From NCBI GenBank assembly GCA_947446285.1, contig CANFGH010000011.1, positions 1 to 48,140 on the forward strand: 48,140 bases of DNA. The letters are read 5' to 3'. The notes below the pieces were generated by a model. That model had not been told where the DNA came from, did no database searches, and saw nothing but the letters and a program-made list of their open reading frames with translations. The first letter of the stretch is position 1, and each line of letters begins with the position of its first letter. The DNA is from Chloroflexota bacterium. Lineage in GTDB: Bacteria > Chloroflexota > UBA11872 > UBA12225. Positions 1 through 48,140 of this stretch are shown here, in pieces. A program made the translations under genes and the position numbers.

Positions 1-725
1 CCACGAAGGTCTTCGGGGCGGTTTGGATGGCGACCTTCCTCGACATCCAACTTGGGGTCATCTGGCCATTCGGCGGTGACTTGTGGGACAAGGAACGCAA
101 GAAGACGGTGCTCGACAGCAAGGCCGCGCTTGACGCGATCCAGTTCCAAGCTGATCTGGCAGCGAAGTACGCCGTGTCTCCAAATGACGAGGAGTGGAAG
201 CAGTTCGCATCCGCACCGTCAGCCACATGGGGCGCAGCATTCGGGTCCGGACGGGCCGCGATGGAACTGCAACCGAACGACTCATTAGCCCCCCACGTCC
301 TGGCTTCGACGTTCCGCAAGGGAATGGCACCGATGCCGAAAGGTCCCGGAGGGCGGATTGTCCGAGGGCTGTCCGTCGGGGTCCACCTCTTCAAGGGCAG
401 CAAGCAAACCGACGCCGCCTGGAACTTCGCGATGTACCACTCTGGCAAGGAGACGGAGAAGCTCATGCTTGATCGTCACCTTACGTTGCCCTGGCGCATT
501 TCCACCCAGGCGGCAATCGCGACGGCAATGCCTCTCAAGGACTGGGAATCATCAGCCGCGTACGCCGAAAACATGAAGTCGGTCCGACCAACCCCGTACG
601 TCGCGAAATTCGCCGACATCAACAAGGTCTACAACGACGCCTACATTCCCGTCCGTGCGGGTCAGAAGACCGCCGTCCAGATGATGGTGGAACTCAAGCC
701 CCAGATTGAGGAACTCCTCAAGTAG
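1..725 (+). CDS. ABC transporter sugar-binding protein, C-terminal part (5' end outside window)
   Basis: The reading frame is open from the first bases of the window with no stop upstream of the first Met at 27, so this is the 3' end of a longer gene. The ~240 visible residues resemble the C-terminal lobe of family-1 extracellular solute-binding proteins, with a GRAAMEL segment and a late 'AAWNFAMYHSGKE' helix before the closing domain. Such proteins bind sugars outside the membrane and deliver them to an ABC permease. No permease gene follows. The next genes are enolase-superfamily dehydratases, which fits uptake of a sugar or sugar acid, but the ligand cannot be read. A hairpin follows the stop codon at 751-783. 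It is not a close relative of the binding protein at 43001. Confidence 0.75.
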   Translation, partial: TKVFGAVWMATFLDIQLGVIWPFGGDLWDKERKKTVLDSKAALDAIQFQADLAAKYAVSPNDEEWKQFASAPSATWGAAFGSGRAAMELQPNDSLAPHVLASTFRKGMAPMPKGPGGRIVRGLSVGVHLFKGSKQTDAAWNFAMYHSGKETEKLMLDRHLTLPWRISTQAAIATAMPLKDWESSAAYAENMKSVRPTPYVAKFADINKVYNDAYIPVRAGQKTAVQMMVELKPQIEELLK

Positions 726-750
726 GCAAGGTGTCGGGCATCAATTGCGC

Positions 751-783
751 CAAGACCCGTCCCTCGGAAGGAACAGGGTCTTG
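751..783 (+). terminator. Hairpin downstream of sugar-binding gene
   Basis: CAAGACCC (751-758) pairs perfectly with GGGTCTTG (776-783) across a 17-nt loop, 25 nt after the stop codon at 725. There is no clear T-tract, so termination is inferred from position and stem. Confidence 0.45.
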
Positions 784-811
784 GCCGACGTTTGGGTGCG
801 GGCATTTCACC

Positions 812-853
812 CGGTAAGCCGAGCGGGTAGGATGCAACCCGCTTGGCTTACCG
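812..853. repeat. 17-bp imperfect palindrome upstream of dehydratase gene
   Basis: CGGTAAGCCGAGCGGGT (812-828) and its complement (837-853) can form a 17-bp stem with one G-T(U) pair and an 8-nt loop. It lies 72 bp before the dehydratase start at 925 and has no T-tract. It could be an operator, a dispersed palindromic repeat, or a second hairpin ending the upstream transcript. Confidence 0.5.
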
Positions 854-924
854 GCGTCGAACCGGCAGATCCATGGTGTCCGTCGGCGGAATGACCCGTC
901 CAGCCATGGTTGGAGCGATGAACC

Positions 925-1986
925 ATGAAGATCAGCCGGGTTGTCGTGAACTTCGATATCGCCCCACCACGCGCCCGCCCGATCAGCGATGCCCTCCAAG
1001 TCCTCGACGGTGGCGGGAACATCAACGTCCGCATCGAAGCCACCGATGGCATCCGCGACGTCGTCGCCGGGACCTCCTCGACGGGTTTCGGTCGTCTGCG
1101 GAGTGCACCGGCAATCCTCGCCAAGATCCTTGAGGAAGAACTGGCTCCAGAGATCATCGGTCAGGATCCGTTCCAGGTGCGGAAGGTCCGGGATATTCTC
1201 TGGCGCCTCACGGACTACCACGGGTCGACCGGCTTGACCCTCCTGGCCATCGCGGCGATCGATGTCGCACTCTGGGACCTGATGGGCCACGCCATGGGCC
1301 AGCCCGTGTGGAGGCTCCTTGGGGCCGCGCGCGACCGAATGCCCGCTTACGCGATGGTTGGATGGCTGAACTTCTCGTTCGAGGAACTCAAGCCCATCGC
1401 GGAGAAGGCGATGGCGCAGGGTTTCAACGGGGTCAAGATGAAAGTCGGATGCCCCACGCTTGAGGAAGACGTCGCCAGGATCACGGCGGTTAGATCAATC
1501 GTCGGCCACGACCGGAGGCTGATGGTCGATGCGAACCAGGTCTTCGATGTCTCGGAGGCGATCCGACGCGGACGGGTGTATCAGGAACTTGGCTGCTTCT
1601 GGTTCGAGGAACCCCTTCGCGCCGACAATCACGCGCACCTTGCCGAACTCAGGTCGACGCTTGATATCCGGATCGCAAGCGGGGAGAACGATTTTGGCAA
1701 GCGGCAATTCCGCGACCTCTTCGAACGCCGGGCGGTCGACATCGTGCAACCGGACATCAGGAGAGCGGGCGGCGCAACAGAGTGCCTAGAAATCGCCGCG
1801 ATGGCCGACGCATTCGATGTCGCATACGCCTCGCATGGCGGGGGCCCCCACTTGCACCTTCTTGCCGCGATGCCGAATGCAATTTACATGGAAAGCGGGT
1901 TCCTACCCGACGGCGCAACCCTCGAAGACGGATGCATCCTCATGCCTGAGGGCCCAGGGTTCAGCAAACCTGCGTGGGGGCGCTGA
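925..1986 (+). CDS. Enolase-superfamily sugar-acid dehydratase (mandelate racemase-like)
   Basis: 353 aa, a usual length for the family. The enzyme should abstract the proton alpha to a carboxylate using Mg2+, most likely dehydrating an aldonic or uronic acid. Visible catalytic elements in order are the KMK motif (K171-K173), metal ligands D202 (MVDANQ), E228 (FEEP) and E254 (SGEN), and the D277/H304 dyad (QPDIRR and ASHGGG). This is the mandelate-racemase-type active site. The ATG at 925 is preceded by GGAG at 912-915. The gene stands alone between the sugar-binding gene and a small coiled-coil gene. The substrate cannot be read from the sequence. It is not a close copy of the other enolase-superfamily gene at 2954. 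Confidence 0.88.
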   Translation: MKISRVVVNFDIAPPRARPISDALQVLDGGGNINVRIEATDGIRDVVAGTSSTGFGRLRSAPAILAKILEEELAPEIIGQDPFQVRKVRDILWRLTDYHGSTGLTLLAIAAIDVALWDLMGHAMGQPVWRLLGAARDRMPAYAMVGWLNFSFEELKPIAEKAMAQGFNGVKMKVGCPTLEEDVARITAVRSIVGHDRRLMVDANQVFDVSEAIRRGRVYQELGCFWFEEPLRADNHAHLAELRSTLDIRIASGENDFGKRQFRDLFERRAVDIVQPDIRRAGGATECLEIAAMADAFDVAYASHGGGPHLHLLAAMPNAIYMESGFLPDGATLEDGCILMPEGPGFSKPAWGR

Positions 1987-2001
1987 CGCAGACGGCTGCA
2001 C

Positions 2002-2017
2002 ATTCCAATAATGGAAT
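2002..2017. repeat. Short palindrome after dehydratase gene
   Basis: ATTCCA-ATAA-TGGAAT, a 6-bp stem with a 4-nt loop, begins 16 nt after the stop codon at 1986. It could be a weak terminator or a protein-binding site. Nothing else supports a role. Confidence 0.25.
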
Positions 2018-2092
2018 CTTCCGGTTAGTGGTAGGGGTTTACGGGCTTCTGCGTCGAACACGCCCGGGCCTCGACCATTGCACGAGTTCAGG

Positions 2093-2098
2093 TATCGT
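2093..2098 (+). promoter_or_regulatory. -10 hexamer of leaderless coiled-coil gene
   Basis: TATCGT ends exactly 6 nt before the ATG at 2105 and there is no Shine-Dalgarno sequence. The same arrangement occurs before five other genes here (11002, 13582, 17947, 38234, 38994). Confidence 0.5.
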
Positions 2099-2104
2099 CG
2101 CGCC

Positions 2105-2542
2105 ATGATCAAGCTTGGCCCTGCTCAACCGCCTGACGATGACGAACTGGCCGCCGCACGCGCCGAAATGCAGTTTGCCTGGGACGCGACACGTACCGCC
2201 GAACTGGAGACGCAGCGCGCATGGTCCGAGTACAACCGGACGTGGGATGCGCACAATCACGCCGAAACCGACGAGGCGCGCGTGCGGACCACGTTTGAAA
2301 TCGCCCGAGAGACATTCGATGCCATCGTCGAGGTGCGTCGCACCCTCACCGCATTCCAAATAGCGAGCGTCGACATGCCCGAACACAAGGCGTGGCTTCG
2401 TGCCCGTGTCGAACTCGAGCGGACCCGAATGGAATGGGAACGGGCAAGCGAGGGTGAGCCTGAGTATGAGGATTGGCGAGACGCCGTCGCCGCCCAACGG
2501 AAGATCAAGGCAAAGTCGGCCCCGCCGCAGGCCACCCGCTAG
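2105..2542 (+). CDS. Small charged coiled-coil protein, unknown function
   Basis: 145 aa, almost wholly helical and highly charged, with repeated Ala/Glu/Arg heptad-like spacing (for example 'RAWSEYNRTWDAHNHAE' and 'ARVELERTRMEWERA'). There is no signal peptide, membrane segment or known catalytic motif. The start at 2105 is chosen because the TATCGT hexamer lies 6 nt upstream and no Shine-Dalgarno site is present; an in-frame start at 2078 is possible. A protein of similar style, also apparently leaderless, is encoded at 38994. I do not recognise the family. The stop is followed directly by the luciferase-like remnant in the same frame. Confidence 0.6.
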   Translation: MIKLGPAQPPDDDELAAARAEMQFAWDATRTAELETQRAWSEYNRTWDAHNHAETDEARVRTTFEIARETFDAIVEVRRTLTAFQIASVDMPEHKAWLRARVELERTRMEWERASEGEPEYEDWRDAVAAQRKIKAKSAPPQATR

Positions 2543-2548
2543 GCGCAC

Positions 2549-2859
2549 CACGACTTCTTCCCGTTCTACTCCGCGTACCTTGAACCCCTGTTCCGAGGTC
2601 CAGTTCCTCGGCGCAGTTTCGAACAGATGATCGCTCTTGGCGGTTCTCTCGTCGGCGGGAAGTGGACGAAGTCGTGGACAAACTGGCTTCCCTGCGCGAT
2701 GCCATCGGTCTCACCCGGTTTGTCGGCCAGATTGACATCGGCGCGCAATATTTCCACACCGTCGCCCAAAGACTCGAACACCTTGCAAACCGGGTCGCCC
2801 CACAACTTTCGAAGAGTGCTCCAATCGCGGGCACAACCATCCTGCCATCCGCAGGGTGA
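2549..2859 (+). pseudogene. Remnant of luciferase-like (LLM) flavin oxidoreductase, C-terminal part
   Basis: In one frame from 2549 the sequence reads HDFFPFYSAYLEPL and then MIALGGSLVGG. In the next frame, from about 2660, it reads EVVDKLASLRDAIG and a stretch ending LANRVAPQL. Joined, these match the typical C-terminal end of FMN/F420-dependent luciferase-like monooxygenases: a tyrosine-rich helix, 'GSLVG' loop, 'E-VV-KL' helix, and the final strand and helix before '-V-P'. About 100 residues remain. The N-terminal barrel is gone and the frame changes near 2650-2662. It directly follows the stop of the coiled-coil gene at 2542. Family assignment is from motif memory and should be checked by search. 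Confidence 0.6.
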
Positions 2860-2953
2860 CGGAGGATCCACCTCCTGCCGGACCGCGCACCCCACCGCCC
2901 GGCTATCCTGAGAAAGTCACCATCGCAGGTGACGGATGGAATCGGGAGAACGC

Positions 2954-4132
2954 ATGAAGATCACCGACCTCAAGATGCTACCGACCAAGGTCGGCTACCG
3001 GCATCAACTCATCATCAAGATCGAGACCGATGAGGGCATTCACGGATGGGGGGAATCTGGCCTCTCGTTTCGTGAACTGGCAGTCATGGGTGCACTCCGG
3101 CATTATCGAGAACTGATCATCGGGAAGAACCCGTTCAACATCGGTGCCATCTGGCAAGACCTCTACCGGAGCCAGTACTTCGAAGGCGGGCGCGTCCTCA
3201 CCGCGGCCATCTCCGCCATCGATATCGCCCTCCACGACATCAAGGGCAAGGCACTTGGGGTGCCGGTCTACCAGTTGCTCGGAGGCAAGCATCGCGATTG
3301 GTGCCACATGTTCGCCACGACCCAGGCACCGATGGGGCCACGCCTGATTGAACAGGCCCAGATGCTCATGTCGCAGGGGTGGAATATCATCCGGACCGGC
3401 ATGCATGCCCCCCACGAGGTGAATGAGGCCGGTGAAGGGGTCTTTGAACCGTGGGAGAGCATCGGGCCAACCGCCCACTGGCTGAACAAGTTACGGGAAG
3501 CGTTGGGTTCGCAGGCCGTCCTCGGCATCGACTACCACCACCGACTGTCGGTCGCTGAAGCGGCGTCCTTTTGCCAGAAACTGGGCCGGGACACGCTCGA
3601 CTTCCTGGAGGAACCGATCCGGGACGAGACCCCTGAGGCATACGAGGCATTGCGCAAGATGACGCATGTCCCGTTCGCCATCGGCGAGGAGTTCGCCTCA
3701 AAGTGGCAGTTCCTGCCCTACATCGAACGCGGGATCACCAACTTCGTGCGACTTGATGTTTGCAATGTCGGTGGCCTGACCGAGTCGATGAAGGTGGCCG
3801 GGTGGGCCGAGGCGCACTACATCGACCTCATGCCCCACAACCCGCTTGGGCCGATCTGCCTCGCCGCAACCGCGCACCTTGCCGCTGCCGTGACGAACTT
3901 CGCCTCACTCGAAATCCGGGAGTCACCATCCGAGAAGACTGGCTTCTATGATGAACGGCTCTTCCCGATCCAGCACGAGCGCGTCGGCCCACGCCTGATC
4001 GTCTCCGACCGTCCCGGCCTCGGCGTCGAGTTCGACGAGAATGCCGGGGCACATTCGGAATTCGTTCCCGACCTGAACCACGAACGCACACACTACCTGC
4101 GTCGTCGTGACGGGTCGATCACCAACTGGTAA
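2954..4132 (+). CDS. Enolase-superfamily dehydratase, galactonate dehydratase-like
   Basis: 392 aa. Expected to dehydrate an aldonate to a 2-keto-3-deoxy acid with Mg2+. Active-site residues visible are D193 and H195 in GIDYHH, E219 in FLEEP, E245 in AIGEE, H295 in MPHNPLGP and E320 in ASLEI. From memory, the spacing D-x-H / E / E / H / E equals that of E. coli galactonate dehydratase with a constant 10-residue offset, which supports the galactonate/gluconate dehydratase subgroup over the mandelate-racemase type at 925. The ATG at 2954 is preferred over 2936 because GGGAGA lies 7 nt upstream. The substrate remains an inference. It converges on the sialidase gene, with a shared terminator between them. 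Confidence 0.88.
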   Translation: MKITDLKMLPTKVGYRHQLIIKIETDEGIHGWGESGLSFRELAVMGALRHYRELIIGKNPFNIGAIWQDLYRSQYFEGGRVLTAAISAIDIALHDIKGKALGVPVYQLLGGKHRDWCHMFATTQAPMGPRLIEQAQMLMSQGWNIIRTGMHAPHEVNEAGEGVFEPWESIGPTAHWLNKLREALGSQAVLGIDYHHRLSVAEAASFCQKLGRDTLDFLEEPIRDETPEAYEALRKMTHVPFAIGEEFASKWQFLPYIERGITNFVRLDVCNVGGLTESMKVAGWAEAHYIDLMPHNPLGPICLAATAHLAAAVTNFASLEIRESPSEKTGFYDERLFPIQHERVGPRLIVSDRPGLGVEFDENAGAHSEFVPDLNHERTHYLRRRDGSITNW

Positions 4133-4156
4133 AGCGCGCTTATCCAACTGGTCAAA

Positions 4157-4191
4157 CAACCCGGGCGGTTCCCTGCGCGCTGCCCGGGTTG
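4157..4191. terminator. Bidirectional terminator between convergent genes
   Basis: CAACCCGGGC (4157-4166) pairs perfectly with GCCCGGGTTG (4182-4191). It lies between the dehydratase stop (4132, +) and the sialidase stop (4203, -), so it can serve both strands. Confidence 0.7.
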
Positions 4192-4202
4192 CCGACTACC
4201 GA

Positions 4203-5294
4203 TCAATCGTGGTCGCGCGAAGCCACCCAACCCAGATCAAACCGGGCCAGTACCAGCCGTTCGTAGGGACGTAGTGACCCGGTCTCATAGAAGCACAGGA
4301 TCGAACCGTCGCCGGTCACCGCCAGGTCGCAGTACGCCGCCGGCCCGGGTTCGACGACACGGGAAGCCACCCAACTCCGGGCACCATCCACACTCAGGCG
4401 GATGGTCAAGGTGTCACGTGTCCCGCTCGCCGGATTGGCGAACACCACGACATCCCCAAGCGCGTATCCGTCGAGTTGCCCGATGACATCTGCCTCGGGG
4501 ATCGAGACCGCCGAGGCCTGACAAGTCGGTTCAGGCAAGTCGTCGTCTGCGGCAGCCGGACCGAAGGTCAGACCTCCGTCGAGACTGCGTGCAACGATCC
4601 GTCGGCCACGGCGCGCCTCATCCCGGCAGTTCAGGTACACCCCACCGTCGGCTGTTTCAACTGCCACGCTCTCGTTGGTGCCTTCTGCGTCAACGATCCC
4701 ACCAATCCGCCATGTCGCACCGTGATCATCGGAAATGATGACGTGGGAGTGCCTCGCCTCCGAACCGTCGCGTGGATTGCGACTGCGGTGATCGCACGGG
4801 ATAACGAGCCGCCCAGATCTCAACTGGATCCCGTGGCAGGGGCCAGTCGCGTACCAGGTCCACTCAGGTCGCTTCACCTCGGAAGTGATCTCCACCGGAA
4901 CGGCCCACGTGATGCCATCATCATCGCTGGATGTGACCCAGACCGTCCGCGAATGAAGCCCCTTGCGGATGTCGTCTTCATGGGCGTCGGCCCGGTTGCG
5001 GGTTATGAGAAGCCAGACGGTCCCGGTCGACTGGTCCACGACCGGGGCGGGATTGCCGCATGTCAACCCGATCTGTGCATCCACGACCTGTGACGACGAC
5101 CATGACACCCCCACATCCACACTGCGCCGCAGCAGCAGTTCGATCTCCCCGGCATCCCCAGACCCATGCCGGCGACCCTCGCAGAACGCAAGGATGGTGC
5201 CGACCGTCGTGACGGCAAGCGCGGGAATCCGGTAGGTGTGATACCCGCCGATCCCACCGGTCCAGAGGTCCTGAGTGTCGGGAATGATGGTCAT
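4203..5294 (-). CDS. Sialidase / BNR-repeat glycosidase-like protein (GH33-like)
   Basis: 363 aa six-bladed propeller-type protein. It has the N-terminal YRIP motif with Arg22, a 'GRRHGSGDAGE' stretch that could supply the Asp general acid (D47), and several Asp boxes of the form S-x-D-x-G-x-x-W (RRSVDVGVSW, SSDDDGITW, ISDDHGATW). It has a CRDEARR segment and a final FYE that may provide the Tyr/Glu pair. These are features of exo-alpha-sialidases. There is no signal peptide, so it is predicted cytosolic. That would mean imported oligosaccharides are processed inside the cell. It starts 23 nt after the isomerase pseudogene and ends the minus-strand catabolic run. Some BNR proteins of this type act on other sugars, so sialic acid is not certain. 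Confidence 0.8.
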   Translation of the reverse strand: MTIIPDTQDLWTGGIGGYHTYRIPALAVTTVGTILAFCEGRRHGSGDAGEIELLLRRSVDVGVSWSSSQVVDAQIGLTCGNPAPVVDQSTGTVWLLITRNRADAHEDDIRKGLHSRTVWVTSSDDDGITWAVPVEITSEVKRPEWTWYATGPCHGIQLRSGRLVIPCDHRSRNPRDGSEARHSHVIISDDHGATWRIGGIVDAEGTNESVAVETADGGVYLNCRDEARRGRRIVARSLDGGLTFGPAAADDDLPEPTCQASAVSIPEADVIGQLDGYALGDVVVFANPASGTRDTLTIRLSVDGARSWVASRVVEPGPAAYCDLAVTGDGSILCFYETGSLRPYERLVLARFDLGWVASRDHD

Positions 5295-5317
5295 GCGTCA
5301 GCCCCATGCGGTCCAGA

Positions 5318-6132
5318 TCAGGCGGCAAACAGGGACCGTGCGAATGCCAGGTCCTCGCTCACCAGACGGATCAGCTCAGTTTCATCGGTGTACTCGGCCG
5401 GCAGGCACACGGGCGCGTCATATCCCCGTTGCCTGACCAGCTGCACGACGTCGGGCCATGGCGCCAGTCCACACCGGCCAGCGGTCCAATATGGTGCAAA
5501 CCTCGCGACCGATGCCTCGGGCCCATTGACCTGCTTCCAGATTGCGTTCTTGAGGTTAAGAAGTCGAAGGTGGGGCCAGATGATGTCAACCGCGTGTTCG
5601 GGGATCTCGCCGTTCAGGGCCGTGTGCGCCGGATCCCAGACCGCGCATATCTGATCAGGATCAAACGGCCGGACCAGTTCGCGAAGTCCTAGGGCGTGCG
5701 AGATGTCGTGCTGACTGTGGTTCTGCACGCCGAGCGAAATCCCAGACGCAGCCAGACGGGGCACAGCCGTTTCGAATTGCCGTTGAAGATCGGAAATCCG
5801 TTCGAGGTAGCCAACACCTCGAGGCATCCCGACACAGACGCGCATCAGTCGCGCACCAGTCGCGCGCCACTCGCCGCGCACGCTTCGATCATGCGGTCGG
5901 TCAACGCCTCTGAGAATGACGGTGCAACGGTATCGATCACCACACCGGCATCAGTGAGCACGCGGACTGCCTCGTGTAGCACTGTGCCAACCGCAACTGG
6001 TGTGACCTGGAAACCCGGGCGGACCGGGAGTTCGACACCCCAGAACCCGAGGGATGAGACCGTTTCAGCGAGTTCGGATAGAGACTGATCACGCCATGGC
6101 TTCGTAAAGACCGTGAATCGAGTGTCAGACAA
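5318..6132 (-). pseudogene. Sugar phosphate isomerase/epimerase (TIM barrel), frameshifted
   Basis: Two overlapping frames together encode one xylose-isomerase-like TIM-barrel protein. The first (6132 to 5845) ends ...GARLVRD-stop; the second carries on from RVCVGMPRGVGY to 5318. The intact paralog at 46522 reads straight through this point (IIRICVGVPKGTGY). The frame change falls on an 11-bp tandem duplication at 5844-5865. Removing one unit leaves 804 nt, giving 267 aa against 268 aa in the paralog. Metal-site segments are kept (GVQNHSQHD, AVWDPAHTAL, CLPAEYTDE). It sits third in the Gfo/Idh - dehydrogenase - isomerase cassette. As it stands only a truncated N-terminal third would be made. 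Confidence 0.88.
5844..5865. repeat. 11-bp tandem duplication causing frameshift
   Basis: ATCAGTCGCGC (5844-5854) is followed at once by ACCAGTCGCGC (5855-5865), differing by one base. The length is not a multiple of three, and it lies exactly where the isomerase reading frame switches. Confidence 0.9.
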
Positions 6133-6179
6133 TTCATTATTCTTTGACTGGTCCGGCGCATGACGGACTTGCTAGCTGG

Positions 6180-7193
6180 TCACGCCATCGTGCCGAGGCG
6201 TTCGGCGAGGATTTCATGGCGCAATGGTTCACCCTGGACGAACCGGGTGATCTCATCGGCCATGACCTCACCCATGCGCGAACATGCCTCCCATGACGCA
6301 CCCGCGATATGAGGTGTCAGGAACACGTTGGGAAGCGTACGAAACGGATCATCGGGCGCCAATGGTTCGCGCGGGTAAACGTCCAGGGCCGCGCGGATCC
6401 GCCCCGATCGCAGTTCGGCAAGCAAGGCATCCTGGTCGATTGCGCCGGCGCGTGCCGAGTTGACCAGCAGGGCGCCATTACGAAGGCGTGCGAGTTGTGG
6501 TGCCCCGATCAACTGGTCGGTCTCCGGTGTGGTTGGAACGTGGTTTGAAAGCACGTCGGCCCACGCGCACAAGTCATCGATTGCCGAAACCTTCCGTACC
6601 CCAAGTGACGACGCCGATTCGTCAGAAAGGTACGGATCGTAGACCCCAATCTCACACCCGAATGGTGCGAGCAAGCGCAGGAATGCCCGGGCTGTCTGGC
6701 TCATCGCGATCAGGCCCACCCGCTTCCCCGCGAGTTCGTTTCCGTGGCCCTCATGCGACGATTTCCACGCACCGGCACGCATGCTCTCGTGGAATGACAT
6801 CGCCATACGCAACCCGGAAAGTGTCGCCATCAGGCACCACTCGCCGACCGCCGCTGCAATCACGACCGCTCCGTGCGTGACCCGGACGCCTCGTGCGAAC
6901 ACCTCCGGGGTGACAAACCCCTTGACCGTGCCGGCACCGTGCGCAATCAAACGCAACGCTGGCAACGTGTCAAGCAATGTAGTGTCAAAGGTTGGCATGC
7001 CCCAGGTCCCGAGGACGTTGGACACATCGTCGCGTTCAACCCGCCACGTGTCAGGGCTCCGGGAGGAAGCGTCGTCGGAAAGCCAGCGGATCGAGGCAAC
7101 GGCGTCAATCCGGGCCACGGTGGCCGGATGGAAGAGTTGTTCACGGAGAATCCCGTTGACCAGGCATAGGACGGTCGGCTTGGCATCGGACAT
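6180..7193 (-). CDS. D-2-hydroxyacid dehydrogenase-family protein with glycine-less Rossmann loop
   Basis: 337 aa, two-domain fold of the D-2-hydroxyacid dehydrogenase family. The catalytic residues are kept: R248 (VNSARAG), E276 (YPREPL) and H295 (TPHIAG). D186 after the second strand suggests NAD. The dinucleotide loop, normally G-x-G-x-x-G, reads A163-M-S165-Q-T-A168 in VGLIAMSQTARAF, so all three glycines are replaced by Ala/Ser/Ala. The paralog at 45464 has the same replacement, so it is a subfamily trait and not an error. Start at 7193 was chosen by comparison with that paralog; in-frame starts at 7205 and 7235 exist. It is the only intact gene of the three-gene cassette on this strand. 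Confidence 0.82.
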   Translation of the reverse strand: MSDAKPTVLCLVNGILREQLFHPATVARIDAVASIRWLSDDASSRSPDTWRVERDDVSNVLGTWGMPTFDTTLLDTLPALRLIAHGAGTVKGFVTPEVFARGVRVTHGAVVIAAAVGEWCLMATLSGLRMAMSFHESMRAGAWKSSHEGHGNELAGKRVGLIAMSQTARAFLRLLAPFGCEIGVYDPYLSDESASSLGVRKVSAIDDLCAWADVLSNHVPTTPETDQLIGAPQLARLRNGALLVNSARAGAIDQDALLAELRSGRIRAALDVYPREPLAPDDPFRTLPNVFLTPHIAGASWEACSRMGEVMADEITRFVQGEPLRHEILAERLGTMA

Positions 7194-7271
7194 CGGTGTT
7201 TGCATCCCCTTCAGGCCAAACGATCCTGCACGCACGGTGCGCGTTGGGTCGACCTGACCCGGGCTCTCAGC

Positions 7272-8293
7272 TCAGTCGGTCGCGAGGAGCGCCTGTGCGA
7301 GGATCCTCTCGGCGACTTCCATGGTCTTGATGGCATCGCGGAACGGTGATGAAGTCAGGTGTCGCCCGGTCAACAGGGAATCGATGAACTCGCGATCCTT
7401 CGCGAGGAACCCGCGCGCGTCTATCGTCCTGTCGGTTCCCGAGACCGCTTGCGCCTCGTAATGCACACCCTCTCCCGGCGCGGTGGTTGCGTCGAAGTAG
7501 TGCATGACACCCTCCTGATCTCCCTCGGCGCACGCTCCCGGGGCATGCATCTCGATCCGGAAGATCCGGCGTCCCGAGGCCCAGTTGCACAGGATGATCC
7601 CCTGGGAACCATTCGCGAACGTCAGTGAGGCGTGAATCCAGTTGATATCCGGCGTGCCAATCCGACGGCACCGGCTTTCGACGGCAACGACCTCGGCGCC
7701 ACTCTGGGTGCCACGGCCATCGCCGCATAGCCACCTGACAGTGTCGATCGCGTGGACGCAGTCGTCCATCATCCGGTCACGCGCACCGATCATCGGTTCG
7801 GGACCGGGCTTGTAGAACTGGACCATCGCTTGTAGAACTGGACCATCGCTTGGGTGATTGGACCGGAGGCGCGGACACGTTCCCGAAGCGTCACGAGAAT
7901 CGGAGCGGCCCGCCTTTGGAAGCCGACCTGGGTCACGACACTGGCGGTCTCGGCGAGGTGCGTCAGGATCCGCGCCTGATGCATCGAAAGACCAAGCGGC
8001 TTCTCGATCGCCAACGGGAGACCTTGCTGGAGGCACCAGACCCAGATGTCGTACATCAGGTGGGGTTGCCCGATCACAAAGACTCCGTCCGGCCTCATCT
8101 CCGACACCATGCGCCGGTAGTCCGAGTAGCGTCCCGCAATCCCATACCGGTCAGCCGTGGACGTCAGGGCGGCATCGTCAATGTCGGCAACCGCGACGAT
8201 GTCGACGTCAGGGAATGACGCCAATGACGGGTAGTGGACAGAGTTGGCGAGGCGGCCCGCACCGACCATCGCAATCCGGACCCGTTCCTTCAT
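7272..8293 (-). pseudogene. Gfo/Idh/MocA-family oxidoreductase, frameshifted
   Basis: Two overlapping frames together encode a NAD(P)-dependent sugar oxidoreductase. The N-terminal frame (from 8293) has the Rossmann motif GAGRLA and the EKP motif, then runs into KRWSSSTSPVPNR-stop. The second frame carries on from VQFYKPGPEP, including the MMDDCVHAIDTVRW catalytic segment, to 7272. The break coincides with an exact 20-bp tandem duplication at 7808-7852. Removing one 20-bp unit gives 1002 nt, the same length as the intact paralog at 44414. The start at 8293 (MKERVRIAMVGAG) matches the paralog start. It lies 34 nt after the NHL-repeat gene and heads the cassette. As read, the product would lose its C-terminal substrate domain. 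Confidence 0.92.
7808..7852. repeat. 20-bp tandem duplication causing frameshift
   Basis: TGTAGAACTGGACCATCGCT occurs twice in a row without mismatch (7811-7830 and 7831-7850), and the 20-bp period extends over 7808-7852 (2.25 copies). Twenty is not a multiple of three, so it shifts the Gfo/Idh frame. Confidence 0.97.
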
Positions 8294-8327
8294 CGAACTA
8301 TTCACTCCGATCCATCCACCCGACCCG

Positions 8328-9446
8328 TCAATCCAGGTCAATCCGGACGATACGGTGGTTCCCGGTATCCGCAACGAAGATCGTGTCGTCACCATCGACG
8401 GCGATCCCGTGAGGCGAGGAGAACTCGCCGATGCCGTTGCCCGCGGTCGCTTCGAAGGCGTCCATCCCTGGTACGCATGGCACCCCACACGGTCGGCCCC
8501 ACGACGCCAAGGGACGTCCATCCGGATCAACCTTCTGGACACGGTTCAAACCGGCATCAGCCACATGGATCGCACCATCCCGACCGAACGCGACGCCGGT
8601 AGGACGCATGAACTCGTCCGATCCAGTCCCCAATCGCCCAATGATGAGCGACGCGTAAGGAGAGATCGGCGCGATTTGATCGGGGGTTTGGTTTGCGAGG
8701 CCACCGACGATAATCTCAAGTCTGCTGTCGCCATCGTCGTCCATCGCATAGCGGTCGGTCTCGGCAATTGCCATCCTCCCGGTCCGGTCTACTGCCAGGC
8801 CAGCGATCTCGTACACATGCACACCATCGCTTGCGATCTTGGCAATCAAGCCGGTAACCGCTCCGTCGGGAGCCTGACAACAGATCCAGCTCGAAAGGAC
8901 CCGGATCAGGCCGTTCGACAGGTGAGTCCACGACGTGTAGATCGTGCCGTCAGGGCCAATGGCAATGGCCTGCGGTCCCTGAAGAACCATTCCAGCGGTC
9001 ACGAACGGCGCGACTTCCTTCTCGAAATCGGTCCCACGCGCGATCCCCGGGGCTGCCCACGCGTCCCGGAAACGACCTGAGGGCGAGAAGCGTTGAACGC
9101 GCTTGGTACCCCCAGTCTCGGTCACGTACACATCGCCGGTCGCATCCACAGCGATCCCGGAGATGTGGATGAATTCGCCCGGGCCGGACCCTGGACGTCC
9201 CCAGCTCGACAGGAAGATCCCACCTCGGGAAAACCGTTGGATGCGTTCGTTTCCGGTATCGACCACCAGAAGCGATCCTCCGGGTTCAATCGCGAGGGAC
9301 CGCGGCGCAATGAACTGCCCATCGCCACGACCGTGCGATCCCCAAGCAATGACCGGTGCCTGCGATGACCCGGCCTCCGCCCGAGTGGCACCCAGCGCAG
9401 CGATGCCTGCGGCAACGTGCCCAAGCATCCGCCGGGTCAGACGCAT
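8328..9446 (-). CDS. Secreted NHL-repeat beta-propeller protein
   Basis: 372 aa. The N-terminus MRLTRRMLGHVAAG...AEA is an export signal with an Arg pair (R5-R6) as in twin-arginine signals, probably cut after residue 25. The rest is built of NHL-type repeats, seen as 'GIAVD-GD-YV-ETG--RVQRF-P-G' and 'TGNHRIVRID' units, which form a propeller used for binding, sometimes with lyase activity. The ATG at 9446 is chosen over the longer frame from 9488 because it places the signal peptide at the start. It lies 34 nt upstream of the Gfo/Idh pseudogene and is probably co-transcribed with the cassette. No ligand can be deduced. Confidence 0.78.
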   Translation of the reverse strand: MRLTRRMLGHVAAGIAALGATRAEAGSSQAPVIAWGSHGRGDGQFIAPRSLAIEPGGSLLVVDTGNERIQRFSRGGIFLSSWGRPGSGPGEFIHISGIAVDATGDVYVTETGGTKRVQRFSPSGRFRDAWAAPGIARGTDFEKEVAPFVTAGMVLQGPQAIAIGPDGTIYTSWTHLSNGLIRVLSSWICCQAPDGAVTGLIAKIASDGVHVYEIAGLAVDRTGRMAIAETDRYAMDDDGDSRLEIIVGGLANQTPDQIAPISPYASLIIGRLGTGSDEFMRPTGVAFGRDGAIHVADAGLNRVQKVDPDGRPLASWGRPCGVPCVPGMDAFEATAGNGIGEFSSPHGIAVDGDDTIFVADTGNHRIVRIDLD

Positions 9447-9503
9447 GATCGGCCGCCAAACCATTCGACCGTCGCACGTGGCCGCCAATCCTGCCCCATA
9501 CGG

Positions 9504-10451
9504 TCAGTACCCCAGTGACTTGTCGACCAAGTTGATGAGCGGTTCGCCGGTGATGTAGCGACGGAGATTTTCGGCAAAGATGTCGACCCCACGTTGACGC
9601 GTGAACGGGGTCGATGCGCCGTTGTGCGGTGTCACAAGAGTGTTCGGCGCCGACCAGAACGGGCTATCTGCGGGCAACGGTTCCACCGAATGAGCGTCCA
9701 GGCCGGCACCCGCAATCCAACCCTCGTTCAAGGCGCGAAGGAGGGCATCGTCATCGGCGATTCCGCCTCGTGAGAAACAGATGTAATATGCCGTCCGCTT
9801 CATCGCGCGGAACTCGGCCTCGCCCAGCATGCCGGTGGTCTCTGGCGTCCGAGGTGCGGTCACCACAATGAAGTCCGACTCCCCCAGGAACTCGTGGAGT
9901 TGGTCCTGTCGGTACAGGTGATCCACATTTGGCGTCGGTTGGGGCGTCCGGCGAATCCCGACGACCCGCATGTGAAATGCCTTGCACTTGAACGCGAGGT
10001 CGACCCCGGAATATCCGAGACCGATGATCCCGCAAGTGAGGCCGCTCAGTTCCGGGTGGCTCCATGCATCCCATCGGCGCTCCGCCTGCGCACGCATCCA
10101 CCGGGGCATGTCGCGGTTGAGCATCAGCATGAGCATCATCGCGTGTTCGGCGAGCGGGATCGCGCCGTTGCTCTTGCACGACGTCGCGATCACCGGACTT
10201 TCGATGAATGCTGGATACATCAGTTCATTCGGACCGGCGGCCCAACTCTGGACCCACTTGAGCCGGGTCGCCCTCTCGAGTGCAGTTTCCGACACGTGCC
10301 CTGCGACGACATCGGCTTCGTGAATCACCGCTTCGAGATCCTCGCGCCGCGAGAAATAGCGAACGTCAGCCGTTGGCGATGCCCCACGGATCTGCGCCAG
10401 CTGCGGGTCGGTCACGGCACCGGAGATCAGTACAACAAGGCTCGTAGTCAT
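9504..10451 (-). CDS. D-2-hydroxyacid dehydrogenase
   Basis: 315 aa. Canonical family member with Rossmann motif GLGYSG (144-149), catalytic R228 (SRGG), E257 (SVEPLP) and H276 (TPHNGAS). After the second Rossmann strand the sequence is GIRR (165-168) with no acidic residue, which in this family points to NADP(H). It should interconvert a 2-keto acid and a D-2-hydroxy acid. A Shine-Dalgarno-like AAAGGAAAA lies just before the ATG at 10451. It ends 57 nt before the NHL gene and may open that operon. It is distinct from the glycine-less paralogs at 6180 and 45464. Confidence 0.87.
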   Translation of the reverse strand: MTTSLVVLISGAVTDPQLAQIRGASPTADVRYFSRREDLEAVIHEADVVAGHVSETALERATRLKWVQSWAAGPNELMYPAFIESPVIATSCKSNGAIPLAEHAMMLMLMLNRDMPRWMRAQAERRWDAWSHPELSGLTCGIIGLGYSGVDLAFKCKAFHMRVVGIRRTPQPTPNVDHLYRQDQLHEFLGESDFIVVTAPRTPETTGMLGEAEFRAMKRTAYYICFSRGGIADDDALLRALNEGWIAGAGLDAHSVEPLPADSPFWSAPNTLVTPHNGASTPFTRQRGVDIFAENLRRYITGEPLINLVDKSLGY

Positions 10452-10537
10452 CTTTTTTCCTTTGCCACTGCCGGACCGTAATGTACTCGGGTACGGACTA
10501 CCGGTGTTCGGCGCGGTCGCAACCCAAGAGTGACGGG

Positions 10538-11002
10538 TCAGTCATCCGCGGGATCCAGATGAACCCTCGACCGGATCAAGGCACGGCTTCGGTAGTCAAT
10601 GAGATCCTCGATGCGCGAGGAAATCTGGGATCGCACGCGCGCCGAGATCAAGGCGTCGTCGATCCAGTGATCGATCCGTGCATCAGTGACCGCATCGCTG
10701 GCCAGTTCCATTTCGGAGGCCGACATCGCGACAATCCGCGCATCGATGCGCTCGTCAATCCGTGCGTCGACATGGTCATGTAGGAGGTCGCGAATGCGGC
10801 CGGCGACGCGTTCGTCCGTCATCCATTCCTCAATCCGGGCAATCGTGATCGAATCGGTCATCGCGACCAAACGGGCACGAACGCCCGGATCGACCCTCGC
10901 CTCGATCCGGGCCATGGTCATCGCACGGACCAACGCGTCATCAATCCAGTAGTCAACCACGGCGGCAACCCGAGACTCAGCGCGGGTTCTGGCGTCACTC
11001 AT
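10538..11002 (-). CDS. Repeat-rich Arg/Ile/Asp helical protein, unknown function
   Basis: 154 aa with strongly biased composition: runs of 'ARIDxRIDARI' and two related blocks, VDYWIDDALVRAMTMARI near the N-terminus and IDHWIDDALISARVRSQI near the C-terminus. The pattern predicts amphipathic helices or a coiled coil with internal duplication. There is no signal, membrane segment or catalytic motif. The start at 11002 is chosen because TATCTT lies exactly 6 nt upstream and no Shine-Dalgarno site is present. It lies between the DUF-type gene at 11044 and the dehydrogenase at 10451. I do not recognise the family. A low-complexity spurious frame is possible but unlikely given the upstream signal. 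Confidence 0.6.
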   Translation of the reverse strand: MSDARTRAESRVAAVVDYWIDDALVRAMTMARIEARVDPGVRARLVAMTDSITIARIEEWMTDERVAGRIRDLLHDHVDARIDERIDARIVAMSASEMELASDAVTDARIDHWIDDALISARVRSQISSRIEDLIDYRSRALIRSRVHLDPADD

Positions 11003-11008
11003 GGGGTG

Positions 11009-11014
11009 AAGATA
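11009..11014 (-). promoter_or_regulatory. -10 hexamer of leaderless repeat-protein gene
   Basis: TATCTT on the minus strand ends 6 nt before the ATG at 11002; no Shine-Dalgarno sequence is present. Confidence 0.5.
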
Positions 11015-11043
11015 GCTGGTCGGGCGGAACCATTTGCCGGTGT

Positions 11044-11499
11044 TCAGGTGCCCGCACGGTACCGCGCACGATTGGTCCGAGGACCGTGTTCCAGTTCGCA
11101 CCGTCCGAGCGCCTCCAGCGGCGGCGGAACGTACACGGCAAACCGTCCGCGGTACCCATTCCGAAGGCCATACCACCCACCAATAGAGTTCGAAGGATCG
11201 CGGGCCCATGCCTCCACACTGCCCTCGGCCGGCGTGCGTTGTTCGTCGGCCCCACCGAGGTCGACCCAATCTCCGCGCTCCATCAACATCTCTTGGAGGT
11301 CATCGACGCATCGCGCATCGTAATGCAGGACCGTCTTGCCGACGGTACACACCAGGATCTTGCGCCCGGCAACCTCCCCGAGGTGCATTGTGTATGCCGA
11401 CGTCCCCGGCGCCGTCGTGAGATGCCACGGGTTCCCCGCATCACATGTCTCGTTACCCGGAAACGACCCTGACGGCTTTTCGCTTGACACCCCGTCCAT
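11044..11499 (-). CDS. Conserved hypothetical protein, resembles DUF6855-type
   Basis: 151 aa. The segments VCTVGKTVLHYDARCVDDL, WVDLGGADEQ, EGSVEAWARDPSN, GGWYGLRNGYRGRFAVYVPP and a C-terminal 'LEHGPRTNR' form a compact conserved pattern that I associate from memory with the DUF6855 family. No biochemical role is known to me. There is no signal peptide. The ATG at 11499 follows GAGGTGAGGG within about 10 nt; the frame also extends upstream into the heparinase gene, which I reject as coding. It lies between the heparinase-like lyase and the repeat-rich protein. Confidence 0.7.
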   Translation of the reverse strand: MDGVSSEKPSGSFPGNETCDAGNPWHLTTAPGTSAYTMHLGEVAGRKILVCTVGKTVLHYDARCVDDLQEMLMERGDWVDLGGADEQRTPAEGSVEAWARDPSNSIGGWYGLRNGYRGRFAVYVPPPLEALGRCELEHGPRTNRARYRAGT

Positions 11500-11584
11500 C
11501 ACGCCACCCTCACCTCGGCGATCGTCCAGACAGGCCGTGGGGTGATCGCCCAACACCGAATTGCCGCAGCATACACCTGGGGAC

Positions 11585-13582
11585 TTACCCGTGCACCGAA
11601 CACGCGAGTTTCCATTCGCCGTTCGAAAGTGCGCCCAGAGCGTGCAACCGGACACGCCAGATGCGGTCCCCCCAAACCCGCTGGAGACGGGGATCAGTGG
11701 TGGAAATCTCCTCGATTTCAGGTTCAAGCAGCAACCAGACGCCATCGCCCCCGCGTCCGTGGTGCACCGCCGAGTAGGAAACGGAAAGCGCGCGACCGGG
11801 TGAGGAAATCTGGAGCAGGCCCGGAGCGACCGCGACCGGCAACCCAGACACCATCAGCGACAGCGAAAGCCGGTGGGGGGGCTCAGACGCCAGGTCCCAC
11901 GTGTCAGAGATGGTGATGACGCCGTCAGGCGAGGTGACCGGGTCACGGTCGAGGGTAATCGCGCGCCACCAGTCGCGAATTCCTGCCTCCTCGGGGTACG
12001 CCCCTGCCAGGTTCATGCGCATCGTCACCCGGTCAGGTGCCACATCACACCCAACCACACGCGCGCCGAACTGCCGTCCGGGCGATTGGTCAAACCCGTC
12101 GACCGACGGCAGGTTGTGGTAACCGCTCTGCATCGTCCAGATGGAATAGCGTTCGGGACCGAAGGTCTTGGCCGAGTAGGTCTCAACCCCGACGTCAACA
12201 AGGACCGGATGGCCGTCGACCGCAATAATGAACGAACCCACATCATTGTGATTGTGGGAGTCACCGTTGTGGCCGGCACGTGCGGAGACGAAGAGCCCCC
12301 TCGGATCGCCAGCCCGGGCACGCGCAACGAGAACCTGCACGTCACGCAGCCACGCGTCCCCGATCAGTGGCGGGCGCGCTTCGATAGACGCGTTCCCGAG
12401 TTCCGAAGCCCCAAAGAGTGCCGGCAACGTCCGCCCGATTGAGAGGATGTTGTCGCCAATCACTGGTTTCCGTTGGGGCCGCTGGTCGGCTTCGTCCACG
12501 CGACCACGAACGACGTTCCGTGAGGCGGCATACGCACCGTGGGCCGACAGCGCAGAATCTCCTGTCCGGAGGCCGAACCGCCACGCAAGGTCGGCATCGA
12601 CAGTTACCCGGGCTACCCCGTCGGCATAGTTGACGTACCAGTCACCGGAGACGTGCGTCCTCGGCAGGTACAACCCGATCTCACGGACAAGCGGCAGATC
12701 CCAAACGGCCAGCACCCCGTCACTAGCCAGATGAAGCCATTCGAGCGCCTCGAACAGGCTTGCGCCGGCACGCTGCCAGTAGACCGTTCCCTCATCACAA
12801 CCGCCATCGGCGCCGTAACCATTCAGGAAGACATCCATCCCGGCGATGCATCTGGACAGCAGCTCAAGCCGAACTTCCGGATCGGTCTCGATGAGCAGGA
12901 TGCATGCGATCAAGTTGGAATGGATCCACGGGTTCCAGTTGTTGTCGGGCCGGTTCCCGCAGCGTAACCATGGCCACCAGGCGACATTCCGGTACGGGTC
13001 GATCAGTCTCGCGCGGATCTCGTGCTCGATACGGTCGGTCACAATGGCCGTGTGGGGGTCGGCGTCGATGCGCGCGCCGAGCAGCGATCGCGTCCACGCG
13101 AGCAACGCACCGGTCTCGGCGGCAAAGAGGTCGACGACCGGATAGGTGACCTCTGGCAGGCCAGCATGAGGGTGGAGGGGCGCAAAACTGTGGGGAGGAA
13201 TCCCCCAGAAACTCTCCTCGCAGATCGCCCAGATGCCGTTTATGACCGCATCGAGGAAGCGGCCTTGCCCTTCAGCGCACTCGGCCAGGACCAGATGGTG
13301 CAGGGCATGGCGGCGCGTGAAGTGCACTTCCTCAAACCGCGAACGGTTGCCACTGCGTCGGAACTCCAGAAAGGTCGTTGCCCTGACAGGTGCCCAGTCA
13401 TAGTCGTGCCAAGCGTCACCCTGGCCAACGAGTTCCTGGCGCTGGGTCTCGGGAAGCGCGTTCCAAGCCTCGCGGCTCTCCACGGGCGGGAACGGTTGCC
13501 AGTCGCCAGGGAGTGACAAGTGCGCGCGCAGCCGGTTGGGCGTCAACCGTTCGGAGAGGATGTCCCGGGTTTCCTTGGCCAT
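11585..13582 (-). CDS. Heparinase II/III-family polysaccharide lyase
   Basis: 665 aa. N-terminal alpha/alpha toroid with 'NNWNPWIHSN' (214-223) and 'EGTVYWQRA' (264-272, candidate catalytic Tyr268). The C-terminal beta-sandwich carries the signature HNGDSHNHNDVGSF (438-451) and 'VLVDVGVETYS'. Members cleave uronic-acid-containing polysaccharides such as heparin or alginate oligomers by beta-elimination. There is no signal peptide, so it probably acts on imported oligosaccharides in the cytosol. GATAAT lies 6 nt before the ATG at 13582, with no Shine-Dalgarno site. Neighbouring dehydratase, SelA-like, dehydrogenase and sialidase genes fit breakdown of acidic glycans. The exact substrate is unknown. 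Confidence 0.87.
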   Translation of the reverse strand: MAKETRDILSERLTPNRLRAHLSLPGDWQPFPPVESREAWNALPETQRQELVGQGDAWHDYDWAPVRATTFLEFRRSGNRSRFEEVHFTRRHALHHLVLAECAEGQGRFLDAVINGIWAICEESFWGIPPHSFAPLHPHAGLPEVTYPVVDLFAAETGALLAWTRSLLGARIDADPHTAIVTDRIEHEIRARLIDPYRNVAWWPWLRCGNRPDNNWNPWIHSNLIACILLIETDPEVRLELLSRCIAGMDVFLNGYGADGGCDEGTVYWQRAGASLFEALEWLHLASDGVLAVWDLPLVREIGLYLPRTHVSGDWYVNYADGVARVTVDADLAWRFGLRTGDSALSAHGAYAASRNVVRGRVDEADQRPQRKPVIGDNILSIGRTLPALFGASELGNASIEARPPLIGDAWLRDVQVLVARARAGDPRGLFVSARAGHNGDSHNHNDVGSFIIAVDGHPVLVDVGVETYSAKTFGPERYSIWTMQSGYHNLPSVDGFDQSPGRQFGARVVGCDVAPDRVTMRMNLAGAYPEEAGIRDWWRAITLDRDPVTSPDGVITISDTWDLASEPPHRLSLSLMVSGLPVAVAPGLLQISSPGRALSVSYSAVHHGRGGDGVWLLLEPEIEEISTTDPRLQRVWGDRIWRVRLHALGALSNGEWKLACSVHG

Positions 13583-13588
13583 GCCGAG

Positions 13589-13594
13589 ATTATC
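13589..13594 (-). promoter_or_regulatory. -10 hexamer of leaderless heparinase-like gene
   Basis: GATAAT on the minus strand ends 6 nt before the ATG at 13582, with no Shine-Dalgarno sequence between. Confidence 0.5.
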
Positions 13595-13657
13595 CCCCGC
13601 AGTCCCGGGGCCAACCGTGGCGCACCATTGAACATCCGGGCGCCCCGAAGACGATGC

Positions 13658-14872
13658 TCATGCCGAACGCAGGATCCGGCGGAGGACATCGGCAATGACC
13701 GATGCCTCGCCGGGCTTGAGGGTCTGTGGATTGACGTGGAACCCGTCGTCACCCTCGTTCCAGACCGCAATCCGGGGACGGTTTCCCATCAGGCGAACTT
13801 GCATCTGGTCGCGCGTGAGTGGTGCCTCGGGCCCGAATGTCACCAGGGCACGTGGCATCGGTTGGCCCGACTCCGATGGCCAGACCCGGGTTGCAACCAC
13901 TCCCCGGATGCCGTCCACGCCATCGATCACGGTCCGGACGTCGGCTTCGTAGCGCCGGGCAAGCGCGGTGAAGTCGGTCGCGAGGTACCACTCGACCGCG
14001 GCGACGATCCCGCAGATCTCCTCCTTGCCAACCTTCATCGGGCGCCCGATCAGTGGATTCGGGCTGCCCTGGCGCGTAATCGAATCGATCAGGTCTGGCC
14101 GGCCCAGCAGAAGCCCGGTCGGGGCCGGGCCACACAAACCCTTGCCTCCGGAGAAGATCGCAAGGTCCACCCCTAGCCCGGCAACGCTTTCGGGCGCACT
14201 CTCGATGATCCCCGCCTCATGCAGGGCTTGCGCCCACGGGACAGGGCCGCCATTGCCAGAGAAATGCCAGAGGTTCTCGACGGCAGGGAGCTGCGATGCG
14301 GCGTCAACGATGACCGGAACCCCATGCGCATGCGCAATCTTCACGACCTCACCGATTGGCAAGGCACCATACGTATGCGGCCCATTCGGCACCATCAGCA
14401 CGGCCGCGACGGATCCATCAAGGACCCGCACGAGTTCTTCCTGGGAGGTGCGCACCCCGCGCAATGATTCCTCACGGGTCGGGCCAATCTCCACAAACGT
14501 GATCCCGGTCGACCGCACCGAAAAGTCATACGAGAATCGTTCACAACGGTGAATCACCACCTTGGTGGGAACACCGGGAACCGTTCCCGGGTGCGGGAAG
14601 GCGGCCATGACCGCCGGGTCGTCCCCGCTGATGCACGCAGCCGTGGCAAGGACAAGACCGGCGGTAGCACTTGAGCAGATGTAGGCCGCGTCATTGCGCG
14701 TCAGCTGTGCGATGCGGCGACCGGCAGCAGCAAGCAACTCGTCGATCAGGACGTACGACCCACTCGCCTCGCGCATCGCGGCGATCACCGGCTCCGGCAT
14801 CAGCGAACCGCTCACCCGGGTTGCCGTCCCGAACCCGTTGATCACGGGTACTACGCCCAGTGCCTCGTACAT
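13658..14872 (-). CDS. SelA-like PLP-dependent enzyme (ammonia-lyase/aldolase type)
   Basis: 404 aa, fold type I PLP enzyme. It shows the opening 'VVPVINGFGTATRVSG', phosphate-binding region SSATAGL (67-73), D190 in VIVDAASQLP, and the Schiff-base K244 in IFSGGKGLCGPAPTG. These match the SelA-like family that includes D-glucosaminate-6-phosphate ammonia-lyase, not true selenocysteine synthase; no selB or tRNA-Sec lies nearby. GGAGG stands 8 nt before the ATG at 14872. As the first gene of the minus-strand catabolic block it may act on an amino-sugar acid released from glycans, which is inference from context. Confidence 0.82.
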   Translation of the reverse strand: MYEALGVVPVINGFGTATRVSGSLMPEPVIAAMREASGSYVLIDELLAAAGRRIAQLTRNDAAYICSSATAGLVLATAACISGDDPAVMAAFPHPGTVPGVPTKVVIHRCERFSYDFSVRSTGITFVEIGPTREESLRGVRTSQEELVRVLDGSVAAVLMVPNGPHTYGALPIGEVVKIAHAHGVPVIVDAASQLPAVENLWHFSGNGGPVPWAQALHEAGIIESAPESVAGLGVDLAIFSGGKGLCGPAPTGLLLGRPDLIDSITRQGSPNPLIGRPMKVGKEEICGIVAAVEWYLATDFTALARRYEADVRTVIDGVDGIRGVVATRVWPSESGQPMPRALVTFGPEAPLTRDQMQVRLMGNRPRIAVWNEGDDGFHVNPQTLKPGEASVIADVLRRILRSA

Positions 14873-15040
14873 CTATCCGCCCTCCGACTTTGACGAGTTG
14901 CGTCCCAAGAACGCCAGCGTAGGGCAAATCAGGTCCGGACGGTCGGCGGGATGTTGCGTGCCCGCTGCCCCCCTGACCCTATGTGGCTTGGCAGCAACCA
15001 CGAACTAGCCTGAATGGGCGCGTCACACCACCCTGCATGC

Positions 15041-15256
15041 CCTGCCGGCGAGGGCGCCGGCGTTCCCAGGAAGGACACCACCACGAACCACGTAGCTTCC
15101 CGACTTTCGCCGCATCGGGCTTGGGAGCCACGCAAAAACTGACAAGATCATTCAGGGAACTTCGTCACCCTGGGAGCGCCGGCGTCCTCGCCGGCCCGTC
15201 TCTCGATTCCGAGGGTCTTAACCAGGCCGGAAACACCGCCAAACTATCGACGCACG
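15041..15256. repeat. 216-bp repeat element, copy A, with terminal-type inverted repeats
   Basis: First of two direct copies (period 238 bp) in a stretch without genes (14873-15647). Inside it, 15044-15067 and 15172-15195 form a 24-bp inverted repeat with two mismatches, built on GCCGGCGAGG...CGCCGGCG. The core between the arms is shared with copy B and includes CGTAGCTTCCCGACTTTCGC. No transposase or ORF of its own is present. Confidence 0.85.
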
Positions 15257-15278
15257 AAAAACCCCACCGGGCACATCC

Positions 15279-15494
15279 CCTGCCGGCGAGGGCGCCGGCG
15301 CTCCCGGGCAGGACACCACCACAAACCACGTAGCTTCCCGACTTTCGCCGCATCGGGCTTGGGAGCCAAGCAAGAACCCACAAGATCAGTCAGGGCAAAT
15401 CGGCACCCTGGGAGCGCCGGCGCCCTCGCCGGCCCATCTCTCCATTCCGGCCAGCCTCTCCCATCTGGAAACACCGCCAAACCGTCCATGCACG
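15279..15494. repeat. 216-bp repeat element, copy B, with perfect inverted repeats
   Basis: Second copy of the element. Here the arms 15282-15305 and 15410-15433 are perfect 24-bp inverted repeats separated by 104 bp. The region up to 15647 contains only this pair of elements and a short leader for the next gene. It looks like a non-autonomous, dispersed palindromic repeat. Confidence 0.88.
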
Positions 15495-15647
15495 CCACAA
15501 CCGAACCGCAGACCACTGCTGGGCGCTCCCATGACGACTAGCACCACGAAGGGATCCACCACACGTTGCAGACGCCCTCGCCCTACTGCATCGTTTACGG
15601 TTGATGAACACCGAGCCCCGCGCGTCCCACTCCGAAGGAAAACCACC

Positions 15648-16814
15648 GTGAACATCGCCCGCCTTGCAATCGCGGTTACCATGTCGCTTCTTCCCGCGAC
15701 CGCCCTCGCGTCCCCGGCGCACACGCTGGCCCGTGGGGCCGTGGTAGCCCTCACCGGCACCGACCACATATGGGTGGCCGACGACGAAGGAACCTTGCAC
15801 TGGGCCGGAGACACTCGGGCCCTTGCCGACCGGTTTGTGGATTGGGGCGCACGGCAGGAACTCTCGGCGACCGAGATTGCAAGCCTGCCCAAGGGCGATC
15901 CGTGGCTTTCGGCCGGTTTGGTGAAACTTGGGACACCGATCTACCTGGCCAAATGGGAGGCGACTGACGCCGCGCCCCAGCTGCTGCATATCCAGGCAAT
16001 CGACGACGTGGCACTCTTCGGCATCACCGGATCGAACTACGGCACTTTCGTCATGGAAGAAGATGCCTGGAAAGCGCGGTTCGGTTTCGAGGCCGCTTCA
16101 CTCAAGACCGCCGAACTTCCCTCCGCAACCGGGTCACCCGGCGCCAAGACGAATGGGCCAACGCCCGCATCGGCACCTTCGCCCGCGCCAGTCGCAACTC
16201 CAGTCATACCTCCAGCGCCGCCAACGCCGTCCGGTCAGTCCTTCCTGAACCAGGACCTGACAGGCCGAACATTCAACAACGCCGTACTAGTCCGCGCGAA
16301 CTTCACCGGTGCACGGCTCAATGGCGTGCGCCTCTCGAACACCGACCTGACTGGCGCAGTCATGACCAATGCACGCATGGCGAACACGATCCTTGCGGGC
16401 ACCGACCTGATCGATGCGTACCTGGTCGGTGCAGATCTGTCCGGGGCGACCTTCACCGACGTGAACTTCCGCCGGGTCATCCTGGCCGGAACCAACCTCT
16501 CGGGCGCAATCCTCCAGTACGCCGACTTGAACTCCGTCAACCTGTCAGGCGCCACCCTGGACGGTTCGTACCTCTACAAGGCGAACTTCTCCAATGCCAC
16601 CATGGTCGGTGCAAGCCTCAAGGGCATCCATGCGTCCGATGTGAACTTCACGGGCGCCAATCTCGCCGGCGCAAACCTGCGTGACGCCAAGCTGACCGGG
16701 GCGATCCTATCGAGTGCCAATCTGTCTGGCGCCGACCTGACCGGGGCCGACCTTCGTGACGCAAAGTTCGTCGGGACGAACCTCGACGGCGTGATCGGTT
16801 ATGTCAAACCGTAG
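15648..16814 (+). CDS. Exported pentapeptide-repeat protein with N-terminal sensor-like domain
   Basis: 388 aa. GTG start at 15648 with AAGGA about 8 nt upstream; the longer in-frame ATG at 15531 would bury the signal peptide. Residues 1-22 (MNIARLAIAVTMSLLPATALAS) are a signal peptide. Residues ~28-150 form a compact domain with HIWVADDEG, LHWAGDTRALA and GDPWLSAGL, a type I associate with Chloroflexota exported proteins. A Pro/Ala/Ser linker follows (~160-195), then about 190 residues of A(D/N)LxG pentapeptide repeats forming a right-handed beta-helix. The protein ends GVIGYVKP, like the pentapeptide protein at 37521 (GVKGYVPLPV). Partner unknown. Confidence 0.85.
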   Translation: MNIARLAIAVTMSLLPATALASPAHTLARGAVVALTGTDHIWVADDEGTLHWAGDTRALADRFVDWGARQELSATEIASLPKGDPWLSAGLVKLGTPIYLAKWEATDAAPQLLHIQAIDDVALFGITGSNYGTFVMEEDAWKARFGFEAASLKTAELPSATGSPGAKTNGPTPASAPSPAPVATPVIPPAPPTPSGQSFLNQDLTGRTFNNAVLVRANFTGARLNGVRLSNTDLTGAVMTNARMANTILAGTDLIDAYLVGADLSGATFTDVNFRRVILAGTNLSGAILQYADLNSVNLSGATLDGSYLYKANFSNATMVGASLKGIHASDVNFTGANLAGANLRDAKLTGAILSSANLSGADLTGADLRDAKFVGTNLDGVIGYVKP

Positions 16815-16850
16815 TCAACGGCGCTGCTGCAAACCGTAAATCTCTCACCG

Positions 16851-16891
16851 GATGGTGCGCGCGCGACACACTGTCCCACGCGCGCACCATC
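16851..16891. terminator. Bidirectional terminator, 13-bp perfect stem
   Basis: GATGGTGCGCGCG (16851-16863) pairs perfectly with CGCGCGCACCATC (16879-16891) between the pentapeptide gene (ends 16814, +) and the phosphotransferase gene (ends 16928, -). Confidence 0.72.
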
Positions 16892-16927
16892 GACGGAATC
16901 CCCGTCGCCCGTGTCTGGTCCCCGTTG

Positions 16928-17947
16928 CTACCGGCCGACCGACGCAAGTGCATCACGCGCACTATCGAGCAGGACGGCGCGATAGTCGCCGGTTACCCAT
17001 TCGTTGCGCGCAATGCGCAAGAGCGTCGTGGCGAGATGGAACGGGATGCGTGCGCAGATATGCGCGAAGGCATCGTTACGATCCGGAAAGTGGCAGGCGT
17101 ACTCCCACAGGAAGTGCCCGATGAACGGTTCGGCTGCCCGGCGCGAGCCCCGGTTGCGGAGGAAGGCATGCTGCAGTTCCCCGGCAATCCGTCCGACATC
17201 GTATGACCGGTCACCGAAGTGACTGCGTTCGAAGTCGATACCGCCAACCCACATGCCATCCCTGAACAGGAAGTTCGCTGGGGTCGCATCACCATGGAGG
17301 AGTACCTTGCGATCCTCCCACATTGGCCCAAAGCCCATCCACCGTTCCCCGAGTGCCCGGAATTCTCGGTCGGCCGATTCCCCAAGATGCCCGAGCTCGC
17401 GTAACGTCCGCGCCAGCTTCCGCAGGTACTTCACATCCGTGGCAAAAGCCACCGTTTCCTCACGTGCCGTCCGGTTGTGCATCGTGGCCAGGAAGTACGC
17501 CAGCGCCGTCAGACGGGCATGCAGGTCGCCAGACGACTGCTTGCCCTTTGCCACAGCATCGAGGACCACACCAAGAGTCTCCCCCTCGAGATGCTCAAGG
17601 AAGAGTGCCCCGCCGATCTCCGGGACGGCCGCAAATGCCCGCATCACTTGATGGGGATGCCCGTCGAGTCCGATCTCACGCATCCGCTCGATTGCCCGGA
17701 ACTCTCGCAACATGCGATTCGTGATCGCCCCAGATGCGGGGACGCCCGGGCGACCATAGAACTTGCCGATCACCCTGGCGCCACTCTCACGGTCCTCGTA
17801 CTCGAAGACCGCATTCGATCCACCAAGGCGGTACGTCCGGATGCGGGCACGGACGCCGTTCACCCCGAGCTGGGGGAAGACGTGGCGGACAAGGACAGAA
17901 TGAGCCGGATCCGATTTCGGCAAGGGACCTAGGCGTTCGCGTATCAC
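16928..17947 (-). CDS. Aminoglycoside phosphotransferase-family kinase
   Basis: 339 aa. Kinase-like fold with nucleotide loop 'LGGSNAV' (41-47), Lys62 (VIGKFYG), catalytic loop LLHGDATPANFLF (H218-D220, N225) and the metal-binding GGIDFE (D238). The family phosphorylates small molecules (sugars, choline, antibiotics) or acts on other substrates; the substrate is not evident. The GTG start at 17947 has no Shine-Dalgarno site but TACATT lies exactly 6 nt upstream. It stands alone, convergent with the pentapeptide gene. Resistance function should not be assumed. Confidence 0.8.
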   Translation of the reverse strand: MIRERLGPLPKSDPAHSVLVRHVFPQLGVNGVRARIRTYRLGGSNAVFEYEDRESGARVIGKFYGRPGVPASGAITNRMLREFRAIERMREIGLDGHPHQVMRAFAAVPEIGGALFLEHLEGETLGVVLDAVAKGKQSSGDLHARLTALAYFLATMHNRTAREETVAFATDVKYLRKLARTLRELGHLGESADREFRALGERWMGFGPMWEDRKVLLHGDATPANFLFRDGMWVGGIDFERSHFGDRSYDVGRIAGELQHAFLRNRGSRRAAEPFIGHFLWEYACHFPDRNDAFAHICARIPFHLATTLLRIARNEWVTGDYRAVLLDSARDALASVGR

Positions 17948-17953
17948 CGTTCG

Positions 17954-17959
17954 AATGTA
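17954..17959 (-). promoter_or_regulatory. -10 hexamer of leaderless phosphotransferase gene
   Basis: TACATT on the minus strand ends 6 nt before the GTG start at 17947, with no Shine-Dalgarno site. Confidence 0.5.
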
Positions 17960-18111
17960 CCTGACACGCTCCTTAACGAATGGGATGATTCGGATTTCGG
18001 AGGCGAAAGTTGCGTTCCCGGCGTTCCCGGTGGGCCAGGGGCGGCGACGCCACCACTAGGCCCATCGCCCCCGATCACTTGCCCTCTGATTGACCCACCC
18101 GGTTCGCGACC

Positions 18112-19056
18112 CTAGTAGCCGCGTCGGGCGTCGATGACGTTGTGGAGTGCCTCGCCCCTCTCGAACCGGCCTACATTCTCCACGAACATCCCCCAGTTGA
18201 GACTGGTCGTCTGGTGAGAGGTGCCAGACACGTGCGGTGTCAGCAGGACGTTCGGCGCACCCCAGAGTGGGCTACCTTGCTCCAGCGGCTCGTTGCCAAA
18301 GACGTCCAAGCCAGCACCCGCGAGGTGGCCCGAATGCAGCGCCGAGGCGACCGCAGCCTCGTCAACGATCCCACCGCGCGAAAGCACCATCAGGTAGGAC
18401 CGTGGACGCATCGCGTTGATATGCCCCGCATGGAAGAACCCGCGCGTCTCCGGGGTGATCGGGATGGCGACCACGATCACGTCGGACTCCGCCACGAGGG
18501 TCGGCAACCCATCGACCCGCAGCACGCGGTCGACAAATGACGGGCGGGGCACGTCATTCGCGTCGAGGGCGATCACGCGCATGTCGAACGCATGGGCTCG
18601 CTTGGCAATCTCCGTGCCGATGCGCCCAAGGCCGATCACCCCGATGGTCATGCCCGAGATCCCGACGTTATCGAGGTAGTTGCCAGCCCACCGATGCTCC
18701 CGTTGCGCGTCAATCAGGCGCCCGAGTCCCCGAGTGAAGTAGAGAAGCATCGCGAAGGTGTGCTCTGCAATCGTCTGGGCATGGGCGCCGCGCGTATTCG
18801 TCACGGTGACACCCGAATCTGCCAGGCCATCGCAGGCGTGGACCCACTCCACACCTGCCCCGGGCGAATGGATCCACTTCAGTCGATGCGCCGCCCGCAG
18901 CTCCGCCCCGGTCAAGCCACCGCCGTAGACCACATCCGCGTCCCCGATCACATCGACAAGCGAGGCACGCTCCACCTCAACAATCTCAATCCCGGGGTAC
19001 ACCGCTCGTAACGCCGGAACGTCAGCTCCGTGGGACCACGCCATCACAACCTTCAT
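18112..19056 (-). CDS. D-2-hydroxyacid dehydrogenase
   Basis: 314 aa. Rossmann motif GLGRIG (142-147), D165 after strand 2 (NAD-type), catalytic R227 (LSRGG), E256 (GNEPLE) and H275 (TPHVSG). It should reduce a 2-keto acid or oxidise a D-2-hydroxy acid with NAD(H). AGGAGTGTC lies just before the ATG at 19056. It stands alone on the minus strand. It and the enzyme at 9504 are ordinary members of the family, in contrast to the glycine-less pair at 6180 and 45464. The substrate is unknown. Confidence 0.87.
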   Translation of the reverse strand: MKVVMAWSHGADVPALRAVYPGIEIVEVERASLVDVIGDADVVYGGGLTGAELRAAHRLKWIHSPGAGVEWVHACDGLADSGVTVTNTRGAHAQTIAEHTFAMLLYFTRGLGRLIDAQREHRWAGNYLDNVGISGMTIGVIGLGRIGTEIAKRAHAFDMRVIALDANDVPRPSFVDRVLRVDGLPTLVAESDVIVVAIPITPETRGFFHAGHINAMRPRSYLMVLSRGGIVDEAAVASALHSGHLAGAGLDVFGNEPLEQGSPLWGAPNVLLTPHVSGTSHQTTSLNWGMFVENVGRFERGEALHNVIDARRGY

Positions 19057-19363
19057 GACACTCCTGCCTTCCTCAACTCACGCGCTGCACACGGCGCGCC
19101 GAACGTTTCCCCGCGTCCGGTACCCATGCCCGGGGCACGTTAGCGGGGCGGGCGTAATCTACCCCATGGCAGCGTCCATCCCGTCATCCCACCAAGTGAT
19201 GGCCAGCCCCACGGGACTGTCGCCCATTCCTTTACAAAAAGTTGGCCGGACGTCGGCAACCACGCGAACCGATTTGACATCGCCTTAGCAATGGTTGCCG
19301 ATACTCCTGTTGTCGGTCGGGTGGAGCGGATCCACCTCCGAACATCACACGGGAGACAGGCAC
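19057..19363. other. Divergent intergenic region
   Basis: 307 bp between the dehydrogenase start (19056, -) and the secreted-protein start (19364, +), so it should hold both promoters. A perfect TTGACA is at 19274-19279 (+), but I see no good -10 at 16-18 bp; GATACT follows at 20 bp. No gene seen. Confidence 0.4.
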
Positions 19364-19987
19364 ATGAACATCATCACCAAGCGGGCAATCCTCAGTGGCG
19401 CACTGGCAATGGCAATCGCAAGCGGTGCAGCCATTGCAAGTACAAGCGGGTCGGCGTCGGCCCAGACGGAAATGCCCCCGGTCAAGCCAGCGTCGGCCAC
19501 CGGCGCCTACACGCCGGGCAAGAAAAGCGCAGCCTACGAGGCCCGGTACGCCGCCCTTGAAGTCGCCGCCGACACGATCGGGATCACCGAGGAACAGCTG
19601 GACCTAGAACTGCACGACAAGTCCCTGTCGCAGGTTGCCGAGGCACATGGGATCAGCGTGAATGGCCTGAAGGAAGCGATCATCGCCGACGCCACCACCC
19701 GGATCGACGCTCAGGTCGTGGCGGGGGTCCTGACCGCCGAGAAAGCGTCCGAGAGAAAGGCCGGTCTTCCGGAGCACATCGATCGCTTCCTCGCCCATGT
19801 GCATGGGGCACCGCCACCGGCAGGCGGGGGACGCCGTGGGATGAACCCGCCTCCGGGTATCGCGTCCACCCCTCCGGCCGTCACCTCAAGCGCTGCGCTT
19901 GATCCGGTGCGATCGCGCGGGCAAGACCGGCCGGCTCGTCCGGGGGGCATGCGCGGCCCGCGGGGTCCGGTTGCGCCCCAGTCGTAA
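19364..19987 (+). CDS. Secreted small helical protein, unknown function
   Basis: 207 aa. Signal peptide at residues 1-34 (MNIITKRAILSGALAMAIAS... ending SASA). The mature part has a helical unit of the kind 'LSQVAEAHGISVNGLKEAI' followed by 'ADATTRIDAQVVAGVLTAEKA' and a closing 'LPEHIDRFL'. I recognise this style from secreted proteins of Gram-positives and Chloroflexota whose function is not known to me. The C-terminal ~60 residues are Pro/Gly/Arg-rich and probably disordered. ATG at 19364 follows GGGAGACAGG. A strong terminator follows at 20016-20054, so it is a single-gene unit. Confidence 0.72.
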   Translation: MNIITKRAILSGALAMAIASGAAIASTSGSASAQTEMPPVKPASATGAYTPGKKSAAYEARYAALEVAADTIGITEEQLDLELHDKSLSQVAEAHGISVNGLKEAIIADATTRIDAQVVAGVLTAEKASERKAGLPEHIDRFLAHVHGAPPPAGGGRRGMNPPPGIASTPPAVTSSAALDPVRSRGQDRPARPGGMRGPRGPVAPQS

Positions 19988-20015
19988 GACACTTCCACGC
20001 AGATCCCATCCAACT

Positions 20016-20054
20016 ACCCCGGCGGGATCTCCCGTCCGGGGTGGTCTTCTTTTG
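20016..20054 (+). terminator. Intrinsic terminator after secreted-protein gene
   Basis: ACCCCGG (20016-20022) pairs with CCGGGGT (20036-20042), extended inward by CGGGA/TCCCG, and is followed by GTCTTCTTTT, a T-rich tail. This is the most typical rho-independent terminator in the window. Confidence 0.8.
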
Positions 20055-20199
20055 GGCGCGTCAGTTACCTCAATCCATTGGTGTGCCTGGTTGCAATCGC
20101 TCCGCACCTCCGAGACTCGTACAGTCCTTGGGTGCTTCGGCAACGAGGACGGATATGAAGGGTCCGTCGCGAACTACACCCAGGTAAGGACAGGACGTC

Positions 20200-21344
20200 A
20201 TGATCAGCGCGCGCAAGAAGCGACCACGCACGCCCTCAACCAGGCCATAGCGACGCTTGGCGAGACGGGCCTGCAAGCCGCTGCCATCTATCAGGGAACG
20301 ATGGTCGTCAACGCAGTCGCCGGCATCGCTGATGTTGCACCCGGTGCTCTGGTGACCCCGGACACACTCTTCCCGGTCTTGTCCATGTCCAAGGGAGTGA
20401 CCGCCACCATCGTGCACCGGCTGGTGGAGCGCGGTGTCCTTGCCTACGACGAACCGCTCGCCCGGTGGTGGCCAGCGTTCGCGGCGCACGGCAAAGGTGG
20501 CATCACCGTCCGCCACGCGCTCTCGCACCGGACGGGTCTGCAGGCGTTCAAGAACCTCGATCGGTCCGAATACCCGTCGTTGAACGCCACCGGTCGCAAC
20601 CTCGAGGAAGCCACGCCAGACTACGCACCCGGCGCGTCGATGGGCTACCACGGCATGACCTTCGGCACCCTCCTCGGCAAGGTGATCGAAGGCGCGACCG
20701 GCAAACCATTCGCGCAGGTCCTGCATGAAGAGATCACCGGGCCCCTGGGCATCCCCGAGCTGTACCGCGGGGTTCCGGACGTGCCAGCCGTCACCAACCG
20801 GATTGCGGCCCTGTTGCCAAGTGGCATCCCGGACAGCGCCACCGGACTGGTGGAAATGACCGACGCCGAACGTGCGCCACTTGCAGTGACGGAGGCGGAG
20901 AGGGGCAAGCGCGAGTTCCAGACCGGGTGCATGCCGGCCGGAGGCATGATCACCAACGCCGGCAGCATCGTCAGGATGTATGGCGCGATGCGCGAACCCG
21001 GCCTCGATGGCGTGCGGATGCTGACGCCCGAGACGATTGCGAACGCCACCATCCCGTACTTCGGCGCCGATGGCCGGCACATCCAATGGGTGGGACGCAT
21101 GGGACTTGGGTATGTCATTGGCGGTTCGCCGCACCTGGGGTGTGACGTGGTGATCCCATCACCATGGGCGGACTCATTCGGGCACACCGGACTTGGCGGG
21201 TCACTCCCGATGTACTGTCCGTCACGAGACCTTGCCGTGGCCCTGACCAAGAACGCCCTGATGCCCGGGCGCCTCGAATGCCACACGTGGGACCTCGTCA
21301 TGCGGGCAATCACCGGCGCCCTTGGTCTACCGTACGAGGCATAG
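20200..21344 (+). CDS. Serine hydrolase (beta-lactamase class C / esterase family), frame change near start
   Basis: Penicillin-binding-protein-like serine hydrolase with nucleophile motif SMSK, a downstream 'GYHGMTFG' second motif and 'HTGLGGS' as third motif; families of this type cleave esters or peptides. The main frame has no ATG or GTG near a sensible N-terminus. A strong Shine-Dalgarno (AAGGACAGGA) and ATG lie at 20200 in another frame and run into a stop after 16 codons. A (GC)4 run at 20207-20214 separates the two. Removing one GC joins them as MISAQEATTHALNQ... for 380 aa. Alternative: a TTG start near 20091 in the main frame. There is no signal peptide. Confidence 0.75.
20207..20214. 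repeat. (GC)4 dinucleotide run at hydrolase start
   Basis: GCGCGCGC begins 7 nt after the first base of the likely start codon at 20200. One extra GC unit would explain the frame mismatch between the start site and the coding frame. Confidence 0.6.
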
Positions 21345-21484
21345 CGCCAAGGCAGACGCGGTGATTCGCGGTCAGCCGGACCGTTCGATGAAGCGCGGGT
21401 TGCCGCGCCTAGTCCCGCGGTACCCTCTCACCCACGCAATACCGGGTGGCCCTGGCGATAGGTCACCATGCGCGGGTTTGCGCC

Positions 21485-21814
21485 ATGTCAGGAATTGCAA
21501 CGATGACCAGGATGACGGGCGGACGCACTCTTGGTGGCATTCCCTTGCGGGCTGTCCCAAGCCGGGAGGTCCCCTCGCAGGAGAATGAACTCCTGACCAC
21601 CACGTCCGCCCATCTCCGCACCTGGTATCCCGACGGTGTCCCCGCCGATGTCCACCAAGCCGCGCGCCACCTATGCGCGGTGTGGGTCGATTACCGGTTG
21701 CCGATCGAGGATCGCACCCCTGACATCTTGGCCCTCATGGCGATGCACCCCCGCGAGTTACGCCTTCACGACCGCGACAAGGACGACGGGTCCCCGCGCG
21801 ACCGGCGCCGGTAG
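21485..21814 (+). CDS. Hypothetical protein
   Basis: 109 aa. Middle part reads HLRTWYPDGVPADVHQAARHL and DYRLPIEDRTPDILALMAMHP, which looks like an ordinary soluble helical protein. The C-terminus is very charged (HDRDKDDGSPRDRRR). I do not recognise a family. The start is uncertain (21485, or an ATG at 21503); no clear Shine-Dalgarno site. It lies between the hydrolase and thiL on the same strand. Confidence 0.4.
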   Translation: MSGIATMTRMTGGRTLGGIPLRAVPSREVPSQENELLTTTSAHLRTWYPDGVPADVHQAARHLCAVWVDYRLPIEDRTPDILALMAMHPRELRLHDRDKDDGSPRDRRR

Positions 21815-21910
21815 TTCCCGTCGTCCCGGTACTGACCAGCGGGCGTGATCGAATCACGGAAGCAACGCGATGATGCTCTTGCGCTGGCGGTCCGACCGCA
21901 AGGCACCACG

Positions 21911-22894
21911 GTGACCGCCGGTACCGACGAGTTCGCGCTCATCAACCGCTTGGCGTGGTTGCTGGACCCGCCGACGCACGGAATCGGGATTGGTGACGAC
22001 GCGGCGACGTGGTCGCCAACCCCGGGCACGGTGACCGTTGCGACGACCGACATGCTTGTGGAGGGCATCCACTTCCGCCTCGATTGGACCACCCCGGAGG
22101 ACCTCGGCTGGAAGGCGATGGCGGTCAATCTCTCGGACATCGCCGCCATGGGTGCCAGACCCCGTCACGCCTTGGTCTCCATCGCCCTCAAGCCAGACCA
22201 GGCGGGCATCGTGATCGAGATCTACAAGGGGATCGCAGCCCACGCTCGCGCGTCAGGCACGTTCGTCGTGGGCGGGGACACCGTGCGAACGGATGGACCG
22301 CTCACGATCAATGTCACCCTCCTTGGAGAGGCGGACCCGGCACTGATCCTGCGTCGCGACGGGGCACGGCCTGGGGATGTCCTCGCAATCACCGGCACCG
22401 CGGGCGGATCGGCTGCCGGTCTCGCACTGCTGAGCGGTGAACCAACCGATAGCGACCCGGACCGGTCCCGACGCCTTCTGGCCATGCACCACCGGCCATC
22501 ACCACGCCTCCACGCCGGTCCGGCCCTTGCATCACTTGGTGCTCGGTGCGGGATCGATATCAGCGACGGCATTGCCAGCGAGGCGGGCCACCTGGCACGT
22601 TCCAGCAACGTCGCAATCGTGATCGACGTCGACGCGGTTCCATTCCATCCGGATGCCGTTGCGATGTTTGGCCTTGAACGTGCCCGCACCCTTGGCCTGA
22701 ACGGTGGCGAGGACTACGAACTCCTTGTGGCCCTGCCTCTTTCCCTCGTCGACCGTGCGCGTGACGCGATTGCCAGTGAGACGACCCTCACGGTGATCGG
22801 ACGTGTGGTGCAGGACCAGCACGGGGGCCTCGTTACCGCAACGTCTGGCGGATTGCCATTCACACTGGGTGCGGGCGGGTACGTCGCGTTCTAG
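21911..22894 (+). CDS. thiL: Thiamine-monophosphate kinase
   Basis: 327 aa from the GTG at 21911, the usual ThiL length. It phosphorylates thiamine monophosphate to the active cofactor thiamine diphosphate using ATP. Family signatures are all present: DEFALINRL at the N-terminus, GIGDDAA (26-32), TTDMLVEGIHF (45-55), KAMAVNLSDIAAMGA (68-82), GGDT and NGGEDYELL. The frame extends to a GTG at 21845, but the start at 21911 matches the usual ThiL N-terminus and has AAGG 7 nt upstream. No other thiamine gene is nearby. Confidence 0.93.
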   Translation: MTAGTDEFALINRLAWLLDPPTHGIGIGDDAATWSPTPGTVTVATTDMLVEGIHFRLDWTTPEDLGWKAMAVNLSDIAAMGARPRHALVSIALKPDQAGIVIEIYKGIAAHARASGTFVVGGDTVRTDGPLTINVTLLGEADPALILRRDGARPGDVLAITGTAGGSAAGLALLSGEPTDSDPDRSRRLLAMHHRPSPRLHAGPALASLGARCGIDISDGIASEAGHLARSSNVAIVIDVDAVPFHPDAVAMFGLERARTLGLNGGEDYELLVALPLSLVDRARDAIASETTLTVIGRVVQDQHGGLVTATSGGLPFTLGAGGYVAF

Positions 22895-22928
22895 GGTGGA
22901 GGACACGGCGATCTGACCAAATGCCGGA

Positions 22929-22957
22929 GCGACCGGCGAACAAATCGGTCCGGTCGC
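22929..22957 (+). terminator. Hairpin after thiL
   Basis: GCGACCGG (22929-22936) pairs perfectly with CCGGTCGC (22950-22957), 35 nt after the thiL stop. No real T-tract follows. Confidence 0.4.
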
Positions 22958-22972
22958 GTACGCTTCTTGTCA

Positions 22973-23118
22973 TGGACACGTCGTTCCACACGTTGGTGAA
23001 GACCGAGTGCGGGCGCTCCCAATTGGCCGAATTGCAGGCAAAGTCGGGACCGTTCGCGCGTCTCCGCCTCATGTGGTTTCTCGCCATCGCAACCGTGCGG
23101 GATTTGGCAAAGCGCTAG
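22973..23118 (+). CDS. Possible small protein, 48 aa
   Basis: ATG at 22973 opens a 48-residue frame (MDTSFHTLVKTECGRSQ...) with one hydrophobic helix (LRLMWFLAIA). TACGCT ends 7 nt before the ATG, close to the leaderless pattern seen elsewhere. No homology is recognised, and chance ORFs of this size are common at this GC content. The rest of 22895-23311 shows nothing else. Confidence 0.22.
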
Positions 23119-23311
23119 GTCGTGTCGGCGACGCGTTCGGCACTCACGCCACACTCACAACGCCGATCCGGGCCTCGTGTCACAACCGAGGCTTGCTCGG
23201 ACCCTTCACATCGAAGTGACAACGGCGCAACTCACTTCCATTGGCCGGTCGCCTGCAAACGAGGATCGGGCACTGGGTACGCCACGAGGCCGATCCCGAG
23301 AGGATCACGCC

Positions 23312-23914
23312 GTGAGGACGATAAGAACATCGGTTTCCGATCCCATCAACGTTTCGTTGCTTGACGCTTCAGCCCACGGCCTGACGGGGACCATCGGGGT
23401 CACCTTTGCCCCGGGCAAGGTCGACCTGTCGCGAGGCTGGGACCGTGACCTCGAGGCTGATCTCACCCGGTTGCGCAGTGCGTTCGGGATCGATGTGATC
23501 GTCTCGCTGATGGAACCATGGGAGTACGACGACCTCGGCATCGCCGACCTCGCAACCCGTGCTGAGGCTCTCGGGATGACCGTGATCCTGTTTCCGATCA
23601 AGGACAAGAACGCCCCGGGCACCGGGACCGAGGACGCGTTCATCAAGCTCATCCGGGACGTCATCGCGTTGGCCTCGTCAGGCAAGAATATCTTGATCCA
23701 CTGCAGGGGTGGACGGGGACGTTCGGGCACCATAGTGTCAAGCGTCCTCGTTGCCCGTGGCCATGCACCGGGAATTGCCCTGGACAAGTTCCGGGCTGCC
23801 CGCCTGACGCGGACCGCCATAGACCTGCAGGAAGCGTGGGTCCACGCCCTCGCGGGTCGGTACGGCGATGACGCTCGGTGGCCAGGCATCGGCAATCCCG
23901 AACCTGCCAAATGA
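23312..23914 (+). CDS. Dual-specificity / protein-tyrosine phosphatase-like protein
   Basis: 200 aa. The P-loop HCRGGRGRSG contains the cysteine nucleophile C131 and R137 (C-x5-R). D98 in FPIKDKNAP is the likely general acid. The layout resembles small cyclin-dependent-kinase-inhibitor-3-like dual-specificity phosphatases found in many bacteria, which dephosphorylate proteins or small phosphorylated molecules. GTG start at 23312 with GAGAGGA upstream; the frame upstream of it lacks family character. It is cytosolic and stands alone. The substrate is unknown. Confidence 0.85.
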   Translation: MRTIRTSVSDPINVSLLDASAHGLTGTIGVTFAPGKVDLSRGWDRDLEADLTRLRSAFGIDVIVSLMEPWEYDDLGIADLATRAEALGMTVILFPIKDKNAPGTGTEDAFIKLIRDVIALASSGKNILIHCRGGRGRSGTIVSSVLVARGHAPGIALDKFRAARLTRTAIDLQEAWVHALAGRYGDDARWPGIGNPEPAK

Positions 23915-24340
23915 CGCATTTCGGTTGATCCTCCGGGATCGCTCCCAAAATCCCCACGGGGCGGGCGACGCGGGCGCAGTCTCCGGAGCCACGGCTTTTA
24001 CCAGCATGCCGGCGGGTTGGGGTTGATCTGGCTCGGGTTCAACGTGGTGCCACTCGGGCTTCGTACCCGACAAACCTGAAACGACTGGTGTAGAGTGCGC
24101 TTCGGGCTCGCGTCCGTGATTGATCATCCCGGAACGCAGGCAACGGTTCCCGCACCAGTGGTCCGGTCGGCATCCAGGCACGCTTCCCGTTCGGGTTGAG
24201 CCTGAGGATCCGACCCGGCCCCTCTACGGCCTCCGCCCCGCGCTCCGATTGGTCTCCAGCAGGCGTCACCCCCGTGACGTGCGTCCATTACCGGTTCCGG
24301 AATGACGGAGCGGACTCTTGCCCGAACCCGGAGCCAGCAC
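23915..24340. other. Intergenic stretch without visible gene
   Basis: 426 bp between the phosphatase and the efflux operon. I see no coding character on either strand and no clear terminator or promoter. An in-frame ATG at 24302 would extend the next gene upstream but has no Shine-Dalgarno site. Confidence 0.5.
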
Positions 24341-26920
24341 ATGAACGTCACCACCCGGACGCCGAGCCATGCCGTCGCCCCTGTTTCGTATCCGCTACGC
24401 CTTGCCCACGGCGGCGCAGCCGCACCGGATCCGGCACGGTCTCATCCGCCGGGTATTCGCTCAGCGGCGACGGGATGGGTTGACGCAAGCGAGGCGCACG
24501 TACATCAGTGGCGATGGCGCGGGTTGGTTGTAGGAGCCGTCAGCCTCCTACTCCTGGCCGGATGTTCACCCCTTTCGGTCATCGAGCCTCCAGGCGCGCG
24601 GGCCGCCGTGTCGGTGCCGGCCACGACCGTTCGTCGGGGCGCCATCCAACAGGTCGTTGCCGCCAGTGGTGAAGTCCGGGCGAAGGGCCAGATCGGGGTC
24701 CTTCCCAAGGTGACCGGTCGGGTGCAGGTGGTCACCGTGGACGTCGGCAGTGCGGTGAAGGCCGGTGACGTCCTGATCGAGATGGAGTCGGAAATGCCGA
24801 CCCTCCAACTCCAGCAGGCGCAGGCAAACGTCGATGCCGCCGAAGCACGTCTCGCCCAGGTTCAGGCGGGAGGCAAGGCCGATGACATCTCGGGGGCATC
24901 CCTCGCGGTCCAGCAGCAGGAACTCCGGCTCCGGCAGTTGCAACACGGGGGGCGCGCTGAGGACATCAATGCCGCCGAAGACGCTCTCTCAGCCGCCGAG
25001 GCGAGGCTTGCCCAGATATCGAGCGCCGGCCGCCCGGAAGCGATTGCCCAGGCGAACGCTGCAGTGGACGTCGCCGAGGCGAGACTTGAACTCCTCCAAA
25101 AGGGTGCGACGCCCGACGTGCGACAAGCGGCCCAAGGTGCGGTCGAGGCCGACGAGGCACTGCTGGCTTCAGCACGGGCCGCCTTGACGGCGTTTGCAAC
25201 CACGAGCGTTGCGGATGCCCAACAAGTCCAAAGCCAGATAGGCAGCCTCCAGTCACAGGTCCTCGCCCTCCAGGAGAGCCTCGCCGCCACCGAGGCGACG
25301 CAGGCGAACATCGGCGCAGCAAACGCTGCCGATGTCCAGACCGCACAGACCGCATTGGACACCGCGACCGCCCAACGCGATGCCGCCCGCGCGGCCCTGG
25401 CGCAGGCGGACAAACCGACCGATGTCCAACTCACTGCGGCGAAGCAGGCAGTCTTCCAGGCGCAGGCATCGAAGGACTCCGCACAGGCGACCTACACCGG
25501 GCTGGACCAGGGCGTTCCCCCAGCATTAAGCGGGACCGCGTGCAGCAACAATGGCGTCCTGCGCGACGAGACCACTTGCACCGCCCAGAAGAAGGCGGCC
25601 GAGACGGCACTGGCGGCCGCCCAGCGCGCCGAGATGGTCGCACAGATGCAGCTGGAACTGGTCAACAACGGTGGTGCGCCCGCAACCCGGGCACAACTCC
25701 AGGCGGCGGTGGCATCGGCCGAGGCGCAGATCCGATCCACCCAAGTGCGCCTTGCGCAGGTGAAGGGCGGCGCGTTCACGGTCCAGCAGGCGCAGGTCGA
25801 GGCCCAGCGGGCGCAGGCGCAAGCATCCCTCTCCGTCGCTGGAGAGAACCTGAAGGCCGCGCAAGTGCGCCTCGATGCACTGAAAACCGGCGCATCCGGC
25901 GGATCCCATGACGCCCAGCGCCAAGCCCTCGCGGCTCAGGTGACCGCCGCTGAACAGAAACTCAAGTCAGATCAGGCACGTGTCGATCAACTTGCGGCCG
26001 GCCCTCAGGATGAGGAAATCCGGGCCGCTCAGGCGGCCGTTCGGCAGGCTGCTGCCCAACTCGGTCTCGTGCAGCAGCCCGCGACCGAACACGACATCGC
26101 CGCCCAAAGCGCTCTCGTCGACCAAGCGCGACAGCAGGTCGCGAAAGCCCGACGACCGTATACCGACTTCGATCTGGAACAGCAGGAACTTGCATTGCAG
26201 CAGGCCGAGATTGCGCTGCATGCGCGCCAAGTTCCGTTCACGGCTCAGGATGTGAAGGTCGCGAAGGCCGCGGTCGATCAGGCACGCGCACAACTTGCCC
26301 TTGCCGAAGTGAATGTCCGAGAGACGAAGGTCGTGGCGCCAATCGACGGTACGGTGCTGGAGCGCTTCACCTCGCCGGGAGCAACCGTCGGACCGGGCAC
26401 ACCTCTTCTCACAATCGCCCCGCCGGTCGTCGAGGTGGTCGCCACAATCAGCGAGGCCCTCCTCGGTCAACTGGGCGTCGGGCAGGTCGTCACCCTACGG
26501 GCGAGTGCCTATCCGGGCACCCCGATATCAGGCATCGTCGTCACGCTTACCCCGACGATCGATCCGCGGACCCGGACCGCGAGTGTGCGGATCGATCCCA
26601 AGGACACCGACCACCTCCTCAAGCCGGGAATGATGGTGCAGGTTGGCGTCGTCACCTCGGCGAACGAGGGCGCACTGGTCCTTCCGAAGACTGCCGTCAC
26701 CGGCACCTTGGCGCCCGGTGGTTCCGGGACCGTGCTTGCCATCGACGCCGGTAGCCGGGTCCATCCGGTCGCGGTGACCCTCGGCGTGGTTTCGGAAACG
26801 AGCGTGGAAATTGCCACCGGCCTCACCGAGGGCCAGCAGGTCGTCACCGGAAGCACCGCAGGCCTGAGCGATGGTGACGCCGTGAACGTGCAACCTGCGC
26901 CAGCCGGAACCGGACGCTAG
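24341..26920 (+). CDS. Efflux membrane-fusion lipoprotein with very long coiled-coil hairpin
   Basis: 859 aa, two to three times the usual HlyD/MacA length. A hydrophobic stretch at ~61-73 ends in the lipobox LLAGC (C75), so the protein should be a membrane-anchored lipoprotein, although the ~60-residue leader before it is unusual. A biotinyl-lipoyl half ('GQIGVLPKVTGRVQVVTVDVGSAVKAGDVL') follows. Then come about 450 residues of Ala/Gln-rich heptads (DAAEARLAQVQAGGKAEDI-type repeats), then the second lipoyl half (VVAPIDGTVLE) and the beta-barrel domain. GGAG lies 8 nt before the ATG at 24341. It heads an operon with an EmrA-like adaptor and an EmrB-like pump. Confidence 0.85.
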   Translation: MNVTTRTPSHAVAPVSYPLRLAHGGAAAPDPARSHPPGIRSAATGWVDASEAHVHQWRWRGLVVGAVSLLLLAGCSPLSVIEPPGARAAVSVPATTVRRGAIQQVVAASGEVRAKGQIGVLPKVTGRVQVVTVDVGSAVKAGDVLIEMESEMPTLQLQQAQANVDAAEARLAQVQAGGKADDISGASLAVQQQELRLRQLQHGGRAEDINAAEDALSAAEARLAQISSAGRPEAIAQANAAVDVAEARLELLQKGATPDVRQAAQGAVEADEALLASARAALTAFATTSVADAQQVQSQIGSLQSQVLALQESLAATEATQANIGAANAADVQTAQTALDTATAQRDAARAALAQADKPTDVQLTAAKQAVFQAQASKDSAQATYTGLDQGVPPALSGTACSNNGVLRDETTCTAQKKAAETALAAAQRAEMVAQMQLELVNNGGAPATRAQLQAAVASAEAQIRSTQVRLAQVKGGAFTVQQAQVEAQRAQAQASLSVAGENLKAAQVRLDALKTGASGGSHDAQRQALAAQVTAAEQKLKSDQARVDQLAAGPQDEEIRAAQAAVRQAAAQLGLVQQPATEHDIAAQSALVDQARQQVAKARRPYTDFDLEQQELALQQAEIALHARQVPFTAQDVKVAKAAVDQARAQLALAEVNVRETKVVAPIDGTVLERFTSPGATVGPGTPLLTIAPPVVEVVATISEALLGQLGVGQVVTLRASAYPGTPISGIVVTLTPTIDPRTRTASVRIDPKDTDHLLKPGMMVQVGVVTSANEGALVLPKTAVTGTLAPGGSGTVLAIDAGSRVHPVAVTLGVVSETSVEIATGLTEGQQVVTGSTAGLSDGDAVNVQPAPAGTGR

Positions 26921-26948
26921 GCTGCGGCCCCGTTCCAAGGGGACTGAG

Positions 26949-27788
26949 ATGACCATGCAAACCGCCACCGGCACGCGAGCGCCGGGAGACACCCCAACCA
27001 ACGGCGAGACCGCGCCGGATGAGCAGGCGACCGTCAACGCGCCGACAACTCCGCCCACCAGCCCGTCGTCAGCCCCGTTTCCAAACACCAGGCCAAAACG
27101 ATCAGGACGGCGCTTCACCCTTCCGGTGATCGGGCTGCTGATCGTTGCTGGCGCGGCGTGGTACGGCGCCGACGTCTACCGCACGGACCAGCTCTATGTG
27201 TCAACCGACAACGCCCAACTCACCGGGCAGCCGGTCCAGGTGGGTCCGACAAGTGCGGGACGCGTGGCATCCCTGAACACCGCCGTCGGTGGAACCGTCC
27301 ACAAGGGCGATGTCCTCGCGCAAGTCGTCCTGCCATCGCAAATCGGTGTGGCCCAGAACGGCGCACCGAAAATGGACTTCCTTGGCGCGTCGGACAGCCG
27401 GGTCGATGTGGTCTCCCCCATCGACGGGATCGTGATCTCGGTGTCGTCTGCCGTCGGTGCCACCGTCGCCCCCGGGCAACCGATCATGACCCTTATCGAT
27501 CCCACGCAACTCTGGGTGAACGCGAACATCGAGGAGACCAAGATCGGACGCGTTCATGCCGGCGAGGATGTCGAGATCACCATCGACGCGCTAGGCGTGA
27601 CGCTTCCCGGACGGGTGATGGCGATCACTCCAGCCACCGGCGCGGTCTTCTCGCTGTTGCCCTCGTCTAATGCGTCGGGGAACTTCACGAAAGTCACACA
27701 GCTCGTCCCGGTACGGATCGCGCTCAATCTCGAGGGGCATCCGGCACTGCTCGGCTCATCGGTTGAGGTCAAGATTCACGTCAAGTAA
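26949..27788 (+). CDS. EmrA-like efflux adaptor lacking the alpha-hairpin
   Basis: 279 aa. Pro/Thr-rich cytosolic tail (1-52), one membrane helix (~56-75, LPVIGLLIVAGAAWYG), then the adaptor core. The entry motif VSTDNAQLTGQPVQV is typical of EmrA, as is the late ATGAVFSLLPSSNASGNFTK. Between the two lipoyl halves there are only about 30 residues, so the usual long coiled-coil hairpin is missing. The neighbouring 859-aa adaptor has an oversized one. Shine-Dalgarno AAGGGGAC stands 7 nt before the ATG, 28 nt after the upstream stop. Confidence 0.87.
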   Translation: MTMQTATGTRAPGDTPTNGETAPDEQATVNAPTTPPTSPSSAPFPNTRPKRSGRRFTLPVIGLLIVAGAAWYGADVYRTDQLYVSTDNAQLTGQPVQVGPTSAGRVASLNTAVGGTVHKGDVLAQVVLPSQIGVAQNGAPKMDFLGASDSRVDVVSPIDGIVISVSSAVGATVAPGQPIMTLIDPTQLWVNANIEETKIGRVHAGEDVEITIDALGVTLPGRVMAITPATGAVFSLLPSSNASGNFTKVTQLVPVRIALNLEGHPALLGSSVEVKIHVK

Positions 27789-27878
27789 GAGCGTCGCCTC
27801 CCCCGGTCACATCGGGACCCGTCCTGTCCGCCGTTCTCGCTCTACCCGTTCCTGCATGACACATTGGAGATTGTGCAA

Positions 27879-29510
27879 GTGGTTGCCGTTGGGTCGCTTC
27901 CGTCCGGGTCACTGATCGCCCAGCCGACCGCCGCTGGGCTGCCGGAAACCAAGCGATTTGGCCTCGACTACAAGTGGCAGGTCTTGCTGTGCACCGTCAT
28001 CGGCACCTTCATGACGATGCTTGACAGCACCATCGTGAACATTGCGCTGCCAAAGATGGCAGCCGTTTTCGCGGTCAGCCTCAGTGACGTCCAGCTTGTC
28101 GTCACCAGCTACATGCTCGCGCTGGCGGTGATCATTCCCGCCACTGGCTACCTGTCCGACACCCTCGGGGTCAAGCGTCTCTACCTCGTGACAATGGCGC
28201 TCTTCACTGGCGGATCGCTGCTTTGCGGCCTCGCCTGGAGCAACGACAGCATGATCGTGTTCCGGATCATCCAGGGCCTCGGAGGCGGGATGATGGGTCC
28301 ACTCGGAATGACGATGCTTTACAAGGCGGTCCCACTCAAGGAACGCAACAGCGTCATGGGCCTATACGGCGTGCCGTTGATCCTCGCCCCCGTCCTCGGC
28401 CCCACCCTCGGCGGATACATCGTCGAATACCTGGACTGGCGAATTATCTTCACGCTCAATGTGCCCCTTGGCATCATCGGCATCCTGCTTGGTTCGGCGA
28501 TGCTCCGCGAGTCCGAGATCATCCGCAACCTGATCTTCGACTGGAAGGGGTTCATCCTGTCGGCAGTCGGGTTCAGCACGTTGCTCCTCGGGCTCTCAGA
28601 TGGCACGTCGGACGGGTGGACGAGCACGAAAGTTGAGGCGCTGATCGCAACCGGGGTCATCTCGCTGATTGCGTGGGTATGGGTGGAACTGTCCGTCCCG
28701 CAACCGTTGGTCGAACTGAGGCTCTTCGCCGACCCTACGTTCAGCATTGCGATGGCCGTCACCTTCGTGCTGACCATCGGGCTGTTCGGCTCGCAATTGC
28801 TGGTTCCAGTCTTCCTGCAAAGCTACCGGGGGCTGGGGGCAGCCGAAGCGGGCCTGATCACCATGGCCCAGGCGCTTGCCATCCTGCCCATGATGCCTTT
28901 GGCCGGACGCCTGACAGACCGGTTCGGCGCCCGTCCCTTGCTGCTGATCGGTCTCCCGCTCGTGGCGCTCTCCAATTGGCAGTTCACCACCGTCGACCTC
29001 TCAACCAGTGACTGGACGCTGCGGTGGATGCTCGCCTTCCGTGGCGTGACGCTCGGTCTGGTCATGATGCCGTCGATGACCACGGCGATGAACGCCGCCC
29101 CGGCGCACCTGCTCAGCCGAGCCTCCTCGCTGACGAATGTGTCCCGACAGGTATTCGGGTCGTTCGGGGCGGCGATTTTCGTGACGCTGCTGCAATCGCG
29201 GATGCGGTTCCACCAGGCGGTGCTGACCCAAGGTGCCACACCCGATAATTTCGCGATTGCCCAGATGTTTGCGCAGGCGCAGCAATGGGTTGCGTCCCAG
29301 GGTGGCAGCGGTGCCGACGGACAGCGATTGGCCATGCTGGCCCTCTACAAGCAACTGATGATGACAGTAGCGGTGGAGGCATTCCAGGACGTCTATCGCG
29401 TGGTAGCTGCCCTGACCTTGTTCGCGGTCGTTCCCGCCCTGCTGCTCCGGTCCGCGCGGCGCGCCCGACCAAAGGACGACCAGTCGGCGATCCACGCCAT
29501 GGGCGACTAG
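27879..29510 (+). CDS. MFS drug efflux transporter, DHA2 (EmrB/QacA) family
   Basis: 543 aa with about 14 membrane helices. Diagnostic stretches are TMLDSTIVNIALPKM in the first helix, YMLALAVIIPATGYLSD (motif A region), RIIQGLGGGMMGP (motif B) and PVLGPTLGGYIVEYLDWR (motif C), all typical of proton-driven drug:H+ antiporters with 14 helices. The GTG at 27879 is preferred because GGAG lies 9 nt upstream; TTG at 27864 and GTG at 27873 are alternatives. It ends the operon with the two adaptor genes and should work with one or both. Substrates are unknown. Confidence 0.9.
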   Translation: MVAVGSLPSGSLIAQPTAAGLPETKRFGLDYKWQVLLCTVIGTFMTMLDSTIVNIALPKMAAVFAVSLSDVQLVVTSYMLALAVIIPATGYLSDTLGVKRLYLVTMALFTGGSLLCGLAWSNDSMIVFRIIQGLGGGMMGPLGMTMLYKAVPLKERNSVMGLYGVPLILAPVLGPTLGGYIVEYLDWRIIFTLNVPLGIIGILLGSAMLRESEIIRNLIFDWKGFILSAVGFSTLLLGLSDGTSDGWTSTKVEALIATGVISLIAWVWVELSVPQPLVELRLFADPTFSIAMAVTFVLTIGLFGSQLLVPVFLQSYRGLGAAEAGLITMAQALAILPMMPLAGRLTDRFGARPLLLIGLPLVALSNWQFTTVDLSTSDWTLRWMLAFRGVTLGLVMMPSMTTAMNAAPAHLLSRASSLTNVSRQVFGSFGAAIFVTLLQSRMRFHQAVLTQGATPDNFAIAQMFAQAQQWVASQGGSGADGQRLAMLALYKQLMMTVAVEAFQDVYRVVAALTLFAVVPALLLRSARRARPKDDQSAIHAMGD

Positions 29511-29686
29511 CGGGCTACCGGACCCGACCAATCCTCCACTGCGTGGCCAAGCATCTCGTTTTGCTTTGCTACCCCGCATATCGATTGGCGGTGTCACAAA
29601 ACCCATTTGGCGATACCTATACGAGTAGAACCGGCGATCTCGGGTGTGAGACGGGTCGCCCCCTGCGTCCTTGAAGGGACATGCCC

Positions 29687-30586
29687 ATGAGCCCATCCAC
29701 GCGCCTCGCGCCGTTGACGCCGGTCTTCTACCACCCCACGCAGCACGCTTCCCACGACTTCATCTCGATCCAGAAGATCCCGGCGTTCATTGCCCAGTCG
29801 GGTCGCGATCCCATCGGATTCGAGCCGTTTACCGATGACGACTTCGCGGTCGCGCATGACCCCGAATTCATTGCCAACGTCTTTGGCCTGCGCACGCGCA
29901 ACGGGTTCGGCACGATGGACGAGAACCTGAACCACGCCCTTCGGTATTCGAGTGCATCACTCTGGGCGGCCGTCTCACACGTCCTGGAGGCAAACCGGGC
30001 CGGCTATCACATCGCGTCTGGCATCGCGTGTTCGGCGACCCAAGGGTTCCATCATTCAGGCTACAAGTTCGCCGGGGGCTACTGCACGTTCAATGGCCTG
30101 ATCATCGCCGCACGCAAGGCGTTGGCGGGGTATCCGGACCTTGGGCGCGTCCTGATCATTGACGGGGATGGCCACTACGGCAATGGCACCGACGACATCA
30201 TCCAGCACCTCAAGCTTCGCGACACCATCATCAACGTCACGCGGCAGGAGATCGGGAAGGGTGGAAACGGTGGGCCACATTCGCGGTTCAGCCAGGCTGA
30301 CTGGGAGGGATGGACGCGTGACCTGATCGCAACACATACCCCCGGACTGGTGATCTTCCAATCGGGTGGCGATGCGTGGGATCTCGACCCGCTGGGTTCC
30401 GGATATCTCTCAAAGGAGGCGCTGGGCCATCGCGACCGCGGAGTGTTCGGCGCGGCGCAGTCGGCAGGCATCCCCTTGGTGTGGAACCTTGCTGGGGGCT
30501 ACGCAAAGCCGATGCAGCTCACCATCGACCTGCACCTCCAGACCCTGCGCATCTCGGATGAGGCCCTCGCAACTGTCGTGGGGTGA
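29687..30586 (+). CDS. Histone deacetylase-superfamily amidohydrolase
   Basis: 299 aa. Zn-dependent deacetylase fold: His pair H122-H123 (GFHHSGY), D161 and H163 in IIDGDGHYGNGTDDI, D229 in SGGDAWDLDPLGSGYLS and the C-terminal NLAGGY. Bacterial members remove acyl groups from polyamines, acetoin-related or other small amides, less often proteins. The ATG at 29687 has GAAGGG 9 nt upstream; the ATG two codons earlier (29681) is too close to it. It stands alone after the efflux operon. The second His of the usual D-x-H-H is Tyr here (GHYGNG), as seen in some bacterial members. Confidence 0.85.
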   Translation: MSPSTRLAPLTPVFYHPTQHASHDFISIQKIPAFIAQSGRDPIGFEPFTDDDFAVAHDPEFIANVFGLRTRNGFGTMDENLNHALRYSSASLWAAVSHVLEANRAGYHIASGIACSATQGFHHSGYKFAGGYCTFNGLIIAARKALAGYPDLGRVLIIDGDGHYGNGTDDIIQHLKLRDTIINVTRQEIGKGGNGGPHSRFSQADWEGWTRDLIATHTPGLVIFQSGGDAWDLDPLGSGYLSKEALGHRDRGVFGAAQSAGIPLVWNLAGGYAKPMQLTIDLHLQTLRISDEALATVVG

Positions 30587-30651
30587 CCGGAATGCGCCGC
30601 CGTTCCCGCATTGGATACGGCATTGCCGGACTCTGGGAGGCCTCGGAGCGA

Positions 30652-33600
30652 CTAGCCCCGCTGCCCACCTGGTTCGGTTTCATTGCCGAATGACACGGCC
30701 GGCGCCGTCGCCGCAAACTTGCGGACACGGAACCACGCGAACTCGTTAGGAGAAGATGCAGTGTGCGTTGACGTGAGCGCCGGATACCCGAGGTCCCAAC
30801 CAGGAACGGTCCGGGTGTTCACGACAGCGTTCCCAAGCCGGTTGGTGATCGTCGTACCGTCGATGTCAAACCGTGCGATCTGGCCGTTTCCGGGGGTGGG
30901 AATGCCCGAGCTCTCGCCGAAATACACGGCCGTCGCGCCCGACGAGTCGCGCGCGACGTTCGTGATCCGTGTCATATCGACATTGAACAGCATGACAAAC
31001 ATTGGCGCGGACGTCGCTGCCGATCCCCGAACACCAAATGACCGAGTGTAGATATTGGGCGGCAACTTAAGCATCAGGGTCTCGGTCACGTAGGGACCGC
31101 TCACACGCGACTTGGACACCAGGTACAGGGAGGTATCTCCAGTCTCCCACCAATCCCCAGCCGACGAGATGGAGAGGCGTCCACCCGACACGTTCACCGT
31201 GCCGGAAGCAGGGTTCACGATGGTCCAGCGAGTGGTATCGACCGCAGGTCCGTTGAAATCGTCGAATGCGTAGAATGTCGCCGCCCCATCGCTGCCATCC
31301 GAAACCGCCGGATTGCCCCAGAACTGCCGCACGGTCACCGAGCCTGACGCCGGAACTGCGGGAACCCGAACCCAGGTTCGTCCTCCGGACTCGCGCCAGA
31401 ACGGCAGCGGATAATTATTCTCATCCGTGTACCGAAGGGTATTGGCCGACGAAGACTGCACCCATGCGGATAGCAAGGGCACCTCGATGGCACTTACTGC
31501 ACGCCGGTAAATTCGCAGATCACTGATCTGTCCAATGAATTGCCCGTTGTTGTCCCGGATGTCGCGACCGACGGCGACGGTGATTGGAATCAGCGGGCGC
31601 GCGGGCGCTGCGTTGGAGCCATCAAGGACCCCGTCGATGTAGATCCGCCCTGAACCATCGGCCTCCCGCGTGGCGGTGACCGAGTGCCACTCTCCATCGG
31701 TTACCGCGCGTGACGAGACAACCGTGAACCCATACTGTCCACCACCGTAAGACCACCATCGCAGCGTTCCCTGCCCAGTAGTGTGCAATTGGTACTCGCC
31801 GTTGAAGTTGTCAGCGTCTCGTTGCTGCATGATGACCTGCCCAGCAACGACAGATGTTCGGATGCGTGCATGGACTGCGAACGGCCCGGTGCCAGTAATG
31901 GACGGTGCGGTACCGAGTGACAAGTACGCACTCCCAGACAGTGTCATCCCGGACCCATCGGTACCCGGCAACCACGACACGCCACCGACCGCCGCGCCGG
32001 CGTGTCGTTCCCCGGTGTCATTGACAACCCACGTCCCGGTGACATCATCCGGGTGAGTGACCATCCACGCGCCGTCCGTATAGGGCGACACAACCTGAAT
32101 TTGATAATCCACAAGCGTGACATTCGTCGTGTTCGTGATCGTCAGCGACCGGTACGTTGAACCCGCGCCGACTGGGGCAATCCCGGAGATGGGTGCGGTC
32201 GACCGGACCCAGCGCAGGCCACCGGAAAGAATGCCCGAGTGTCCGTGATCCGACGCGTCGGCAATCGTGACGCCACGTGTCTCGGTGGACAGGAATGGGT
32301 AGTACACAAGCAGGCCGTCCTCGACACCGCGCAGCCGGATCGGCATCGTCGCCGCGACTTGCCCCACCGTCCGTGCATCCGCCCAGAACCGGACCTCGTC
32401 GATGGTGCCGGCAAACCCGGCGGATATCCCCGAACCTGACCAGCCAATCGTTTGCGAGTTCGTGGCGACACTTGGCGAAGCCAAGCGTTCGCCACCTCCG
32501 TCGATTTCCGAGGCACTGGTGGACCCGTTTACGTCAATCCGAACGACACTGTCGGTCGCAAACGAAACCGAGAGGTGCGACTAGACATTTACCGGCAGGG
32601 CGGGTGAGGTCGAGACGGCGATCCACTGCCACGGGACGTCCCGCGACCTGACCCTCGTGCCCACTTCGGGTCTGCCTTCATTCAGGCGGATTGCCAGCAC
32701 GTCCGCGCCCGTCGCGTCGTTCTCAGCGTAGATCGTCCGGGCACCGGTCACCGACGAAGGGCGAAGCCACAGGTCAAACGACCAGTTGCTCCGTTGCGCA
32801 AGCGATGGCGTGCCCGACCAACTGACCGCGACCGCATCGCTGCCTCCATCGAGGTCGACGGCCATGCCTCCGAGCGCGGGGTACTCGATCGAGGCGGTTG
32901 CCGTTGCCGTGGCGATTGATGTTGGTGTGGACGTCCGGGTTGCGACGGTGATGGGGGCCGTCGAGGCCGCGGTGCTCGTCGGGACTGGGGCTGCTGGGGT
33001 CTGGGTCACCGGTGTGCCTCGCACGTTCCCCAGAGGCATGCCGGCTAGATTGACGCCAACATCCGAGGCACGCCACGTGAAGTCGAGCGAGCCTCCCGGT
33101 GCCCGGTTGTCGCCGTTTTCGTCCGGGACTGCAAACGGCAATGAGGCCCGCACCCGCAGGCTGGCACGCTCACCGGGATTGAGCACTCCCGGCACGGGAA
33201 CGGGCATGACGGTCGGCGTGGGCACGTTTGGCTTGGTACCGCCACGAGGCAGGACCGGCCCTTCATAGACAGGCACGACTGTTGCACCGGCACCGGGTGT
33301 TGCGCCTTGGCAAGCCAGGCGCCGGCCAGCCACAAGAGGCGTCGCGGTGCCCGGCGCGGTGGTCGCCTCAATCCACGGGCCCGTTTTGCACTGGTCCACG
33401 CGCAACTGGATGCCTCGCACCGGGTCAAGTGCCGGCGTGTCTCCATTCGCACCAGCGGCGGTGACCCCCATTTCTAGGCGCACGCTGTTGGTCCCAGCAT
33501 TCTCGACAGCGACCGCGCGATCAACCGTTTCACCGGGGAGCAATGCATGGAGATCGAACAGGGGTGATCCGTCAGTCTCACCTACAAGCCGGACGGTCCC

Positions 33601-33759
33601 GGCCTGGATGGTGTTGAACGGGTTGGATGTAGCCGCCATGAATGAGGCAACGGTGCGCCCGATGGCAGGGGATGCCAGCCCGATAAGCGTGAGCGAGACA
33701 ATCCCGATCGGAAAGATCCAACACCGGATCAACGCTCGCAATTCCGACTTCACGGGCAT
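30652..33759 (-). pseudogene. Exported multidomain LamG/DUF2341 protein interrupted by one TAG
   Basis: One frame from 33759 to 30652 is broken only by TAG at 32583-32581. Order: signal/membrane segment (IFPIGIVSLTLIGLASPAIG), a TasA/camelysin-like domain (SNPFNTIQAGTVRL), Thr/Pro/Ala-rich linker, first LamG domain, second LamG domain, then a DUF2341-type domain (NTLRYTDENNYPLPFW). The stop stands in 'NV-stop-SHLSVSF', where LamG domains have W-x-H. The second LamG of the same protein has Trp there (GEWHSVTAT), so TGG to TAG is likely. Without the stop the protein has 1035 residues, a probable surface or adhesin-like protein. TAG is an ordinary stop for other genes here. Confidence 0.87.
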
Positions 33760-33982
33760 GCCTCGGCAAGGGCGACGGTCACCGAGGTTCGCAGCCTGTC
33801 AGGCCCGGGTTTCCAACGCAACACGCCAGACGAGCAGTCATGCCATCTCAACGAGCGCGCCAATGGCTTGCCCAATCGACCACACGTCCGAGCAAACGCG
33901 GAACTTCAATCACCGCGGAAGTCTAACGATTAAGGATGTGGCGCCATTGAGCCAGTGCGGGTGCCACTCCACCGGGACATCC

Positions 33983-34687
33983 TTAGGCGGTCCCCGGCAC
34001 CCCGATTGCCCGGCGCAAGCCTGCAAGGACCGCATCGGTGATCGCCTCGACATGCATCGTGGCCGGATTCCGTGTGGTCCCGACGGTCGCAAGGCCGTGA
34101 ACCAAGGACCATGCGATGTGCGGCGCGGCCTCAAGGTGCCTGCGATCCATCATGTCAGCCTCGTCGAGGGCGGTCAGGCACTCCTTCAGCACCTCCCACG
34201 GTGACGGATCATCTGGCGCGTCTGGAGCGGCGTCGCACGCCGCGAAGGCGACCTCGAAGAGACCAGGGTTCGTGACCGCAAAACGGATGTACGCCCGACC
34301 GATCGCTTCGAAGCGCACCAGCGCCCGCCTCGCTCCACCTTCGTCGAGTGCCTCATCTCCACAAGACGCGTCAGCCGCCTCTTGCATCGCACGCGCCAGA
34401 GCCTCGCGGGCGCGACGGGAGACCGCAGCCAGGAGATGACCGTGGCTTGGGAAGTGACGGTACGCCGCCGACGGGGTCACCCCAACCGAGACGGACACCT
34501 CCCGACCCACCAGGCCACGCAATCCAGTGACCTCAACCCGGCGCACCGACTCATCGATCAGGGCATTCCTCAAGTTCCCGTGATGGTAGGAGGCGCGAGG
34601 CACAATTCGCCTGACCTTGCCCTTCGACACGACAACAAGATTGTTCTGATCCGAAAGCCGACTATCCGTGCCCATCGCCCAAGTCAT
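33983..34687 (-). CDS. TetR-family transcriptional regulator
   Basis: 234 aa. N-terminal helix-turn-helix: YHHGNLRNALIDESVRRVEV, GLRGLVGREVSVSVGVTPSAAYRHFPSHGHLL. The C-terminal ligand domain resembles the WHG-type TetR domain. It is divergent from the NAD(P)-binding reductase at 34799, so it likely represses that gene and perhaps itself. The start is uncertain: ATG at 34687 or 34675, no strong Shine-Dalgarno site. The ligand is unknown. Confidence 0.87.
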   Translation of the reverse strand: MTWAMGTDSRLSDQNNLVVVSKGKVRRIVPRASYHHGNLRNALIDESVRRVEVTGLRGLVGREVSVSVGVTPSAAYRHFPSHGHLLAAVSRRAREALARAMQEAADASCGDEALDEGGARRALVRFEAIGRAYIRFAVTNPGLFEVAFAACDAAPDAPDDPSPWEVLKECLTALDEADMMDRRHLEAAPHIAWSLVHGLATVGTTRNPATMHVEAITDAVLAGLRRAIGVPGTA

Positions 34688-34705
34688 ACCGGTAGCTTCG
34701 GTCCC

Positions 34706-34734
34706 TTGACAACCACACCGGATAAACCAATGAT
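34706..34734 (+). promoter_or_regulatory. Sigma-70-type promoter of reductase gene
   Basis: TTGACA (34706-34711), 17-bp spacer, AATGAT (34729-34734; 4/6 to TATAAT), about 65 nt upstream of the reductase start. It overlaps the divergent TetR leader, where an operator would be expected. GATCGCCGG occurs twice just downstream (34740-34748 and 34772-34780). Confidence 0.5.
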
Positions 34735-34798
34735 GATTTGATCGCCGGCCATGAACGTCGTTCCTTTCGCCGATCGCCGGTCAGCTAGGGAGAGAACC

Positions 34799-35428
34799 AT
34801 GCGAATTGCCGTCCTCGGCGCATCAGGTCGGACCGGCAGGCAGGTGGTGCGCCACGCACTCGATGCCGGGCACACCGTCAACGCCCTGTTCCGGGATGCG
34901 TCCGCCGCGCCACCGGCCCATCCTAATCTGCGCGTGGTTACCGGGTTGGCGACGGACCGAGGGGCGGTGGTGGAGGTCCTTTCGGACGCGGATGCTGCGA
35001 TCTCCGCCCTGGGTCCCAGAGGCGGTAGCCAGCCAGTCCCCCTCTGCGCCACCGCCTCAGGCCACGTGATCGAGGTTGCATCCGGGCGCACCGGTTTCCG
35101 CTACGTTGTCATTTCGGCAGCCGGCGTCAAAGGCCCTCCCGACACGACGTCCTTCCTCGCCCGTCTGCCATCGCGGATCATCCGGGCACTCCTTGGCACA
35201 ACCTACCTGGACAAGGACGCCGAGGCTACGGTTCTCGCCGCGAGTTCCGTCGACTGGGTACTTATCCGACCTCCGGGTCTGACCGATGGCCCACCTCGCG
35301 GAAACGTGAAGTCCGACGCAACCCAGGCAACCGGCGGGCGAATCTCCCGCGATGACCTCGCTCGGTTTGCCGTGCTGATGACAACCGATCCGACCTACGT
35401 CCGGCAGTCACCATTCGTTGCCGGATAG
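34799..35428 (+). CDS. NAD(P)-binding oxidoreductase (NmrA/atypical SDR type)
   Basis: 209 aa. Rossmann motif GASGRTG at residues 7-13, then 'AISALGPRGG' and 'RYVVISAAGVKG', with the late 'DWVLIRPPGLTDGP' segment usual for atypical short-chain dehydrogenases that bind NADP and act as reductases or redox sensors. GGGAGAG stands 4-10 nt before the ATG at 34799; the in-frame ATG at 34751 lacks a site. It is divergent from a TetR gene, the usual layout for an inducible quinone or aldehyde reductase. The substrate is unknown. Confidence 0.87.
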   Translation: MRIAVLGASGRTGRQVVRHALDAGHTVNALFRDASAAPPAHPNLRVVTGLATDRGAVVEVLSDADAAISALGPRGGSQPVPLCATASGHVIEVASGRTGFRYVVISAAGVKGPPDTTSFLARLPSRIIRALLGTTYLDKDAEATVLAASSVDWVLIRPPGLTDGPPRGNVKSDATQATGGRISRDDLARFAVLMTTDPTYVRQSPFVAG

Positions 35429-35537
35429 CGAAGGGCACCCCACTTGAGCAACCGCCCCTGCGTATCGCATCGCTATCGACACCGACCGGCCTGCAATCTG
35501 GTCAGACCCACTCGCGATCAGGAGAGGTGTTCCTCAC

Positions 35538-36584
35538 ATGCGCACCAGACGGTTGGGACATACGGGACTGCATGTCTCGGAAATGTGCCTCGGAACCCTG
35601 ACGTTCGGCCACCAAGCTGACGAAGCCACGTCGTTCCAGATCCTCGACACCGCCATCGAGAATGGCATCACGTTCTTTGATAGTGCTGATGTCTACCCCG
35701 CGCTTGCGCCCCCCGAACTTGCTGGCCTGAGCGAAACGATTCTCGGGCGGTGGCTTGCCTCGCGTGGCGGGCGGGACGGTCTGGTGATCGCCACGAAAGT
35801 GTTCAACCGCACCGGACTCCGGATGAACGATGCCGGTCTCGGGAGAAATCACGTTATCCGGGCGTGCGAGGCGAGCCTGCGACGCCTTCAAACTAACTAC
35901 ATCGACCTCTATCAGACGCACGCATTCGACCCGCACGTGCCCCTTGCGGAAACACTCCGCGCACTTGATGACTTGGTTCACGCCGGGAAGGTCAGGTACA
36001 TCGGCACAAGCAACCTGAAGGCGTGGCAACTCGCCGATGCTGACTGGACCAGTCGGCAACTCAGCCTGCCCGCGTTTGCGTCGGTCCAGCAGCGCTACAA
36101 CCTGCTTCACCGTGCAATCGAGGACAAAATCGTACCTGCGTGCCAGTCGCTCGGCGTGGCCATCCTGCCGTGGAATCCTCTGGCCGGGGGTCTACTGACC
36201 GGCGCGTATTCCAACCGTCAATTGCCCGCAGGCAACCGTTTTGACTTGCCCGGTAGCCGGGGTGAGATGTACCGGAGACGGTATTTAGATGAGACAACCC
36301 TTGACGAGGTTGACCGCATCCAGGAAGTCGCTGCGCGTCACGGCCATTCCCTGACCGACGTCGCGCTCTCGTGGGTGGCATCGCAACCTGGGATTACGAG
36401 CACGCTGATCAGTGCGGACAACCCGGAGCAGTTGCGCGAGGCGATTGGCTCACTTGCCGTGGTGCTTTCCGACGAAGAGCGCGACGCTTGCGACGCAGCG
36501 TGGTTCTACCTGCCCCGGACCCGCGAGTTGGCCGTCCCGTCGACCGACGCGCTCAACCTTACGGTCAAGGCAGGCGCCAATTGA
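35538..36584 (+). CDS. Aldo/keto reductase
   Basis: 348 aa TIM-barrel NADPH oxidoreductase. The catalytic tetrad is visible as D48 and Y53 (FFDSADVYP), K87 (IATKVF) and H128 (YQTHAFDP). 'RYIGTSNLKAWQL' and 'ILPWNPLAGGLLTG' are typical of the YajO/Tas-like bacterial subgroup. It reduces aldehydes or ketones of small sugars or other carbonyls. GAGAGGTG lies about 9 nt before the ATG. It follows the TetR-linked reductase by 109 bp on the same strand and may share its regulation. Confidence 0.9.
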   Translation: MRTRRLGHTGLHVSEMCLGTLTFGHQADEATSFQILDTAIENGITFFDSADVYPALAPPELAGLSETILGRWLASRGGRDGLVIATKVFNRTGLRMNDAGLGRNHVIRACEASLRRLQTNYIDLYQTHAFDPHVPLAETLRALDDLVHAGKVRYIGTSNLKAWQLADADWTSRQLSLPAFASVQQRYNLLHRAIEDKIVPACQSLGVAILPWNPLAGGLLTGAYSNRQLPAGNRFDLPGSRGEMYRRRYLDETTLDEVDRIQEVAARHGHSLTDVALSWVASQPGITSTLISADNPEQLREAIGSLAVVLSDEERDACDAAWFYLPRTRELAVPSTDALNLTVKAGAN

Positions 36585-36619
36585 GCGTCCTGACCACGCT
36601 GGGCGCACCTTCATACAAC

Positions 36620-36925
36620 TCAGATCAGGGACAACAGAATGTCCGCGTTGCCATCGCCGCCTGACACATACTCGCCATGCATGAGGTCCCAATGCATGGG
36701 CACGTCCTGCGACATCGCCGCTTCGGCAATGACGACAAACCGGTCGTAGGAAGCACGGTCCGGCCAGAAGTCCAGGAAGCGCAGGGTGTCATCACCCATC
36801 TTGATGAGATAGACCTGCGTCGCCCCGTGACGCTTGAGGGATATCGCGACCTCCCGGGCTAGTTCAACGGCCGCGTCGGTCAATCCACCCGGGACCCGCA
36901 CGGAATGCCATCCCACGACGCCCAT
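36620..36925 (-). CDS. Small hypothetical protein, possible ferredoxin-like (ABM-type) fold
   Basis: 101 aa. Pattern strand-helix-strand-strand-helix-strand: VGWHSVRVPGG, LTDAAVELAREVAISLKRHG, VYLIKMGDDTLRFLDFWPD, ASYDRFVVIAEAAMSQ, MHWDLMHGEYV. This order resembles dimeric alpha/beta-barrel proteins such as antibiotic biosynthesis monooxygenase-like domains, but I cannot name the family. GAGG stands 8 nt before the ATG at 36925. It converges with the aldo/keto reductase. Function unknown. Confidence 0.65.
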   Translation of the reverse strand: MGVVGWHSVRVPGGLTDAAVELAREVAISLKRHGATQVYLIKMGDDTLRFLDFWPDRASYDRFVVIAEAAMSQDVPMHWDLMHGEYVSGGDGNADILLSLI

Positions 36926-37078
36926 CTCGTGTACCTCGCCCCGTCATTGAACGGTCCCCGACGGATTGTGCCTTCAAGTCCGGTGTCCGACCGCTTCCGA
37001 GATCCCGTTATTCACAAATGCTTATTTTTTATGATGCTATTTCTACACTGTTTTGTCACGCATGTGGTCGCAAAAACT

Positions 37079-37087
37079 TGGTATAAT
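37079..37087 (+). promoter_or_regulatory. Extended -10 promoter in AT-rich island
   Basis: TGGTATAAT: a perfect TATAAT at 37082-37087 preceded by the TG of an extended -10. It sits in an AT-rich stretch (about 37010-37090) that stands out from its GC-rich surroundings, and implies a leader of about 105 nt before the gene at 37200. Confidence 0.7.
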
Positions 37088-37199
37088 GAAAGGTATTTCC
37101 GACCCCATCCACGACTGGTTGGCTGCGACCTGGCACACTCCTTACCCAGTCCGATCAGATTGCAGTCTGGTGTCGCAACTACCCTAGGAGGCATCCGCA

Positions 37200-37499
37200 A
37201 TGAGCATCTCATGCACACTGATCGACATCAACGGCGTGGAGGACGACCGGGACTTCCCGTTCACGGTCTTCGACCTGATCACCACGTGCAAGGAAGTCGG
37301 ACCCAAGTCTACCGATGAACGCACAAGCGTCCTTGGACGCCTGCTCTATGCCGACTCAGTCATCCACGCGTCGGAACTGCTCGACATGGTTGCCATCTAC
37401 TTGGGGATGGAGCTGTCTGACCACGCAATGGAGGTCCTCGAAATGATCCGGGATGAAGCCCTGACACCCCACGGGGAGGATGAAGAGCTTCAGGACTGA
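37200..37499 (+). CDS. Small acidic protein, unknown function
   Basis: 99 aa, strongly acidic (ends GEDEELQD), single Cys at each of two N-terminal positions (SISCTLID, TTCKEVG). The middle part 'LGRLLYADSVIHASELLDMVAIYLG' is helical. I recognise no family. A near-perfect Shine-Dalgarno AGGAGG lies 10 nt before the ATG and a strong extended -10 promoter lies ~110 bp upstream, so it is probably a well-expressed gene. It converges with the pentapeptide gene, with only 21 bp between the stop codons. Confidence 0.68.
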   Translation: MSISCTLIDINGVEDDRDFPFTVFDLITTCKEVGPKSTDERTSVLGRLLYADSVIHASELLDMVAIYLGMELSDHAMEVLEMIRDEALTPHGEDEELQD

Positions 37500-37520
37500 C
37501 GGATGGGGCACCTCCGAGTC

Positions 37521-38234
37521 TTAGACAGGCAGCGGGACGTATCCCTTCACGCCGGTCAGGATGGCGTCGGACATGTTCGCGCCAGTGAACGTGGTGTCGA
37601 AAAGTGCCGCATCCGTGAGGTCCGCACCTGACAGGTTGGCCTGCGAGAAACTGGCGCGCGTCAGGTCCGATTGGAACAGGATGGCCCTCGAGAGGTTCGC
37701 CCCATCGAGGTTCGCGCTTCGCAGGGACACGCGCGACAGCTCAGTGCCAACCAGGATCGCCCCGCGCAGGTTGGCCCCGGACAGGTTCGAGTCCGACAGT
37801 TTGGCATTGGTCAGGTTCGCCCCGGCCAGGTCCGCGTGCCAGAACGTCGACGCAGGCACGAACACACCAGTCAGGTTGGCACCGGTCAGCGTTGCCCCGA
37901 ACAGGTCTGCATCCCGCATGGTCGCCTTGGTGAGGTTTGCTCCGGACAAGTCGGCGTAGGAGAGCCCCGCCCCGCGCAGGGTCGCCTTGGTCAGGTCCGC
38001 ACCAACGAGGATGGCCCCCGTCAGGTCGGCGTTGTAGAGCATCGCTCCAGACATGATCGCGCCGGTCAGGTCCACCCCCGACAAATCACACCCGGTCAGA
38101 TCGGCGTTGACAAGGTTGCGCTTCACATTGCAATCGGGCGCCGCGTGCGTAACACCAGGCACCGCAAGCATCACTGCAATCGCGACACCGACGGCACGCA
38201 CGGTAGAGGCCAGACCGGCCATCGAATGTCGCAT
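37521..38234 (-). CDS. Exported pentapeptide-repeat protein
   Basis: 237 aa. Signal peptide at 1-32 (MRHSMAGLASTVRAVGVAIA...THAAP). After APDCNVKRNL the protein is pentapeptide repeat throughout (A-D/N-L-x-x, for example LSGVDLTGAIMSGAML), a right-handed beta-helix with no other domain. It ends GVKGYVPLPV, similar to GVIGYVKP of the protein at 15648. TATCCT lies exactly 6 nt before the ATG at 38234 with no Shine-Dalgarno site; an upstream in-frame start at 38324 would bury the signal. Function unknown; such helices often bind proteins. Confidence 0.83.
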   Translation of the reverse strand: MRHSMAGLASTVRAVGVAIAVMLAVPGVTHAAPDCNVKRNLVNADLTGCDLSGVDLTGAIMSGAMLYNADLTGAILVGADLTKATLRGAGLSYADLSGANLTKATMRDADLFGATLTGANLTGVFVPASTFWHADLAGANLTNAKLSDSNLSGANLRGAILVGTELSRVSLRSANLDGANLSRAILFQSDLTRASFSQANLSGADLTDAALFDTTFTGANMSDAILTGVKGYVPLPV

Positions 38235-38240
38235 GACCGG

Positions 38241-38246
38241 AGGATA
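38241..38246 (-). promoter_or_regulatory. -10 hexamer of leaderless pentapeptide gene
   Basis: TATCCT on the minus strand ends 6 nt before the ATG at 38234, with no Shine-Dalgarno site. Confidence 0.5.
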
Positions 38247-38375
38247 GCGCGGTTTCACGCCCACGGCCCGCGCGTGCGTATCGCGCCGAACCTTGAGCGG
38301 GGTCTCGTCGTCACGACCGCGCACCGTTGGCGGATCACCAGCGACCGGATCGGCATCTGCCCCGCCAGGCCCTAT

Positions 38376-38831
38376 CTACAACTTCGCGGAAGCCGATGGC
38401 GGGCGCCCGCCGACCGGCACAACCCGGCCCTCGTCCAGATCCATCAAGTCGAACCCCGTCACAACGTCAGTACGCCCCCTCAAACCAATCCATTCGGACT
38501 CGCGTAGCCAGTCGGCGCCCTGCGTGTCGCCATCGGGCCAGCCAGACATTGCGAGATTGCACGCTGCGATCTCCCCTGAACTCGGATCATGGATGGCAGT
38601 AAGGGCCGAAAGGACCGCGTCGTCGGAGGCGTGCTTCAGAACAATCTGTTCAAAGACCGTGGCGTTCGTTGCGAAGAGCGTGAACACCATCGGCGACATG
38701 CCGACATGGGACCGATAGTCCCCAACGGTTCCCGCCAGGAACCCGCGCATCTTGTCGATAGATCGTGGAAGCATGTACACGCCACCCAAGGTCTCCCAAG
38801 GACTGCGAGGTGGATGCTTGGTCAAGTCCAT
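38376..38831 (-). CDS. DUF5069-family protein
   Basis: 151 aa. The opening DLTKHPPRSPWETLGGVYML followed by PRSIDKMRGFLAGTVGDYRSH matches the conserved start of DUF5069 proteins as I recall them; their role is not known to me. Later parts (GADWLRESEWIGLRGRTDVV) are also ordinary soluble sequence. GGGGAAACAGTC precedes the ATG at 38831. It lies upstream of the pentapeptide gene on the same strand and is divergent from the coiled-coil gene at 38994. Confidence 0.8.
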   Translation of the reverse strand: MDLTKHPPRSPWETLGGVYMLPRSIDKMRGFLAGTVGDYRSHVGMSPMVFTLFATNATVFEQIVLKHASDDAVLSALTAIHDPSSGEIAACNLAMSGWPDGDTQGADWLRESEWIGLRGRTDVVTGFDLMDLDEGRVVPVGGRPPSASAKL

Positions 38832-38981
38832 GACTGTTTCCCCTTTGCCTAAATGATTTATTCAGACCCGTCAGGTTCAATGAAGGGCAGCATAGCGCAA
38901 CGATCAAGATGAAGTAGCTCGGTGTGCACGAAAAATCGGGCAAGAGGACTGATTCTCCCGTGCCAGCAATCGCGAATGCGA

Positions 38982-38987
38982 TATCGT
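38982..38987 (+). promoter_or_regulatory. -10 hexamer of leaderless coiled-coil gene
   Basis: TATCGT ends 6 nt before the GTG at 38994. The identical hexamer and spacing precede the other small coiled-coil gene at 2105. Confidence 0.5.
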
Positions 38988-38993
38988 GGCGGT

Positions 38994-39329
38994 GTGCAAT
39001 CACTGTCCGAAGAAGAAATCTGGGCCAGACGGGCAGCTGCCGAGGCCGAATACGACCGTGTCGAGGCTCAGGCGAAGGCCACGCGCGACCGCCTGATCAC
39101 CGAGGCCGGTGAAGAGTTCGAGCGCGTCACCGTCTCGGCCCGCACCGAACGGGACCGGATCATCGCGCAGGCAGAGGCCTCCTACGAACGCGTGCTGGCG
39201 CCCGCCGACGCCGCGTATGAACGACGCTACGCCGAAGCCTGGGACGAATACAAGCGCGTCCACAACGAAGCACGGGCAGCACTTGAGCGCGTGCGGGAGG
39301 CCACCTCACCGACCGGCCAAGGCGACTGA
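38994..39329 (+). CDS. Small charged coiled-coil protein, unknown function
   Basis: 111 aa, nearly all helical, with Ala/Glu/Arg/Tyr heptads: ARRAAAEAEYDRVEAQAKA, then EEFERVTVSARTERDRIIAQ and ASYERVLAPADAAYERRYAE. A unit of about 20-25 residues built around 'A-x-x-E/D-x-x-x-E/D-R-V/I' recurs. There is no signal or membrane segment. The GTG at 38994 is chosen from the TATCGT hexamer 6 nt upstream; an ATG at 38976 is the alternative. It resembles the gene at 2105 in size, composition and promoter layout. Family not recognised. Confidence 0.6.
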   Translation: MQSLSEEEIWARRAAAEAEYDRVEAQAKATRDRLITEAGEEFERVTVSARTERDRIIAQAEASYERVLAPADAAYERRYAEAWDEYKRVHNEARAALERVREATSPTGQGD

Positions 39330-39378
39330 AGAAAGCGTCACTCGAAGCACTCTTGCAAGCGGGTACGATGCCCGCACG

Positions 39379-40188
39379 ATGTGGATCTCACGCTTCGTGA
39401 CGGTGAACGGCCTCCAAATACACTACCTCCGGACTGGCGGGAGCGGGCCTCCTCTCGTGCTGGCCCACGGCGGAACGGCAAACGGGAAAAGTTGGACGCG
39501 GGTCGCCAGCGCACTTGCCGACACATTTGACGTGATCGCGCCTGACGCCCGCGGGCACGGCCTCACGGATGCACCCACCGGCGATTACTCGTTCACCACC
39601 CTCGGCAACGACCTGGCCGGGTTCATAGAAGCCCTCGGCCTTGACCACCCAGTCATCGGAGGCGCGTCCATGGGCGCGAACACCGTCTTGTCTCTCCTCA
39701 CTAATCACCCGGACGTTGCAAGGGCCGCAATCCTCGAAGACCCGATCTTCTTCCTGCAGTCACCCGAGGCAACGCAACACTGGATCGACACCGCCCTCGC
39801 AAGTCTGCGTGCCGAAGCCAACTCGCTGGCGAAACTCGGACTTGACGGCACCTTGGAACGGTTCAGGCTAGCCAATCCACACTGGAGCAACGCCGAACTG
39901 GAAAACGCCGCGACCGCCAAGTTACAGGTGCGAGACGTCTTCTTCACGACCTTTCAGGATCGGTTCGACTGGCAAGCGTTGCTAGGCCAGGTCCGCTGCC
40001 CAATCCTGCTGGTGACAGGTGATCCCGACCGAGGCGCCCTCGTGACCGCCGAAGCGGGTGACGTGGCCAAACGCTGCTGTCCGACCCTTGACGTCGCCAA
40101 TATTCCGGACGCGTCCCACAACATCAATAGCGATCAGGTTGACCACTTCCTGCGCGAGGTTCGTGGTTTCCTGTCCAGGGTTCCCTGA
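39379..40188 (+). CDS. Alpha/beta hydrolase
   Basis: 269 aa. Oxyanion-hole HG at 30-31 (LVLAHGGTANG), DARGHGLTD, nucleophile S97 in GGASMGA, acid Asp in LVTGDPDRGAL and His in PDASHNI. This is a soluble member of the broad family that hydrolyses esters, lactones or C-C bonds; the substrate is unknown. The ATG at 39379 is chosen over longer frames because the domain begins right there (MWISRFVTVNGLQIHYLRTG). TACGAT lies 9 nt upstream. It follows the coiled-coil gene by 49 bp. Confidence 0.88.
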   Translation: MWISRFVTVNGLQIHYLRTGGSGPPLVLAHGGTANGKSWTRVASALADTFDVIAPDARGHGLTDAPTGDYSFTTLGNDLAGFIEALGLDHPVIGGASMGANTVLSLLTNHPDVARAAILEDPIFFLQSPEATQHWIDTALASLRAEANSLAKLGLDGTLERFRLANPHWSNAELENAATAKLQVRDVFFTTFQDRFDWQALLGQVRCPILLVTGDPDRGALVTAEAGDVAKRCCPTLDVANIPDASHNINSDQVDHFLREVRGFLSRVP

Positions 40189-40245
40189 TCCGGCGCTGGA
40201 AGCCCCGGGGACGCCATCCACGTGCCGGGTCATCAGCGACGTTCG

Positions 40246-40542
40246 TCAGGCTTCCACACCATTCACGAATGCGATGGTTCCCTCGGAGTTGGCGTGCCTG
40301 ATCGGCAGGATGGCCTGGTATTCCGGCCCGTGATACCTGGAGACCAAGGTATCACGGTCGGGAAATTCGATCACTACCCGGCGGTTCCCTTGTGCCTCAC
40401 CTTCGACCTGAGTGGTCTGCCCCCCGCGCACCAGAAACCGGCCGCCATATTGCTCAATCGTCGCCGGCACCTGCCTCGAATACTCGGCATAGGCCTCCGC
40501 ATCATGCACGGTGACTTCGCCGATCACATACGCCTTGGCCAT
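40246..40542 (-). CDS. DUF1330-family small protein
   Basis: 98 aa. Starts MAKAYVIGEVTVHDAEAYAEY and contains YGGRFLVRGGQ, RVVIEFPDRDTLVSRYHGPEYQ: the usual pattern of DUF1330, a dimeric ferredoxin-like fold with no established activity. AGGAGG stands 5 nt before the ATG at 40542. It converges with the hydrolase gene. A relative in the same family is encoded at 47541. Confidence 0.9.
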   Translation of the reverse strand: MAKAYVIGEVTVHDAEAYAEYSRQVPATIEQYGGRFLVRGGQTTQVEGEAQGNRRVVIEFPDRDTLVSRYHGPEYQAILPIRHANSEGTIAFVNGVEA

Positions 40543-40865
40543 GCCGCCTCCTGAACACCATCGATTTTGCCCGGACCGCCGGGTGGTGCGGATGCAATCC
40601 GGAGACCTTCCCGCGATCCGCACGATCACATTTCCATCCACGTGGACGTACATCGTAGGGAAGCGGTTCGACCAAACGCGGTGCCAACGGCCCGGGACAC
40701 CGCTGCAGATCCACCCGGAGGGTGTCACAGCCCGCTCACCACGAGGCCTTGGACTGTGATGGGGCCGTGCTGCCACCGGACTCAACCACGAAGTTCAGCC
40801 GAGCTGAACGGCGCGTCATGGCTCTCAGCCCCATGAAATATCACCGCTTCGCAAGGGAGGTTCTA
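40543..40865. other. Divergent intergenic region
   Basis: 323 bp between the DUF1330 start (40542, -) and the methyltransferase start (40866, +). It should hold both promoters, but I see no clear -35/-10 pair and no gene; the in-frame extension of the methyltransferase upstream of 40866 lacks domain character. Confidence 0.4.
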
Positions 40866-41753
40866 ATGACCGCAACCGCCACACTCGCGAACCCCGGACC
40901 AACGCCTGCCATTGTGCCGACCCTGCGCGATCACCTTTCAGCCAACGGGTTGCGGGAGTTCAGCGAGGGTCGAAAGTACCGCCGATGGATGCGCGGGAAG
41001 ATCGGCGCCACGAAGTGCGCAACCATCGACTGGTACCGCAACGAAGCTCACGGGTTCCATTACCAGGTGATGCGCACCGCGATGTACGACGAGATCGGTG
41101 CTCCGGGTGTCTTCGGTCCAGTGGCGTCGGAACGATACGGCGCAATGCTGGCCTCGGGAGAGGCAGTGCTTCCATTCCTGCCCGCCGCCGGACGCATCCT
41201 CGATGTCGGGTGCGCCACCGGTGTCCTCACCTCATGGTGGGCAATGCAAGTGCCCGGCGCGACTGTTACCGGATGTGACAACACCCCGGCAGCGGTCTCC
41301 ACTGCCAATCAAGGCGACGCGCACGCCGGCAACGTCTCTTTCGTTGTCGCAGACGCCACCCTCGGACTTCCTGACGGGCCATTCAGTCTGGTGATCAGCA
41401 CACAGTCAGTGGTCGAAAACGCTGACGAACTGCCAAGCGTCCTCGGGCACATCGCATCGGTGCTTGCGCCGGACGGCACCTACCTCGCCATCGAACCACT
41501 TTCGACACTACGCGGGGTTCGGACGTACACCGAGTTTGCCAACGATGCCGGGATGGTGCTCCAGTCTCTCGGCATGGTCCCGTACCTCATGTTCGGTGCG
41601 CTCCAGGCGTACCCAGTCCTCGAGTACCGGCGCGTGGACGGTCTGCCGATCGCCTCATCGGTGGACATCACAGAAGCGTATGCGACTGCCTACCGGGCCA
41701 TCTTCGGCAAGGAACCGCCTACCGCCCCGCACTCCGCCGGAAGTCCGGGCTGA
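40866..41753 (+). CDS. SAM-dependent methyltransferase, class I
   Basis: 295 aa. SAM-binding motif I ILDVGCATG (111-119), acidic end of strand 2 'VTGCDNTP', motif II/III 'FVVADATLGLPDGPFSLVIS'. The N-terminal ~80 residues (EFSEGRKYRRWMRGKIG) are a helical cap shared with the next gene. GGGAGG lies 5 nt before the ATG at 40866. The following gene at 41812 is a paralog in the same orientation, 58 bp downstream, so the pair arose by tandem duplication and is probably one transcript. The substrate is unknown; the 'TYLAIEPL' stretch is shared by both. Confidence 0.87.
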   Translation: MTATATLANPGPTPAIVPTLRDHLSANGLREFSEGRKYRRWMRGKIGATKCATIDWYRNEAHGFHYQVMRTAMYDEIGAPGVFGPVASERYGAMLASGEAVLPFLPAAGRILDVGCATGVLTSWWAMQVPGATVTGCDNTPAAVSTANQGDAHAGNVSFVVADATLGLPDGPFSLVISTQSVVENADELPSVLGHIASVLAPDGTYLAIEPLSTLRGVRTYTEFANDAGMVLQSLGMVPYLMFGALQAYPVLEYRRVDGLPIASSVDITEAYATAYRAIFGKEPPTAPHSAGSPG

Positions 41754-41811
41754 ACCCACGCAAGGAAGCGACCAAACATCACTCACACGACTCCCCCGGA
41801 GGCCTGAAACC

Positions 41812-42802
41812 ATGACCACTACGACGAGGCCGTCAGCAACCACGGCAATAACCAAACCGACCTCCGAACCTGTGACCATCGACACACATCTCGCCGCCTA
41901 CGATCTCCGTGAGTTTGATGATGCCCGCGCCCACCGGCGATGGATGCCTCGCAAGATCGGTCCGGAGATCGCTGACACGATTGACCAGAACGCCGAAGCA
42001 TTCAGTGACCATCGCATCTTGGAGGCCCATGAACGCCTCTATGAGGCCCTTGCGCGACCGGGGGTGTTTGGGCCGGCATCGTCATCCCGGTTCGGGGCGA
42101 TGCGCGCCTCGGCCGAGGAGGTCCTGCCGTACCTGCCAGTCACTGGCGCGATGCTCGACCTCGGGTGCGGGCCGGGACACCTTACCTCGTGGTACGCCCG
42201 GCAGTCACCGAGTGCCACCATCACCGGCTGCGACCGCGAACCTGCACTCATTGAAATGGCAACCTCAGATGCCGCCCGGCTGGGCATCGAGAACGTCACC
42301 TATGTGGTCGCGGACGTCACCAAAGGTCTCCCCGCGGGGCCGTTCGAGCTGATCGTCAGCACCCAATCGGTCGCCGATGCGGACGCCGAATCCGTTGTCG
42401 CCCAATATGGCGGAGACGATGGCACTCACCATGACCCGTCAGGACCGGACGACGAACCACGTGCCCGGACCCTACGGATGATCGCCGACGCACTTGGCCC
42501 GCAAGGCACGTACCTTGCGATCGAGCCCCTGCTGACACCCGATGCAATGCGCGCGTTCGTTGTCCGAAGCCTCAGCCGCAGGACTGGTGCTGTCATCCCT
42601 CGGGTTCACGCCGTTCGACATTTTCGGGCAACCCAAGGCCTACCCAGTGGCGGTGTTCCTGCGCCGAGGCGACCTTGAGGCGGATGCCGCAGCCTCCGGG
42701 ACGACGCCTCCGGAGATTGACATCGAGGCCTCCTATCCTCAGGCGGAGATCGACCACCTCCCGTACCTGCTTCGGGGCCATGCCTGTGCGGAGGATCGGT
42801 AG
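41812..42802 (+). pseudogene. SAM-dependent methyltransferase, paralog of 40866, frameshifted near C-terminus
   Basis: The N-terminal ~250 residues are an intact methyltransferase (MLDLGCGPG, ITGCDREP, YVVADVTKGLPAGPFELIVS). After TYLAIEPLLTPDAMRAF the frame runs into unrelated sequence, while the next frame supplies the missing end (SEASAAGLVLSSLGFTPFDI, GQPKAYPVAVF) that matches the paralog (MVLQSLGMVPYLMF, LQAYPVLEY). The change falls on CGTTCGTT at 42554-42561, an exact 4-bp tandem duplication; removing one CGTT or one nearby base restores 328-329 aa. GGAGG precedes the ATG at 41812. As it stands the C-terminal strands of the fold would be wrong. Confidence 0.83.
42554..42561. repeat. 4-bp tandem duplication CGTT at frameshift
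   Basis: CGTTCGTT, exactly where the methyltransferase frame switches by one. Confidence 0.6.
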
Positions 42803-42932
42803 TGCCCACAAAAAAGGCGAGTGCAAGCAGTTGGAATAACACCCAGTCGGCGCAAGCCCGGAGTTCCACATTCAGGAAAGATTAGTTGGTAGCACCGATG
42901 GACTCGCCCCAATAACCGGCGACAAATCCCGA

Positions 42933-42972
42933 TTGGCCACACTGAAGTCTTGATGATATATTGGCTGACCAA
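42933..42972 (+). promoter_or_regulatory. Promoter and possible operator of sugar-binding operon
   Basis: TTGGCC (42933-42938), 18-bp spacer, TATATT (42957-42962), followed by the palindrome TTGG-CTGACCAA overlapping the start-point region (42961-42972). It lies 29 bp or more before the binding-protein ATG at 43001. A repressor could sit on the palindrome. Confidence 0.45.
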
Positions 42973-43000
42973 CGTCGTTTACGACAAAAGGATCGCAACC

Positions 43001-44368
43001 ATGCCACGTTCCGAAAAACGCACGCCTGCTTTTGTCTCCCGCCGAACGCTTCTTGGCGGCACACTCGCAGGGCTCGGAACCGGAATCCTGTCAGTGTCAT
43101 GCGGGGGCGAACCCACGTCCGCCGGTTCGGCACCAGCGAAGACAGCAAGTTTCCCGGAAAAGCTGGTGTTCTGGCCGGAAGGCGGGGAGACAAACGCCAG
43201 TTACAAGGCTTGGGTCGCGCGAATTGCCGACTTCGAGAAAGCCTACCCCAAAACCAAAGTAGAGATGACAGACACTCCGGACCGCGACGCAAAACTCGTG
43301 ACCGTGGTTGCAGCCGGCACGCCACCAGACGTGTCGGTTTTTGACCGCTACACCATTTTCGGCGCGTCGCAGACAAAGCTGTTCATGGACATTGCCCCAT
43401 TGGCGAAGACCGCAGGGATCAAGGGCGACGACCACCAGCCTTGGTGCTGGGACGAGGTTTGGCGTGAGGGCAAACTCTGGGGGATGCCCTACTCGACAGA
43501 CACGCGGATGATCTACGTGAATGCCGAGCATCTCAAGAAGGCAGGCATTCCAGCAACTCCACCCAAGACGCTTGACGACTTTGACAAGATTGCCCGACAG
43601 TTGAATGTCGGGGTGCCGGGAACGATCCAGCGCCTCGGGTTCGTTCCGTGGGGAAGCTGGAACAACTGGCGTCTGTACGGCTGGGGATGGATCTTCGGCG
43701 GCGACTGGTACGACCCCAAAGTCAATCAAGTGTCGATGGACAAGGCGCAGAACATCGCGGCGCTGGAATGGGAGGTGGCACGCGCTGGTGAACTCGGTGG
43801 ATTTGCGTCCGTCGAGGCTTTCCGCAAGTCTCAGCAGTCAAACGTCCCCATGGACATGTTCAAGGCCGGGTTCTTGAGCACGATCATCAACTCTAATTCG
43901 CAGCTATCAGGAATGTTTGCGAAAAAGGACATGGACTGGATTGTTTGGCCAATTCCTCCGGCCGCCGGTGTTGCCAGATCCCACACGTGGTCTGGCGGGT
44001 ACGCCACCGTCCTGCCGGCGGGGGTCAAGGCCCCCGAGGCCGCTTTCATGCTCGCCAAATATTTGTCCGATGATGCCTTCCAGCTCGTACAAAGCCAGAC
44101 TGGTGGTGGGAGGCTTCCGACGATCAAAAAGGTTGCCGCCGATCCGTACTGGAATTCGGTCGATGGCAGAGTCAAACAATTCATTGAACAGCTTCCGAAT
44201 TCACATATCCGACCCCCGATCGTGCAAATCCCGATCCTGAATGCCCAACTCGACGGTCCCGACGGTGCGGAAACCCTAGCGCTTCAAGGCAAGGGTAGTG
44301 CAAAGGAGCTTCTGGCCCAAGCGAGCCAACGCGTGAACGCCGCCATCAAGGAAGGCCGAGCGAGCTAG
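43001..44368 (+). CDS. ABC transporter sugar-binding lipoprotein (family 1, Tat signal)
   Basis: 455 aa. Twin-arginine signal VSRRTLLGG (12-20) and lipobox-like SVSC (C34), so it is exported folded and lipid-anchored. The mature protein is a family-1 extracellular solute-binding protein: VTVVAAGTPPDVSVFDRY, WGMPYSTDTRMIYVN, WGWIFGGDWYDP and WSGGYATVLPAG. It begins the operon containing the intact Gfo/Idh - dehydrogenase - isomerase cassette, 45 bp upstream of the first of these, which suggests that it captures the sugar the cassette breaks down. No permease or ATPase gene is in the window. AAGGA lies about 8 nt before the ATG. Confidence 0.9.
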   Translation: MPRSEKRTPAFVSRRTLLGGTLAGLGTGILSVSCGGEPTSAGSAPAKTASFPEKLVFWPEGGETNASYKAWVARIADFEKAYPKTKVEMTDTPDRDAKLVTVVAAGTPPDVSVFDRYTIFGASQTKLFMDIAPLAKTAGIKGDDHQPWCWDEVWREGKLWGMPYSTDTRMIYVNAEHLKKAGIPATPPKTLDDFDKIARQLNVGVPGTIQRLGFVPWGSWNNWRLYGWGWIFGGDWYDPKVNQVSMDKAQNIAALEWEVARAGELGGFASVEAFRKSQQSNVPMDMFKAGFLSTIINSNSQLSGMFAKKDMDWIVWPIPPAAGVARSHTWSGGYATVLPAGVKAPEAAFMLAKYLSDDAFQLVQSQTGGGRLPTIKKVAADPYWNSVDGRVKQFIEQLPNSHIRPPIVQIPILNAQLDGPDGAETLALQGKGSAKELLAQASQRVNAAIKEGRAS

Positions 44369-44375
44369 CCCAATC

Positions 44376-44387
44376 GGCAACTAGTTG
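44376..44387. repeat. 12-bp perfect palindrome between binding protein and cassette
   Basis: GCAACTAGTTGC, 27 bp before the Gfo/Idh start and 7 bp after the binding-protein stop. Possible regulator site or weak hairpin; no other support. Confidence 0.3.
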
Positions 44388-44413
44388 CACCGCGGAGATA
44401 TCGAGCGAATTGT

Positions 44414-45415
44414 ATGAAGGACGAAGTGCGGGTTGCCATGATTGGCGCCGGTCGCATGGCGAATTCGGTGCACTATCCATCCCTCGCGTCCTTCCCGGAC
44501 GCGCGGATTGTCGGCATAAGCGACCTTGACCCCATCGCCCTCACTCGGACTGCCGACCGGTTCGGAATCGAAGAGCGTCACCATGACTATCGAGAAATGG
44601 TTCAACGCGTCTCACCTGATGGGGTGTACGTGATTGGTCAACCACACTTGATGTATGACATCTGGACTTGGTGTCTGCAGCAAGGGTTGCCTCTCTATAT
44701 AGAGAAGCCAATGGGTCTGACCATTCATCAGGCCCGGATGCTGGTACACCTTGCGGAAACCGCGGGCGTAGTGACCCAAGTGAGCCACCAGCGGCGCACA
44801 AGTCCACTCCTGGTTTCGCTGCGCGAACAAGTGCGCGCGACTGGAGAGGTCACCCAAGCGATGGTCCAGTTTTACAAGCCTGGCCCTTCAGCCATGACGG
44901 GTGCGCGCGACCGGATGATGGATGACTGCGTCCACGTCATCGACACAGTCCGCTGGCTCTGCGGGGGAGGCTCCGGCAGCAGCAGTGGCGCCGATGTCAT
45001 CCGCGTGGAGAGCAGGTGCCGGCGAATCGGGACCCCGGACATCAACTGGGTGCACGCCACCTTGGAGTTTGCGAACGGTGCAATTGGCTTCGTGCAGTGC
45101 AACTGGGCTAGTGGTCGACGCATCTTCAGGGTTGAGATGCACTCACCCGGAGCAACTGCTGAAGGGGACCAGGAAGCGATGATGTCATTCCACTCAGCCG
45201 CTGAGAGGGGAGGTGGGTCGCAGGAGTTTCACGCGCACACGGTCGCCGGAAGCGCTGAGACATTCATTTCCGGGGGATTCCAGGCAAAAAACCGGGAGTT
45301 CATCGAATCGCTCAAGACTGGACGGGACGTTACCTCGTCACCTTTTCGCGATGCGGTCAAGACGATGGAGGTCGCCGAGATGATCCTTGCCCAAGCTCTC
45401 CTCGCGGGGATCTGA
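44414..45415 (+). CDS. Gfo/Idh/MocA-family oxidoreductase (intact cassette copy)
   Basis: 333 aa. N-terminal Rossmann fold with GAGRMA (11-16), the EKP motif (97-99, lysine in catalysis) and the segment DDCVHVIDTVRW with H174, which with D170 fits the family's catalytic D-x-x-x-H. It oxidises or reduces a sugar, cyclitol or sugar acid with NAD(P). It is the intact counterpart of the pseudogene at 7272-8293: identical order in the operon, almost the same N-terminus (NSVHYPSLASFPD in both) and the same length once one repeat unit is removed there. No clear Shine-Dalgarno site. Substrate unknown. Confidence 0.92.
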   Translation: MKDEVRVAMIGAGRMANSVHYPSLASFPDARIVGISDLDPIALTRTADRFGIEERHHDYREMVQRVSPDGVYVIGQPHLMYDIWTWCLQQGLPLYIEKPMGLTIHQARMLVHLAETAGVVTQVSHQRRTSPLLVSLREQVRATGEVTQAMVQFYKPGPSAMTGARDRMMDDCVHVIDTVRWLCGGGSGSSSGADVIRVESRCRRIGTPDINWVHATLEFANGAIGFVQCNWASGRRIFRVEMHSPGATAEGDQEAMMSFHSAAERGGGSQEFHAHTVAGSAETFISGGFQAKNREFIESLKTGRDVTSSPFRDAVKTMEVAEMILAQALLAGI

Positions 45416-45463
45416 CACCATGCCAGCAACTTCACGCGACCAAGGATGCGAGTGCTCGAATTG

Positions 45464-46471
45464 ATGGGAAAGCCAAACGTCCTTTGCCTGCTTGTCCCGC
45501 CCCTTCGAGACCACCTCCTTCCGCCCGAGACCGTGCAGCGTCTGGAAGAGGCAGCCGAAGTCCGATGGCTGCCACACGGAGCGGTTTCCGGCAAGCCACA
45601 GACTTGGGAAACCGAACGGGGGGATGTGAACGTCATCCTCGGGAGCTGGGGCATGCCTCGGTTTGACGACGCGCTTCTCAGCACCTTGCCCAACCTTGAA
45701 CTCGTAGCCCATGGTGCCGGTTCAGTGAAGCCATTCGTGACACCCTCGTTCTTTGAACGGGGCATTCGGGTGACTCACGGTGCCAGCGTCATCGCGCAGT
45801 CCGTCGGTGAATGGTGCCTCATGGCAGCCTTGGTTGGCCTGCGCCGTGCCGTAGGTTTCCACGAGGTCATGCGCGGTGATGGGTGGAAAAGCGCGCAGGA
45901 AAACCATGGCGACGAACTCGCCAGGAAACGCATCGGGCTGCTCGCGATGAGCCAGACGGCCCGTGCGTTCCATCGTCTTTTGCAACCCTTTGACTGCGAC
46001 ATCCGTGTGTATGACCCATACCTCAGTGAAAGTGAAGCCTCCAATCTGGGGGTTTCCCGGGAGACGTCAATCGATGCACTCTGCGGTTGGGCAGACATCA
46101 TTTCCAACCACGTCCCATCCACTCCCGAGACCGCGAACCTGATCGGGCCGAGCCAACTCGCGCGGATGCACGACGGTGCGCTGATCATCAACTCGGCACG
46201 ACCCGCAGCCATCGACTACCCCGCCCTCATATCGGAATTGCGGTCCGGTCGGCTACGGGCTGCGCTAGATGTGTTCCCCGAGGAACCGGTCATCCCCGGC
46301 GACCCCGTAAGACAACTGCCCAACGTCCTGGTGACACCTCATATCGCAGGTGCCACGTGGGATGGACGGGCACGACTGGGCGCGACCATGGTCGATGAGA
46401 TCGTCCGTTTTGCCTCTGGCCAACCACTGAAACATGAGGTCCGTCCGGACCGTCTGTCGACAATGGCCTAG
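45464..46471 (+). CDS. D-2-hydroxyacid dehydrogenase-family protein with glycine-less Rossmann loop (intact cassette copy)
   Basis: 335 aa. Same family as the protein at 6180: catalytic Arg (INSARPAAID), Glu (FPEEPV) and His (TPHIAGAT) are kept, and Asp after strand 2 (VYDPYL). The nucleotide loop again reads AMSQTA in IGLLAMSQTARAF where G-x-G-x-x-G is expected. Both cassette copies share it, so NAD binding must differ or the protein may no longer be a redox enzyme. Start at 45464 is chosen because it matches the paralog (MGKPNVLCL against SDAKPTVLCL); an ATG at 45446 is possible. It follows the Gfo/Idh gene by 48 bp. Confidence 0.85.
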   Translation: MGKPNVLCLLVPPLRDHLLPPETVQRLEEAAEVRWLPHGAVSGKPQTWETERGDVNVILGSWGMPRFDDALLSTLPNLELVAHGAGSVKPFVTPSFFERGIRVTHGASVIAQSVGEWCLMAALVGLRRAVGFHEVMRGDGWKSAQENHGDELARKRIGLLAMSQTARAFHRLLQPFDCDIRVYDPYLSESEASNLGVSRETSIDALCGWADIISNHVPSTPETANLIGPSQLARMHDGALIINSARPAAIDYPALISELRSGRLRAALDVFPEEPVIPGDPVRQLPNVLVTPHIAGATWDGRARLGATMVDEIVRFASGQPLKHEVRPDRLSTMA

Positions 46472-46521
46472 GGCGTCGTCCAAAAAAGTTGCGCAACGAC
46501 GGGCGCGAACGAGGGATCACC

Positions 46522-47328
46522 ATGACTGACACCAAATTCACCGTTTTCACCAAGCCGTGGCGCTCCCACTCTCTTGAGCATCTCGGAGAGCTCGTCGCAC
46601 GCCTCGGCTTCTGGGGTGTCGAACTGCCAATCCGGCCAGGCTTCCAAGTCGAGCCGGAGTATGTCACGGCACAGTTGCCGAATGCAGTTAGGATCCTTGG
46701 AAAGTCGGGCGTCACCATCCATTCAGTGTCTCCACCAATGAGGGCAACCATAACTCCGGAATTGGTGAATGCATGTGCGGATGTTGATGTTGGAATAATC
46801 AGAATTTGCGTTGGAGTTCCCAAGGGGACAGGGTATTTTCAACGCATTGCCGAAGTCCAGAAGGAATTCCACGCACTCCTTCCGGTCTTGGAGAAGAGCG
46901 GTGTCGCAATTGGGGTTCAGAACCACAATGGGCATGATCTCTCTCATGCGATGGGTTTGCGCGAATTGTTGAACCCGTTTGATCCGAGACAGATCTGCGC
47001 GGTCTGGGATCCTGCGCACACGGCGCTCAGCGGCGAGATTCCCGAACACGCAGCGGAAATAATCTGGCCCCACCTCAGAATGGTCAACCTGAAAAACGCC
47101 TACTGGAGGCGCTTAAATGGCCCTGAGTCACCCGCCGCCAAGTATGGCGTCCACTGGACGAGCGGTCGTCAAGGGTTGGCACCATGGCGGGAAATCGTGG
47201 AGATCGTACGTGCGCGCGGATACAACGCTCCTGTTTGCCTGCCGGCAGAATACTCAGACGAGACTGACCTTGAACGATTGATCTCAGATGATCTGGAGTT
47301 TGCACAGTCGCTGTTCGACGTCGTCTGA
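46522..47328 (+). CDS. Sugar phosphate isomerase/epimerase, TIM barrel (intact cassette copy)
   Basis: 268 aa xylose-isomerase-like TIM barrel. Metal and substrate segments: RICVGVPKGTGY, GVQNHNGHDLSHAMG, ICAVWDPAHTAL, HLRMVNLKNAYW and VCLPAEYSDET. Family members isomerise or epimerise sugars or keto-inositols with a divalent metal. It is the intact counterpart of the pseudogene at 5318-6132. GAGGG stands 7 nt before the ATG at 46522. It is third in the operon, after the dehydrogenase (50 bp). With the other two it forms a repeated pathway module whose substrate is not known. Confidence 0.9.
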   Translation: MTDTKFTVFTKPWRSHSLEHLGELVARLGFWGVELPIRPGFQVEPEYVTAQLPNAVRILGKSGVTIHSVSPPMRATITPELVNACADVDVGIIRICVGVPKGTGYFQRIAEVQKEFHALLPVLEKSGVAIGVQNHNGHDLSHAMGLRELLNPFDPRQICAVWDPAHTALSGEIPEHAAEIIWPHLRMVNLKNAYWRRLNGPESPAAKYGVHWTSGRQGLAPWREIVEIVRARGYNAPVCLPAEYSDETDLERLISDDLEFAQSLFDVV

Positions 47329-47540
47329 GTTAGCGCCATACTGACACTATTATTGCGAAGCATCAAATCGTCCCGATCGAATGAGCTTGGGCCGAGTCGA
47401 ACCGATCGCCCAACATCGCGATCTTGGCGCCGTGACGAGGGCGTGGTTTGAGACGCCGCCCGTGCCCGCCTTGGGTCCGCCACTCCCGGCACGTTACAGT
47501 ACTGCCGTTCCCGCACCGATCACGCTAGAAGGACGACACC

Positions 47541-47831
47541 ATGGCAAAGGGATACTGGGTTAGCGCCTACCGTTCCGTCTCCGATCCCGAAAAGCTCGCG
47601 GCCTACGCCAAGTTGGCCGGTCCCGCCATCACTGGCGGTGGCGGACACTTTCTGGCCCGAGGCGAACCGGTCGCCGTGTATGAACACGGGTTGAAGCAGC
47701 GCACCGTGATCATCGAGTTCGAGAGTGTTACGCAGGCTATCGCCACCCACGACAGCCCCGCCTACCAGGAGGCCGTCAGGGTCCTTGGCGACGGTGCGGT
47801 CCGCGAGATCCGCATCATCGAAGGCGTCTAG
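47541..47831 (+). CDS. DUF1330-family small protein
   Basis: 96 aa. MAKGYWVSAYRSVSDPEKLAAY, TGGGGHFLARGEPV, RTVIIEFESVTQAIATHDSPAYQ: the DUF1330 pattern, a small dimeric ferredoxin-like fold without known activity. Shine-Dalgarno GAAGGACG lies 6 nt before the ATG. Same family as the gene at 40246. It is followed by a perfect hairpin at 47860-47893 and stands alone, 212 bp after the isomerase. Confidence 0.9.
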   Translation: MAKGYWVSAYRSVSDPEKLAAYAKLAGPAITGGGGHFLARGEPVAVYEHGLKQRTVIIEFESVTQAIATHDSPAYQEAVRVLGDGAVREIRIIEGV

Positions 47832-47859
47832 GGGTCCGACCCCAGACTTCCGGTGGCAG

Positions 47860-47893
47860 GTGCGCGTCTCCAGATTGGACGCCAGACGCGCAC
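47860..47893 (+). terminator. Hairpin after DUF1330 gene
   Basis: GTGCGCGTCT (47860-47869) pairs perfectly with AGACGCGCAC (47884-47893), 29 nt after the stop at 47831. Confidence 0.6.
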
Positions 47894-48093
47894 CCCACCC
47901 ACACCCTAGAGCGTCCGGCCAGACGCACCCGCGCGGTGGCTTGCTATTGATCTTTTCATGGCGTCGGTGTCACCGCATTGCCACGGCTGCGAACCGTACC
48001 GGGACGGTCCATCGGCGGAATCCCCGGCAGCAATGGCTGAGCCGTTAGCGACCCACAGTGCGCTACCGTGACCCCGTTGAAGGAGCAGCCAAA

Positions 48094-48140
48094 ATGGCAC
48101 GCATCGATACTGTCGTTCCAGAATCGGTCGGGATGAATGG
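48094..48140 (+). CDS. 5' end of next gene, possibly a serine hydrolase (3' end outside window)
   Basis: ATG at 48094 with AAGGAG 9 nt upstream opens a frame to the end of the window: MARIDTVVPESVGMNG. 'PESVGM' is the kind of opening seen in class C beta-lactamase-like hydrolases (typically P-E-x-V-G-x-S), but 15 residues are too few to be sure. Confidence 0.5.
   Translation, partial: MARIDTVVPESVGMN

Follow-up and report, generated by a model that had tools for sequence, protein, structure and literature searches.

Two short tandem duplications frameshift genes of a Gfo/Idh oxidoreductase cluster in an assembled Chloroflexota genome

Frameshifted bacterial genes that lie beside an intact paralogous copy are generally known as pseudogenised paralogs. 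The original work on reversible duplications, in fission yeast, is reportedly that of Dan et al., 2021. In the ssp1 gene of this yeast, a short piece of coding sequence between a pair of microhomologies is copied once in tandem, which creates a premature stop, and such microhomology-mediated tandem duplications are reversible (review PMC13207564). A literature search for bacterial cases of reversible tandem duplications returned nothing directly on point.

The locus described here, from a lake bacterium, resembles both systems. It lies in the window, by which we mean the whole analysed stretch of 48,140 nucleotides (contig C11 of a 3.42-Mb draft assembly in 217 contigs that is 89% complete). 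As in ssp1, a coding segment flanked by microhomology is present twice in tandem and the frame ends early, but the locus is bacterial and comes from a single assembled genome, whereas reversion and mixed populations belong to the yeast system. As with pseudogenised bacterial paralogs, the frameshifted gene has an intact paralogous copy; here, however, the Gfo/Idh gene shows no additional signs of decay, and two genes of the cluster carry the same class of mutation. The closeness of a Gfo/Idh gene to an AP_endonuc_2 TIM-barrel gene is also seen in loci of Chloroflexota, Latescibacteria, Gemmatimonadetes and Paenibacillus. Our preferred reading, to which we give a probability of about two in three, is that slippage recently inactivated a redundant gene set and that the Gfo/Idh gene is a very recent pseudogene. 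Barring an assembly error, this looks like ordinary biology, in which a spare set of genes has very recently begun to decay, and it would capture gene loss cleanly at its first step, with two slippage duplications present in a duplicated metabolic gene set before any other damage. Automatic annotation would list false short genes at both sites.

Two frameshifting duplications in one gene cluster

The initial annotation had reported an exact 20-bp repeat at which the minus-strand reading frame switches, and both statements hold. Tandem Repeats Finder (TRF) gives a period of 20, 2.2 copies and 100% matches at 7808-7852, and the open reading frame (ORF) list and frame readout place the switch at this duplication. 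Within the 48-kb window, no exact tandem duplication besides this one has a unit longer than 9 bp, and chance is excluded by the 25-base exact self-match at a single fixed offset within 48 kb. The ends of the duplication have a 5-bp microhomology in common (GCTTG, or CAAGC on the coding strand). The N-terminal ORF runs through ITQAMVQFYK into RWSSSTSPVPNR and stops at 7790; across the duplication, the first frame reads ITQAMVQFYKRWSSSTSPVPNR followed by a stop and the second reads QAMVQFYKPGPEPM, the C-terminal frame being open to 7272. Removal of one unit yields a gene of 1002 nt (333 aa) with no internal stops, the same length as the intact paralog at 44414-45415, and the QAMVQFYK-PGP junction pointed out in the initial annotation is present in that paralog and, identically, in both same-genus orthologues. 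The frame is thus disrupted relative to intact orthologues. The product belongs to the Gfo/Idh/MocA family by its Rossmann domain (PF01408, 69 bits in the N-terminal part) and by the family's C-terminal domain (PF22725, sub-threshold at 25.5 bits against a cut-off of 27). Inositol 2-dehydrogenase was the nearest NCBIfam model, at 89.7 bits and far under the cut-off of 355.

A further duplication, overlooked by the initial annotation, lies about 2 kb away in the next-but-one gene of the cluster (Table 1). It corresponds to an 11-bp insertion near 5855-5865 that is lacking in the relative G001 and in the TIM-barrel paralog, both of which have intact genes. The TIM-barrel gene has a TTG start codon in this genome and ATG in G001. 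Between the two broken genes, the D-2-hydroxyacid dehydrogenase gene aligns with that of G001 with no gaps (dN/dS 0.19).

Table 1. Features of the damaged cluster and of the intact paralogous set (positions in the window).
Feature	Position	Strand	Basis or remark
Gfo/Idh/MocA oxidoreductase gene, frameshifted	7272..8293	-	PF01408 N-terminal; orthologues 98% and 95% identical
N-terminal fragment with Rossmann domain and EKP motif, ending in 12 out-of-frame residues and a stop	7790..8293	-	ORF list, Pfam, frame readout
20-bp exact tandem duplication, 2.25 units, 45 bp	7808..7852		TRF, self-comparison, absent from G001 and G003 orthologues
D-2-hydroxyacid dehydrogenase gene, intact, flanked by both broken genes	6180..7235	-	PF02826, 5e-49
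TIM-barrel gene (AP_endonuc_2, sugar isomerase/epimerase-like), frameshifted	5318..6132	-	PF01261 on C-terminal part; alignment with G001 and paralog
11-bp near-exact (10/11) tandem duplication, frameshifts TIM-barrel gene	5839..5869		Microhomology GCGCG, 5 bp
Intact Gfo/Idh/MocA paralog	44414..45415	+	Passes PF01408 and PF22725
Intact 2-hydroxyacid dehydrogenase paralog	45446..46471	+	62% aa identity
Intact TIM-barrel paralog	46489..47328	+	60% aa identity

Derived state, selection and the paralogous set

Comparison with related genomes, a check that the initial annotation had proposed, used two same-genus draft metagenome genomes, G001 and G003 (matching public records: Thermoflexus isolate ZH-03apr19-133; UBA2235). 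In both, the Gfo/Idh orthologue is intact and has only one unit, with protein identities of 98% and 95%; the one in UBA2235 is truncated by a contig end 13 codons short of its stop. In nucleotide alignment the 20 bp are an insertion confined to this genome relative to both G001 and G003, and because both relatives, like the paralog, have one unit, the two-unit state is derived. The 11-bp duplication is likewise derived, as judged against one relative (G001) and the paralog. Some 6.8 kb around the cluster could be aligned with G001 at about 89% identity and contains three internal indels: 1 bp in an intergenic region, the 20-bp duplication and the 11-bp insertion. Where the sampled sequence could be compared with G001, 65 orthologous ORFs are unbroken.

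Relaxed selection is usual for older pseudogenes but is no requirement for new ones, and it was not seen on the broken Gfo/Idh gene. Relative to G001, dN/dS is 0.073 for the single-unit Gfo/Idh gene and 0.10 for the TIM-barrel gene, compared with 0.06 to 0.20 for intact neighbours. Of the lineage-specific codon changes in the Gfo/Idh gene, 10 are synonymous and 2 nonsynonymous in this genome; the corresponding counts for G001 are 11 and 2. With dN/dS no higher than in the neighbours and so few nonsynonymous changes, decay can barely have begun; selection acted on the gene through almost all the time since the lineages separated, and the break is therefore either very recent or not real.

A second copy of the whole set (Gfo/Idh, 2-hydroxyacid dehydrogenase and TIM barrel) is intact at 44414-47328. 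Its proteins, only 60-70% identical to those of the damaged cluster (69.8% for the single-unit Gfo/Idh protein), may make the broken set redundant, judging from sequence.

Origin of the duplications and competing explanations

We propose that the polymerase slipped during replication between two CAAGC copies, 20 bp apart on the coding strand, and so would have copied the segment twice. The extra 20 bp would shift the frame into a stop about 12 codons on, past the cofactor-binding domain and ahead of most of the C-terminal domain, with probable loss of activity. The TIM-barrel gene would have been broken by a further slippage event of this type (11 bp, ending in GCGCG), and both losses were probably tolerated because of the intact set at 44414-47328. 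Short direct repeats at the ends of a duplication are the usual signature of slippage. Here, the segment that was copied in tandem has a microhomology of a few base pairs on either side: CAAGC in G001 and in the paralog (in G003, one end matches it at 4 of 5 bases). In G001, GCGCG likewise bounds the 11-bp segment. The derived state unique to this genome, the low dN/dS, the second lesion and the intact paralogous set together support very recent loss of function, which was one of three readings that the initial annotation had offered. The other two fare less well: a slippage switch finds no positive support, and an assembly error appears less likely. Recent slippage loss has against it the state of the draft (217 contigs, 89% complete), the modest identity of the paralogs and the intact middle gene.

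The main rival is an error of assembly or contig joining, in which contig ends with true overlaps of 25 bp (and 16 bp) were merged over just 5 bp so that the segment was doubled, the real genes being intact. The draft nature of the assembly, the lack of other damage in a single-unit gene under purifying selection and the intact relatives would all fit, and we regard such an error as unlikely, though a serious contender. Our screen for tandem duplications that, once removed, leave two frames fused covered 848 kb of this genome (taken from the starts of its larger contigs), as well as 400 kb of G001 and 186 kb of G003. Of three returned from the 848 kb, the 20-bp and 11-bp cluster duplications held up; there is no third confirmed case, which argues against such an error, as do the mismatch in the 11-bp copy, unexpected from pure copying, and the length of the arrays (45 and 31 bp), which would fall below that of an ordinary read. 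The clustering of both lesions in one gene cluster also speaks against error: two events 2 kb apart in 848 kb are expected in about 0.5% of random placements (2 x 2 kb / 848 kb), a figure that concerns just two events and a pattern noticed post hoc, and both points count against the preferred reading. The remaining candidate in this genome, an 11-bp one at L079:3959, was set aside since no gene-like frame was evident and its fused frame resembles a chance ORF; a G001 candidate, L111:10329, sits inside a period-10 array.

Alternatively, two units might be one phase of a reversible on/off switch, with slippage back to one unit giving some cells of the population a working enzyme again. A perfect tandem repeat does allow precise loss, and reversible duplications of this kind have been described (review PMC13207564). 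However, there are two units only, both relatives have a single unit (so that unit number does not vary between these two genomes), the gene is metabolic rather than a surface gene, and restoring the cluster would take two switches. The site is also unremarkable: in the broken Gfo/Idh gene alone, microhomologies of 5 bp or more with a spacing of 8-40 bp form 43 pairs, and the CAAGC pair also occurs in the intact paralog. The site is thus not specially built for switching. Slippage could reverse the duplication, but nothing indicates an evolved switch, and we consider one very improbable. More doubtful still is the broader idea of a bacterial counterpart to fission yeast, in which short microhomology-bounded duplications in two genes would keep a redundant catabolic set of a freshwater Chloroflexota lineage silenced in a reversible way; were reads to show mixed unit numbers, the locus would serve as a natural test case for the reversible silencing of genes in a free-living bacterium. 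We give least credence to the notion that the Gfo/Idh protein is still made, either as one chain, through ribosomal frameshifting, or as two proteins that work together. The frames do overlap and an in-frame ATG lies inside the second unit, but no slippery heptamer was recognisable by eye in the sequence 3' of the duplication, the orthologues are single proteins, and the split leaves the EKP motif on the N-terminal part and the conserved D/H region, which belongs to the second domain, on the other.

Other observations in the window

Identity to G001 is 87-89% over 4556-22893, compared with 93-97% in other aligned parts of both genomes. Scans of the window with Rfam and a tRNA search gave no matches. 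The 48-kb contig holds four genes of the D-2-hydroxyacid dehydrogenase family (6180-7235, 9504-10451, 18112-19056 and 45446-46471). The minus-strand ORF at 10538-11269, for which no Pfam family reached its cut-off, encodes a protein with many repeated motifs of the ARI/RID type (e.g. DARIDERIDARI) and adjoins the gene for a DUF6855 protein (11044-11745). At 40246-40794, a plus-strand frame that is open in G001 (L053) is broken here and the reverse holds for the minus-strand frame; this is possibly a non-coding region or a chance ORF. Finally, a 238-bp unit occurs in two tandem copies (about 86% matching) at 15036-15482, in and near a gene boundary, and the alignment with G001 is interrupted at 14967-15543.
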